Below, piece by piece: positions 1 to 64,000 of a DNA stretch of 64,000 nucleotides. The DNA comes from Polytrichum commune (taxonomy: Eukaryota; Streptophyta; Polytrichopsida; Polytrichales; Polytrichaceae). The DNA lies in contig OX485805.1 of the NCBI GenBank assembly GCA_950295325.1, forward strand, positions 17,409,501 to 17,473,500, written 5' to 3'. The notes beneath the pieces are model-generated. The model searched no databases, was not told the origin of the DNA, and was given only the letters and a program-made list of their open reading frames with translations. The translations under genes were made by a program, and so were the position numbers. Position 1 is the first letter of the stretch, and each line of letters begins with the position of its first letter.

Positions 1-1021
1 ACAAATTTCTGGTCACTGCAAATTGATACCATCTTGAGATACATTTATCTCCTTCCATGATATCTTAGTGAAAGCAGTACTAAACTGAACTGAACCTACC
101 ATGTTGATGGGTCATGATCATACAATCTTAAATTAAAACGACATCATATGTTGATGCAATTTCACCACATTTTAGCTGCATGTATTATTACAGGTCATGC
201 TTGGGACATCTACCCATTGCAAATTAGAAAACAGAAAAGATAACAAAGAAATTTACCAGATGGTGTTTCAGTTTGTTTCATAGTGTTCCCCTGACCATTG
301 ATTGTATCCATTACCAAGTATTTGTGGTTGTGATGGGCGCGATGATAGGGACCAGAGAAATTTTCTTTGGGCAAGCTTGGCTGCCCAAGTACTCCTAGAC
401 AAATTTTCTTAGGGCAGGCTTAGCTGCCCTAGTACTCCCAAGCACTACCGGTGCATTCGGTAGCCACCCGTCAACAAGGACGAGGTGACTCACCAACCGC
501 CCGCACCATGTGACAACCGCAAGTGCCATCTTGCCACGGCGAACGCCATCCCGCAACCGCCAGTGCCATCCTGCGACCGCGACGGCGAGGCTGCGACAGC
601 GAAGGCGATTGAGCCAAGGCGCTAATGGGGTCGGTGCAGGGCCTACACAATCAAGCTGCCGTGCATATTGTATTCCATAACTTAAAGCACAGGTGGCTTC
701 ATTGCATTTGTGACAAGTAAAGGGCCGCGCGCTCTGCCATTGAATTATGACTGTCGCCCTTGAGTACTTGACTTGGTTGCTTTCCTTCCCCACTTAATTA
801 CTACAGCGACTCCGTCGACCCTCTCCCTAGAGAGTAGGATCCCGTGATTGCGAATTCAACTTTCTTTCACTGTTTTCTCACTTTGACTTGCTGTTCGAGC
901 TCAACCCCTCTACAAGTAAATGAGATCTACTTAAGAACTTGTTCTCCCCGTAAGCTTGTGATTCATTCATTCCAACTTGATCACTCTTGATTAGTAATAT
1001 GGACACAGAGTCTTATGCTAA
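1..1021. other. No gene recognised; left edge of window
   Basis: I see no convincing coding exon. Around 364-450 a short motif of the form GGGCA(A/G)GCTTGGCTGCCC is repeated about 55 bp apart, a small diverged direct repeat. The GC-richer block 450-790 contains a weak tRNA A-box-like string on the minus strand, discussed among the rejected items. Confidence 0.3.
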
Positions 1022-1558
1022 CGGCCGCTTTACACCTAGAGGCCGCACCAATTTGTTGTGTAAGAGGCTTGAAATCCTCACTTGTGATTGGTCAAAGGGC
1101 TGAAATCGGCCCCAATCCCTTTACACCTAGAGGCCGGGGCGATTTGGTGGTATGAATTTTTTGATCAAAAAATGCATGGTATGACACAGCCCGAGCTCGT
1201 TGAATTGGGTGCACCCAAAATGAAGGGCCAATTCTTGACCTCGGGACCAATGTCACATCTCCATAAAAAAAAAACCTTTTTAAATATAATATGATTTTTT
1301 CAACGAACTATATCCATTGGATTATGTGGAAATATGAATGGTTCTATCTTAGATTATGCTAGATCCGTTGGATTATGCTAGATTTATTGAATCAGCCTAG
1401 CTCCTTGGCCCTAAGGCCTTTACATATGGAAAAATCAGCCCCCATTATAATATTATTATAATGTATAGTTGAGGCCGGCCTCCAACCCAAAAGAGGCTGA
1501 AATTTCATGCAATCGGCCTCAAAGGGAATTGGCCCGGCCTCTAGGTGTAAAGTGGCTC
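1022..1558. mobile_element. MITE with about 20-bp TIRs, PIF/Harbinger-like
   Basis: The left end reads GCCGCTTTACACCTAGAGG and the right end is its near-perfect inverse, CCTCTAGGTGTAAAGTGGC. Both ends are flanked by TAA (1019-1021 and 1559-1561), the 3-bp target duplication typical of PIF/Harbinger elements. A further internal copy of CTTTACACCTAGAGGCC lies near 1120. No transposase is present, so the element is non-autonomous. The right end of a relative marks the start of the second segmental copy at about 50868. Confidence 0.65.
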
Positions 1559-1865
1559 TAATTTCCTGGTCAAATTTATCAAAGACTGAGTAATGTCCGT
1601 GCTCTTTTGGGAGGGGGAAACACAGGATGCATGTGGTCACCTGACTGGTTTTGCTCTTGGAATGCCCATGTCTTCATAGAGTTGAATACATTTTGAGCTG
1701 AGGTCATGCTGGCAAGTGTCCAGCTCGTATACATATATCTTTGTCAACCGATCAAGTGGATACTACGATCAAGTGGATACTATATATAGAAACTGGCAAG
1801 CATCACCAAAGTTCCAAGAATATCTAGTATTATTTATCACTCTCTACAAGTGGATCGTTCGACTC

Positions 1866-2091
1866 CAGTGATCGGGAGATTTTTGGGCAATAATCGGTTG
1901 AGATCCTAGTGTTTGCAAGTCAAACCGGTTACATGTTGACATCCTTCGAGTTTCCTTTATTTAATTGGGGTATATTCTATAAATTCCTCTAAAATGATCA
2001 GTAAATTTCCTGCAGTCTTGAACTTCAACCGGTTATTTCTCAAACTCAACCGGTTCATCTGTAACTAACTGCCGGTTCTCCCCGATCATAG
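1866..2091. mobile_element. hAT-type MITE, 226 bp, 8-bp TSD TTCGACTC
   Basis: Flanked by TTCGACTC at 1858-1865 and 2092-2099, an 8-bp duplication as expected for hAT elements. The ends are imperfect inverted repeats (CAGTGATCGGGAGA at the left, TCTCCCCGATCATAG at the right). The interior contains several AACCGGTT-like words. The paralogous site in copy B carries a different hAT element. Confidence 0.6.
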
Positions 2092-2215
2092 TTCGACTCC
2101 CTTGACCTCAGCAAAGCAACCTAATTTGCGGATCAGTTCCTATTTCCAGGAGCTATTTTTGAGCTCCATGCTGTTGAGTCCCTCTCATCAATTGACCTTC
2201 TTCGAACGAGGGTTA

Positions 2216-3405
2216 TGTTACAATGAACGGGTAGTGCCGATAGTTAGTTACAAGCTAGCCGGTTGATTTTGAGAATTTCCGAATGCAATTGGAAAGTTTA
2301 GGAAGGGGTTCTGGAAGAAAATCAAGGTTTATGGAAATGGACCGATTAGAAGAAAAAAAAATGCCGGCATTAAGGCAAGCTGCCCTAGAGTATCCACGGC
2401 AAATTACCGATTAAAAATTTATTTTCACAACGGGCAGCCGACTAAATATATATATATTAGGTAATTTTTTCAATACTATGCATAGTTGGAGACTATGCCT
2501 TGTTGGCGTGTGGTTTAGGGCTACTTGCTTCCCGCCACAACTTCCATTCCGCAGCGGTGGAGCTTGCATTTTTGTTTGCATTATGGGTTTTTGAGTTCTA
2601 GAATTGCTGGATTGTTAAGTGACAATAGCTTCAAGAGGTTTTCGTTGTTGTTGCTCTGCGAAACTATGAGGAGATCTGCGAAACTGTGAGGTACTATACT
2701 TACAATGAGACAAAAATATTGTTTGAAGGAGTGCCGGCAATGCACAACACTCGTCCACTTTATCGCGTCTCGTGTTATCACACTCGTCCACTTCGTCGCA
2801 TCTCCCAAGCTTCAGGTAACTTGCCATTTTGCAGTGTTATCACACTCGTGTGGACATCTTATGAGATCACTTGTTTGAGGGAGTGCCGGGTAGTGTGAGT
2901 GATGTGTCTTGTTCGTTTGGGGCAATTGATACTAACGGCAATGGTACGCAAATTTTGTGATTTTTCAATACTAACTAGCCTCCGGATAATACTTGGACCC
3001 TTTTGTGGTGCTTGTATTTTCCGAAGGCTAAATCCTTAGCCCTAATTTGGTAGGGGCTTTGCTAGGTTCAACTCCTGCTAAGGATACTATTTAGACGAAA
3101 AAAAATGGAGAGTGAATGCCCACATTATTTAATCCTAAACACTTGAAAAAAAACGAAAGAATAAATGACAATGACACATCCACCACCAAAATATAAAACC
3201 GGCCCCACTTTAGACCTTTCGGAAATTGCATAAATGAAAAAACAAATGTCGGCTCATTGCCTAAATACATTAGGAAATGGGGGCTATCAACCGATAAATA
3301 TTGCACTCTCTAGGCCCACTTCCGGGTAAAAATTGAGAAATCCGAGCCACCTCCAGAAAGCTCGGCAATTAGTTGATTTCTCTACAGAACTCCCCGGACT
3401 CTGGT
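2216..3405. other. Copy-A-specific stretch, no gene recognised
   Basis: This 1.2-kb stretch is absent from the second segmental copy, where the flanks are joined at about 52440-52445. It is therefore an insertion in copy A or a deletion in copy B. I find no clear TIRs, no exact TSD and no coding exon. It contains a short repeat of the type ACTCGTCCACTT(C/T)(A/G)TCGC near 2750-2800. Confidence 0.4.
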
Positions 3406-3412
3406 ATGCTAA

Positions 3413-3917
3413 CGGCCACTTTCACACACGAGCCAAGAGCCGTGACCATGAGATTGTGAGATCTGAAAAGAAAGTGTCCAAATTAAAGGCCGTCCCAAAT
3501 CACCTCCAACATCATGTTGTGTGGTCATGGATCCTCAGGTGTAGTGTGAAGTCATGTGTGACCGGGCCCTCAACCAAATGCTATTTCAATGAATTTCTAT
3601 TAATGCGCGTCCTCACACATGATAAAATAGAATAAATCAATGGTTGTGAGTGTTTGGAGTGTCATGGTCTTCACGGTTTTGTGTTAGGCCTACCTCCGAG
3701 AGGTGGTTTTTGAAAATAATTCAAGTGACCATGAAACATGATCCATTCGATGCCATGTAGGAATCCATGTAGACTTTACATCCATCTTGCATTCACATAC
3801 TCCGTTGGTCCCTCAAGCGTAGTGTGAAGCGAACTTGGACCAACTCCGCCTTTTCCACCAATGAGAGTGCTTGAAGTGTACTGGTCACGGGCACTCAGTC
3901 TCGTGTGTGAAGTGGCC
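3413..3917. mobile_element. PIF/Harbinger-like MITE, TSD TAA
   Basis: The left end GGCCACTTTCACACACGAG and right end CTCGTGTGTGAAGTGGCC are inverted repeats flanked by TAA (3410-3412 and 3918-3920). A relative starts at 52454 in the second segmental copy as GGGCCACTTTCACACACGAG, also preceded by TAA, but lacks its right end. No coding capacity is seen. Confidence 0.65.
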
Positions 3918-4047
3918 TAAGGTGGATTGGTCCTGATTGGTTACATTTTTCTGACTAACCCACTTCTCATAGGATATGAACTGAGCAATGAAATGAAATT
4001 GATTTCAAGCTCCATGAAACTAAACGGCTTATGGGACTAAAAGTAGA

Positions 4048-4770
4048 TCAAGACGGTGTCAAATTGGCTAGATCCATGGAGTGGCATAGTGCAATAACTT
4101 CCATGAGGTAGAGGCTAATGTCAACTTGATGGTTTCTTTGAAAGAAAGACTTGATCCTCTCTAATGCTACCTTCTCAAATAGTGATTGGAACTTATCTCT
4201 AAAGGAGTTATACATGGGACATTCCAACACAAAATGTGCTTCAATTTCTACTACATCATAAGATTAGGGATTACCTCCACCATGCTCTAACTCAATGACT
4301 TTCTCAAATACAAATGTGAATTGTACTTGAAGCAACCATTCATACCACCACAACGCAACATCATTGTTGCTTACCGCACCTCAAATCATAAACCTGCCAT
4401 CGAAAATGGACATTGGTCAACTATCGGGATCTCTAGATACAATATATTATGCCATTTTTGCATGAGTTTCCTAATGAGATAGACCCAATGATGCCTTCCA
4501 CGTGGTTGTCGATTTGTGCCAAGTGTTAGCTCCTTGTTCAGCAAGGTGCTGGGAGAGTGATGTTGCTTGACTAACTAACCAAGAGGAAGGTAGGTGGGCA
4601 AGCCATTGTTGAAATTTCATGGAATTAAGAGCATATAATTCCATGGAAAGTTCTTCAAGTTCAACCAATAGAATGTGATAGGTTGTCAAAGGACGCACTT
4701 TGACGTGAGGCATCATGTGTATCTTCATGCCCTTCTCGAAAACCTTCCAACGAAAGTTTTTCAATGCCAT
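4048..4770 (-). pseudogene. LINE C-terminal region (copy A), decayed
   Basis: Two minus-strand reading segments resemble the C-terminal half of a plant non-LTR retrotransposon polyprotein. The upstream one (about 4770-4471) includes KNFRWKVFEKGMKIHMM and a long hydrophobic, leucine-rich segment. The downstream one (4230-4048) begins LECPMYNS.RDKF, the usual C-terminal motif preceding a zinc-knuckle-like end. A stretch without an open frame separates them, and no start codon or full frame survives. The reverse transcriptase core of the same LINE lies at 20-24.5 kb, separated by the MULE and other nested sequence. The second copy is at 52829-53011 and 56960-57325; there the upstream segment begins earlier, with LPILTYGIEIWGGD. 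Confidence 0.7.
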
Positions 4771-4912
4771 ATGTCAAAGTTGGGAGCACCAAAGCCTTAA
4801 GGTGCCCATCAAGACACTCTTTTTTAAAAATTTCGCCTTTTACTTATTGGTTGAAAGTGTCCATGTGAGTAGAAATCAATCCCAAGATATTTGTATTCAT
4901 GAGTTATCTTAA

Positions 4913-6448
4913 ATTGGTTTGTGCAATAAGTACTACATAAATGGTTAGCGAACCTAGGTCGAGGTTGTAGCCACTTTTCTCACGATTTTTGGACCTTGTA
5001 TGAATATCTTATTCATTATCAAATTGAAGATTCTTGTGCTCCTTAAACGGTCATATTAGCCCCCCTAAAAAAATATATATATATATTCATTGTTGAGCTT
5101 AGAATGGTTATCACATTTTAATCACTCAATCCAATGTCTTTTAAACACATATTTTTTGGGTATCTGTTCTTGGAGCCACACCAAACCACATACCACTCAA
5201 ATCTATTTGTCCTAATTAGAAAACTTTGTAACCAAATAAGGGTTGTCTATCTTAACTGCTAAAGGACAATTTGTGAAAGCTCTCACACTTAAGGAAATTT
5301 TTCACAATTTAGAGCCAAGGTCAATGTGTCAATTGTGGTAAACATTTAGGAATAAAAAAACCCAATCCTAAGTGTGCATTTTGATTGTTGAGATTGATGG
5401 TCATTATCCACATGTTGTCATAATTGGTCAAGTGCCAAATGCATCGCATATGGTTGGAGGACATTGCTTTGAGGATAAAGATATATTGGGTGACATCTCC
5501 ACATCAACACCTTTGTAGTGGAAATCCTCACATGTCGCAAAAAATAACAAAATAAAAATAAAAATAACATTTGTGTAGTGTGAGGTCCTTGTTTTGCCCA
5601 GACGGTAAAGCATCCCTATTGAGCTTTGTCCGCATAAGAATCCACGGACCCCGGCCCACGTGTTAATGCCTAGATTAGAATTTATTGGCCATGCCCACAT
5701 TGTTCCCCGCAACTTGCTTGACCCAATAGAACCATCGATAGAATCAGCTCCAACAATGTTAGTCATCCTTCAAGCCATGGACCCTCCTCGGACATTAGGA
5801 ACATTCATTGTTTCTATCTCTTCCGTTTTGCACCACATCTGCTAATGTGTTATGCAAATGAGATCTACTAATGCGTTATACAAATGAGATATGTTAATGT
5901 GTTATGCATCAAAATCTTTGGAATGTGTTACTAGATCTAGATCTACAAGTGTGTTATGCACTAGATCCATAAATGTGTTATGCAACAAAATTAACGAATC
6001 TGAACTTGCTAGTGCGCATATTTATTTCATACAAATAGTGTTTGTAATCAAATGGTCTTCTTTTCTAAGCATGTGATGCTAAGACTCTATAGCTCAGTGC
6101 AGACACCTTCTTGTTCATTGCCTACACTCAAATAATTTGTAGGTTGTTTATAAATATTCTTGATTGCACTCAGTTCCAATATGTGTTGGTAATTGACGTG
6201 GTATTATGAATTTTTTTATGATGATTATGTTGATTCACTGCAATCTAATATTTAAAAAAATGTAGACCTATGATTATTTTGTACCCGTTCAATTGGATCA
6301 TCACTTATGAGTCTTGTGAGTCTTTAATTGGTTAGTTGATCCAATCAATTTACTAACACGGACTTGTTAATCTAATAACATATATCAACATGCACACAAC
6401 ATATTGATTCGCTAAGTGTTGTAGTTGCAACACTATTGATCAAGACAT
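4913..6448. other. Non-coding part of the duplicated block
   Basis: Present in both segmental copies (matching about 57450-59000). AT-rich; I recognise no gene. A segment at about 5290-5602 recurs in diverged, direct form at about 18705-19012. Between 5840 and 5990 short units containing TG(T/C)GTTATGCA repeat several times. Confidence 0.5.
5290..5602. repeat. Diverged direct repeat, left copy (partner 18705-19012)
   Basis: Shares CAATTGTGGTAAACA, CATCAACACCTTTGTAGTGG and GTGTGAGGTC-like words in the same order as 18705-19012. Excluding the later MULE insertion, the two copies are about 2 kb apart. They could be old LTRs of a small retroelement, but I cannot define TG/CA ends or a TSD. The pair also exists in the second segmental copy (about 57830-58120 and 60070-60360), so it predates the duplication. 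Confidence 0.4.
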
Positions 6449-6457
6449 GGTTGGAAA

Positions 6458-6520
6458 TGGGGAAAGTTAGTATGCGAGCGGAGAGCGGCGATTTGGAGAG
6501 CGGAGAACTCCATTTGAGAC
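6458..6520. repeat. MULE left terminal inverted repeat
   Basis: Begins TGGGGAAAGTTAGTATGCGA and continues with AGAGCGGCGATTTGGAGAG. It is inverted at 17590-17662. The outermost 18 bases match at about 12 positions, and the next 40 or so match better, with small indels. Confidence 0.8.
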
Positions 6521-6863
6521 ATGAATTGAGAGGGGAAATGCACCTATAACCGTGAAATTATGGGTTTAGGGTAGATCTATTTTTAGAAAATCTTATGAGT
6601 TAGGGTCTCTATTACCATGGAAATAGAACAACATTTCCCCATTTGAAACGTTTACATATTTTTGAAACATATATATATTATAATAACATACAAAATTAGG
6701 GCTTACATCACTATTACGTCATAAATACAATTACCAAACTTGTGTACTATAGTACATATCATTGTAAATCAAATAAAAATTACTATATGAAGGAAACACG
6801 AAGGAGGTATGTGAAAAGAATTCCCCACATATAGTCCACTCTATTAATGTTACACCTATAAAT

Positions 6864-7351
6864 GTTAACCCTTTCTAATTGTTAACTTTATTCTACTCCC
6901 CACATATTGCACACTTTTAAATTTGACTCTATATATGTTAACGAATGAAATGCAACCATAACTACTCTTTGGAAAGACTACGTTTGGCTACGTTTAGTTC
7001 TAGTGACGGAAGTGTAAGAATGGAGGCACATGAGAACTTCCATTAGAAGGTACATGGAAACACGTTCATGTGGGTGTCCAAGTATGTGGGTTTGTTGGTG
7101 CAAATTGAGAAATATTTGCAAGTTGTGCATGCCCATGATTCATACTTCACCCATGATTTCTAAACTTCATATTGAATAAAGTTTTGATTGGGTTTGCAAT
7201 TTTATGAATGGTATTCTCTCACAAGGACTCTTCAAAAATGCTTATATTTATAAATGTTAAGATTTGTATATTGGTCGATAAAACAATTTTATAATTGGTA
7301 ACTGTTAACACCTTAATAAATGTTAACTATGATCGTTTCCCGAGGGTTAAC
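6864..7351. promoter_or_regulatory. Cluster of six GTTAAC palindromes
   Basis: GTTAAC occurs at 6864, 6881, 6937, 7304, 7322 and 7346. In random sequence of this length well under one would be expected. The same hexamer is the centre of almost every hairpin in the tandem array at 9001-11240 of the same element. No gene is visible in 6521-7689. I infer a candidate binding or modification site for an element-encoded protein; the function is not shown. Confidence 0.45.
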
Positions 7352-7689
7352 ATTTGAGGGTGAACATTATAGAAAGTGTTGTGTGGTGTGCAACTTAAGT
7401 ATTATTGAGTATTTATGATTTAGTGAAACAAGGAGGAGGTGTGTGAGGCACCAACTTTATATTTGAATGGGTGGATGCTACATTAGCGGTTAAGATTGTG
7501 AGAGGCATACCGTTTAGGGATACTTGAACTATACTTAAGGGCTAATCCACAAACTAAAAATATTTACAATAATAATTGAAAAATGCAATGCGGGTTGACA
7601 TTATGGGAATGAAATAAAGAAGAGCAAGTATGAGACTTGCGCCGGAAATCTAAAAGCCAAAAATAATACAATCCAATACAAAATGGAGT

Positions 7690-8997
7690 TCAAGGAATAA
7701 ACTCATCCTCACTCTCCGAAGCACTTTGATCTATGTATCTAAGTACTCTTGGATCGTATCTCTCACGTGGACTAGAAGAGGCACTAGAGCTATGGGAGGA
7801 GTATTTGGCATAAGCTACTGCCATATCCTCGGCATAAGAAGGAAGTCGCATGGTAGGACTAGTCGGCGAGCCGAAGTATTGATCCATCAGACTGCACCAA
7901 CAGAGGAGAAATTACGATTGTTAGAATACTTCCAATCAAATGCAACATACTCAACATTAAGTTTAAGATGACAACAAACTTACTCACATAGATTAACTGC
8001 ACCCTGTTGAGGGAGGGCATCGTCGTCGTCCTCGTCAAGGTCTACAACGTGAGTTGGATCGACCCCTAGAGACTCCGAGGCTGCGACCTGTATTGGGTGC
8101 AAAATTTCTTCGTGCAATTCCTTGTCTCCCTCAAGTGCCACTATTGCCCTGTTAGTAGATTGTGCTGCAAGAACCGAGGCACCTACAAAGAGCAAAACAA
8201 ATGTATTAGTAGAAGGTGATTGAATTGCCTAAGTCTAGAGGCATGGGAATGGTACACAAATTACTCATACCAGTTCCAGCAGTGAGGTCACATATAATCC
8301 CGCCTGGAGGGCTAAGGCCACTGATTAGAAGCTGGAGCAGGGACACTGCCTTCTCTTTAGGGCCCCTCCAGAATGTGTCACCGTCGTTGCGCTTGAGTGC
8401 AGTATCAGAGGTGACAATGTTGAAAAGAACGCCATCATTTGCAAGGTCAACATCTTCAAATTTGTCACTGGAAGAAATAACAAACTCCTTGGGTGGCCTA
8501 AGCAAAGGTGTGGAGAAAGATCGAACCAACACAATTGCTTTGAATTTTAGAGTCTGGACATCAAACATAGGCCTCGAATTGTTAGCAATGTAATTGAAAG
8601 TATGAATGACTTCGAACTTGAAGAGTGGGAAATGGCTACAATTACTCACCCGCTTAGAGTTATGCATAGGGTGAGTGAGGTGTAGAGAATTAACGATGGT
8701 CCATTCCTCCTTGACCTCCAAGTTGTTGTTGTAGAGAAAGCTCAAGACCTCCTTCTTGATTTGCACACTGTCAGGATAAAATAAGAGGAGTGTGCCATCG
8801 TCGTGAAGATAGCCCTGACAAAAACCAATGGTGAACTTGATAAAGTTCTGAACCTGCTTATTCCAATTTGGAACTTGCCCCGGGAATTCAGAAACTCCTG
8901 GGACAGGCAAACCATCAAGATACTCTGCAATGACGAGGTCCACCGCAGTCTTATGCAACACCTTGCCGGAGAAGAAGAATTCCCTGGATGCTCCAAC
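7690..8997 (-). pseudogene. DNA methylase-like (N4/N6 class) gene, C-terminal exons
   Basis: Three minus-strand exons are visible: 8997-8271, 8182-7988 and 7891-7690. The first starts after a textbook acceptor (a T-rich tract then TTTAG); the first two join cleanly across an 88-bp GT-AG intron. The joined protein holds CDLTAGTGASVLAA, then AIVALEGDKEL: methyltransferase motif I (D-x-TAGTG) and motif II (acidic E after a hydrophobic strand). It is preceded by FWRGPKEKAVSLLQLLI, the helix normally before motif I in permuted amino-methyltransferases. The segment VDLVIAEYLDG lies where motif IV (DPPY type) is expected, but the DPPY residues are absent, so catalysis is doubtful. The last exon (serine-rich, ending SESEDEFIP) does not join in frame with my splice sites, suggesting decay or a missed splice. 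Upstream is the tandem array, apparently within an intron. Confidence 0.6.
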
Positions 8998-9000
8998 CTA

Positions 9001-11240
9001 AAAAGAAAAAACCCGTGAACGGCATATCTCGAGAGGGTGCCGCTAACGAAAAATTTGATTTTCATTACCATATCAAGCATCCTAATATGACCATTAACCA
9101 AGAATTAAATGAACGTAGCGGGTCCACCTATATGACCAACCTGAAATTTCTAACCATATTCGGTCATCCTAAACCTATTAATGCATATCCAGGCCATATA
9201 TGAGCACCAAAAAAATAAAAATAAAAGTCCCCCGAGGGGGGTGGCGTAAACGGCAACTCTTGGGGGCACCACATATTAACCTCAAAATTTGATATTTATG
9301 AGTATATTATGCATCCTTATATGACCTTCAACCAAGACCAAAATCAACTGAAGGGGGTCCGAATATATGACCAACGAGTAATTTCTAGCCATATTGACTT
9401 ACCTTCAACCTTAGAGTGCATAAACAGGCCATTTCCAACCACCAAAAAAATAAAAATAAAAACCCCCGAGGGGGGTGCCGTTAACGGCACCTCTCGGGGG
9501 CACCACATTTTATCCTCACAATCTGATATTTATGAGTATATTATGCATCCTTATATGACCTTCAACCAAGACCAACATCAACTTAAGGGGGTCCGAATAT
9601 ATGACCAACGAGCAATTTCTAGCCATATTGACTTACTCTCAACCTTAGAGTGCATAAACAGGCCATTTTCAAGCACCAAAAAAATAAAATAAAAACCCGC
9701 AAAGGGGTTGCCGTTAACGGCACCCCTCGGGGGGACAACATTATAACCTCAAAATCTGATATTTATGAGTATATTATGCATCCTTAAATGACCTTCAACC
9801 AAGACCAAAATCAACTTAAGGGGGTCCGAGTATATGACCCACCTGCAATTATTGGCCATATTGACTTACCCTCAACCTTAGAGTGCATAAACATGCCATT
9901 TTCAAGCACCAAAAAAATAAAATAAAAACCCGCAAAGGGGTTGCCGTTAACGGCACCCCTCGGGGGGACCACATTATAACTTCAAAATCTGATATTTATG
10001 AGTATATTATGCATCCTTAAATGACCTTCAACCAAGACCAAAATCAACTTAAGGGGGTCCGAGTATATGACCCACCTGCAATTATTGGCCATATTGACTT
10101 ACCCTCAATATTAGAGTGCATAAACAAGCCATTTTCAAACACCAAAAAAATAAATAAAAAGACCCCCCAAGGGGGTGTCGTTAACGGCACCTCTCGGGGG
10201 CACCACTTTATATCCTCACAATCTGAAGTTCACTCTCATATCAAGCACCATGTTATGTCCTTCAACTAAGACCAAAATGAACTTAGGGGGTCCGAATATA
10301 TGACCCACCTGCAATTTCTAGCCATATTGACTCATCCTCAACCTTACAGTGTGTAGAGAGGTCATTTTCAAGCACCAAAAAAATCAAAAAAAAAACCCCC
10401 GAGGGGGTGCCGTTAACGGCACCTCTCGGGGGCACCACTTTATATCCTCACAATCTGATATTTATGAGTATATTATGCATCCTTATATGACCTTCAACCA
10501 AGACCAAAATCAACTTAAGGGGGTCCGAGTATATGACCCACCTAAAATTTCTGCCCATATTGACTTACCCTCAACCTTAGAGTGCATAAACATGCCATTT
10601 TCAAGCACCAAAAAAATAAAAATAAAGACCCCCAAAGGGGGTGCCGTTAACGGCACCTCTCGGGGGCACCACATTACAAACTCAAAATCTGAAATTTATG
10701 AGTATATTGTGCATTCTTATATGACCTTCAACCAAGACCAAAATCAACTTAAGGGGGTCCGAATATATGACCCACCTTCAATTTCTATCCATATTGACTT
10801 ACCCTCAACCTTACAGTATGTGGACAGGCCATTTTCAAGCACTTAAAAAATAAAAATAAAACCCCCGAGGGGGGTGCCGTTAACGGCACCTCTCGGGGGC
10901 ACCACAGTTTATCCTCACAATCTGATATTTATAAGTATATTATGCATCCTTATATGACCTTCAACCAAGACCAAAATCAGCTTCAGGGGGTCCGAATATA
11001 TGAGGCACCTGAAATTTCTGGCCATATTGACTCATCCTCAACCTTGCAGTGTGTAGACAAGCCATTTTCAAGCACCAAAAAAATTAAAAAAAAGCCCCCG
11101 AGGGGGGTGCCGTTAGCGGCACCTCTCGGGGGCACCACATTCTATCCTCACAATCTGAACTTCATTAGCATATCAAGCATCATGTTCTGTCCTTCAACTA
11201 AGACCAAATTGAACTTAGGGGGTCCGAATATATGAACCTG
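9001..11240. repeat. Tandem array of about ten 233-bp units, each with a GTTAAC-centred hairpin
   Basis: Unit starts recur at about 9210, 9443, 9678, 9912, 10141, 10375, 10605, 10840 and 11075; a more diverged unit touches the methylase exon acceptor at 9001. Each unit has an A-rich tract, then a near-palindrome of about 37 bases with arms CCCCCGAGGGGGGTGCCGTT and the inverse, then about 190 bases including TATGACCTTCAACCAAGACC. The inner 14 bases TGCCGTTAACGGCA are perfectly palindromic in most units. Open frames through the array are by-products of the period, not genes. The array appears to lie in an intron of the minus-strand methylase-like gene. It is more ordered than the flanking DNA, suggesting recent expansion or homogenisation. 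Confidence 0.85.
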
Positions 11241-11617
11241 AGTCTCTGCTGGACACTTTGGGTTCCATCCTCAGCCTCCAAATCCTACCTCACCTTACAA
11301 TCAAACCCTCAACAACAAAACCCTTCCACACCCTCGGGGGCACCCTAGAGCTCCAAAAGATTCCCTCAATTTTCAAAGTTGACTTCACTCCTTGGCTTTA
11401 CCTTGAAACCCTAAACCCGTAAACCTTTGGACCCACTCGGGTGCACCCTAGGGCTCTAGAAAGATTCCCTCAATATCGAAATTTGACTGCACTACTAAGC
11501 CATACAATCACTTCTGGAGGGGTGCCCTTGACGGGTCTTATTCTTTGGCTACTCTAAGCCCACCACTTTTTGGGCTAACTTCTATTCCGCGTCTAAATTC
11601 TTTCAAAATTGTCAAGT
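11241..11617. other. Spacer with two diverged copies of a short segment
   Basis: No gene is seen. The string AAAGATTCCCTCAAT(A/T)TT, preceded by CTCGGG(G/T)GCACCCTAG, appears twice about 120 bp apart (near 11333 and 11438). It is probably a remnant of an older repeat array. Confidence 0.4.
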
Positions 11618-11971
11618 TTAGGGTCCGAGGAACCAACCTTCTGGTTCCATCAAGCTCGTCTCTTTAACCTCTTCCTCGCCACTCTCCTCCTGCGATGCTG
11701 GATTGGATGCGGGATTGGACTCTGTCCCCACATCCTTTGATGCTTCTCGACACTGTGATCCTGGGCTCTTGGATTTTGAGGGACCCAGAGATTCGTCTAT
11801 CGTCGATAATGTTCCGTTCTCCTCAGTGTCGTCAAAATCTTAAACTTTGTTAATTCCACTAATGTCATATGTTTCAGGCGCCACCTTCTTCCTCCCCATC
11901 CTGCTCGACTTCAATTTCTTAGTGCTACTGAAATATAACTTCCCTCTCTTCTTTCTCCTCTTGATAGGGGC
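11618..11971 (-). pseudogene. Exon with basic then acidic linker, probably upstream part of the methylase-like gene
   Basis: After an acceptor ending ATGCAG at 11972, the minus strand reads open except for one in-frame TAA at 11842-11840. The first half is basic (PIKRRKKRGKLYFSSTKKLK), a nuclear-localisation-like stretch. The second half is acidic and rich in E, S and P (EESGEEEVKE). No catalytic motif is present. The strand and the position just beyond the intronic tandem array suggest an upstream exon of the methylase-like gene, but I could not prove a splice across the array. Confidence 0.4.
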
Positions 11972-12239
11972 CTGCATGTCACGTGTCACCCTTCCTGTGC
12001 ATGTCTACTCCAACACTCGCAAACCCTCCCGTCAATCAAACACGTCTTACGCCTCTCATGAAATTCATAACTTTTGACACTAAGTGAAAGGATATGAGTT
12101 TCACGAAATCTAAGACAAGATTTTCCAGGTGTGACATTCCTTTATTTAATGCCTAATTGGGATTTCATTATACTTCCTATTCCTGTCCTGAAACGTCATG
12201 CCTAATTATGATTTCAGGCTTTATATCGGCGCCAACTAA

Positions 12240-12470
12240 TAATATGTAATTGCCTGTCAAGTAGTATGTCTACCATGACTTGTACTCTCTTATTTTGTAT
12301 ATTGTGACAGCGTTACAAATTTTAAAAATATTAATGTTACTCTCGTTTAGAGTACCTCCGTCATGTGGAGCTTGTGCATCGCAGTTTTCTTTTGGCAGCA
12401 CATTCCTAATAAATAGGTAGCCCACAATGTTGAGATTCCTCTTTCATATTTCCATTGTAATACATTCTAA
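12240..12470 (+). promoter_or_regulatory. Duplicated 5' segment, copy 1
   Basis: Shares CTGTCAAGTAG.ATGTCTACC, TTG(T/A)GACAG, AATAAATAGGT and CCTCTTTCATATTTCCAT, in the same order, with 13155-13404. One copy lies before the small zinc-motif ORF and the other directly before the transposase start. The likely reading is a duplicated leader or promoter giving two element genes the same expression signal. A pyrimidine-poor CAG in each copy could be a splice acceptor. Confidence 0.5.
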
Positions 12471-12635
12471 TCCTTCATGCTACAGTTTGTCACAATTTAC
12501 ATAAATACATATTGACTCTATATTGATCTAACAGGTTATCAAATATTCTAAGTGCATTGGTGTCTACCCTAAGTGTATATAATACCCGATTACTTGTACC
12601 CATTCCTTCATGTAATCTACTCATATTCTTCTCAA

Positions 12636-13055
12636 ATGGGTACTGACGCAAGTCCCCCCAACCTTCCTTCGTCAGGTGCTCCTAGTTCCTCTGGAATTCA
12701 CACCAAGTTGACCATCGATGGTTCTTCAGACGTCAACATCATTAAGATTGCCAACCCACATGACTGCTCAGTTCCTCCGGCTGTCGTCGTTCACACTCCT
12801 CAACCACATACTCCATCTTTGCAGGCAGATGTTGCAACGCTGAAAGAGGACAAGTCTACTTTACAAACTCATGCCTATTCTAGAGCAGGGATTATTAAAC
12901 CGGGCACTTACTCTAGATCCCTGTTTAGGAATGCCAAAGGTCAGAAACTCGATTGCGCAGCATGCACTGCAATTCATAGTTTGGGGATTGACCATTGTCA
13001 TAAACATGACCGTGACAAATATGGCAAAGGGCCCCATAAGCGTATTCGTCGTTAA
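12636..13055 (+). CDS. Small MULE-borne protein with Cys/His C-terminus, unknown function
   Basis: Open for 139 codons from the ATG at 12636. This start follows the duplicated 5' segment; an upstream in-frame ATG at 12573 would add a hydrophobic, unlikely N-terminus. The first 100 residues are rich in P, S and T (disordered). The C-terminus carries LDCAACTAIHSLGIDHCHKH followed by a basic tail ending KRIRR. The C-x2-C-x9-C-x-H arrangement is compatible with a small zinc-binding module, and the tail with nuclear targeting or DNA binding. Some MULEs (the VANDAL group) encode accessory anti-silencing proteins beside the transposase, but I see no sequence similarity that proves that role here. 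No stops interrupt it, unlike the transposase next to it. Confidence 0.5.
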   Translation: MGTDASPPNLPSSGAPSSSGIHTKLTIDGSSDVNIIKIANPHDCSVPPAVVVHTPQPHTPSLQADVATLKEDKSTLQTHAYSRAGIIKPGTYSRSLFRNAKGQKLDCAACTAIHSLGIDHCHKHDRDKYGKGPHKRIRR

Positions 13056-13154
13056 TAACAATGTTGCATTCTAATGTTTGGAATTTCCTATTCATAAGGT
13101 ACTATCATGTTTAGTATATATGCATGTTATTGGATTCTACTATTTGAAAATAAA

Positions 13155-13404
13155 TACTATCTTGTCAAGTAGAATGTCTACCATGATTTGACTGATATAA
13201 TTTGGTATATCTTGACAGCCTTTCTGCTCCATTTCAGACTCCTTGGTTTAGGGTGGGTCATTTTTAGAAGTATTTATTCATGCTTTCCTTCATTGTTCAT
13301 CCGTCATTTGGATCTGTCCATCATTGTTGTCTTTGGCCATTCATTTCCAATAAATAGGTTTCCCACAATGTTAAGAAACCTCTTTCATATTTCCATCACC
13401 ACGC
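13155..13404 (+). promoter_or_regulatory. Duplicated 5' segment, copy 2, before the transposase
   Basis: Diverged direct repeat of 12240-12470. It ends about 20 bases before the first reasonable transposase ATG (13425). Confidence 0.5.
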
Positions 13405-13424
13405 AAGGCCTCATTCCCCTCATC

Positions 13425-16400
13425 ATGGCTCATGTGCTTGCTAACGGAGAAGTCGGTATGGCAATCCCCAGAGCCGATGGAGAGAGAGTCCCACTTACCT
13501 TTTGCATGGATGACAGCCGACTAGCTTACGTGACGTCCCAACGTCTAAGTATTCGGTTCGGTTTCAGAGCGGACACTATTGTTGTTGACGAGGATATTTT
13601 TTATGTTGTCACGTCTGAGCTTACACATACCCTAGGTCGCATTTCGCATCGTGATGAGAACAATAACATGTTTTGGACTCTTCATCCAGGTAGTTACCAA
13701 GTCTTTGGCCTCACTGAATCTCAGATGGCTGCTTCTACTGAGATCCTCACTCCGCGCTCTTCCTCTACCTGCACCATTCAAACTCCTCTGCTACGTGATG
13801 TAAAGGTCAAGCTCGAACCCGGTCTCGAGACGCCTATTGTAGACAACTCTAGAGTAGAATCTATAATTACACTTTCTTCAGATGACGAGGTCAGTCCCAC
13901 CAAGCCCCCGCCTCAGGTTATAGTTGGTGGGGACGCTCCTAAAGTATATCCTTTGTCGCAAGATATTGTTAGCATAGTACCATTATTAAAACAACTTGCA
14001 GCAATGCCGGGAAAAAAAACATTCTTAAAAAAATAGACTACTCGGTGATTAGACACGAGAGGGTAGAGTACCTTCCTGCTCTGTTCAATGGTGTTGTCAT
14101 CTTCGAGTTGCCACCCGTTGGTCACACGGCCGCACGGTCATAGACCAAGTCTATGCAGGGAATGGACAAGCGTTACGACGGCCATGTGTGGACGAAGACG
14201 ATCACCACCAACATCACAAACGACTTTGGTTTGTCCTTCCGTTCTTCCTCCTGCGTTGGACACCTGCGTTGCAAGAACAAGGAGTGCGAATATCTGATCC
14301 ACCGACCTCGTATTTTTTAAGTCAACGAGACAGAGTTTGAAGGTTGTACCCTCCAAGCCTTTGTAGTGGATCAAGCACCCCCAACTGAGTCTACGCTTGT
14401 TTGCAAGGTGTGTAAAGAACCCCCGACATGTATTGCTACATGTGGGGCTAACATTTATTATGTTGCTGGCAAAATCAACCATACAAGAGCGTGTATCCAC
14501 CTTGGAATTCACGATCACCCAGTCAAGGTGGGCGATTACAGAGACATTAAGGCTGAGATCAGTGGCCTAATTGAAGAACAGATCGAGAAGACTCCCCAGG
14601 CTACCAGGAGTGCGGTTGTGTTGGAGGCTAGCAAAGTTCTAATTGGCAGTTATCTCCTTTAACCCGATGACGCGCCAACAAAGAAGCTTTCTCTTGAGGA
14701 ACTTGTTCCAGTATTCGACCGGTGCAAGGACATGGCTTCCCCAAACATCCGCAACAAGGTCATGAGCTTCCGTTTCCTCAAAAGGTATGGTGTCATGGAC
14801 TCTATCACCAAACTCCGTGGAATCAGTTTATGGGCATTTGTGCAGGAGAACAAATTCCTAGGTCAAGGGGCAGATCTTGACAAGGTTTTTGTCTTTAAGA
14901 TGTCGGAAGTCGGGCCTGGTAGTGGGGTAGACTTGGTGAAGCGTATGCAGCCCGGCGAAGATCTGGAGAATGCTTGGATTATGTTCGACCATGTGAAACG
15001 GGTGAGACAGTGGACCACAATGGCATGCCACGTGTATGACTCCACATATTGTCGTGTCATGACCATTGCAAGCTGTGACATGCAATCGGAGGACTGTGAT
15101 GCCCAGATCGTTTTCTAGAAGAATCTCAATGCTGTGATGGAGAGGAATGGCGTTGTCGATACCAACTTCAAAGGTTTCATGGCCGACAGCGCCCAGGCCA
15201 ATTGGAATGCAGTTCGGGTCATATATGGCAACGGGAAGAAGGAGGACCGCATGGATGACCGGGAAAGAACCTGTCAGTTTCACTGGACCCAATCTATGGT
15301 TAAGTATACCGAGAAATACATCCCCGAAGAACTCTGGGAGCAACACAAGAAGATGTGCCACCAATATAGGACCGCCAGGACCATGGACGAAGCGGAGAAC
15401 ATGTACCACGGGCTACGTGCATGGTGGGTATCCGCCGGGGCAGTGACAGAGAAGGCACTTGACAAACTCGAGCTCTGGCTTGCATTCTGGCACTTCCGTT
15501 ATCGCCAATGGGGAGGCTTCATGACCGGGGTATGTTCTCCCAAAACTTGTTGTTTTTCTTTCTTTCTTTTCACTCTAATATGAAACAACTCTTCTCCAAT
15601 TTCTAATTGCTTACACTATGTACACGCAAAAATTTACAGTAGAAGAACTAGCAGAAATGCCTTCATGTAATCTCGCCGAATCAATACACAACAAGTGGCT
15701 TCAATCGTCTGGAAACAACGGCGGCGACCTCTATGTTGCTACAGTGGACGACTTTGTTCGAGGCTTCCTTCAGGTTGTCAATTACTACCAGTTCCTGAAA
15801 GGTGATGTTGGCGGTACAGGCCCTACAAAGAAAGAACTCAAGCTAAGGTTGGCAGAGCGTAGGGCGAAGCAAACATGTAATCCTTTAGTCCTCGAAGACC
15901 CCATGATGGACATGCCTGGAGCAGAAGAGTTTTGTACCCGGGTGCCTTGTATGGCTGGGGAAGAGGTGTTCGGGTCCACGAAGCGCAAAGCAAATCTATC
16001 TCTTGGAGCAGAAGAGGAGTCGCACAGACCTGATAAGGTCAACTTCTCACATCCCCGTGCCTCTAGTAGGGCTGTCCGGACTCGTTCCACTGACATGCCC
16101 ATAATTATTAAAGAGGAAGATTCCAATGTCCCGGAAGTTGCACCCCCGGCGCCACATGCGGACGATATCGTCCCGTCCCCCATCCCCGTGGGACGGATCA
16201 GCCACGTCACTGCCGTCGAGGAGACTAGGGTGAACGTGAAGGAGTGGCACATCGCTCGGTTGCCAAAGATTTCTGCCAAATGTTGTTGGGCACAGAGAGC
16301 CGTCACCAAAAAGAAGTGTACTGAGAGAATCGTAAGGGGTGCAAAATCAACCCCTGCCCCTACGTACACCGGTCTATGGCACAACAATAGGAGAAATGTG

Positions 16401-17114
16401 AAAGAGACCACAGAGTTTTTCTTCTGCTCAGATGATATCCATAGGTGCGTTAAGGGTAGCAGGCACAAATGGGTTGTTCAATACTCTGCGGAACAGGAGA
16501 GGCCAAGCATTCCGGATGTTTGGCCAGTGAAACTTGGGACTAACCTCAAGCAATGTGAGATCCTGGCCCTCGAGGCGGCCGGATTCCAACTGCCGCAGAA
16601 AGTGCCAGTCTCACCCAGAAGGTTCTTTTCCACTGCACCGTCTCCGGCAAATTTAGACTCCGTGCCGGTGCCAGCAGATGCGGACAGGTATCCTGGGAAG
16701 AGAGAAGAGAAGCTCGTTAAGCGCACCGCAACCCGTCCAAACCCTCAGCAGCGGTTATCCATGGGCTCTGCGGACTCCCTCAAAGCTCAACTCCGCTCGG
16801 TGACGATGATTCCTCACCCTGGCCATGGCTGCATCATTGCGCTAGACTCGATGACGCCACCCGACGTGACACAATACCACATCACCATCAGTTCCCTCCC
16901 GGGTTGCACTTGCCCTGCATTCAAGAAGACAATGACCAACTTTCGAGGGCGGAGTCAATTCTCGTATTGCAAGCATGTTTACTATATTTTTTTAAAGGTC
17001 TGCCATCGCAATCCTGATGTAGACCTTTTCATCCACGCGCCAACCTTCAGCTTCAACGAGGTCAAAGTTATTCTCGAGAGTGGAATTTTAACTCACCCTT
17101 TAGATCGGGCCTAG
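13425..17114 (+). pseudogene. MULE transposase with SWIM zinc finger, interrupted
   Basis: The N-terminal part is open from 13425 to 14036. The frame then shifts by -1 within an A-run near 14028 and continues with a Cys/His module (SSSCVGHLRCKNKECEYL) that commonly precedes the MULE catalytic domain. In that frame there are stops at 14141-14143 (TAG), 14318-14320 (TAA) and 15116-15118 (TAG). The RNase H-like transposase core spans about 14960-15530: FDHVKRVRQWTTMACHVYDS, then NFKGFMADSAQANWNAVRVI with the second-Asp motif. An intron of about 110 bp follows the GTATGT donor at 15530, although the acceptor phase is unclear. The last part (to 17114) has a long P/S/K-rich linker and CTCPAF...YCKHVYYIF, the C-x-C...C-x-H SWIM finger usual for MULE transposases. 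The family assignment is firm; the copy is inactive as read. Confidence 0.82.
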
Positions 17115-17589
17115 GATTTACTCTAAGTGTCCCTTTCTCCCATCAACATGATAGATGAAGTAGTGCCTATTCATCCATGTTTCTAATAGAGTACACCATA
17201 TACTAAGTGATATAAGATTTTCATTGAATAATTAAATATTGTCAGCTCAAAAATATAATAAATATAATCCCATGGATTATTTTTATTCAGCTCAAAAAGT
17301 TGGATTACAATACTCAACCGTATCATGTGTCTCTATACATATTGGGATCATCATTGGTTTTCATCATCTACTTAATTATTATATCACAATTTTACGATCA
17401 TTTTGGCACTTCACGGTTCTCAAACTAAATCAGACCATTTCAAATTCAGGGCATTTATTTTATTTAGTGCCCACACATTCCACGGAAATAGGTCCCAAAA
17501 ATTTCTATTTTTGGAAGAATTTGGAATATTTTAAGTATATTCTTTTACTATTTTAAGGGGATTCTAAATTTAATGCAGAATCTATCCTA

Positions 17590-17662
17590 TTTTTACCACA
17601 TTTCCGCTCTCCTCTCTCCAAATCGCCGCTCTCCGCTCACCGCTCGCATACAAGCCTCGTCC
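17590..17662. repeat. MULE right terminal inverted repeat
   Basis: Inverse of 6458-6520, ending CCGCTCGCATACAAGCCTCG and two more bases, followed by the target duplication GGTTGGAAA at 17663-17671. Confidence 0.8.
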
Positions 17663-17671
17663 GGTTGGAAA

Positions 17672-19760
17672 CATGTTATAGATTGCGCAAAACATTTATA
17701 GTTCTTATTACATGAGAGTCAACTACATCGACTTCAAACCCAATTACAAGACAGACAACAAAGATGCCAACATGATTTAGTTTTCTTTACAATGGCGCAT
17801 GCAAATTTAATACTAAAATTATGAGAATTGATTCCATACCCACCGAGAAGCCCATTTGTGTTTGAGGACCTCTAGTGGACTCAACAAATTATCTTTCGGA
17901 AACAGTCGTTACAACACCATGAACTATGCAATCATAGCTTTGGATTTGTTTGATGATTTCATAGTTGTTGAACAAAATAATTACAAATCATCTCATGGAT
18001 TGGTTTCAAGTGTGGTATAATTCACAAATAGTTGATTTGAAATGTCATGTCATGAATCCTTTTACATTTTATGTTCTCGTTCAATGGGTAAGATCACAAT
18101 GAGGTGAAGGCGGTGATAGTTTTACTGTGTGGATAGTGAGAATGCACACCTTAGGGTTATCTTCAACTCAAAGCATGAGGCATTACAAGCAAAAGGCGAG
18201 GGAGTTGGTAAAGAGAAGGATAATGATTTAATAGTGAGAGATGGTACAATTTCATTAAAAAAATAACACAATGTTATTCCCTGCATGCGATAGCGACCGT
18301 TCATTGAAAATTACATAGAAACTTTCTTGAAGGATCTACGAGAGGGTCATCCAAGAGGCATGTTGCTTACATAGGAGGGAAATAAATTTTGCTAGGATAG
18401 AAAAGAAAAAAACTGTTGGATGAAATTTTATGCTTTCATCGCAAAATATATCAAATTCAACAAATGATGCATATTCATGTGTTCTACACAACACATTATG
18501 CATGCACACCCAACATTTAGCTTGTTGTCAATATTAAAGCTTTTAGATTTGGTGTTAGGCATTCATTGGATTACATAGATTTTATTTGAACTCTAGACAC
18601 ATATTTTTATAGATAAATATTATTTTTTATACCTAAATACCATGGGTATAGGATACTCGAGGGTGTATTTCCACCAAAAACTCCCTCCCTCATTGCTTAT
18701 GTGTTACCACTCACACGGTAACACTCCCCCATCAAGGTTGTCATTCCAATTGTGGTAAACAATTAAGGGGGAGGGGGGGGGGGGGTGGGACCCAACACTA
18801 TGTGTGCATTCCAACCGTAGAGACCGATGTTAGTCTTTGCACACTGTCGGAATTGCTTAGATGTCGAGTCCAGTGGATAGTTGGAGGATGATATGTTTTA
18901 GGGATAATTTTATTTTTGGGTAACATCTCTACATCAACACCTTTGTAGTGGAAATCCTCACATATCCCAAAGAAAAAAGAAAAAAATTAGTGTGGTGTAA
19001 GGTCTTATTGAAAATTTGAGAAAATGTATGCGCTTGTAATAAATGCTCCGAGTAGGGTCTTCCGTTCCACACAACACACACTTTTCATCATGGAGAATCT
19101 AAATGGTAGATGTGAACATAATTATAAACAACAAATAACTATATATAACTCTCTCTCTCTCTCTCTCTTTGTATATATATATGGGTGCAAGCATGGTAAA
19201 ATGGACGATTCTTGATCCCTCCTTAGTGTTAAGTGAAAGTGATTATGAATTATACACTAATTTTGAAATTTTTGAAGGAAAAAATCATAGACATTTAAAA
19301 AAAATATTGAATTACAAAGCCAAGCAATTTATGATGACAAACAAAAATTCCAAGAAAAGTCTACATATTTTAGAAGATGGTGCAAGTGGTGTGCAAGTAG
19401 GTGATGTTGAACAATCAACTATCTAAATTTTCTTTAAAATATGATTGAATTAAATTATATTATATTTCTACAAAGTTTTGTGATGATGCCCTCAAGTAGA
19501 TAATGAATACAAGGAAAATGAAAAAAATTCCAACTTCAAAATATTTAAGGTCATGAAATCTACATCCAAAACTTAGATTCTATCATTTTCTTTTGAGCAT
19601 CACGGTTAATGATAAGTTTTGAAGACCTCAACTTGATATTCTACATTTGAGTATTGAACACAACAATAGAGGTCATCATGAAAGAAAAATCCAATCTAAC
19701 CAACACTTTGCTACTACTTTTAGGCCATGACCAAAAAAATAATGGTTTTACTACACCGGA
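17672..19760. other. Non-coding part of the duplicated block
   Basis: Matches about 59010-61110 in the second segmental copy. AT-rich, with no gene recognised. Includes the right copy of the direct repeat (18705-19012), a G-homopolymer near 18770-18790 and a CT tract near 19150-19167. Confidence 0.5.
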
Positions 19761-19761
19761 G

Positions 19762-19762
<1 letters not shown>

Positions 19763-19802
<40 letters not shown>
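19763..19802. repeat. (GA)n microsatellite
   Basis: About 20 GA units. The paralogous site at about 61115-61164 holds a longer (GA)n tract, so the tract length changed after the duplication. Confidence 0.9.
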
Positions 19803-19804
<2 letters not shown>

Positions 19805-20019
19805 ACTATTGTTGATGTGAATGAGGGATGCTTGACCTTGATCATAGCCATGAGCTGATATGTGAACCCGGGTTTACTTAGCAAGGTTATGGGACAAGTG
19901 TTGTTGCCTACTATTGGAGGTGGTCCCTATAGTGGCAAATGATATGGGCATTGTAGGCCTAGTTGGGGGGGGGGGGGTTTATAAGTTTCATTTCGTAGTA
20001 ATGTGTATCTCAAAGGTGG

Positions 20020-23000
20020 GTGTTACAAGGGCATGTAGTCTTGGCTTATTGCAGCATGTGTTGGGTTCGATTCCAAGGGGTGAATTATGAGGGTTTCACT
20101 ATCCCTTTATTTGTGCTACTTGTGTGGGTTTGGGCAACATGTTGTAAGGTTCATTCTTGGGATTTTGTTGTTTGTATTTGTTTAGGTGGGGAGTACTGGT
20201 GGTTGGTGGTTTTATAGTTTTTGTTTGTTGAGCATGAGTAGTGTAAGGTATTTGATACTTGTCAGGTGGATTTGTTGCATGCATGCATGTATGGGCATTC
20301 ACAGTATGTAACATTGTTCAAAGATGTTGGTGATGTTGTTCGTATGTATGCATCCTTGGATGCCTATTGTGAGGATAGTAAGTGTTACATACCACTGGGC
20401 ATCTTCTAGTGCATCTACCTAAGGGTGGTATTTTAATTTGTTCCGTTGGGTGGCGGGGGTGGGATTGCGGTCTTGGCATAATGTGAATTCAATGAATTAT
20501 AGGCTTGTGTTTTGGGTGGTGTAGTGTGTGGTATTCTTTGGGGAGGTGGGGTATTTAAAATAATGGAAGGGGGGTGAAGTGCGTATCCATTTCTTGGATA
20601 GTTTGACCTTGGTGGGTGTGTCCAATGGGGTGAGATTTTGTGTGAGGGTTAAGTATATTAGGTAGTATGCGGTTTTGAGGCAATATTTGAATCTTTCAGC
20701 GAAGTAGGGTTAATGGAGGGGCTCTTGAATTGGAGTATACACATGATTGTAACCATTTTGGGTTTGATTTTGGCTAAATATGTTGGCAGACCTATTTTGG
20801 GATGGTATGTGAGGATGTGTGAATTGAGGTGGGTGAGTACATTGGTGTTTGGGTGGGGGTTGGTGGAGGGATATCTTTTATTATACCAATTATCAAGTTG
20901 AAGGAAGACAATGGTAACGGCCCCATGGTTTGTGTGTGCTGCCATTTTGGCCTAATGTAGTGCTTCTACTAAGGCTTCAGAGTTTGGTGGGTAAGCTAGG
21001 TGTCTTCCTGCCCATTGGGTGGAGTATGTGTTGCCATCCGAATATTGTGTCGCATGGGTGAGGGGAGTGGTAGTTGTGGAGTTGAAGGGGGCATGTGAGT
21101 GGGCTAGAGTAATATGAGTTGGTGAGTGAGAATGAGTCTATGAGAAATGCTAGTATGGAGGAAGGTATAGTGTTGTGGGCTAAGGCATGTTTGAATCTAG
21201 CATGGTTAATAGGGAGGCAGGGTAGGTCACGTATGTATCTTCGGGTAAACCATGCTAGTTTAGTTATGAAATCCTAGGGTGGGGGGTCGAGTGTTGTACG
21301 TAGTGAGTAAGGAGTTGTAGTGTTGGTGGTATTGGTTCCAAAGCCATTGGATGCATGTGGTCAACTATTTGATGTGGGTAAGGCCTATGGATGTGTGGAG
21401 GTGTGATATGGGGGAAGAGATGTGGAAAGTGAGTGTTGTGGTGTTCGTATCTGTGTCAAGGTCACATTGTGTTGTGTTCAGGTGGATGTGTCAGATGTAC
21501 ATTGGTTTTTTAATGAAGCATGTGTCTTTTGGTTTGGGTTTGTAGGTAGTATTTGTGATCTAATTTGTGTAGGTGGTAATGTGTGGTTTAGATCTAGTGT
21601 TGGGTGAGGAGGTGGGAGGTTTGTATATTTCTATTAGTTGTATGATTGTTTAATATGGTTTTTTGATTCTTGGTATTGAGAATGGTGCCACACAAAAGGT
21701 GTATTCAATGCCGGGGCAGGTGACATTGTTAACTATGTGGAGGTTTTGGGGTATGGTGGTTGGTGATTGGATTAGAATGTTGGCTTTGGTCTTGAATTTG
21801 TGGAGGGTTGCGCTTTGTTGGATGGACCACTTTAAAGTGGGGACTAGTTGGATCCCAGGGTATGTGTAGGATTTGTTTTGTGAAAGCGCACGGAATGTTT
21901 GGCATTTGTAGGTGAGGTCATTGTAGTCTAGTTTAGTTTTGAGTTTGTTTGGTTTGAGTTTAGTTTTGTATGGAGCATTGGTGAGTGCGCATTGGGAGAT
22001 GCTAAGTTTCATGCTAACCCACTCATTATATCATTCTATTCTGGTGATTCGGGATTGCAAATTGGGGAGGTGTTGGGATATAAAGGCTAGGTTGTCCGCA
22101 TATGCAGGGGAGTTGGTTTGGGTGTCAGAGATGTTGAAGTGGTATTTGTAATTATCTTGTTCAAGTGAGCGGAGTTCGGGTTTGAGAAAAACTAGGAATA
22201 GCTAGGGATTGTGGTTGTCTTTGTATGGTTCCTCTTGCTATGGGTGCGGGTTGGATTTTCCCAAAATGGCTTCCATAATGGCTAGTACGCATAGGTGGTC
22301 TATGGGCCCAAAGGCATTTTAAAAGTTGACATACAAAATGTATATATCTTGGTGGGTAAATTTAGCATCTTCTAGTGGGGCAAGTATCATTTGGATTTGG
22401 TAGGTAGTATTCCGCTCTTGCCTTAATCCTTCTTGGTTGTTGTTGAGTATCTTGTATGTTTTGCCGTGTTGGAGGAAGGTGGTGCTCATGTTGGTAAAAG
22501 TTCATAGATGGTATTGGCTAGGGAGATGGGTTTGAAGTTGGGCAATAGAGTGTAGTCACCTTTCTTGTGGAGAAGGATTGTATGGTTGTGTTTCCAAAAG
22601 TTTAAGATTTGGCGAGTGTGATAATAATATCCAAATATTTGGTATAGGAGGTCATGGAATGTTGGGGGGGAGTTTTTGAGGATGTCATTAGGTATGCCAT
22701 CAAGGTCTAAGGTTTTTCCATTGTGGAGGTGTGTTAGTTGGTGGTGTAGGGGATTGTTGAACTAGGTGTTGGTGCAAGCCTACCATTATGTATCTTCTCT
22801 AGTTGGTGGGGTGTGAGAATATTGATTTTGTCTTCCAATGAGGAGTATGTCTCAGTTAAAGTCTCCAATGAGTAGTGGTATATGTGGTGGGTGGTTAGTT
22901 AGAGTTTGTGTGAATTCTTGTTGAACTTTGGGTATGAATTGTAGGTCTTCCTCATGTGTGGGCATGTATATGTGAAGTAGGATCATGAGGGTGAGGGGTT

Positions 23001-24480
23001 TGTTGGCGATGGTGAGTATTTTGGTGTTATTACTAGGGACAAACAATGGATTTGTGTGTCATAGTAATTAGGCCTCCCGTGTGGGGGCGTAGTGAACATA
23101 TGGGCATTGGAGGTATGTTAGGGCATCTAGTGTTTTGTTATAGATGATTTTGTAGGATGAGAATTACATAATCATATATCTTGTGGATTTATTTTGGAGA
23201 GTTTTGTTTCTTGAAGGAATAATGATGATGGTGTATTGGCATTGATAGATTAAAGTTGGTGGATGTCTTGGATACTAGTAGTGAAGTGGCCACAGTTCCA
23301 TGTTAGACATGTGAGGACATCAAGGGGGGCTCTATGTGTTGGATTGTGGTGAGCCGTGGTGGAGGGATTTGTGGGGAGTGTGTTTTATGAGAGAAGCCAT
23401 TTATTGGTTGGAGCATTTTGGTGTCCTCTATGTATATAGGGAATAATTGTTGGAGTGAGGATTGTGTGGGTTGGATGTGATTCAAGAGGTTGGGTGTGAC
23501 ATGGTCATATAGTACTGGGAGGTTGGAGGATGTAAGTGTTTGGATTACATGGCATAGGGCAGTAGGGGGGTGGGGGGTGTCGAATGGTGGTGGTGGGGAT
23601 TGAAGTCTTATGAGGACGGTAAGGCTTCACATGGGGAACTTATTTTGCAAAGCTTGATTACATATTGTGGGGACTAGGCTTATGGAGACTATTAAGGTAT
23701 AAATGAGGTGAGAAATATGATAATTATCTAAAAGTTGGGAGTGTTGTGTGAGGTGCAGGAATTTGTGTTAGAGAGCAATATGTTGTGGGGAGGTTTGTAT
23801 ATAGGGGGTAGAGATGTGTATTCATGTTTGAGTGTGGTTGATTGAGCTAGGTATTGCTGTGAGTGTCTAAGTTTGAATGTGTTGGGCATGTTGTCAAGGA
23901 TATAGCGTGTAGGTCCGAGGGTAAGGGAGATATATCATGTGAGTGGCATAAGGGGGGAGGCATTCTATGTGTAATAGTGAGTTGTTTTTTTCTTTTGGGT
24001 TTTGTAGGCGTGTGTGTGATATGTGGAGAAATGTGCCTATAGGCATGAGGCATATTATTGGTGGGATTATATTTTTGCTTTGTGGTGGTTGATGGTGTGG
24101 TAGATGTAGGTCTACAATCTTTTTGGTTTGAGTTTGTGTGATGGGCATTGTGTAGGGATAGATGTTTGATGTTGAGTTATTAATTGTTGATAGGAATGGT
24201 GAGGTAAATTGCAAGGTTTGTGGTATCGGTGTGTGGTGAAGTGAGGAGGATGATTAGGGTAAGTACTATTGTAGTGGTTAAGTGTGGCATGTAAGTAGGT
24301 GTTAAGAATTTGTGAGGAGTAAGTTGGTGTTTGGTGATGTGTGGTTTGCTTGGAGGATCTTGATGGAGGATGGGTGTGGATTTGTTTGGGTGTTTGGGGT
24401 AGGTGTTAAAGGGAGAGGGCGATGTGGTTTTGTAAGCATACAATACTTAGATATGAGACAAAATGTCCAAAACATGATTG
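20020..24480 (-). pseudogene. LINE endonuclease and reverse transcriptase region (copy A), decayed
   Basis: Minus-strand reading in broken frames shows the order of a plant non-LTR retrotransposon. An APE-type endonuclease piece ends HIPLLIGDFN (near 22852-22880). Reverse transcriptase pieces follow, including NNQEGLRQERNTTYQIQ (near 22400-22450) and SPAYADNLAFISQHLPNLQ (near 22060-22110), the catalytic Y-x-D-D box read as YADN. Downstream of it come SISQCALTNAP and further LINE-like sequence to about 20650. Many stops and shifts exist and no complete frame remains. Relative to copy B this copy has lost about 85 bp near 22265 that encode the GYP.DA...RGTIQ part of the palm domain. The 5' limit is uncertain; proline-rich open sequence to about 24777 may be the start of the element. 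Confidence 0.72.
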
Positions 24481-25059
24481 TATAACATTTATCTAAAAAG
24501 AAACAGATAATACAAGCAAATAGTAGAAGAACCCACTATGGAAAGTCTATTGTTCTATTCATGGAGAGAGTTGTTGCATTGGTGGTAGCTTGATAATAGG
24601 TTGGGGTGTAATGTGTTGGGAGATCCCAATGGTGCCTGGACTTATGGTACTTGTTCTCTTGTGTGTAATGATGTGATTGGGCCTTGGAGAGTGCGTGTCG
24701 GAGTTGGGTGGTGGAGGTTGGGAATGCACTTGATCACCCATAGCCAAAATACTCTTCATACTCAAAAACCACTTCAAAATTCATATTGATTCAATAGATA
24801 CAACTTTTCCACTCCACGATTTCATGTTTTCTTTTTCTATTGTGAGGAAAATTTGTGACTGTGGTGAAGGTACCTATGTGGTAGGATTGACAACATTGTT
24901 GTCAAGGATTTATTTGGATACTGTGAACGATACTTCATGAGAGGTAGAAGATCTGCAAAGAGCTTCCTATCGTCCTGAGTTCAAATTGAAGCATTCCAAA
25001 CCTTAGGAGGACTTTGGTTTGTCATGGCATACGATTCACTTTAACTTGTTCCAGGTGTC

Positions 25060-25550
25060 AGGCGGGACCTTCTCTAGAGTACTGGCTGGTGGCTCGAGAA
25101 AAGAGCTTATGGGAATCAAAGCTTCCTCCACTTCCTTGCCGGCACTACCACTTGCTTCAATAACCAACTCCTTGACTTCTCCCTTGGCTTACATAATAAA
25201 AGCAGGATCAAATCTGGACTTCAATGTTCTACGGGCTTCCTTGGCTTCGTCCCTCAATCTCATCAGCCTTTGTAGTAAGATTGTCCATTCTACCCCCTTT
25301 GACCTGTTAACTACATCAATCAATCGTCATTGTTATTTGTGCATTCATAGAATATTGATGAACTATGTGCATTTCGAAGTTTTATGTGTGGTGTGAAGAT
25401 GCCTTGTTTTTGGCCTCTTTGTCAGCCCAGGTCAGAACTGCCTTCCATGGTTAGTATTTGATGTGACGTCTTCACATCTTTCTCCATTACCGACCTAGAT
25501 GTTGTTGATGTCAAGGATCCAACAACATATTTAGCGTTGTCCAATTCACT
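25060..25550 (-). other. Coding-like minus-strand stretch, product not recognised
   Basis: Reading the minus strand gives amino-acid-like segments with plausible composition. ELDNAKYVVGSLTSTTSRS lies near 25540-25480, TWADKEAKNKA near 25420, LRDEAKEARRTLKSRFDPAF near 25260-25200, then KGEVKELVIEASGSAGKEVE, ending near 25070. One in-frame TAA separates the last two. The segments could be exons of a host gene transcribed head-to-head from the AEC gene, which starts about 100 bp away on the other strand. I do not recognise the family and cannot fix splice sites. Confidence 0.3.
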
Positions 25551-25592
25551 CCCATTTCACTAGTTCAAAACGCTTGGGCCATACATTGGCAC

Positions 25593-26470
25593 GAGTATGT
25601 TGTGCTCGAAGTTGTGATGATTGGGGTCACAGGAACTCTTGCTCATCAAAAGAGGAGAATGCTGAGGCTTATGATGTTTGAATGGCAACATTTGTTGTAT
25701 GGATGCAGAGATCTGGACAGCTTCCACCTGAGACTCCAGTAGTACTCAGCCAGGTGGCTTTCCGAGTGCTTATACCATGCTTCTTGATGACTAAGGTGTG
25801 TACTCCATTTCAGCGCTATCTACTTTATGTATTTGATTTTAATTATGTGTATTTGATATCGAGAGTAAAATATAGTTCTTGATTTTTCAAACACATGGTT
25901 TGGAGGAAACAATGCTTTGGCCTCTTGGGCTCTGTTTCTCTTAGCACAAATTTGACTCTGCCTCTCTTGAAATTCAAGGTGGTCTTTGTTCTGAATGTCT
26001 GTCATTTTTCTGCAGGTTGCAGTGACACTTGCCTTGCATCCTTCAGCAAGTTTACTCTTCTTGCCCCTTTTTGCCATTGCTCAGGTGCGGGTTTTCGTTT
26101 CACATTGGTTTGTGTTACTTTGAGTCGTTTCCCAGGTGTTGCTTTTAAGTCTTTTATCTATGTTCTGCTGGAACTTGTACAAACAGACCGCTGATCAATT
26201 TGTGACTGCTTCCAGGTACTCGTAGGGGCAGTTCTTGGAAAGTTAGCATGTTGAATTGTGTACAGAGAACCAACTTTGGTCCTGAAAGTAAGCACCATAC
26301 TAGCTAAGCCAGTTTCTGCAGATATAACCACCTCAGTAGGACCTGCCCTTGCAGATCAAATGGCGGAATCTCCAGGTCTCAATCTGTTTCTTATTGGCAA
26401 CCATTGGAACAGATCAAAACAATACACTGCAGCCAAGAAGGATGCGATAATAACTGCAGCATGTGCCTTT
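25593..26470 (+). pseudogene. AEC-family transporter gene, 5' half (split by a 15.5-kb insertion)
   Basis: Exon-sized segments match the N-terminal half of AEC (auxin efflux carrier / Mem_trans) permeases. A segment near 25596-25650 reads VLEVVMIGVTGTLA. Exon 25709-25795 reads QLPPETPVVLSQVAFRVLIP then CFLMTK. Exon 26016-26084 reads VAVTLALHPSASLLFLPLFA. Exon 26216-26287 reads VLVGAVLGKLA, with an in-frame TGA at 26252-26254. The last exon starts near 26436 and runs KKDAIITAACAF up to 26470. Acceptors and donors are GT-AG for the middle exons. The sequence stops abruptly at TTT, where the element begins; the gene resumes at 41933 in the same frame. The role would be membrane transport of organic anions or auxin-like substrates, inferred from family only. 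With the insertion and the stop it is a pseudogene as read. Confidence 0.72.
26467..26470. other. Target-site duplication CTTT, left
   Basis: CTTT directly abuts the left TIR and is repeated at 41929-41932 after the right TIR. Keeping only one copy restores the AEC reading frame. Confidence 0.8.
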
Positions 26471-26498
26471 AACACTATATTCGTTAAATTGAGACTTT
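26471..26498. repeat. Left terminal inverted repeat of the 15.5-kb element
   Basis: 28 bases beginning AACACTATATTCGTTAAATT are a perfect inverse of 41901-41928. Just inside, GAGACTTTCTCTAGTCTC forms a small subterminal hairpin. Confidence 0.85.
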
Positions 26499-26979
26499 CT
26501 CTAGTCTCAAATTAATATATGGATCACACAACATTCCGTGTTCCGAAACTATATTGAGAACAATCTCAAATATATTATATGTTCTAATATCCCAAATCTA
26601 TTTTGTGTGGACTCAACACCAACTTCATCAACAAAAACACTTTGGGTAGAGCACTCCAAACTAGTTTCACCCAATCAACATATAAAATGATTTCTATTAT
26701 TAGCATGGTCAATAAAATATGCACCTTGCAACATACAAAGTGCATGCAATAAATGCGTATTTCTTCAATGGAAAATTTAGTCCTAAACTTAATAAAAAAA
26801 TAATCTTCACAATTGTATTGAAATATAGTAAATGGATATTCATCCAACCCCAAACAATATAGCATTCGCAAGTTCTACCCAAACTTTGCCCCAAGTTTGA
26901 GGAGCACACATATGAGTAATATATATTCGTCGAATTATTGTTTACACTATAATCATGCTAACACAATCCTACCAACTTC
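26499..26979. other. Subterminal non-coding region of the 15.5-kb element
   Basis: AT-rich, with short inverted words of the TTGAGA/TCTCAA type (near 26488-26510 and 26553-26570). No gene is visible. Confidence 0.5.
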
Positions 26980-29900
26980 TCATTCAACGTGGGTTGCTTC
27001 TTCTGCGATCCGAGCAAGGTTGTCTTTTGCAAACGTTATGTACTTTTGAGGGATGGACACCGATCCACTATGATTTTTCCGTGGTTTCCATGCTATGAAT
27101 ATGGAATCTGTATCTACCCAAGATGGACCATGCTCAAAATCCACCTTCCACCGAAAGTGTTGGTTTGTATCCCAGCCTGTATAATGCCGAACAATATCTT
27201 CATTCCGTGCTGTCGGTCGGTAGTACTCTACTTGTATCTGTCGAAAATGAGGGCTAGAAGTCACAAAATTTGGTTTGGACAAAGCTCTTGCCACCCACAC
27301 TGGCTTTGCATATGTCTCATCTCCCGGGCGCAAAATGAGCATATAACCTTCATGACAATCCACTGCAATGGGGAAAGATGGTGGCGGACGACTACTAGCA
27401 GGCCCCACATAATGGTCGTCCACATCAAACTCCTCTCGCACCTCTCCATTTCCCAAAAGACTAGCCTCCGAAGGTTGTACATTGACACGTGTTTGTGGCC
27501 AAACCCATGCCTTAAAGTAAGGGGTGTATCTTGATGAAGGTTTGCCAAAGCGCCACGTACACGTGTCCAATATTGTATCCAACTTCCGTAACGAAGCCAA
27601 CACGATCCACCAACATCCGCTACCCTCAAACTTTCCCAATATTGTATGAAGCCTGATATGCCTTTACCAATGTCCTCCAAATTCTTCATGGGTATTGGTT
27701 TGCAAGGCTTAGGCTCTCCGTCCGGCAACATCGTCCTTCCCTCCCCATCAACACGCCATACAAGGAGACCCTCCGGCGGGCTCCAGTCTTGTGACGTGCA
27801 CAACAACTTGTATTGCATGGCGGGGACACCATCGTCACGCACGTAGAACCGAAATTGTTGTGCCTTCGTATGTCCGATCAATCGGTGAGCTCCGCTTCGA
27901 ATATACGGTTCTATAAATGCCTTGAAGTCTGGAACCTCCTCGATCATATGGGGGATGACGGGAATGTTCTCCAAATCCATGTACTACTTCATCAACAATG
28001 GGATTGTTGGAAAATCCTCCTCGCGCAACTTCATGCTCCACCGCCCAAAATATGCATCAATATCATCGTGCGTGTGGCCTACCAATAGAAAGGACACAAA
28101 AACCTCCTTGAAAATGCCTTTCGCAACCAACAACGACCAATATGCAAAAACATATCTACTTTTATTGTCCTTCGCACAATTGTCCAATTGGACACGCAGA
28201 GTTGGGGGCAAATTCTTGGCAATCACATCTTCACTTGGTGGCTCCGGCAACGAGTGCACGCACACATCTCTTCCATCCAAGACCGCTTCATATAGAGGTG
28301 TTGATCCCGAGTTTTTAAATAACAATCTTGATGAATAGGACGGCGGTTTCTCCAAATCACGTAAAAGCTTCGCAAATGACCCTATCGTGTGGTTTGAATC
28401 CGCCGGATACAAATCAAGAGCATAATGAGCATACTTGACATCACCATGTCCATGTGCAATCATTCCTGCAATGCGAACCCAGTGGCTTAGTATTCAACTA
28501 TAACACAAAAAAATTCACATGGTGTACATCTATCGCCTCAAGCACAAACCTAAGAGCACAAAATTGTGTTTAGGTAATGCATTGTAATAGTTTTCAAAAT
28601 CACATGTAACAGATACAGGAAGCTTAAAAAGGCTGTCCGTGACTTTGATTCGATTTGCAAAACATGGTGAGGCTGTTTTGGCATGGTCCATTTTGTCATG
28701 GATGATTGTAAGGACCTCCAAAGGCCTAGAGACGGACAAAGCTCTATTTGTGTAGTAATCATTACGGTGTGCCTCTTGCATGTTCACATGCTTGAAATAG
28801 TTCATTTGATGTGCTGCAAAGGACTCTGTCCCCATCGTGTGTGCATCTCGAAGGCGTTTCAACTTCTCGCATTTGGAACAACGGGCAAATTTGTCACCAC
28901 GTCTTTTTGTAATGTATTCGCTAAAGTTCGATTTCTTTATTGCACTCAATTCGACAATGAAATTGGGTCCAACCCGGCCTTTTCGCCAACTGAGTTTACG
29001 TCCAACAATATGTCTTTCCATTTCGTGCCTGTAGGAAGAACCTTCTCCACAACCTTTTCGCCGGTTGCGAGTGTGCGTGTTTTGTGCGGCATTGCATCGG
29101 CAAGGGGGACAATGATGGTTGGCAGAGTGGCTGTTGCTTGTCTCGTTGCTTCCCTTGGTTTCTTCAAGCCCGTATTCCCATGGTGACGAGACTGGCGTCC
29201 TTCTTTGGCATACGCGGCTTGTCTATAAAATTCCGCTTTCAACACACCGTGAATGGTGTACCATGCCGTACAACACACGTCTATGCTCTCAAGGGTGATG
29301 ACCTTGCGACCTGCTCCGTTCACATGTATCGCCCTATGGACATCAAGTTTTTTAGTGGATCTTAGACGGAAATCTCCAAGCCACATTTCCTCACGGATGG
29401 CCTTCAATTTATCCCTTGGGAACAATTGGCAACAACGATGTACACAACAATCCTTTGTGGCAACTTCTCTAATAGACTCCTCACAGAGCAACCTTTGACG
29501 TTTACACTCATTTGCAGACGGAGTAGGACGTGCCAATGTATCGTACTTCCGTAGGCCTTTGCGTAGCCGAATGTTTGCTTGGAGCTCCTGTTGGATTTGG
29601 ATGTGTCGTCGCTCATGGTCATGCAAGCTAACCCCCTCAATTATCACATTCCTCAACGGCCACCTTCGCAACGAGAACCTATGAGTTGGATTGACTTCGG
29701 AATGTACGAGTGATTCCAATATAACAACTCCGACGTCCTCGGTGCCAAGGGGGTTTTCATCAATGCAATCTTGTGGATGTGTGTTACGACAAATACCCTC
29801 CGCCACAACAACTCCACTGTCATTAACAAGTACCACATCCAAATTCACCCATGAAGCTCGTGAAAGCCCTGCACATTCCACTATGGGGCAAAAAGGTGCG

Positions 29901-30046
29901 GATGGCGAAGAACCCCCCAAAGGACCTTCATCTGCACTGTCATCAAAACTATCCTCCCCGACAATGTCTAGCTCATCCCCAGACGGAGATGAAGTGGTGC
30001 CCATGTAATCAGAGAAGGAATCACATCTTCCCCCAACTCCCTCCAT
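26980..30046 (-). pseudogene. DUF7869-like protein, candidate transposase/integrase of the 15.5-kb element
   Basis: Two minus-strand exons, 30046-28550 and 28465-26980, join across an 84-bp GT-AG intron in phase (…FVLLG|MIAHGHG…). The N-terminus is acidic and disordered, followed by a Cys-rich segment (KDCCVHRCCQLF). A CSKCEKLKRLRDAH motif precedes the DUF7869 core: IIHDKMDHAKTASP, then MIAHGHG, then VQLDNCAKDNKSRYVFAY, then FLLVGHTHDDIDAYFGRWS. These Asp-rich, RNase H-like motifs are shared by DUF7869 proteins of animals and plants, generally thought TE-derived. The C-terminus has a WVARAL...IQVEYYRPT module. Breaks: a frameshift near 28950, an in-frame TAG at 27986-27984 (the same frame continues with YMDLENIPVIP), and a frameshift near 27640. 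Start chosen at MEGVGG; an ATG lies 21 bases further upstream. Ten palindromes lie just upstream. Confidence 0.75.
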
Positions 30047-30245
30047 TGCGCCTACACATGTGCACATGAAATCTCAAATAAAATGGACAAAATGTAAGGA
30101 TACAAAAGAATCAATTGATGGAGAAGGTAAGACACAATGATCATTTGGGACAACGCGGCCCGACACATGTGGAACACATCTACTATTAGATCTCCCAATA
30201 TTGTGCATCAGTCCAAAAATGCTCCACAACATAGTTTGGGAGCGG

Positions 30246-30890
30246 GTTTGGGTCGACCGACTCAAACCTTGTACCATGATGCGTCCAAATCCATTTACAA
30301 TTCGTTCACGGAATGGGGTTTGGGTTTGGGTCGACCGACCCAAACTTTATAGGGTTAACCCACCCACACTGGAGTACAGGTTTGAGTCGGTCGACCCAAA
30401 CCTTGTCAATGTCATATTAAAACCTCTCACAGTTGGGCAGGGGTTTGAGTTGACCGACCCAAACTTGATCACCGTAAATCCACCCACAGGGGGTAGTGGT
30501 TTGGATCAGTCGACCTAAACCTTAAAACATGATGCGTTTAGGCTAGTACTGAGTCCGTCTAACCCTTTTGAACATATGAATTAAGGGCCATTAACAATTC
30601 GTTCGCGATGTGGAAAAAAGTTTGGGTCGACCGACCCAAACCTTCTCAATGTCATATAAAAACCTTCCAATGTGGGGTAGGGGTTTGGGTCGACCGACCC
30701 AAACCTCCTCAGGGTCACACCATATCCGCCAACATTGGGGTGTGGGTTCGGGTCGACCGACCCAAACCTCCTGAGGGTCATACCCTACCCTCGAACAATG
30801 GGGTGTGGGTTTGGGTCAACCGACCCAAACCTCCTCATCGTCGTACTCAATTCGCCCACAATTGGGTGTGGGCGAGGGTCGACGGACCCT
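30246..30890. repeat. Ten dispersed 22-bp palindromes upstream of the DUF7869-like gene
   Basis: Copies at 30246, 30324, 30380, 30443, 30499, 30620, 30683, 30746, 30809 and about 30870 have arms GTTTGGGTCG and CGACCCAAAC around a two-base core (mostly AC here). Several carry one or two mismatches. The spacing is irregular (about 55-120 bp, with three consecutive 63-bp steps), unlike the strict 32-bp array at 34162. The same palindrome is found only within this element in the window. Confidence 0.85.
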
Positions 30891-30899
30891 AAATCACCG

Positions 30900-33800
30900 C
30901 AAAATCCGGCGTTTAATGCGGCGGAAATCACGATGTGGTTGGCTTTTTGCTCATTGCAAAGTTCACAGTGGGGTTGCATGCTGTGGATAGCTGCTCATGA
31001 ACGACAGCATGCACAAACCTTGAAGTACAGCTCCGACTGAGAGTTCTCCCTATGAATTCAGGAGTGTGAGAACAGAAAAAAAAGACCGACTTTTGAGGGG
31101 TGCGCCCCTTTATACTATCCACCTCCGCTTCCCCGACTTCCTCATTGGATGCCTTCACCGCCTAGTTTCCCGCCTACTTCTCTAGGTTATTTCAAACCTC
31201 CTGACAGAATCCCCCAGTTTTTGTTAATTAAAGAAAATGCGCATCTAACCTCAGCCGTCATCTGGGTTATCCCAGCCGTCATCTGGATACCCCAGCCGTC
31301 ATCTAAGTTAGCGTCTGACTGTATTGACGGTGCGTATTGAAAGTAATGTGGATATTTAATCCGTTTTTCATTGTTTTGTGTGGTTATGACATGCACCATG
31401 CACATATGTGAGGAAGGGTGGCGGCCACATTAATTTTTTTAAATGTCATGAGGAGAGAATGTTTGTGATAAGTGATTTAGAACAAAAACTTCTACAATGT
31501 CACCCTAATGCATCATATACATATTAAATGATGATATTGATCTACTTTAACTCAAACATTACGGTATGGCATTAACCAATATGTAGACAAAAGAAGTCTA
31601 TTAAACATTGTGTAACGCCTTATGGTAAGAGTCACTAAATACAATAGTTAAAGTGGTTATGAAGATCCTCGCAAGGGGAATTATTAATTTTGAAATCAAA
31701 TTATGTCATGACAAAGTTCATTTATTGTTCCAAATCTGAATTTGCAACAATGCAAGTGACAAGAGCTTTTATATATAATATGTTGTCATCCCTAAACCCT
31801 AAACCCTACAATATTGTCCTATTCTCTCGCATGCAACTGTGGCAATGACGAATGTATGTGGACGTCGATAAGGGGATACTAACTACCAATGTCGCTTTTG
31901 AGTTCAATATTTCCATGCTAATTGAATCCATCCTCAAGTTCACTTCAAGTTTACTAATGTGTGTGCACAAAACATCCAAAGTTGAACCCTAAACCCTTAT
32001 AACGTCCACAACATGAAATACGTATTGACTAAACCCTACACCAATTAGTATATCATGTTTAGACGTTCCAAATAATATATTCACATGATCAAGATTGTGT
32101 TCACTATAACCTTCCTATTAGACTCTTCTTCATATACAAACAACATTTGACAATGTTATATCTTTCTCCATTATCTAATATACGTGGAGGGAACAATGAA
32201 CAACAACACGATAAAGTTAGACCCCTAAATCCTAATAACATCCACAACATGAAATGTTATTTGAATAAACACAAGACCAATTAGTATATCACGTTTACAC
32301 GTACCAAATAACAACTTATCATACTCAACATCGTCTTTACTATAACCTTCCTATAAGACTCTTCTCACCAGTAAGTCAATGTTGTACGTTAATATTGGAT
32401 AGATTAATATGTTATAACCCTGACTCCTAAACCCTAAACCCTAAACCCTAAACCCCAAATCTTGTAGTTGTTCAGTGCTACCTCCATATACAAACAACAT
32501 CAAGTTTATCTTGCGCCATTATCTAATATACTTGGAGCGAACCTTCAATAACAACATGATTGCTTGAAGGGCTTCATATGATGTTGTGGTTCTCCGAATT
32601 TGCTTTTATATCACATTCCAAGTACATATATCACGATCCATGGTTTATTGGCGACTATGTGATTCATCAAAGTGAATATCTAGGGGATACCCTATAAAAC
32701 TTGAGCATGTTAGCATTTTGAAATAAAGATCATGCAATTCCAAACCCTCACAATATGCACTTGGGGAAGGTATTCATTTAGGCTCCACATTCAAATATCC
32801 TCAATTTCCGAATTTCATGTTGGGGGGTGGGGATTGTCTTTTTTATTCATTGCATATTGTGTGAGTTGTTGGCATCAATGGTAAAGTCTAAATGTCAATG
32901 ATTACATCGTTAAATGTCACGTAATTGCATTTTTTTTCTAACGTGCTCAAACAAACGAGAAACCAATGACTTCAACTTGTTTGGAAAATTTAGTTAATGG
33001 TGTCATGTAAGTAGGGGTTAAGTATTAGTGTTAGCATAAAGTTGCGTTGTAAAGATGCATTAGTTGTATAAATGGTTTAATTTTTTAGAATACCTCATTT
33101 GATGTATACCTTAGGCTACTCCAAAGTCTATTGAAAATTGTACTACCCGCTAAGGGTTTACTCCTTAGAGGGATGTGAGTTAGGGTTCCCCGTAACCCTA
33201 TTCCCGTTGCTGCCCTAATCACGTTGGCACCCTATTCGTGCGGTTGGGGGCCAATTCCCGAGGCCAACAAAACCCCAGCCGCCAAGCATTCTCCTCCTTT
33301 CTCTCTCTCTCCTCGCCAACCTTTCGCTCCGCGCCTCTTGTGGAAGCGCCGCCTCTCCTGAAGCGCCGCTTTCGCGAAGCGCCGTGGCGATTCAGGGTGG
33401 CACTTTTCTTTACATTCCTTCCCCACCCTACTTTTCTTCTTCTTCCCACCCTTCTCTTGCTGTAGCAGCAGATTGCACTTCTGCAATCTTAGAAGTTAGG
33501 TAGTGTTGCTCATTGTATCATTGTTGAAGTGTTTTCCAGATTGTTGAAGGGTTTTCCAACATTCTGTGTGAGCTTTAGGCAGTGCTTGCGAGAGTTAGAA
33601 GTGCGGATGAGTGCTTGTGAGTGCATGTGAGTGCTTGTGAGTGCTTGTGAGTGCTTGTCAGATTAGGAAGTTCGATAAGAGATACAAAAGTGATACAAAA
33701 GTGATTTCAGAGATTTAGTTATTGTTTTGAGAGATTCAGTTGTTGTTTTAAGAGACTCAGTGGTTATTATGAGAGATTCAGTTGTTGTTTGAGAGTTACA

Positions 33801-34130
33801 ATTGTTGTTTGAGTGATTCTGAAGAGACTCAAGAGTTGTGTGAGAGATTGTGGATTTATTGAGAGATTCAACAAAGGTTTGAAATCTCTGGTAGTTGTTT
33901 GTGAGTTTTAGCGTGCCTGCGAATAGGAATTCACTGATTTTGTCTTAGTCGAAGAAGAGCACTTGTTCAAAAGCAACCATCTGCAACGACTACAACAACA
34001 ACTGTCAGCAAAGGTATTGTTTTTTAAGGGGTTCCAATATGTGTTTATTAATTGACAGTGTTGTAGCATACACAATGCATAAGCATTGTATGCTACATGC
34101 CAAGTTTAAAAAACAATATTAAAATAAACA
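30900..34130. other. Divergent intergenic region with telomere-like tracts and GC-rich leader
   Basis: Lies between the two outward-facing gene blocks. Near 31252-31310 a CCCAGCCGTCATCTGG(A/G)TA unit is repeated about three times. CCCTAAA-type telomeric words occur at about 31790-31806 and 32430-32457 (three to four consecutive units). The block 33230-33490 is GC-rich with repeated GAAGCGCCG words. 33600-33660 holds a 10-bp GTGAGTGCTT tandem, and 33700-33900 repeated AGAGATTCAGTTGTTGTTT units. I infer that 33200-34700 is the promoter and 5' leader of the plus-strand gene. No exon is recognised. Confidence 0.45.
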
Positions 34131-34161
34131 GTTTTGGGAGACGACCCAAACACAACCTCAT

Positions 34162-34503
34162 GTTTGGGTCGATCGACCCAAACTCAGCCTCAGGTTTGGG
34201 TCGAGCGACCCAAACCTAACATCTTGTTTGGGTCGGTCGACCCAAACACAACCTCATGTTTGGGTCGAGCGACCCAAACCTAGCATCTTGTTTGGGTCGG
34301 TCGACCCAAACACAATCTCATGTTTGGGTCGAGCGACCCAAACCTAGCATCTTGTTTGGGTCGCTCGACCCAAACACAACCTCATGTTTGGGTCGAGCGA
34401 CCCAAACTCAGCCTCAAGTTTGGGTCGAGCGACCCAAACTCAGCCTCAAGTTTGGGTCGAGCGACCCAAACCTAGCATCTTGTTTGGGTCGAGCGACCCA
34501 AAC
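34162..34503. repeat. Array of eleven 22-bp palindromes at an exact 32-bp period
   Basis: Copies start at 34162, 34194, 34226, 34258, 34290, 34322, 34354, 34386, 34418, 34450 and 34482; a half copy precedes at about 34133. Arms GTTTGGGTCG and CGACCCAAAC are almost invariant, while the central two bases vary (AT, AG, GT, CT). Three alternating 10-base spacers occur: CTAGCATCTT, ACAACCTCAT and TCAGCCTCA(A/G). The 32-bp period is about three helical turns, so all sites face the same side of the DNA. The array sits 550-210 bp upstream of the plus-strand start codon. Confidence 0.92.
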
Positions 34504-36067
34504 TTAACCTCATTTTTATAAACGTATCAGGACATCAATGATGATAAAGACGATATAAAGTGCAGATCCACCTACAAATAACAAAGTACCATATTACCTT
34601 ACAAATGACTATTATATCACAATATACAATCCACGAAAAATGTGCATTTGTTCAATCTGGAGAAGTTTGGGTCGAACGACCGAAACTAACATTATTTCTT
34701 CTTGTCGTGCAGATGGCCCCAAAGAAAAGACCTGGAGAAAGGTGGTTCATGCTTGCGCCAGACATGTTATGGCAAGAACACGAAACACCACAAGATGACT
34801 CCTATGTCCCTAAGGACGGGCTTGTCATAGCCTGGTCTATTCAAGTGGTGAAAGCATCACTTTATAAAATGATATTTGTTGTGAAAGTTGGGACCGTAGA
34901 GAAGCATACATGGGCCACTCTTATGGGGTGGGAGGTGGCATCGGTTCAAGCTCTTGGAGACTACGTGGATGTCGTCCTCGAGAACACCGCTGTGCAGAAC
35001 ACCCATATGTTCATGCACCAGTTCTCCGAACCCTTTGACGCTATATATGCAAAGGAGACGTGTGTGGATCCAGACGTCATCAAACCGGAGTCAATATTCA
35101 TCGACGGAAGTATATCGAACACAAAGGTGTCGAGCCGGTTTACAAAACTGAAACATGCGATCAGCGTGCTGAACAAGACCCTGCAGACCAAGTCCAAATC
35201 TCAGCAACCAGTGAGGCGGAAAGCACCAGCTGAGGAAGGTGCAGGGTCGTCAAGGCCCCAATCGGTGAGGAAGCCGCGACCAGTACCGGCTGACTCAAGA
35301 CGAACCACTCCCTCTGAGACACCGGCGGATAGCGCTCCTCCTACGCCCTCAGGAAGCCGGCAAACAACTCCGTCCAAGAGGGCCAGAGAGTCATCTGTGA
35401 TGATTGACGAGCCAGTCTCTCCTGAGTTGCGTATGCCGAAGCCCGGCCAGGAAGTGGATGCAGGGGAGATCCAAAAAATCGTGAACAATTTCACGACAAA
35501 ATGCTCCCATTGTTTTTTCATGGGCAGGGATTTTAAGTTCGACGTCAACATCAACCAGTGCCATCTAGCGCCACCAGAAAAGTGTGTCCGGGCAAAAGAA
35601 GACGCCTACGTCAACTGGATAATTGCACAGATCGTTAGCGAGCAATTCAAAGACGACAGGCAAACGATTGTAATGATGCCACAAGGACAAAAGAAAATGC
35701 CCACACCTGAGATGTGGCCGACAATTCAGAAAGGGGATTTCTGGCTGATAGACGGCCAGCACAGCGTGGAGGCGTCGAAGAAAATCCAACTGATGACTGA
35801 GTGGGACGATCCCAACCATCAGAAGGAGAAGTTGAAGGTGTGGAAGGCACTGGTGGTGTGGTCTGACGATGAGACCCGACTGAGCGACATCTCCCGTTAC
35901 TTCAACATGGGGAATAAGAAAAGGGCCTACCAAGCTTCCTAGATAAGGAATATCATGGCCTCGCGGGAGGTGTGGGAGTTATATGGTAGGCCTCCCAAGG
36001 AGAGGGAGAATGCGAAGGACAAAAATCCAAAGTGGGAGGTGACTATTGTGAGGGCCTTCCATTTGTG

Positions 36068-36089
36068 GTTTGGGTCGATCGACCCAAAC
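36068..36089. repeat. Element palindrome within intron 1
   Basis: Perfect copy (arms GTTTGGGTCG and CGACCCAAAC, core AT), 29 bases after the exon 1 donor and 90 before the exon 2 acceptor. Confidence 0.9.
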
Positions 36090-37539
36090 TCTTGTTGCAG
36101 TTCTTGTTCATGATATTGCTTGAGGACCAAATGTACATATCTAACAGGAATTCCAATGTTTGTTTTGTTCACCTGCAGGACTTTAAATACCAAATGATAA
36201 ATAAATTCTCCTCTATTGATAATGCTAATCACAAACAGAAGAAATACAACGAGCTGAGAGGGGAAATTTATTTAATTACAGCATCCGACTCCGTTTGGGC
36301 GAAGTGGAAGAGTGTGTTTGAAAAGCATAAGACGGGGGAGCTCATCGACCCAGACACAGGAATATACTTCAACCAAACCACGCGCTTCAAACAAATGAAG
36401 CCGCTCATGAGAGAGTTCTTTAGAACTCTTCAAGGGCTTTCAGAGGCGGAGGTGGAGAAGGCGGCGTCCCACATCCTGCACGTGGAGCCCACGGCGAAAA
36501 GGTGCTGGGTGCATCCGAAGATTGTCTTCCTAAAGCCCAAATCCTTCGTTCCTTCATGCTACACCATGAAGGAATGGACGGACAACAGGAAGAAGAAGAC
36601 GATTATCGTGCAGGAGCTGCATAAATTGGTTTCGGAGAAGAACATTTTCGTGGATGGCGAGGTCCATGTGGAAAACTGGAGAGCATTCAAATCTGAATAC
36701 AAGTTTACCAGTGCCTCCATGGCTGCTCTCATAAGGGAGGCGGGAGAAGACTTCTTGCGGTCCAAGTTCGTGAAGGGTGGGAAGAACCGGGCGCTTCCGG
36801 ATCACACAGCGTGTGCGTTCTCCAACTTCATCAAGGAGAAAAAGATTGTCCACTTTGAGGGGGACGCTTACTTCAACCTTATCACCTTCGAGCCTCTGAA
36901 AATTCAGGGCTGGCCAGGTCAAGACGCCAGAATGGCAATAAGGACGAAAGCAAGGGACCGCTTTCCTTTTGGAATGATTGATTTCAGGAACATTCCTGGA
37001 AGCTCATTTGAGGGCACGATGAGCACCCTCTTCTACGACCCCTTCCTATCCAAGTTCGTCGATTATGCGAGCCCTAAGTTCAGGGAGGTAGATATTTGGC
37101 TTTGGATAGTCGAGGATAGGAGGGCGGAGCAGGTGTATGACCTTGTGTGGAAGTTGTAGCCGGAGTATGCTGTCTCCAAGTCTCACTACATCGCCGCACT
37201 GGCGGAGGGGGCTTACACGACGTTGAGGGACAAGAAGACCGAGTTCGTCAACGTCTTGTGTTTGTACTTTGTGTACAAAGCGAAGTTGCTGAAGGTACGG
37301 AACCACCCTATATCCCGGATGGATAAACTCTTCCAAGTCCCGGAAGGGTTGGGTGCTAGCAAGTGCCTTTACGACGAGGCGAAGTACGCGAACTATCCTG
37401 TAGATGAGCTGCGGATGGAATTTTACGTGAGAATGATGAGGACGCTGACGAAGAGAGGAGACTGCATCTTCAACGTCTTCGGGGGCTCGAAACCCATCTA
37501 CGCAGCCATGGTAAGTGTCCATCACATAGCTCGTGCGTA

Positions 37540-37597
37540 GTTTGGGTCGATCGACCCAAACTAGGCTCTTTGCAGGTTTGGGTCGATCGACCCAAAC
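37540..37597. repeat. Two element palindromes within intron 2
   Basis: Perfect AT-core copies at 37540-37561 and 37576-37597, in an intron that splits the methylase-like domain between motif I and motif II. Confidence 0.9.
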
Positions 37598-38779
37598 TAT
37601 ATATTATTTTTGGTCTTATTTATGTCCCTCGCCTAATTCTAATTTCCATATAAATTGGATTGTGTAGATGTTGGGGTTGAACATCTACTCCTACATAGAG
37701 GATGGCGATCTGCAATTTTACAGGACGCAGAAATCGCTGGCGAGGAAGATGGACATCCTCGATTGGATCCCAGGTAGCTACGTAGACGAGGTTGTTCAGG
37801 GGGGTGAAAACCCTCTTGATAGGGCGAGGCGGATCAACCCGGAGGAAATGGCCACGAGGGCCACAACCCAAGTACCCGAACCTCTTGTCGGGTTGCATCC
37901 GGGCAATCCGTCCCGCACAGCAGGTGGAGAGGTGGAGGAGGTGGATGAAGAAGAGGAACACGGAGAAGAGGAAAATGAAGGCGATGTGGAGGAAGGGGCA
38001 ACGGGCTTCACGCAAGAATCCGAAGCCCCTCAACGGAAGAAGGCAATGCGGGTGGCAACCCCTCAGAGCAAGCTGGTGCCCGTCCTGACGGTGGACGATG
38101 CGAGGGACATGTTCTCCAGAGACGCGACTGCCACGTTCAGGGAGAGGAGGAGGTTGAAGGGGAAGAAACTCTATGGCGACTACGCAGTGGAGGAGACCAT
38201 CGCCATAAGCAGCGAGGACGACGACGACATTGAGCTCGCCAAACGGCTCAGATCGGATCCCCCCTCCCCGACAGTGTTCGCTGGCATGGTTAGGGTGAAG
38301 CCCGAGGTCTTGACTGTGGAGGAGGCGAACGAGAAGATGAAGAGGGACGAGGAGCAGCGAATCCGCCTGCAGAAGGCTGCCGCGGAAGAACCCTCAATGC
38401 GGAACGAGGTCGCAGAGCTCAGGGCTCTCCTGTTGGAGCAGGAGTGTCAGAGGGCGATGGCCCAACCTCCGTCCCACGCAGACTTGATATCACAAATGAT
38501 ACAAGGAATGTGGGCGCAAGGGTTGGTGGTGGCTCCGTCTAGCTCGTTTCCGCACTTGCCCCCCGGCTTCCCAGCGCAGAACATCCCTCAGCACCCAGTG
38601 TCGCAGGGGTCATTCAGCTTCCAGCACATGCGGCCGCACCATGTTCCGTACGCCCCGGTCCAGCAAGTAGACGATCCCACCATCTGGCGCGTCCCAGGAG
38701 CCTCCTCCCCTTTGGGCCTTCCACCACTTCGGCCCCCCATAGCCATGCCGCCCCCTCACCAACAGGACGACCCTATGAT

Positions 38780-38870
38780 GTTTGGGTCGACCGACCCAAA
38801 CCCAACATCCACTGTAGGTCCCCAAGGCACCTCTCCTGATGCGGGGCAGTTTGGGTCGGGTGACCCAAAC
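38780..38870 (+). repeat. Two palindromes translated in frame as F-G-S-x-D-P-N
   Basis: Copies at 38780-38801 (core AC) and 38849-38870 (core GG, one arm mismatch) lie inside exon 3. They encode FGSTDPN and FGSGDPN, so the palindrome has entered coding sequence without breaking the frame. Confidence 0.85.
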
Positions 38871-39170
38871 CTCAGTGCAGATTAGTCTTCCCTTGCCCAA
38901 CATGGGTGTCAAATAGACACGGCCATGTTAAATGTTGAAGGCCTGCAAGGGCCTGGTGATACCTCTACTCCCAACCAAATCGATGAACCTATGCATGATG
39001 CACATGCGGAGATTGGTTTAGGACAAGGGCCTGATGTTGAACCTTTGCAGGAGAAGATTATTGACGTCGTCGGAGAAGGCGGTGGCGAGAGAGGCGGGGC
39101 AGCGGGGACGGTGGAGGCTTCCACATCGTCGAGACATGACCAGGGCGAGGTAATACACTGAGCCCTCCCA

Positions 39171-39192
39171 GTTTGGGTCGATCGACCCAAAC
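39171..39192. repeat. Element palindrome within intron 3
   Basis: Perfect AT-core copy 21 bases after the exon 3 donor. All three introns of the first four exons therefore carry at least one palindrome near the donor. Confidence 0.9.
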
Positions 39193-39632
39193 TTCTTGGG
39201 TCATTGTCTTGTTGGCCTGGTCGTGTCCCCCTTGCTAGGAGGAAATGCACACCCCCTCCCCCTCTCATGCTCAACACTTGCCCCCCCTCCCCCAACGTGC
39301 CCCCCCGCGATCCCTTTCGTCTCACCTGCACTCGACTACGCTCGACCTTGGCGGCGCGCAACCAATTTTGTAGATGTCGAATTAGGATAGTGTGAATGCC
39401 CTCGTTCACCGCGTCCCCCCATCAAATTGTACATAGAGATTTGTAAAAATAAAATTATTATTTTTGGCGCCCATATGTTTGCATCCGTGTCCCAATGTAT
39501 GTTGTTCCCCTTGTATGTTTTTGCTGCCACCAATGGTCCAATTCTTCTTGTGTTTGTACAAAATTTCCGTTCTGCTTGAGATGGACATAGCATAATATAG
39601 TCCTTGCCGCCTTCTCTCGCTCGTCGCCGCAG

Positions 39633-40445
39633 GGTTCGGAGCATAGCGTCGCGGCTCCCCACCGATCCTCCCCGAGGAGTGTGGAGGACAGCGTGCTGGT
39701 CCCCCCGATTTTGCCCTCGCCACCTTCGCCTCCCAAGACCTGGTTCCTGGTGCTAGACCTCAACGGGGTCCTTGTCCAGTGCGTGCATTGTCCGAAGGTC
39801 CCCACGGTACCTTTCTGCAAGCCCGAGGACGCCAACTACGATGGACCCCCCGCGTACATCAAAAGCAAGCTAGTGTACCTCCGCCCGTGGCTTCGGCGCT
39901 TCCTACAGGTCGCCCTATCCAAATGGTGGGTGATCGTGTGGAGCTCCATGAAGTCCGAGAACACCCAGGCCGTCGTGGAGTTCATCTTCAAGGGACTCCA
40001 ACCCCCGTGCTTGGTCCTAGGACATGATTCTTGTAAAACATTATACACCCCCGAGGGCAGGGTTGTGAAGAAGCCCAACAACCCCGCCGTAAACCAATTT
40101 CTTAAGGTCTTGAAGCCAGTCGTATGGGACCAGCGTCTGACCATGGTCGGTTGTCCCTATGACGTTCGCCCCACCCGTGACAACACGTTGATGGTGGACG
40201 ACAGCGCTTCCAAAAACATTTTGAACCCGACCTCGAACTTCATAGTTTGCCCGACGTGGACGGTCGAGAAGGTCCGAGACCGCTTTTTGTTAGACCTACT
40301 TAAGTACATTCAAACGCTCGTGGGGAGCGGACTACCCGTGCCCCGGTTCCTTAGTTGTAATCTGATAGGTGAAAGATACATGGATCCGAAGGACTATATG
40401 TACAGAGAGTTGTACGTTCACGCGAAATATAATAAACTCATTTGA
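39633..40445 (+). CDS. FCP1/HAD phosphatase-like domain exon (C-terminus of the ParB-methylase protein)
   Basis: Starts after an acceptor ending GTCGCCGCAG and joins exon 3 (39149) in phase 0; ends at TGA 40443. The domain is FCP1/NLI-phosphatase-like. WFLVLDLNGVLVQ is motif 1 (usually D-x-D-x-T/V), with the second Asp replaced by Asn. LRPWLRRFLQVAL and VIVWSS follow (motif 2 Ser), then a Lys region (VVKKPNNPAV), then NTLMVDDSASKNIL (motif 4 Asp pair). The Asn in motif 1 would weaken or abolish phosphatase activity, though relaxed DxN variants exist in plant proteins of this superfamily. About 270 residues with no internal stop. Role inferred: a protein-binding or CTD-phosphatase-like module attached to a DNA-binding methylase-like protein. 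Confidence 0.68.
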   Translation, partial: GSEHSVAAPHRSSPRSVEDSVLVPPILPSPPSPPKTWFLVLDLNGVLVQCVHCPKVPTVPFCKPEDANYDGPPAYIKSKLVYLRPWLRRFLQVALSKWWVIVWSSMKSENTQAVVEFIFKGLQPPCLVLGHDSCKTLYTPEGRVVKKPNNPAVNQFLKVLKPVVWDQRLTMVGCPYDVRPTRDNTLMVDDSASKNILNPTSNFIVCPTWTVEKVRDRFLLDLLKYIQTLVGSGLPVPRFLSCNLIGERYMDPKDYMYRELYVHAKYNKLI

Positions 40446-40562
40446 GATACTACATGGTGTGCCATTGTGTGTGATATATTATGCCTCAATTGTATATCGA
40501 TTTCTCATGCTCCCCCCTGCCCCCCTCCCCTTGGGTTTTGTTTGTTTTAATTTTGCCATCAG

Positions 40563-41373
40563 CGTTTGGAGCCCTCGATTGAGATCGTCAGCGAATCAAA
40601 CTTGGGGAGCTTCTTCTACGAGACCGTCTACGATGCCGCGTCCATCATCGACTACTCCAAGGAGCCTATTGACGCCGGTGTCGTCGATAGCCCCCCAACC
40701 AAGCAAATCTTCCGGCGATCTCCGTCTCCGTCGCCGCTCAAGGGCATAAATCGCAAATGCGTCCGGACATCCCCCTCTCGGCCCGGCGGCAGTAGTACAC
40801 CTCAACGGCGACTGCGGATGGACGCTCGGCCAACGAAGAGTGGAACCCTTCCTATTCCTTTGCGGGACGCATTGCCCCTCCTCGCCAACTCCGACGGGAA
40901 CGCCCCCGATGACAAGGTGAACCCCCCCCCCCCAAAAAAAAAAACCTGGTTAACCGCGCATTACAATCATCGCGCACTTAAAAAATGAACGTGTGATACG
41001 TTCGGGTCTTCCTCCCTAAACTAACACGTGTGTTCTTGCATTCACGCGTTGCAGGTTGCTCCCACCCGTAAGCCTATGCGGGCTAGTGTGTCCGTCGAGT
41101 TGGAGCGTTTCTACTCCATGACCAGAAATGCAAGACGGTCCACTTTCATCGTATTCGAATTCTTCGTCGTATAATTCGGGCGGCCGACGGAATCCAAAAT
41201 GTGTTATTGATGGCGGTCACCCCAAGAATGGCTATAGTCGCGGGGCGGAGATTTTCAGGAATGTTGAAGCAATGCGAGCAAAAGAAGCTGCAGCAAAAGA
41301 AAAAAAGGCAAAAGAAAAAAAGGCAAAAGAAAAAATTGCAAAAGAGAAAGAGGCAGTCTCCGAGGCTAGATAG
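40563..41373 (+). pseudogene. Two further plus-strand exons, basic/serine-rich then lysine-rich coil
   Basis: Exon 40563-40916 follows an acceptor (TTTTGCCATCAG) and ends at a donor (GACAAG|GTGAAC). It encodes SIEIVSESNLGSFFYETVYD, then an RRSPSPSPLKG basic/serine stretch. It joins in phase 0 to 41055 (VAPTRKPMRASVSVELERFY). About 70 bases later the frame must shift to reach the open tail ending in repeats of AKEKKAKEK, a charged helix. The link to the HAD exon is not clear, because that exon ends in TGA and no phase-matched donor is seen. These exons could be an alternative 3' end or a separate small gene. No known domain. Confidence 0.4.
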
Positions 41374-41528
41374 GCCATAGGCTAGATAGGCCATAGTAGG
41401 CGTAGGGTTGTGGGCCATAGGCAAGAACATTTTGGGTCGCACTATCCAATGGATGTGTGGTGCTAGCATGCTATGCATTTTACATGCCACACTTTGTATG
41501 TTTTTTTTTGCAATAATATAAGTGTCAC

Positions 41529-41795
41529 ATGATTTCCCCTTCCATATGGTCTAAGGTTTGGATTGCCCTACCTAAACCATCACAAATATGAGTTTGGAAT
41601 ATTTTGTATGTTATATTATATTGGTTCACATATTTCCCCTTCAATATGATCTATGGTTTGGATTGCCCTACCTAAACCATATTCATACAAGTTTTTGTGC
41701 GATAATATGAATGTTTTAAGATTTCCCCTTCAACTTGGCCTAAGGTTTGGATTGCCCACCCTAAACAATCCCAAATATGAGTTATTAATGGGGTT
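41529..41795. repeat. Three tandem units of about 100 bp
   Basis: Units share GATTTCCCCTTC(C/A)A(T/C) followed by GGTTTGGATTGCCC(T)ACC and TAAAC(C/A)AT. They start at about 41529, 41632 and 41720, just inside the right end of the 15.5-kb element. Confidence 0.8.
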
Positions 41796-41900
41796 CTTGT
41801 TCTAAACACCCGCTTCAAAGTGTTCTTATCTTACAACTTTCTCCAATATGTGTTCCATTTATCCTTGTTCTTATTTTTGTGAATGTCTCAAAATGCCCAA

Positions 41901-41928
41901 AAAGTCTCAATTTAACGAATATAGTGTT
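41901..41928. repeat. Right terminal inverted repeat of the 15.5-kb element
   Basis: Perfect 28-base inverse of the left end, finishing CGAATATAGTGTT, directly followed by CTTT (41929-41932), the right target-site copy. Confidence 0.85.
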
Positions 41929-44587
41929 CTTTGGAAACTCTTTCCCTCTCCCTTGGTTAGCCCCAGAACTCGTCTTCCATGCCATTCTCAAGCTCATATT
42001 GTTTCCTTGTGTTTCTGGTAGCAATTTTTTGGCTTTCCAGAAATTGTAACAGAAGCTCCATGTATTGGTGGTGCTTTGTTTCTCACTGTCACATTGCATT
42101 TGTTGTTGCTGGAGCAGATTTTTATGACAGGGGTTTTGGCAGCTGAAGAGGCAAGTCGAGTTGCAGGGTGAGTTCTCTAATCTAGTGGTCTTGTTCAAAG
42201 TATTATGCTTTTGGAGGATCTCAGATCAAATCTGACTTGAAAGGACTCTGTTAATTGGACCTATTAAATTATAAGCCTGAGCATCTTTCTAATTGATTAT
42301 TCTGGTTGTCTCACTGAACTAATTTAAGGTATTTGGCATTATTTATGGTTGGGTGGTCACCTGCTCTCTGGACAGTGGGCTATTCCCTAATTGCTACCGG
42401 AGATGAACAACGTGAAACAAGAGAAGACGTATCCAAAACCAGGTTTTCGTGGAGAACATTGGTGGATGGATTCAGACATATCATGAATCCTCCTTTGTAT
42501 GGAGTGAGTGCCTTATAACCTGTCCTCCAGTCCATTAGTCCTCTGAAATTAATTTAGTACGAGCTATTTTTTGGCTATTTGTGGATCCTAGCTCGCCAAG
42601 GTTATGATATTTTTCTATAAGGCCAGATAATCAATTTCTTCAGGTTTAAATCCTGTCAGTAGTTTTATTACTAATTGGATTTGAGACAGGTGTTGGCAGG
42701 TGTGCTTGTAGGGGGGACACCCTTGTCTCATATCTTTCTGCCTCAAGCTGTGGGAGGTGTTTTTTCAGCAGAACCTACAGGGGTTTTAGCCGCTTTCACT
42801 ACAGGTGGCATTCTATGTCCTGTTTTTGATGTAAGTATTTGATATTTACATTCTTTGGTTAAGTCTGTCTTTGTGAGTGTTATTCTCAATCGTATTTACT
42901 GTAACTCTCTGTTGCTTGCAAACCTGTCATGTGGAATCTTGATGTCAATCACCTTTGCAGGTTTTCACTTGTGTAAGTGTAACACTCTGCATGGCCTTAC
43001 ATCAACTCAATTTGAAGAGACATGAACATTTTGCTGCTCTGTCTGCAGGCAACCTCGCTGCTAGGATCTGCAACTTTGGCAGTACAGACTGTGGTGCTCG
43101 CAACCTCTCTTGCATCCTCCTTGCCTCCATTAAGTGCAACAAGTGGCACCAAGAAATCCTCCAAGGCAGATCCTCAGGATGGTGCCAGTATCATTGATCT
43201 GGGCTCGAACCTTCCAATGCTGGAAGCAATTCTTGACAACTGAGCTTTTTGGATAACTTCATCAATTCGCCTCTTTGCAATGCCTATTGTTGTCATTGCC
43301 TCAACCACGGTGTGAATTACAGCCTCTCTTTTTGTTAACATATCATTGCAAAGGACGGTGATATAAGCATTTGATTTCTGTGCCATCAGTTTTTTAATAT
43401 AATCTGCATATTCTGTGTTTAAGGTGAAACATATGGTTTGTTACAAATACGTTCCATCTAGACCTACACATAGTGAATCTTTGGGTACGATTTGAAATAA
43501 TTTTAATTGAATTTGTATTTGATCTTGCAATGATGATGGGGTACATGAGTGTCACTTGATTATTATGCAATCAGAACATTAGGGATTGGATTACGAGTAC
43601 GTGACCATGGTATCTGCTGCAACTAATTATGTACCCTGCTTATGGATGTTGCAGATGATGCAATGCGCTCGCATTCTACCTGTTAATCCCATCTTCAATC
43701 TCATATCACTGGTGCGTATCTCCTATTAAATTCCTTTCAGGCCCCTCTGTCCAGCATTTTGCATGTCCAGGACTCTAGGTTAAACCACGGTCTTTTAACT
43801 CTTTGTGAGATCTATGTATAGTGTCCTTATTGATGTTGTATATATTAGATGTGAGAGTATATCAATTGTTGGCTTTGACCAATCATGTTGTTTTAAAGAC
43901 AGTATTTCTCACCATTACAACAATAACTATGTGACTTTTTGACCTGATTAAAGATGCAACTTCTCTTATTTGATATTTCATTAAGGATCTGTGTTGCTTG
44001 ATCTTCTCATCATTCCCAAGCTTGACATTGGTGTTTACTCTAGTGATTCTTATTTCTATCAGCTCAACCTGCAGTGTTGTAGTGTGAGTACTATTGATTG
44101 TCAGACTGAGGCAATGATGTCTAAAGTTCAGGCAACTGGCTGCAATGTGACATGTGTGCAGGTAGAAGCAGCGATGCCTTCAGCCCAGAATCTTGTTTTA
44201 TTGTCACAGGTAAAGATGTGAAGCAACTAGTGACATAGAGGAAAATAATGTTGATGAATCCATACTTAGTTTGATATGAGCCACAAAATCATCTTGCATT
44301 GATATGCTATGTACTAATCAACATGTTTTTCCATTCAGCAGCTTCGGGCAAGTACACGGCCTCTGTCAGGGATGCTTGCTGATCTTCTACTTCGTCAGGT
44401 ATTGAGCTTCTTCTGAATATATGCATTCAATTGAAGTGTTCACAAAGTAGTCATGTTGTGTTCTGCTTCTGGGATCAGCTGGCTTTTTCTATAATCTAAA
44501 AAGTTTGCTATGCTCAAATTGTGATTCTTAACTTCTGGATTTTGGCAGTATGCACTCTCAATAGTGCTCATCACAGTCTGGATGTGA
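41929..44587 (+). pseudogene. AEC-family transporter gene, 3' half
   Basis: Begins exactly after the element with CTTT GGA AAC TCT TTC, continuing the left-half frame as F-G-N-S-F-P-L-P. Exons with GT-AG borders: 42022-42167 (FPEIVTEAPC, ending EEASRVAG), 42329-42503 (LFMVGWSPALWTVGYSLI), 42690-42830 (VLAGVLVGGTPLSHIFLP), 43049-43309 (ATSLLGSATLAVQTVVLATS, then an in-frame TGA at 43241 and FWITSSIRLFAMPIVVIA), 43655-43711, 44162-44209 (VEAAMPSAQNLVLLSQ), 44342-44398 (LRASTRPLSGMLADLLLRQ) and 44549-44587 (YALSIVLITVWM, stop). AMPSAQN and the hydrophobic helices are hallmarks of AEC permeases, which have about ten membrane helices. Splicing between 41933 and 42022 is unclear. Disrupted by the insertion and two TGA codons (the other at 26252), so non-functional as read. 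Confidence 0.78.
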
Positions 44588-45833
44588 CTCAAACACCTAC
44601 TCTCATCCCAACAAGCTTTGCAATTCAAGGTTCCATAGTTCATCAACATTCTTTGGTATTAACATTTGACAACACTTGGCACCACCTTCATTTCATGATT
44701 GAGGTAATTGCAATCATAATAGCCATGAAGGAGAATGAAATAGGATTTGATCTAGAGGGTGATGAATATTTCCAGATTGATTTTTCTGAAGGATGTAATT
44801 CTTTTCGAGAATGGTAGAATATTATGCTATACTGTGCGTGTCAAATTTGATGCTACTGTAGATATTCATTGAATTGTGCCAAATTCAAAGTGAAGCCTCT
44901 TAGTTACTTGGCGTTTGCACCCATTGAGCTTCAGGATTTTGCAAATGGCTTTCTGTGGTCACTCTTAATTGATCTCCTGTATTTTCGGGTCACATGACAT
45001 GGCTTATAATTAATAATAGACACTAAATAGACATGTGTGAAGATGAGAGTGCACTATGCACTCAAAATATAGACACCATTCAAAGTTCAATTGTCAACAG
45101 AATTGGGATAGCTTGAAGAGAAACAATCACTAAATAAAAAGAAGTTACCGATGCCCATGTCCAAACTTGAATGCTCCAAAAATCAAAGTTGTAAATTATA
45201 AGCTTCAAAAGAAAATGACAAAAAAACAAACAAGCATTCATGCAGTTGATGCACCCTTTACTGATCCAGTTTGATTGGTACTTATTTGAAGGTTTGTAAT
45301 CAATAAGTAATGCATATCAATTCAGAAGTTATTGAAACTTGACTTCCAGGGCGAGGTTTTCATTCATACTTATTACACATAAAATATAATGAGTTGGTGT
45401 TCAAGAGTGGAATACTAGTTTACTCTGATTTTCACTCTAAAAACTTAATGACTTTGTGGAATTATACTGTTTAAAAAGGCCACTTCGAAGTCACTTTTAC
45501 TTCCAATTTGAACATTATAAGCATTTGCATATTCAATCTTTGTTTGTGTTTTAATTCTAATAACATGCGTATAAAATGGTAGTTGCCACTCCACGAGTTT
45601 ATTGATGTGATGATCTAGTAAAACTTACACATTGTACATGAACATATTACATTCTACGAAAGCATTGCTTAAGTACTTTGCAACAACATGGTTGAGTGTT
45701 TCTAGCAGAGAATGCTAGTAAAATATGCCTTATACTATTTGACATTCTTGAAGAGTCTCGGGGTGAACCTTTTGCCACCAGATTGGCTCCCACCAACTTC
45801 AAATGTCTATATGCGTTTGCATGATGACTTTCT
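44588..45833. other. Intergenic, no gene recognised
   Basis: AT-rich DNA between the converging 3' ends of the AEC gene (plus) and the receptor kinase gene (minus). I see no repeats or coding exons. Confidence 0.5.
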
Positions 45834-48800
45834 TCAAATCATCGTGGATTGTCTTGACTGAAGGCCTTTACTAAGCAACTGTGCATCAGATTTTGTGCCA
45901 CTAGAACTAGAAGATTCCATTGACGATGCTACATCATATCCCATACTTGATATCTCAAATGCATTAGCATGATGAACCTCCTCACCTAAGCTTACATCGG
46001 ACTCATATAGAGGGTGCTCAATTGCCATCAACCCGGATTTTCTAAATGTTTGTATCACCTGACGCATGAATGGCCTCTCGAAGCTGTTAATCTTCACGCA
46101 ACGCAATGCTAGCTCCACAAGGCTTGCAAACTCATCTTTGTTATACTCATCTCCCAAAGTAGGATCAACCAAATCATACAACAATTCGGACATCCAAGCT
46201 TCGCGCACCTACCCACCACAAAACAAATATTTTTGGTTATTATTGAAATTATTTTGTCCAACCACATAGATGTCCTCAAACTTGGCTACCAAATAAGCCA
46301 AACTTTTGATATCCAAGAGAGACTTTCAATATAATTTTAGGTTGCCATTTTTCAAACTCAAATCTTGCCTGGTTAGCAATTCCCATTGGCTTTAGACCTG
46401 TCAAGATCTCCATCAACACGATCCCAAACGCATATACGTCACTCTTGTCCGTAAGCAAGCCTGTTTCATGGTATCTGCAAATAAGGTCACATGAACAACA
46501 TTAACCAAAACAAACCATCAAGCTTAATTTAGTTGGTTTGCATGTGAATCCAAGAAAAGGTACACCCAAAACCAATACTAAGCCTAAAAATAACACTATC
46601 TACCACAATCATATATTTGAAGCCCCTAAATTTATGACCAATAGATAGTGCTATTGTTTGATCTAATGTTGGTTTTGGTGTACATACCTTAATCAACATG
46701 TGAAGAGAGCAATGGGAGCATGACAAGAGCCAATGGCAAACTAGATACTATATGATCAACGCCGAGTCTGTACTATTTCAAGATTTTGAGATGTTGAAAT
46801 CTTACTCTGGATCAAGATAACCTGGAGTCCCCTTTACGATTGTTGTGATGTGGGTGGCATCCTCTTGCCCAATGGCTTTCAATTTAGAAAGTCCAAAATC
46901 CGCCACTTTGGCATCCATCTTGTTTGTGAGCAAAATGTTGGTACTTTTCACATCACGATGAATGATTGAAGGGGAGCATTTATCATGTAAATACTCCAAC
47001 CCTACACAAAAACCACATGAAAGGACCTCCAAGCCATGTCCATAAGTTGAGTTCGCAAATAAAGAAATACCTAAGTCGAATATCTACGACTCATCCTCAC
47101 AAGACCACATTGCAAGTAAGCATGGGAAAATATAACTTGGTACCTTCTGCGATTTGATGGGCAATAGTTGTTCTTTGTCTCCAAGTCAAGGGATTCATAG
47201 CAACATTTTCCCCTGCACACCAACTTGAGCCATGAGCCATGAGAGAGGGAGATGAGCAACCCCCGGGCCCTCCACTCTTCATAGGTTACATACGAACTAA
47301 TGTGAGTGTTAAAGAAAGTATTACTTGAGACATTAACATATATATAGTATATCGTTTAAGGGAGTGGTAGTGTTTCTCTCTAGTGTGTATAAAAGGAATA
47401 ACTAGTAAGAATGTTCAAATGGAGGTAGACGTACAGATGGCCCTAAAGACTCTAAAGGTCCCAAAAACTCTATTTGAGAAAATTTTGAGAAGGTTAGATA
47501 TACATTTTAAGGTTAGATTGTAATAACTTACAACACATGGTGACAAAACTTCAATAACTTTCTTAATGGAAAGTGAAAGTGAAAGTGAACTTGTGCATCC
47601 GTAACAAAGACCTCTCTTTTTTCCATGATTTATATTATAGTGCATGTAGTAGACTCGGCATATTTTGCACCGAATTGGAGTCTGTAGTATAAACGCACGA
47701 GTCTATTATCTTGTGTACAATTAATAGGTATACCTTTCTTTTTCTCTTGATGTTCTCAATTATAAGGGCTTTTATTCATGGTCACCCACGCACGTAACAT
47801 TTTAGTCGAATTCCAGTGAAGAGTGGATCCTGCAGGGAGCCACTCCTCAAGCATGTTAGAGGAAATGTAAATTAGTGTCTCTTGTATGTCTGCTTAAACT
47901 AGTTTTCACTTTAGTTCTTAGAAACCTAAATCTCATGGACTCATGTGGTACATACCTCCCAAATCTTACTTTGAGCTCAGAATGCAGAATATTATATATA
48001 CTAAGGAAACCTTGATTTCATAAGTCAATATGAAGTTTATCTTCTCAACTTTTCTTAGAACAGACTTATCAGCTTCAATGCTAATGGTATCCTGTCTTGT
48101 AAGCCGTTGATTACAACAAGCTACATTGTCTCAATACTCATTGAGCACTTCCGAACTCATTCTCCATTTGACAGAATTATGATTTCTGTCGTGTTTGGGC
48201 TATGAAATGGAAGTAAAGAGATGATGCTCAATCTCCTAGAATGTTGCATTGCTCAAAGTCAACTTATCAGACATTGTAGGCTAGTTGTGCATTGCAATTG
48301 ACGCGAGCCATTAGTCCTGGATATCGGCCTTATCAAAGAGATAATAATATGTGAGTTAGTGCTTTGGCCAAAGAGATTGTAAGATAGACGGTTTGTGAGC
48401 ACCTTGCAGTCTTTGTCGCAAATCTCCACCACCCATATACTCGTAAATGAGGACCTGGCATTTTCGCGTGCAGCTATAGCCCAGAAGAGAAACCAGGTGC
48501 TTGTGATGCACCTTGGATAGCAACTCGATCTGGAAACTCATTCGGCCATGTTAGAGTGTCTGGAGAACAACTGATGAATTCCTTCAAAGTAAAGTCAAAG
48601 TGCAAAAGTCTGTGTCATGGTCTGATCGTCCATCAGTGTGCATGAGAACCACCCAAATATTGTGCGCTGACCTCATTGTAAAACTCCACTTTGGTTTGGT
48701 GCGAGTCTGTCGACAAGACTTTTGCTGCAATTTCTTGTCCATCTGGCAACTTGCCAAAGAACACATCACCAAATCCACCTACTCCTATCACTTTGCTGAA

Positions 48801-50217
48801 ATTATTTGTTGCTTTCTTGATCTTCGTCGATGAAAATACTTGCGATAGCCCACCGGTTTTTTGCAATCGCTGTCGGAAACCCTTCTCCGTAGGGTCAAGA
48901 AAGCCTGAAGGGGCATGGCAACGATTTGTGTCTAGATTAGAAAAGGTTGGCAGTTTAGAATGTCGTTCTTGGAACTAGTTAGAATCCTTGACAAGCATGC
49001 AAGAGTTTCTTCATGGAATAGACACACTTACTTGGCTCTAGGGCAAAATACAACCCCAAGGCTGTTAGGACGACCACGAAGCCTCCACCAAGCACGCCCA
49101 CTGTTATCCAAGTAATACTACTAGATTTGTTGCTGCTATTGGGTGACGCAGGTGGGGAACTACTAGTAGCAACTGAGTTTGTCCAATACGGGGTCTTGGA
49201 CCGATCCAAAATGTCCACAATAGCTAATTGCCCATTTTCATAATTCAATGTGAGAAACCAGCTCACATTCTCGTTTCCCACAATATTGGTGGAATTCCAA
49301 TAAAGTATACTTGAATTCTTTCCACGAAGTTCGAGCCGACCATCCCTCTGCAGGGTGAGCTGACACTCCCGATTCTCGCTACTATTCGTGCCCGTTTCCC
49401 AAAGCACACTCTTGACACTCCCGTTACTGAACAACGCTTTGGATTGCAAATTGCAATCCGTTCCTAATGCGAGCACAAATTGCCCATTTATTGAGCCGTT
49501 TGCGGTTTGCAACTTGAAGCCTTGCGAAAGGAAATACTCCGCAGGCATGTAGGGGAAATCGACGAGGGAGCTCTCGGGTTTCCATGCCGACTCCGGAGGG
49601 AAAGGATATCCTATCGTTTCTAGAGTTCCCGATGTGTTTGACGGGGTAAAGTATGGTTGCAAAGACCTATATTCCACGACTTGGGTACTGAGGTGGTCCA
49701 CGTAATCGTACAAAGTGTAGCTTCCGTCGCTCTTGAGAATCAAAAAGTTGTGTATGCTTGCATTGCTTTTCGTCTGGGTGCTGGAGCTCCAAATGGCATT
49801 TTGCCCAACAAGTTCCGTATTGTTGTTGACGAAGTTGTAGAGCACGAGGTTTGCGTCAAACTGCAAGATAAGGCTACAATTCCGTGCACTCGAGGGCCCT
49901 GGAATACTTGTGTTGGTGGACTCATAGGGGAGGTTGGTAGAATTGTACAAAATAAGGTCGCAGTCTGGCTGTAACACTAGGTGAACATCAGAAATATTAA
50001 GGTACTGTCTGGCGTGTAAGTTAACCGTATTGGATGCAACGTAAACACCTACACCCAGGCCTCCTGGAACTACGCAAGATATCATTGCAACACTTGTAAA
50101 CAGAAGAAAAGGAAGAAGACGAGACATGTCAAAAGCATGCTTCACCATCCTGTGATGATCAAGACTTGATGTCCTCTCCACGTAAGATTTCCGACGTCTA
50201 CTACACTTTTGACTCAT
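45834..50217 (-). CDS. Bulb-type lectin receptor-like kinase, eight exons
   Basis: Exons on the minus strand: 50217-48993, 48904-48672, 48529-48403, 47212-47144, 47001-46806, 46474-46369, 46208-45834; joins were checked codon by codon, and a further short exon is not excluded. The product would be a plasma-membrane receptor kinase. Signal peptide [18 protein letters not shown] starts at an internal ATG (50127), likelier than the upstream one at 50217. Lectin-like repeats [10 protein letters not shown] and [10 protein letters not shown] follow in an Asn-glycosylation-rich ectodomain, then the membrane helix [20 protein letters not shown]. The kinase has [13 protein letters not shown] (Gly loop), IAAK (VAIK Lys), [13 protein letters not shown] (catalytic loop), [17 protein letters not shown] and [16 protein letters not shown]. 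All catalytic residues are present and no stops occur, so it looks functional. The intron after 46369 has a GC donor. Ligand unknown. Confidence 0.85.
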
Positions 50218-50756
50218 AGTATCGTCTCAACAGGAACAAAATGAAAACTTTGATGTGTTTGCAACGGGTATAAGGATTTTGGTTGCAGTTTCATCAAAAT
50301 AGGTCCTTGATTTACAACAATAGTGTGGTGACACTAGGTCGCAAACCCATGACCGCAATGGCATGGTCCAGATCAACAAACAAACCTCCACGTACCTAAA
50401 TATCGTTCGACTAACTGTGCAGTTGCAAATACCCCCGTTGTTGCGATGCCAATTACTAGAAGCGGTTTCGAAGAAAAATTGCGATCGATTTGGAACAACG
50501 GTTTCTTGTCGAAGTGCACGATTTCGACAAGAACCTACGAGGTTCCGAAACCGCCACCTCAATCCAAACCCTGCCAGAGTAGACTGAACTCTGAATCCTC
50601 AACACGCATGGAAGGTGAAGGACAGATCCTTTGCAAGAATCAACCATCTAGCTGTTTGCAGGTTCCAGTTGTGTTACAAGAAGTTGGTTTTTCAAGACTG
50701 TGGCACAAAAGACGGATTTGTGTGGAACTGCATGCACAATGACGGTTCAATAAGTC
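50218..50756. promoter_or_regulatory. Upstream region of the receptor kinase gene with nested inverted repeat
   Basis: GCGGTTTCG (50461-50469) pairs with CGAAACCGC (50547-50555) and encloses TTCTTGTCGAA (about 50502) pairing with TTCGACAAGAA (about 50523). This makes a possible cruciform roughly 250-350 bp upstream of the start codon. No gene is seen here; promoter location is inferred from position only. Confidence 0.35.
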
Positions 50757-50855
50757 AACCAACTTTCCTTGATCTAAATCTACCGACCTTCCTTGAATTA
50801 AATCCACCGGCTTTCCTTGATCTAATTATACCGACTTTTCTTGATCTAAGTTAAT
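50757..50855. repeat. Four tandem 24-bp units
   Basis: Units of the form CC(A/G)(A/G)C(T/C)TTCCTTGATCTAAAT..A repeat four times with few changes, ending just before the start of segmental copy B. Confidence 0.8.
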
Positions 50856-51158
50856 TGTACCGCCCGGGCCCGGCCTCTAGGTGTAAAGCGGCCCTAATTT
50901 CCTGATGAAATTTATGCATGTGGTCACAGGATGCATGTGGTCACCTGACTGGTTTGGCTGTTGTAATGCCCATTGCCCATGTCTTCATAGAGTTGATTAC
51001 ATTTTCAGCTGAGGTCATGCTGGCAAGTGTCCAGCTCGTATACATATATCTTTGTCAACCGATCAAGTGGATACTATATATAGAGACTGGCAAGCATCAC
51101 CAAAGTTCCAAGAATACCCAGTATTATTTCTCACTCTCTACAAGTGGATGGTTCGACT

Positions 51159-52322
51159 CAGGGGTGCTTTTTCACAAAGTTCTTACCCGTCCACATCCAA
51201 AAACCTTGAATTGAAAGGCAAAAAAAATTGCAACCCGTCCCAAAACCGGTAATTTCTAAACCAATCCGTTCATGAAAAGGTTAAAGAAAAAAATTAATTG
51301 ATAAAGATAACCCGGAAGATGTCCACATGTGATTGGTTGGACTTGGAAACAATAGTATCTTCCTTCAATTCTGCTTTATCTATTTTAGCTGCCACCTGCC
51401 CCATTTCGTCCACATAGACTAGTTCAAAGAAACGGACTCAGATCCTTCAAAGCAGCTTCTTGTCTCCTTCATCCTCTCTCTCGGGATTGTATCTGCTTCC
51501 GAAGATACCGATCATATCTTCCAATTCTTCTTTCCATGTCGCGGTTTGAACCGGTTGCGGTGATGAGTGCCGTTTCTTTTCCTCTTTTTTTTCCTAAGTT
51601 GCACTTTCTGACCTGGTCTTTAAGTTCATCCTTTCCCCTGGTCAATCAATTGGCCTGGTTTGAGTAACTTGTGGAGAAGAGTTATGGTGATTCCAGTGAG
51701 CATTGCAATATGTGAGAGGGGTTTTTCTAAACAAAACCTTATCAAAAGTCATCTACATACTAGGTTGAAGTTAGAAACTTTAGATGCTTTGATGTGCATT
51801 TCATGTGTAAATATTCCAATTGAAAACATCAATTGGAATGCAGTGATGCTTGTTTGGAGAAACATGAAGGATAGGAGAATTCATCCATTTCTTTGAAGGG
51901 TAAGTAGCTCTTTGTTTTTAAAATTTTGAACATGTTTATATATACTAATTCATATTCAATTACTAAGTTTACCTTCAATTATAATCTTTGACATTATGTT
52001 AAAAAGGTTCTAAATTTTGTGGTTGACGAATTAATGTATGCAAGTGAATCAAGCACTTCAAGATTGATATTTTGATTGGGTATTAGTGGTTTGATTACAT
52101 TATGCTTATATTCACATGTCATATATGACATAATGTAATTGATATTTGTATTATTTCTTTTTTTTGGAAAATTTTTAATTTAAAAATTGTATTTTTAGAA
52201 CTTGTCCAAAGTGAATTTGACACGTCCCAAAATCGGTTCATTTTCTAAGAACCCGTCCACTGGAAATGTTTTTATGAACATGTCCCTAGACATGTTAAGG
52301 ACCTTGTGAAAAATCACCACTG
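51159..52322. mobile_element. hAT element, 1,164 bp, 8-bp TSD GTTCGACT
   Basis: Flanked by GTTCGACT at 51151-51158 and 52323-52330. The ends CAGGGGTGCTTTTTCACAA and TTGTGAAAAATCACCACTG are inverted repeats with the CAGGG-type hAT terminus. Encodes only a C-terminal transposase remnant, so it is an internally deleted derivative. Confidence 0.85.
51660..51896 (+). pseudogene. hAT transposase C-terminal dimerisation domain remnant
   Basis: The frame reads IPVSIAICERGFSKQNLIKS, then TRLKLETLDALMCIS and WNAVMLVWRNMKDRR. This is the hATC dimerisation signature (S.A.CERGFS.QN.IK...R..L..ETL..LM). The DDE catalytic domain and BED finger are absent. It begins inside the element and ends at TGA 51894. 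Confidence 0.85.
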
Positions 52323-52453
52323 GTTCGACTCCCTTGACCTCAACAGAGCAATCGAATTTGCGAACTGATTACTATTTCCAAGAGCTGTTTTTGAGCTCTG
52401 TGCTGTTGATTCCCTCTCATCACTTGACCTTCTTCGAACCAGGGGTATGCTAA

Positions 52454-52805
52454 GGGCCACTTTCACACACGAGCCAAGAGCCATGACCATGAAATTGTGA
52501 GATCTGAAAAGAAAGTGTCCAAGGCCGTCCCAAATCACCTCCAACATCATATCGTGTGGTCATGGATCCTCAGGTGTAGTGTGAAGTCATGTGTGACCGG
52601 GTCCTCAATCAAATGCTATTTCAATGAATTTCTATTCATGCGAGTCCTCCCACATGATAAAATAGAATAAACCAACGGTTGTAAGCGTTCGGAGTGTCAT
52701 GGTCTCCTGATTTTGTGTTAGGCCTACCGCCAAGAGGTGGTTTTTGAAAATAGTTCAAGTGACCATGAAACATGATCCATTCGATGCCATGTAGGAATCC
52801 ATGTA
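52454..52805. mobile_element. PIF/Harbinger-like MITE, right-truncated
   Basis: Starts GGGCCACTTTCACACACGAG after TAA, paralogous to 3413-3917, but its right end is deleted together with the flank up to the point matching 4028. Confidence 0.6.
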
Positions 52806-52828
52806 GACTTATGGGACTAAAATTTACA

Positions 52829-53011
52829 TCAAGATGGTGTCAAATTGGCTAGATCTATGGAGTGGCATAGTGCAATAACTTCCATGAGGTAGAGGCTAAT
52901 GTCAACTTGATGGTTTCTTTGAAAGAAAGACTTCATCCTCTCTAATGCTACCTTCTCAAATAGTGATTGGAACTTATCTCTAATGGAGTTATACATGGGA
53001 CATTCCAACAC
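52829..53011 (-). pseudogene. LINE C-terminal end (copy B)
   Basis: Reads LECPMYNSIRDKFQSLFEKV to IALCHSIDLANLTPS, nearly identical to 4230-4048. Separated from its upstream part (56960-57325) by the solo LTR. Confidence 0.7.
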
Positions 53012-53728
53012 AAAATGTGCTTCAATTTCAACTACATTATAAGATTAGGGATTACCTCCACCATGCTCTAACTCAAGGACTTTCCCAAATACAAAGGTGA
53101 ATTGTACTTGAAGCAACTATTCATACCACCACAACGCAACATCATTGTTGCTTATCGCATGTGAGCCCAAAATGGTGCCCACATATCAAGTTAACCTTAA
53201 TAACATCCAAACATTAGTAGTAACGTTTTGATTGAGTTAGTTTAGACGTTAGGAGGTTTGAAGTTTAGCAACTAAGTGGGATTAAGTTGAGTTGGGAAAT
53301 GGTGTCCTATTAAAATGAAAAGACCAAAAAAGTAAGTAATTAGTTTAATTAAGTTTTAGGTGCCACTTAAGTTTGAGTGGTTTTAGGTTAGGACTTTTAA
53401 GTGTTTAAACTGCAGGCATTGGTCATTTAGGCCTTGTGCACTGTTCGTTAAGGGAGAGCTCCCTCTCGGCAAGGGGAAGTGGATCAGAGCTGGATTTCTG
53501 GGCCCAGTTCGGGGGTCCCTAGAAGCCTGAGGGTTGTGCTCATTCTCCTCTCTCTTAGAGGCGGCAGGGGAGCTGGGGCTACGAGGGCGAAGCCCTGCCC
53601 AACAATGCAACTACTTCGGGAACATGGGGGGCATGCATGAATGAAAGGAAGGGGACCTAAGGAGATGCACAAGGAGAATGTGGCCGCAAGCTAGCATTTT
53701 TATTTGGGTAAAAGGGCAGCCGAACGGT

Positions 53729-55328
53729 GGCTAGGGTGAACCAACTCCCACACTCGTACCTTCCGGGGATGAAGGCCTCGCGGATGACACTGAAAACGTC
53801 ATCCTTCTTTATGGGAAAGCCCTCCTTTAGAAAGCCTATCTTTATGGCATGGGAAATATAGGGAGGACGTTAAGTACCCCCCCACGAACTTTTCGGGGGG
53901 GGGGGGGGGGGAATATTTTGTCAGGGGCGGCCCCTCGACATTTTTTCTGCACCTGACCGAAAATTGTTGCCCGCCCGCCCGATTTCGAAAAAACTAGTGT
54001 ACTTGCATTTTTGAAGGCTACTTGTCCACAAATCCCATATTGAGTGCACTTCATTTTCAAGGTCTCAAATCCAATATATATGTTCACTTCCATTGAGTAA
54101 ATAAGCAATTGACTACATTTCATTTTCAAAGTGAAACCGTCAATAAAGCATGCAATTAACTTGGAAGTCAAAAACATTACAAAATTCTCATTAATACTGA
54201 GGTTATAATTTTTGTCACTTACAATTGAAAGGGACCTTGTCATTCTAAAATGAAACGAAAATTCATGATTTATTTATTTTATTTTAATATAATATAGTTA
54301 ATACCTTCTACTATCACAAAGTTTCCATATGCATTTAAACTAGTAAAGTAAGATTGAATGCAACTAAGTCTAATAATTTATGGTTAATCCTAATGAATTG
54401 TATTCAAGCCCAATTAAATCAGAAAATATGCTTACCAAATTAATTAAGCCTAATTAATCATAAATTATATTTACTGGAGTTAATTCCATTTAAATCATGA
54501 CTAATTCCAATAAGTACATTTTATAATTAATTAGGGTAATTGATTTGGTACGCATATTTTCTGATTTAATTGGGCTTGAATACGATTCATTAGGATTAAC
54601 CATAAATTATTAGACTTAGTTGCATTCAATCTTACTTTACTAATTTAAATGCGTATGAAAACTTTGTGATTGTAGAAGGTATTAAATATATAATATATAA
54701 TATATACAATATTATACTATTATACTATAGTATATAATACATTAAAAACATAATACTATAATACAGTATATTATATTTAATATAAATAAATAAATCATGG
54801 ATTTTAGTTTCATTTTAGAATGACAAGGTCCCTTTCAATTGTAAGTGACAAAAATTATAACCTCAGTATTAATGAGAATTTTGTAATGTTTTTGACTTCC
54901 AAGTTAATTGCATGCTTTATTGACGGTTTCACTTTGAAAATGAAATGTAGTCAATTGCTTATTTACTCAATGGAAGTGAACATATATATTGGATTTGAGA
55001 CCTTGAAAATGAAGTGCACTCAATATGGGATTTGTGGACAAGTAGCCTTCAAAAATGCAAGTACACTAGTTTTTTCGAAATCGGGCGGGCGGGCAACAGT
55101 TTTTGGTTGGGTGCAAAAAAAATGTCGAGGGGCTGCCCCTGACAGAATATCCCCCCCCCCCCCGAAAAGTTCGTGGGGGATACTTAACGTCCTCCCTATA
55201 TTTCCCATGCCACAAAGATAGGCTTTCTAAAGGAGGGCTTTCCCATAAAGAAGGATGACGTTTTCAGTGTCATCCGCGAGGCCTTCATCCCCCGAAGGTA
55301 CAAGTGTGGGAGTTGGTTCACCCTAGCC
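53729..55328. mobile_element. Foldback Mutator-like element, 1.6 kb, 9-bp TSD CCGAACGGT
   Basis: Almost the whole element is one inverted repeat: arms of about 700-750 bp meet near 54490 with a minimal loop. The ends GGCTAGGGTGAACCAACTCC and its inverse are flanked by CCGAACGGT (53720-53728 and 55329-55337). Nine-bp TSDs with very long TIRs fit a non-autonomous MULE. The right arm has an extra AT-rich block at about 54690-54790, and both arms hold a poly-G/poly-C tract. Identical open frames on opposite strands (54243-53842 and 54820-55221) are a consequence of the inverted repeat; I do not treat them as genes. Confidence 0.88.
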
Positions 55329-56025
55329 CCGAACGGTTGGCATCAACCACCGAATCCGAGGTGGCTCTTTGGAAACAGAAGGCAAGTAAAGAAAAAAAGA
55401 AAAAAGTTCACTTCGAATTCACAAGTGGGAAGCAGGCGGCAAGGTACTGTGCGATGGCAACATTGAATGGAGGTCGAAGTTGAGTCAATACTGTGAAGGG
55501 CCGGAGGAGGAGGTAGCAGGTGCGGTGGGTGGCTGCAAAATATCGACTGACCCGGATCTCTGGGTTGTGAGGATTCCTGATCATCACAATTAAGTAAGCT
55601 GGTTTTGAGGTGTGTGGGTTCGAGGCGTGAGAATTGTATGGGAGGGGCTGGCTGAATTCACAACTGATGATTCAATTCATGCATGCATCAACTGGGAGCT
55701 GAAGGAGGGGGTCGACACACTCCGACTCCTGGATCAGGAATGTTGATGCCACTGAGTGGTCGGAGAATCAGAGGGGCGGACTCGAATTTCAGTGCCACAG
55801 TAGCTAGAAATCCAGGAATGCCGATCTCATAAGTCAATCAATTACAGTGCCGAGGAAGCGGCTTGGGCAACAGGGATGTTACTATCATTAGCCGCATTGA
55901 GATATTGAGGAGGATTGGACATTGGCCGCAACTTGCGGTTCGACTGAGAGGCAGTCTGATTGCGGTGAATGTGGGAAGGAAGGAGAGCTTACTGGGCTGC
56001 CCAGTGGCAGTGTATATAGACAGTG

Positions 56026-56308
56026 CACTACACCAAATATGATATTTATTAGTGTTAGACATAAATGCGCCGCCGCCGCCGCCTTCCTTGTTGCCACCTC
56101 TTTCCTAGAAACAGTCAATCGTCTTCCTTGTTGCCACCTCTTTTCTACTAAACACTAAATTCGTGCATGTAACTTTCACATATTACCATAGATGATATTT
56201 AGTGTTTGAGTTTACATTTAATGTTACTTACTTTCATAGGGTTAGTGATATTTAGTGTAGTGTTCGTATTTAGTGTATCTAACACTAAATATCATATTTT
56301 GTGTAGTG
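56026..56308. mobile_element. CACTA-like MITE, 283 bp
   Basis: Begins CACTACACCAAATATGATAT and ends ATATCATATTTTGTGTAGTG, an inverted repeat of about 30 bp (extending through TTAGTGTTAGA). CACTAC termini are typical of CACTA/EnSpm relatives, though I could not confirm a 3-bp TSD. A (GCC)n tract lies inside at about 56070. Confidence 0.65.
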
Positions 56309-56959
56309 CAAGGAGTCGGGACAGAGGTGGCAGCCGGAGGTGAGAAAACAGAGTAGTCAACCAGCTTACTGGTTCCCAACTGCCAACCGCAGAAGTGACT
56401 AAGCTTTGGCTGCTGGAATCAGCAACCTACCACTGTCTGATAAGGTGGGTCCAGTAGGGTTGAGCTGGGTTTAAGGAAGATTAGCGAAGTTGTAATTAGT
56501 GAGCAACCCTTAATTAGAGATTGGGATTGATTAAATAGTTTAGTTGAATAGTTATTAGGTCATTGGGTAGAGTGTGGTGATGGGTATGGGCAAGCCAAGT
56601 GTGTCATTGGCGTTGCTCCCAGGCTTTGTAAATTGGTGAGGGTAGTTCGTTGACTCGCAGTGCATGCAATTGTTGGAATTGTGATTTGGTAATGACTGTA
56701 AGGGAACAGGGTATTTCTAAATACTCTGGACCCTTTGATCTTGAATAAAACTTGTGTGTTGGAAATTTATACTGTGGGAGCATTGGGAGCCAAGTTCCAA
56801 GGAGATGTTGGTGTCAATCAAGTGCATGTGAGCCTTAGGCTCCCACCCAGATTACGATGCACAAGGGTGGGAGTTTAGGGCTGACATCGCACCTCAAATC
56901 ATAAACTTGTCATCGAAAATGGACATTGGTCAACTATCGGGATCTCTAGATACAATATA

Positions 56960-57325
56960 TTATGCCATTTTTGCATAAGTTTCATAATGAGATAGACCCA
57001 ATGATGCCTTCCACGTGGTTGTCGATTTGTGCCAAGTGTTAGCTCCTTGTTCAGCAAGGTGTTGGGAGAGTGATGTTGCTTGACTAACTAACCAAGAGGA
57101 AGGTAGGTGGGCAAGCCATTGTTGAAATTTCATTAAATTAAGAGCATATAATTCCATGTAAAGTTCTCCAAGTTCAACCAATAGAATGTGATAGGTTGTC
57201 AAAGGATGCACTTTGACGTGAGGCATCATGTGTATCTTCATGCCCTTCTCGAAAACCTTCCAACGAAAGTTTTTCAAGTCACCTCCCCAAATTTCAATGC
57301 CATATGTCAAAATTGGGAGCACCAA
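56960..57325 (-). pseudogene. LINE C-terminal half (copy B)
   Basis: Reads LPILTYGIEIWGGDLKNF, then KVFEKGMKIHMMPHVKVH, then LPSSWLVSQATSLSQHLAEQ. Here the IEIWGG region is preserved; it is lost in copy A, where a small deletion removed GIEIWGGD. Part of the same decayed element as 61750-64000. Confidence 0.72.
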
Positions 57326-57449
57326 AGCCTTAGGGTGCCCATCAAGACATTCTTTTTGAATTTTTTTGCCTTTTACTTATTGGTTGAAAGTGTCCATGTG
57401 AGTAGAAATCAATCCCAATATATTTGTATTCATGAGTTATCTTAAATTG

Positions 57450-60400
57450 GTTTGTGCAATAAGTACTACATAAGTGGTTAGCGAACCTAGGTCGAGGTTG
57501 TAGCCACTTTTCTCACGATTTTTGGACCTTGTATCAATATCTTATTCATTATCAAATTGAAGATTCTTGTGCTCCTTAAACGGTCATATTAGCCCCCCCC
57601 CCAAAAAAAAAACAAATTATATTCACTATTGAGCTTAGAATGGTTATCACATTTTAAGCACTCAATCCAATGTCTTTTAAACAAATATTTTTTGGGTATT
57701 TGTTCTTGGAACCACACCAAACCACATACCACTCAAATCTATTTGTCCTGATTAGAAAACTTTGTAACCAAATAAGGGTTGTCTATCTTAACTGCTAAAG
57801 GACATTGTGTGAAAGCTCTCACATTTAAGGAAAATTTTCACAAGTTAGTGTGTCAACTGTGGTAAACATTTAGGAATAAAAAAACCCAATCCAAAGTGTG
57901 CATTTCGATTGTTGAGATTGATGTCATTATCCACATGTTGTCATCAGTGGTCAAGTGCCAAATGCATCGCATATAGTTGGAGGACATTGCTTTGAGGATG
58001 AAGATAATAATATTGGGTGACATCTCCACATCAACACCTTTGTAGTGGAAATCCTCACATGTTGCAAAAAATAACAAAATAAAAATAAAAATAACATTTG
58101 TGTAGTGTGAGGTCCTTGTTTTGCCTAGACGCTAAAGCACCCCTATCGAGCTTTGTCCACATAAGAATCCACGGACCCTGGCCCACGTGTCGATGCCTAG
58201 ATTAGAATTTATTGGCCATGCCCACATTGTTCCCCTCAACTTCCTTGATCCGATGAAACCATGGATAGAATCAACTCCAACAACATTAGTCATCCTTCAA
58301 GCCATGGTCCCTCCTCGGACATTAGGATCATTTCTCGCTTCTATTTCCTTTGTTTTGCACCACATTTGCTAATGTGTTATGCAAATGAGATCTACTAATG
58401 CGTTATACAAATGAGACATGTTAATGTGTTATGCATCAAAATCTTTGGAATGTGTTACTAGATCTAGATCTACAAGTGTGCTATGCACTAGATCCATATC
58501 TACAAATGTGTTATGCACTAGATCCATAAATGTGTCATGCAACAAAATTAACGGATCTGAACTTGCTAGTGCACATATTTATTTCATACAAATAGTGTTT
58601 GTAATTAAATGGTCTTCTTTTCTAAGCAAGTGATGCTAAGATTCTATAGCTCAGTGCAAACACCTTCTTGTTCATTGCCTACACTCAAATAATTTGTAGG
58701 TTGTTTATAAATATTCTTTATTGCACTCAGTTCCAATATGTGTTGGTAATTGACGTGGTATTATGAAGTTTTTTATGATGATTATGTTGATTCACTGTAA
58801 TCTAATATTTAAAGAAATGTAGACCCATGATTATTTTGTACCCGTTCGATTGGATCATCACTTATGAGTCTTGTGAGTCTCTAATTGGTTAGTTGATCCA
58901 ATTAATTACGGACTTGTTAATCTAATAACATATATCAACATGCCCACAACATATTGATTCGCTAAGTGTTGTAGTTGCAACACTATTGATCAAGACATGG
59001 TTGGAAATATGTTATAGATTGCGCAAAACATTTATAGTTCTTATTACATGAGAGTCCACTACATCGACTTCAAACTCAATTACAAGACAACCGACAAAGA
59101 TGCCAATATGATTTAGTTTTCTTTACAATGGCGCATGCAAATTTAATACTAAAATTACGAGAATCGATTCCATACCCGCCGAGAAGCCCGATTGTGTTTG
59201 AGGACCTCTACTGGACTCAACAAATTATCTTTCAGAAACGGTCGTTACAACACCATGGACTAAGCAATCATACCTTTGGAGTTGTTTGATGATTTCATAG
59301 TTGTTGAACAAAATAATTACTTTTGCCCATGCAAATCATCTCATGGATTCGTTTTAGGTGTGGTATAATCCACAAATAGTTGATTTAAAATGTCATGTCA
59401 TGAATCCTTATACATTTTATGTTCTCGTTCAATGGGTAAGATCACCATGAGATGAAGGCGGTGATAGTTTTACTATGTGGATAGTGAGAATGCACACCTT
59501 AGGGTTATCTTCAACTCAAAGCACGAGGCATTACAAGCAAAAGGCAAGGAAGTTGGTAAAGAGAAGGATAATGATTTAATCGCGAGAGATGGTGCAATTT
59601 CATAAAAAAAATAACACAACATTATTCCCTGCATGTGATAGCGACCGTTCATTGAAAATTACATAGAAACTTTCTTGAAGGATCTACGAGAGGGTCATCC
59701 AAGAGGCATGTTGCTTACGTAAAAGGGAAATAAATTTTGCTAGGATAGAAGAAAAAAACTTTTGGATGAAATTTTATCTTTCATCGCAAAATATATCAAA
59801 TTCAACAAATGATGCATATTCATGTGTTCTACACAACACATTATGCATGCACACCCAACATTTAGCTTGTTGTCAATATTAAAGCTTTTAGATTCGGTGT
59901 TAGGCATTCATTGGATTACGTAGACTTTCTTTGAACTCTACACACAATTTTTATAGATAAATATTACTTTTTATACCTAAATACCACGGGTATAGGATAC
60001 TCGAGGGTGTATTTCCACCAAAAACTCCCTCCCTCATTGCTTATGTGTTACCACCCACACGATAACACTCCCCCATCAAGGTTGTCATTCCAATTGTGGT
60101 AAACAATTAAGGGGGGGGGGGGACCCAACACTATGTGTGCATTCCAACCGTAGAGATCAATGTTAGTCTTTGCACACTGCCGGAATTGCTTGGATGTCGA
60201 GTCCAATGCATAGTTGGAGGATGCTATGTTTTAGGGATAATTTTACTTTTGGGTGACATCTCTACATCAACACCTTTGTAGTGGAAATCCTCACATGTCC
60301 CAATGAAAAAAGAAAAAAAGAAAAGAATTAGTGTGGTGTAAGGTCTTATTGAAAATTTGAGGAAATTTATGCGCTTGTAATAAATGCTCCGAGTAGGGTC

Positions 60401-61111
60401 TTCCGTTCCACACAACACACACTTTTCATCATGGAGAATCTAAATGGTAGATGTGAACATAATTATAAACAACAAATAACTAAAACTATATATAGTTATA
60501 GTGTTATAGTGTTATAGTGTTATATATATATATGGGTGCAAGCATGGTAAAGTGGACGATTCTTGATCCCTCCTTAGTGTTAAGTGAAAGTGATTCTGAA
60601 TTATACACTAATTTCGAATTTTGTGAAGAAAAAAAATCATAGACATTTAAAAAAAAAATATTGATTTACAAAGCCAAGCAATTTATGATGATAAACAAAA
60701 ATTCCAATAAAAGTCTACATATTTTAGAAGATGGTGCAAGTGGTGTGCAAGTAGGTGATGTTGAACAATCAACTATCTAAATTTTCTTTAAAATATGATT
60801 GAATTAAATTAAATTACATTTCTACAAAGTTTTGTGATGATGCCCTCAAGTAGATAATGAATACAAGGAAAATTAAAAATATTTCAACTTCAAAATATTT
60901 AAGGTCATGAAGTCTACATCCAAAAATTAGATTCAATCATTTTCTTTTGAGCATCACGGTTAATGATAAGTTTTGAAGACCTCGACTTGATATTCTACAT
61001 TTGAGTATTGAACACAACAATAGAGGTCATCATGAAAGAAAAATCCAATCTAACCAACACTTTGCTACTACTTTTAGGCCTTTGACCAAAAAAATTATGG
61101 TTTTACTACAC

Positions 61112-61166
<55 letters not shown>

Positions 61167-61340
61167 ATTGTTGATGTGAATGAGGATGCTTCACCTTGAT
61201 CATAGCCATGACCTCATGTGAACCCGGGTTTACTTAGCAAGGTTATGGGACAAGTGTTGTTGCCTACTATTGGAGGTGATCCCTATAGTGGCAAATGATG
61301 TGGGCATTGTAGGCCTAGTTGGCGGGGGGGGCGGGTTTAT
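57450..61340. other. Non-coding part of duplicated block, copy B
   Basis: Matches 4913-6457 joined directly to 17663-20000, that is, the MULE empty-site arrangement. The junction at about 59005 reads CATGGTTGGAAATATG with a single GGTTGGAAA. Contains the direct-repeat pair (about 57830-58120 and 60070-60360) and a long (GA)n tract at about 61115-61164. No gene recognised. Confidence 0.55.
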
Positions 61341-61749
61341 AAGTTTCATTTTGTAGTATTGTGTATGGGTGTTACAAGGGCATGTAGTCTTGGCTTATTG
61401 CAGCATGTGTTGGGTTCGATTCCTAGGGGTGAATTATGAGGGTTTGACTATCCCTTTATTTGAGCTATTTGTGTGGGTTTTGGCAACATGTTGTAAGGTT
61501 CATTCTTGGGGAATTTGTTGTTTGTATTTGCTTAGGTGGGGAGTACTAGTGGTTGGTGGTTTTATAGTTTTTATTTGTTGAGCATGAGTGTAAGGTATTT
61601 GATACTTGTCAGGTGGATTTGTTGCATACATGCATGTATGGGCATTCACAGTATGTAACATTGTTCAAATATGTTGGTGATGTTGTTCGTATGTATGCCT
61701 CCTGATTTGACCTGGGTGGGTGTGTCCCATGGGGTGAGATTTTGTGTGA

Positions 61750-64000
61750 GGGGTAAGTATATTAGGTAGTATGCGGTTTTGAGGCAATATTTGAATCTTT
61801 CAGCGAAGCAAGGTTAATGGAGGGGCTCTTGAATTGGTGTATACATATGATTGTAACCATTTTGGGTTTGATTTTGGCTAAATATGTTGGCAAACCTATT
61901 TTGGGATGGTATGTGAGGATGTGTGAATTGAGGTGGGTGAGTACATTGGTGTTTGGGTGGGGGTTGGTGGAGGGACATCTTTGATTATACCAATTATCAT
62001 GTTGAAGGAAGACAATGGTAACGACCCCATGATTTATGTGTGCTACCATTTTGGCCTAATGTAGTGCTTCTACTAAGGCTTGAGAGTTTGGTGGGTAAGC
62101 TAGGTGTCGTCCCGCCCATTGGGTGGAGTATGTGTTGCCATCTGAATATTGTGTCGCATGGGTGAGGGGAGTGGTAGTTGCGGAGTTGAAGGGGGCATGT
62201 GAGTGGGCTAGAGTAATATGAGTTGGTGAGTGAGAATGAGTCTATGAGAAATGCTAGTATGGAGGAAGGTATAGTGTTGTGGGCTAAGGCATGTTTGAAT
62301 CTAGTAGGGTTAATAGGGAGGCAGGGTAGGTCGCGTATGTATCTTCGGGTAAACCATGCTAGTTTAGTTATGAAATCCTAGGGTGGGGGGTCGAGTGTTG
62401 CAGTGAGTAAGGAGTTGTAGTGTTGCTGGTATTGGATCCAAAGCCATTGGATGCATGTGGTCGAGTATTTGATGTGGGTAGAGCCTATGGATGTGTGGAG
62501 GTGTGATATGGGGGAAGAGATGTGGAAAGTGAGTGTTGTGGTGTTCGTATCCGTGTCAAGGTCACATTGTGTTGTGTTCAGGTGGATGTGTCAGATGTAC
62601 ATTGGTTTTTTAATGAAGCATGTGTCTTTTGGTTTGGGTTTGTAGGTAGTATTTGTGATCTAATTTGTGTAGGTGGTAATGTGTGGTTTAGATCTAGTGT
62701 TGGGTGAGGAGGTGGGAGGTTTGTATATTTCTATTAGTTGTATGATTGTTTAATATGGTTTTTTGATTCTTGGTATTGAGAATGGTGCCACACAAAAGGT
62801 GTATTCAATGCCGGGGCAGATGACATTGTTAACTATGTGGAGGTTTTGGGGTATGGTGGTTGGTGATTGGATTAGAATGTTGGCTTTGGTCTTGAATTTG
62901 TGGAGGGTTGCGCTTTGTTGGATGGACCACTTTAAAGTGGGGACTAGTTGGATCCGAGGGTATGTGTAGGATTTGTTTTGTGAAAGCGCACGGAATGTTT
63001 GGCATTTGTAGGTGAGGTCATTGTAGTCTAGTTTAGTTTTGAATTTGTTTGGGTTGAGTTTGGTTTTGTATGGAGCATTGGTGAGTGCGCATTGGGAGAT
63101 GCTAAGTTCCATGCTGACCCACTCATTATATCATTCTATTCTGGTGATTCGGGATTGCAAATTGGGGAGGTGTTGGGATATAAAGGCTAGGTTGTCCACA
63201 TATGTAGGGGAGTTGGTTTGGGTGTCGGAGATGTTGAAGTGGTATTTGTAATTATCTCGTTCAAGTGAGCGGAGTTCGGGTTTGAGAAAAACTATGAATA
63301 GCTAGGGATTGTGGTTGTCTTTGTATGGTTCCTCTTGCTATGGGTGCGGGTTGGATTTTCCCAAAATAAGGCCCCCAAAAGTGGAAGAAGCAATTTTGTA
63401 GATATTGCATGCCAATGAGGCTTAAGGCATCTTTGGGGTAGCCTAAGTCTTCCATAATGGCTAGTAGGCATAGGTGGTCTTTGGGACCAAAGGCATTTTA
63501 AAAGTCGATATATAAAATGTATATATATCTTGGTGGGTAAATTTAGCATCTTCTAGTGGGGCAAGTATCATTTGGATTTGGTAGGTAGTATTCCGCTCTT
63601 GCCTTAATCCTTCTTGGTTGTTGTTGAGTATCTTGTATGTTTTGCCGTGTTGGAGGAAGGTGGTGCTCATGTTGGTAAAAGTTCATAGATGGTATTGGCT
63701 AGGGAGATGGGGTTGAAGTTGGGCAATAGAGTGTACTAGTCACCTTTCTTGTGGAGAAGGATTGTCTGGTTGTGTTTCCAAAAGTTTAAGATTTGGCGAG
63801 TGTGATAGTAGTATTCAAATATTTGGTATAGGAGGTCATGGAATGTTGGGGGGGGGGGGGGGGGAGTTTTTGAGGATGTCATTAGGTATGCCATCAAGGT
63901 CTAAGATTTTTCCATTGTGGAGGTGTGTTAGTTGGTGGTGTAGGGGATTGTTGAACTAGGTGTTGGTGCAACCCTCCCATTATGTATCTTCTCTAGTTGG
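61750..64000 (-). pseudogene. LINE reverse transcriptase region (copy B), decayed, runs off the window
   Basis: Minus-strand segments include NQEGLRQERNTTYQIQ and DIYTFYI (near 63540-63620, RT fingers/palm), MEDLGYPKDALSLIGMQYL (near 63400-63455, the GYP.DA helix), ARGTIQ (near 63350), then TYVDNLAF (near 63200), the Y-x-D-D box read as YVDN. SISQCALTNAPYKTKL and the downstream region near 62050-61762 follow. Stops and frameshifts are frequent. This copy keeps about 85 bp of the palm that copy A lost. The endonuclease part lies beyond the window end. Confidence 0.72.

Follow-up and report, generated by a model that had tools for sequence, protein, structure and literature searches.

A giant, high-copy DNA transposon of Polytrichum commune that carries a ParB-like gene and arrays of a palindrome that may be its binding site

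The sequence at 26471-41928 of the window (the whole analysed stretch of 64,000 nucleotides from Polytrichum commune, contig OX485805.1, positions 17,409,501 to 17,473,500) is a complete giant transposon with terminal inverted repeats (TIRs), one of a family, termed here F1, that is present in hundreds of copies. It carries a likely transposase gene of the DUF7869 type and, divergent from it, a gene with a bacterial-style ParB-like part, together with arrays of a short palindrome that is a candidate binding site of the ParB-like protein, which suggests that the element may mark or shield its own copies. The observation made in an earlier note from the sequence alone, i.e. a 15.5-kb TIR element with 28-bp perfect ends, a CTTT duplication and an unusual gene cargo, is confirmed by our analysis, with four corrections given below. 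Its interpretation is only partly supported: the element is a transposon, the DUF7869 protein is the likely transposase and the ParB-like protein probably acts on the palindromes (as inferred from sequence comparison), but the suggestion of a new transposon group is not supported in the strong sense, and the description of the palindromes as private to the element is wrong.

The perfect 28-bp TIRs are flanked by CTTT on both sides. A search of the genome revealed 393 forward and 407 reverse matches to the TIR at up to one mismatch (800 in total), compared to 0 and 0 for a reversed-pattern control, which rules out an artefact or a single insertion. Among 100 of these matches, 37 head-to-head pairs closer than 60 kb can be formed: 24 of 14–19 kb, one of 22.75 kb, 11 above 26 kb, and one of 4.78 kb. 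All 17 of the 17 pairs read, including that of the window, exhibit a 4-bp duplication, and in the 10 measured for length the match is exactly 4. Two nearby paralogous loci (97.0% and 95.4% identical over about 500 bp) hold a single CTTT and no element, and hence represent the empty site. The earlier note claimed insertion in a gene exon with exact restoration of the frame; the frame is indeed restored at the junction, but the host copy in the window lacks one base relative to both paralogs about 20 bp downstream, and no Pfam model names the gene. The features of the element are as follows:

26467-26470 (no strand): left copy of the 4-bp target site duplication, CTTT
26471-26498 (+): left TIR, 28 bp
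26980-30046 (-): likely transposase gene (DUF7869), first ATG of the reading at 30046; broken in this copy by a stop at 27984-27986 and frame breaks near 28.95 kb and 27.6 kb
30234-30893 (no strand): palindrome array 1 (GTTTGGGTCG-NN-CGACCCAAAC, spacing mostly 56-63 bp), in the 5' leader of the likely transposase gene
34142-34517 (no strand): palindrome array 2 (32-bp units), in the 5' leader of the ParB-like gene
34713-36046 (+): ParB-like exon (motif LIDGQHSVEA near 35751), with an in-frame stop at 35940-35942 in this copy
36068-36089 (no strand): single palindrome in the following intron
36173-37511 (+): second exon, methyltransferase-like by motif reading only, with an in-frame stop at 37157-37159 in this copy
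37540-37597 (no strand): two palindromes in the intron
37668-38885 (+): third exon, acidic by eye, holding the only two palindromes that we place in coding sequence (38780, 38849)
39171-39192 (no strand): single palindrome in the intron before the NIF exon
39633-40445 (+): NIF/FCP-type phosphatase (HAD) exon, probably part of the same gene
41430-41766 (no strand): right subterminal degenerate palindromes (GTTTGGATTGCCCTACCTAAAC type), four sites at up to 5 mismatches; one more at 41000
41901-41928 (-): right TIR, 28 bp
41929-41932 (no strand): right copy of the target site duplication, CTTT

The DUF7869 assignment is supported by a Pfam match (PF25273, E 3e-37), which is the only Pfam match in the transposase ORFs scanned. 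The copy in the window is decayed, as both genes contain in-frame stops and the likely transposase gene has two frame breaks in addition, but copies with these exons open exist elsewhere, and four of the six other copies read retain an open last exon of the DUF7869 gene (502–504 aa). In this exon dN/dS is 0.14–0.27 (6 comparisons of 4 copies), while the ParB-like exons show selection between subfamilies of F1 (three copies), with a dN of 0.09–0.10 against a dS of 1.8–2.9, which is saturated.

Of the "ParB/methylase/HAD" identity proposed for the second gene in the earlier note, only the NIF (HAD-type) domain is solid (PF03031, E 1.1e-13; 51.6 bits against a cut-off of 21.8). The ParB-like assignment is a motif reading backed by comparison between families: the D/N-G-x-H motif recurs across families in the expected context (IDGQHS, VNGQHT, VDGQHV, WDGNHR), but no curated profile reaches its cut-off (best match: PHROG 1033 ParB-like, E 0.18; no Pfam match in F1). 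The methyltransferase-like assignment in this element rests on motif reading alone. A search of PDB by sequence gave nothing below E 0.17, and an AlphaFold prediction for the ParB exon, made without an alignment, was unusable (mean pLDDT 33.8). Searches for relatives outside this genome, i.e. in viral contigs with the transposase and exon-2 alignments, in phages with two ParB-like queries, and in prokaryote genomes with the ParB exon alignment, gave none.

We opened three families of this genome with a DUF7869 gene, namely F1 and two others termed F692 and F3 (further DUF7869 subgroups, such as L057/L058, are not included in this count). In 3 of 3 a ParB-like gene stands divergent from DUF7869, with detectable homology to that of F1: the ParB-like exon has a homologous exon in F692 (hhalign E 2e-4) and in F3 (E 3.9e-5), and the second exon has a homolog in F692 (E 6.8e-12). 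The NIF part is shared by F1 and F692, in the same order and on the same strand (33% identity, E 2e-25; 43.1 bits for the Pfam model in F692). As the same genes recur in the same order in F692, and a ParB-like gene is present also in F3, we reject the possibility that they are incidental nested cargo. In F1 and F692 the DUF7869 gene lies near one end, and the two families, which are those whose ends we defined, make 4-bp duplications (17 of 17 and 5 of 5, respectively) and share D / DNC / GHTH-E/D-D-x-D motifs in the likely transposase. On these grounds the DUF7869 protein is very probably the transposase.

Each of the three families carries its own palindrome with a 2-bp spacer in gene leaders: GTTTGGGTCG-NN-CGACCCAAAC, CCCACGGGTG-NN-CACCCGTGGG, and GGTGAGGCA-NN-TGCCTCACC (reversed controls: 0). 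In F3 the palindrome was found before its ParB-like gene was sought and found beside it. The first palindrome, that of F1, is not private, as it has 9,231 exact sites in the genome and occurs also in a family of MULEs (termed F2), while 13 of 50 F692 palindromes considered lie outside the F692 intervals used here. In six F1 copies 163 of 175 sites are non-coding by our exon borders, although coding sequence makes up about 49% of the length; it must be noted that sites within one array are not independent. Among 145 distinct sites we found 99 one-sided changes and 12 two-sided ones, of which only 2 are complementary, which favors function as DNA rather than RNA. However, the 12 two-sided changes exceed the 3.1 expected if the sides changed independently, which could be explained by shared descent of array units or by a weak structural constraint. 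The 4.78-kb derivative has no perfect palindrome, but possesses four degenerate sites of the right subterminal type, three of them at distances from the right end like those of the sites in the window copy and one like that at 41000.

Taken together, we consider F1 a family of giant cut-and-paste DNA transposons, with 14–19 kb as the commonest size. In the explanation that we favor, about as likely as not to be correct as a whole, the DUF7869 protein is the transposase that recognises the 28-bp ends and makes the 4-bp duplications, while the second gene makes a ParB-like/methyltransferase-like/NIF-phosphatase protein that would bind the 22-bp palindromes in the leaders of both genes and in introns. 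From those sites it would load along the element, as ParB does from parS, and keep the two promoters and the body of the element from being silenced, as VANC proteins do for VANDAL transposons. What our analysis demonstrates is the transposon with its duplications, empty sites and copies, and the recurrence of ParB-like genes and palindromes beside DUF7869; the role of DUF7869 is deduced from anatomy, binding is inferred only from the match between each family's own ParB-like gene and its own palindrome, and spreading, anti-silencing with its effect on methylation, and any enzymatic activity are likewise inference from sequence. The parallel with VANC is based on tandem family-specific motifs in introns and upstream regions (PMC5735166), and arrays of this kind, located in non-coding DNA and varying together with an element protein, are found in 3 of 3 DUF7869 families opened. 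The CpG observed/expected ratio is 0.75–0.85 in seven F1 copies against 0.29–0.62 in ten nearby stretches, but this argument is weak, since F692 has a ratio of 0.59, within the range of the surroundings, and the GC content differs. Moreover, the palindrome of F1 occurs also in MULEs whose ParB-like protein is not detectably homologous (hhalign E 0.054–0.15), and hence a relationship of one protein to one palindrome is too simple.

Several alternatives can be envisaged, all of which we regard as unlikely, albeit to different degrees. The least improbable is that the ParB-like protein is a transcriptional autoregulator, which binds palindromes in the leaders of both genes and switches the expression of the transposase and its own with no role in chromatin silencing; both main arrays in F1 and F692 indeed lie just 5' of the two divergent genes, and those of F3 lie between its two divergent genes, but single sites are present also in later introns of F1 and at other internal places in F692, which an operator does not need, and the intron placement fits VANC targets better (PMC5735166). 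Less likely, the protein is an active N4-cytosine or N6-adenine methyltransferase that marks the element's own DNA, as suggested for a protein of an Ectocarpus transposon by its authors (PMC12477816). In MULEs of this genome we found an AdoMet-motif-like stretch (VVDLTCSTGASILATRACGRHLLAFEGD), as well as matches to PF01555 in the MULE of the window (E 0.022) and to three NCBIfam methyltransferase-type models on that stretch of F2 (E 0.035–0.2), all of them below the cut-offs; on the other hand, the catalytic DPPY-type motif of such enzymes was not seen by eye in the exons read of F1, F692 or the two MULE proteins, although another exon could hold it.

It is still more doubtful that ParB-like clamps compact or synapse the distant ends of a 15–25 kb element so that the transposase can pair them. 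The elements are very long and the palindromes run through the body, with degenerate sites near the right end, but the 4.78-kb derivative lacks the ParB exons and any perfect palindrome and yet has clean ends and a duplication; deletion after insertion is not excluded, however, and a short element may not need help. Finally, the palindromes could be RNA hairpins or selfish short repeats that spread by tandem duplication, with the ParB-like gene unrelated to them. The tandem arrangement, the presence of the same palindrome in two transposon superfamilies and the excess of two-sided changes are compatible with this view, but the scarcity of complementary changes, and the finding of three different sequences with similar geometry beside a ParB-like gene in three families, speak against it, and it is the least likely of the alternatives.

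The kind of element described here is known: Sola1-1_Ec32 of Ectocarpus is a giant transposon of 21.5 kb with a ParB-like plus DNA methyltransferase protein encoded on the strand opposite the transposase, and nested insertions and broken transposase genes are reported for giant families in that work (PMC12477816, which cites Petroll 2025 and Iyer 2011). As such an element is in print, F1 is best seen as a Sola1-like giant element, without implying formal Sola membership. Position and strand of the ParB-like gene agree with it in F1, F692 and F3, but domain identity is at motif level only; Sola1 elements make 4-bp duplications, as found here in F1 and F692. The Ectocarpus element comes from a different lineage, and the main text of that paper mentions no palindrome and no phosphatase. 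Its authors could only suggest that ParB-methyltransferase proteins of giant transposons bind and modify their own transposon, and the parts of the paper that we consulted name no target site; we found no report of such palindromes in the literature, and the name DUF7869 in none of the papers searched, although only open papers were covered. New here are candidate binding sites that change with the family, in three families with three different sequences, which makes the idea open to direct tests. If the anti-silencing reading holds, it is a second, differently built counterpart of VANC, made of prokaryote-type parts, and it could help explain how 15–25 kb elements reach tens to hundreds of copies. 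The analysis also gives DUF7869 a likely function.

A bolder view, which we consider doubtful but cannot exclude, is that ParB-methyltransferase-like proteins of giant plant and algal transposons are a self-addressing system, in which each protein co-evolves with its own 20–22-bp short-spacer palindrome, spread in arrays through leaders and introns, and loads there to keep the chromatin of the element open. In this view the system would have been taken up by at least two transposase superfamilies, and elements could pirate one another's palindrome, as F2, which has a second palindrome of its own, seems to have done with that of F1.

Among other systems, VANDAL/VANC of Arabidopsis (PMC5735166, PMC10398659) shares with F1 the multi-gene organization and the family-specific short motifs in tandem arrays in introns and upstream regions, evolving with an element-encoded protein, but the VANC motifs are 8–9-mers in one orientation rather than 20–22-bp palindromes, and no ParB or NIF domain appears in the text that we consulted. 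VANDALs are MULEs. Bacterial ParB-parS resembles F1 in the palindromic sites near the gene and in the motif resembling the ParB fold, whereas here the sites are many and tandem, reside in a eukaryotic transposon, and are accompanied by attached methyltransferase-like and phosphatase parts. The MULE family F2 of the same genome has a ParB-like gene, methyltransferase-like exons and the same GTTTGGGTCG palindrome, but it possesses a MULE-like transposase with a weak SWIM match, makes 10-bp duplications (2 of 2), and its ParB-like protein is not detectably homologous. Sola2 elements of slime moulds (PMC3627910) also have a 4-bp duplication, short TIRs and chimeric cargo, but their targets are AT-rich of the AWWT type, while 0 of 17 F1 duplications are AWWT, even though 53 of 68 letters are A or T. 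CACTA/EnSpm elements have TIRs starting with CACTA, mostly 3-bp duplications and a Transposase_21 domain; the F1 TIR starts with AACACTA, but this membership is rejected because of the 4-bp duplication, and DUF7869 is the sole Pfam match in the ORFs scanned. The TTAA duplication of piggyBac and Kolobok was found in 0 of 17 cases, and the 8-bp duplication of Zisupton/KDZ disagrees with the length of exactly 4 bp in 10 of 10 duplications measured.

The element at 26471-41928 has perfect 28-bp TIRs and is flanked on both sides by CTTT; the window itself lies at C3:17409501-17473500 (contig C3) of a 408-Mb assembly. A search of the genome with the TIR at up to one mismatch returned 393 + 407 matches, against 0 for the reversed pattern. 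Of the 100 matches listed, 37 head-to-head pairs closer than 60 kb form: 24 of 14-19 kb, 1 of 22.75 kb, 11 above 26 kb and 1 of 4.78 kb. We read the ends of 17 elements, including the one in the window, and 17 of 17 have a 4-bp duplication; in the 10 measured for length, the match is exactly 4. The empty site was also found, as two paralogous loci, one beyond each end of the window, which are 97.0% and 95.4% identical over about 500 bp and carry one CTTT and no element. The TIR element described in the earlier note is therefore real. However, the host copy in the window lacks one base relative to both paralogs about 20 bp beyond the junction, so that the "exact frame restoration" claimed in that note holds only at the junction. 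The host gene matched no Pfam model.

The following genes and exons were identified in the window copy of this family (hereafter F1), with exon borders set by our reading, without transcripts:
30046-26980, minus strand, gene with DUF7869 (Pfam E 3e-37)
34713-36046, plus strand, ParB-like exon
36173-37511, plus strand, second exon
37668-38885, plus strand, third exon, acidic by eye
39633-40445, plus strand, NIF phosphatase exon (Pfam E 1.1e-13)

The NIF exon is probably part of the same gene as the preceding exons, because strand and order are the same in family F692, another group of DUF7869 elements. The copy in this window is decayed, with an in-frame stop and two frame breaks in the transposase and two stops in the ParB gene, while other copies hold these exons open. 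Against six other copies the alignable interior is 73-93% identical, while the right-hand 0.55 kb is 92.9, 93.4 and 97.7% identical in the three copies for which this stretch was reported separately.

The anatomy of the families indicates that the DUF7869 protein is very probably the transposase. In this genome 150 DUF7869 matches were scored, of 1,491 first-look candidates, and 0 of 14 control genomes match. The matches fall into at least three groups. Group F692 (named after a 692-aa open frame) has its own TIR (ATGGGGATATTAACTAAAATGAGMC, 45 + 44 matches), lengths clustering at 25 kb (median 25,073 in 33 pairs) and 4-bp duplications in 5 of 5 cases. Its right TIR agrees with that of F1 in 16 of 28 positions, which is equalled or exceeded by 247 of 100,000 shuffles. 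Conserved residues follow a D ... DNC ... GHTH-[ED]-D-x-D order in the sequences aligned and in most fragments read (four of six fragments showed the motif in one frame), with the exception of the copy at L036 (C3:1628500-1638499), which departs from it. This pattern is compatible with a DDD/E catalytic core, as inferred from sequence alone.

The second gene appears to belong to the same machinery. F692 carries a ParB-like exon (VVNGQHTLAA), an exon homologous to exon 2 of F1 (hhalign E 6.8e-12), an acidic exon and a NIF exon (33% identity, E 2e-25), all opposite the transposase. The ParB exons of F1 and F692 match at E 2e-4 (a single-comparison E-value). F3, the third DUF7869 group, has a ParB-like gene (PVDGQHVEHA) divergent from its transposase, which matches F1 at E 3.9e-5 and, in its first reading frame, only over 15 columns at E 0.019. 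Between F1 subfamilies the ParB exons show dN 0.09-0.10 with dS 1.8-2.9 (ratios 0.03-0.05, three copies, one pair being beyond the correction), compared with ratios of about 0.2 for NIF and 0.14-0.21 for the transposase; comparisons of very close copies give ratios up to 0.84, but on few changes. Synonymous divergence between subfamilies differs strongly along the element, from about 0.3-0.5 in the transposase and 0.75 in NIF to 1.8-2.9 in the ParB exons, which suggests that subfamilies have exchanged parts.

The F1 palindrome, GTTTGGGTCG-NN-CGACCCAAAC, has 9,231 exact sites in the genome, while the reversed control has 0. In seven F1 copies we found 217 sites at up to 5 mismatches, 145 of them with distinct context, and arm positions match the consensus in 86-100%. 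In six copies 163 of 175 sites at up to 2 mismatches are non-coding, although about 49% of the length is coding by our hand-set borders; the 12 coding sites are the same two places in exon 3 of each copy. Sites in one array share descent, hence these counts are not independent. The two main arrays lie in the leaders of the two genes, and others in introns. F692 has a different palindrome, CCCACGGGTG-NN-CACCCGTGGG (644 sites, control 0), in the leaders of its ParB-like and transposase genes and elsewhere; 37 of the 50 listed sites fall in the F692 intervals that we used, two of them estimated from one TIR, and 13 do not. F3 has GGTGAGGCA-NN-TGCCTCACC (155 sites, control 0), and between its two divergent genes lie six sites by the inner 18 bp, or five by the full 20; this palindrome had been seen before a ParB-like gene was looked for there. 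Recurrent palindromes (three or more) appeared in 7 of 10 segments scanned and in none of 50 block shuffles, and the three negative segments were two of flanking DNA and L036. Half-site changes are one-sided in 99 cases and two-sided in 12, of which only 2 are complementary, whereas 3.1 two-sided changes would be expected if the sides changed independently. The lack of compensation points to protein recognition of DNA rather than to an RNA stem, while the excess of two-sided changes may come from shared descent of array units.

The F1 palindrome also occurs in a second transposon superfamily, in F2 (within C1:2142500-2170999), a MULE-like element of about 12.3 kb with a weak SWIM match (E 0.075, below cut-off) and 10-bp duplications in 2 of 2 copies. 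One F2 copy is nested, with the 10-bp duplication CTGCCTACAC, inside an F1 element at C1:63977224-64006922, which accounts for the 29.7-kb length of this one of the 26-44 kb forms. F2 has a ParB-like protein (WDGNHRFFAW), methyltransferase-like exons and a second palindrome, CCTGTGCGTTAACGCACAGG, so that it carries two different palindrome families, one identical to that of F1; this may reflect palindrome piracy between superfamilies. The F2 ParB-like protein is not detectably homologous to that of F1 (E 0.054 and 0.15). A related MULE-like transposon forms a second giant element in the window, at about 6458-17662, with a 9-bp duplication GGTTGGAAA read by eye, transposase exons at 13173-17114 (plus strand), a methyltransferase-like ORF at 8209-8997 (minus strand; PF01555 E 0.022, below cut-off) and its own palindrome around GGTGCCGTTAACGGCACC between the two genes.

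Mobility, ends, duplication, the gene set, purifying selection and family-specific palindromes at similar places are shown by the sequences, although all evidence comes from one genome and from the three DUF7869 families opened, with ends and duplications defined in two of these, F1 and F692. On the other hand, it is inferred that the ParB-like protein binds the palindrome, that it loads along the element and that it counters silencing; fold prediction was unsuccessful. The interpretation in the earlier note, in which the DUF7869-like protein is the transposase/integrase of a possibly new transposon group and the ParB-methylase-HAD protein acts on the palindromes, is supported only in part: the DUF7869 protein is the likely transposase and the ParB-like protein probably acts on the palindromes, but a new transposon group in the strong sense is not supported. 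The closest working model is VANC of the Arabidopsis VANDALs, with arrays of a short family-specific motif in introns and upstream regions, evolving with the protein, and loss of methylation when the protein is supplied (PMC5735166, PMC10398659). The methyltransferase-like part may be inactive, as we see no DPPY-type motif in the exons read. Elements of this kind are already known from the Ectocarpus TE paper (PMC12477816), which describes a 21.5-kb Sola1 element with a ParB-methyltransferase gene opposite its transposase and the main text of which has no palindrome and no phosphatase; what is added here are the candidate target sites, their change with the family, the NIF part and the association with MULEs. 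The word DUF7869 was found in none of the papers searched. CpG observed/expected is 0.75-0.85 in seven F1 copies and 0.76 in two F2 copies, against 0.29-0.62 in ten nearby stretches, but it is 0.59 in F692 and 0.65 in the window MULE, and hence provides only weak support for the VANC-like model.

Degenerate palindromes of the GTTTGGATTGCCCTACCTAAAC type lie near the right end of the window element, at 41000 and 41430-41766, and the 4.78-kb deletion derivative keeps four such sites; they are perhaps a transposase or ParB site near the terminus. At about 7511-10000 of L036, upstream of an F3 transposase copy, there is a tandem array with units of about 59 bp (inferred from alignment offsets), while the F3 palindromes near this copy lie beyond the stretch analyzed, at C3:1640674-1641308.
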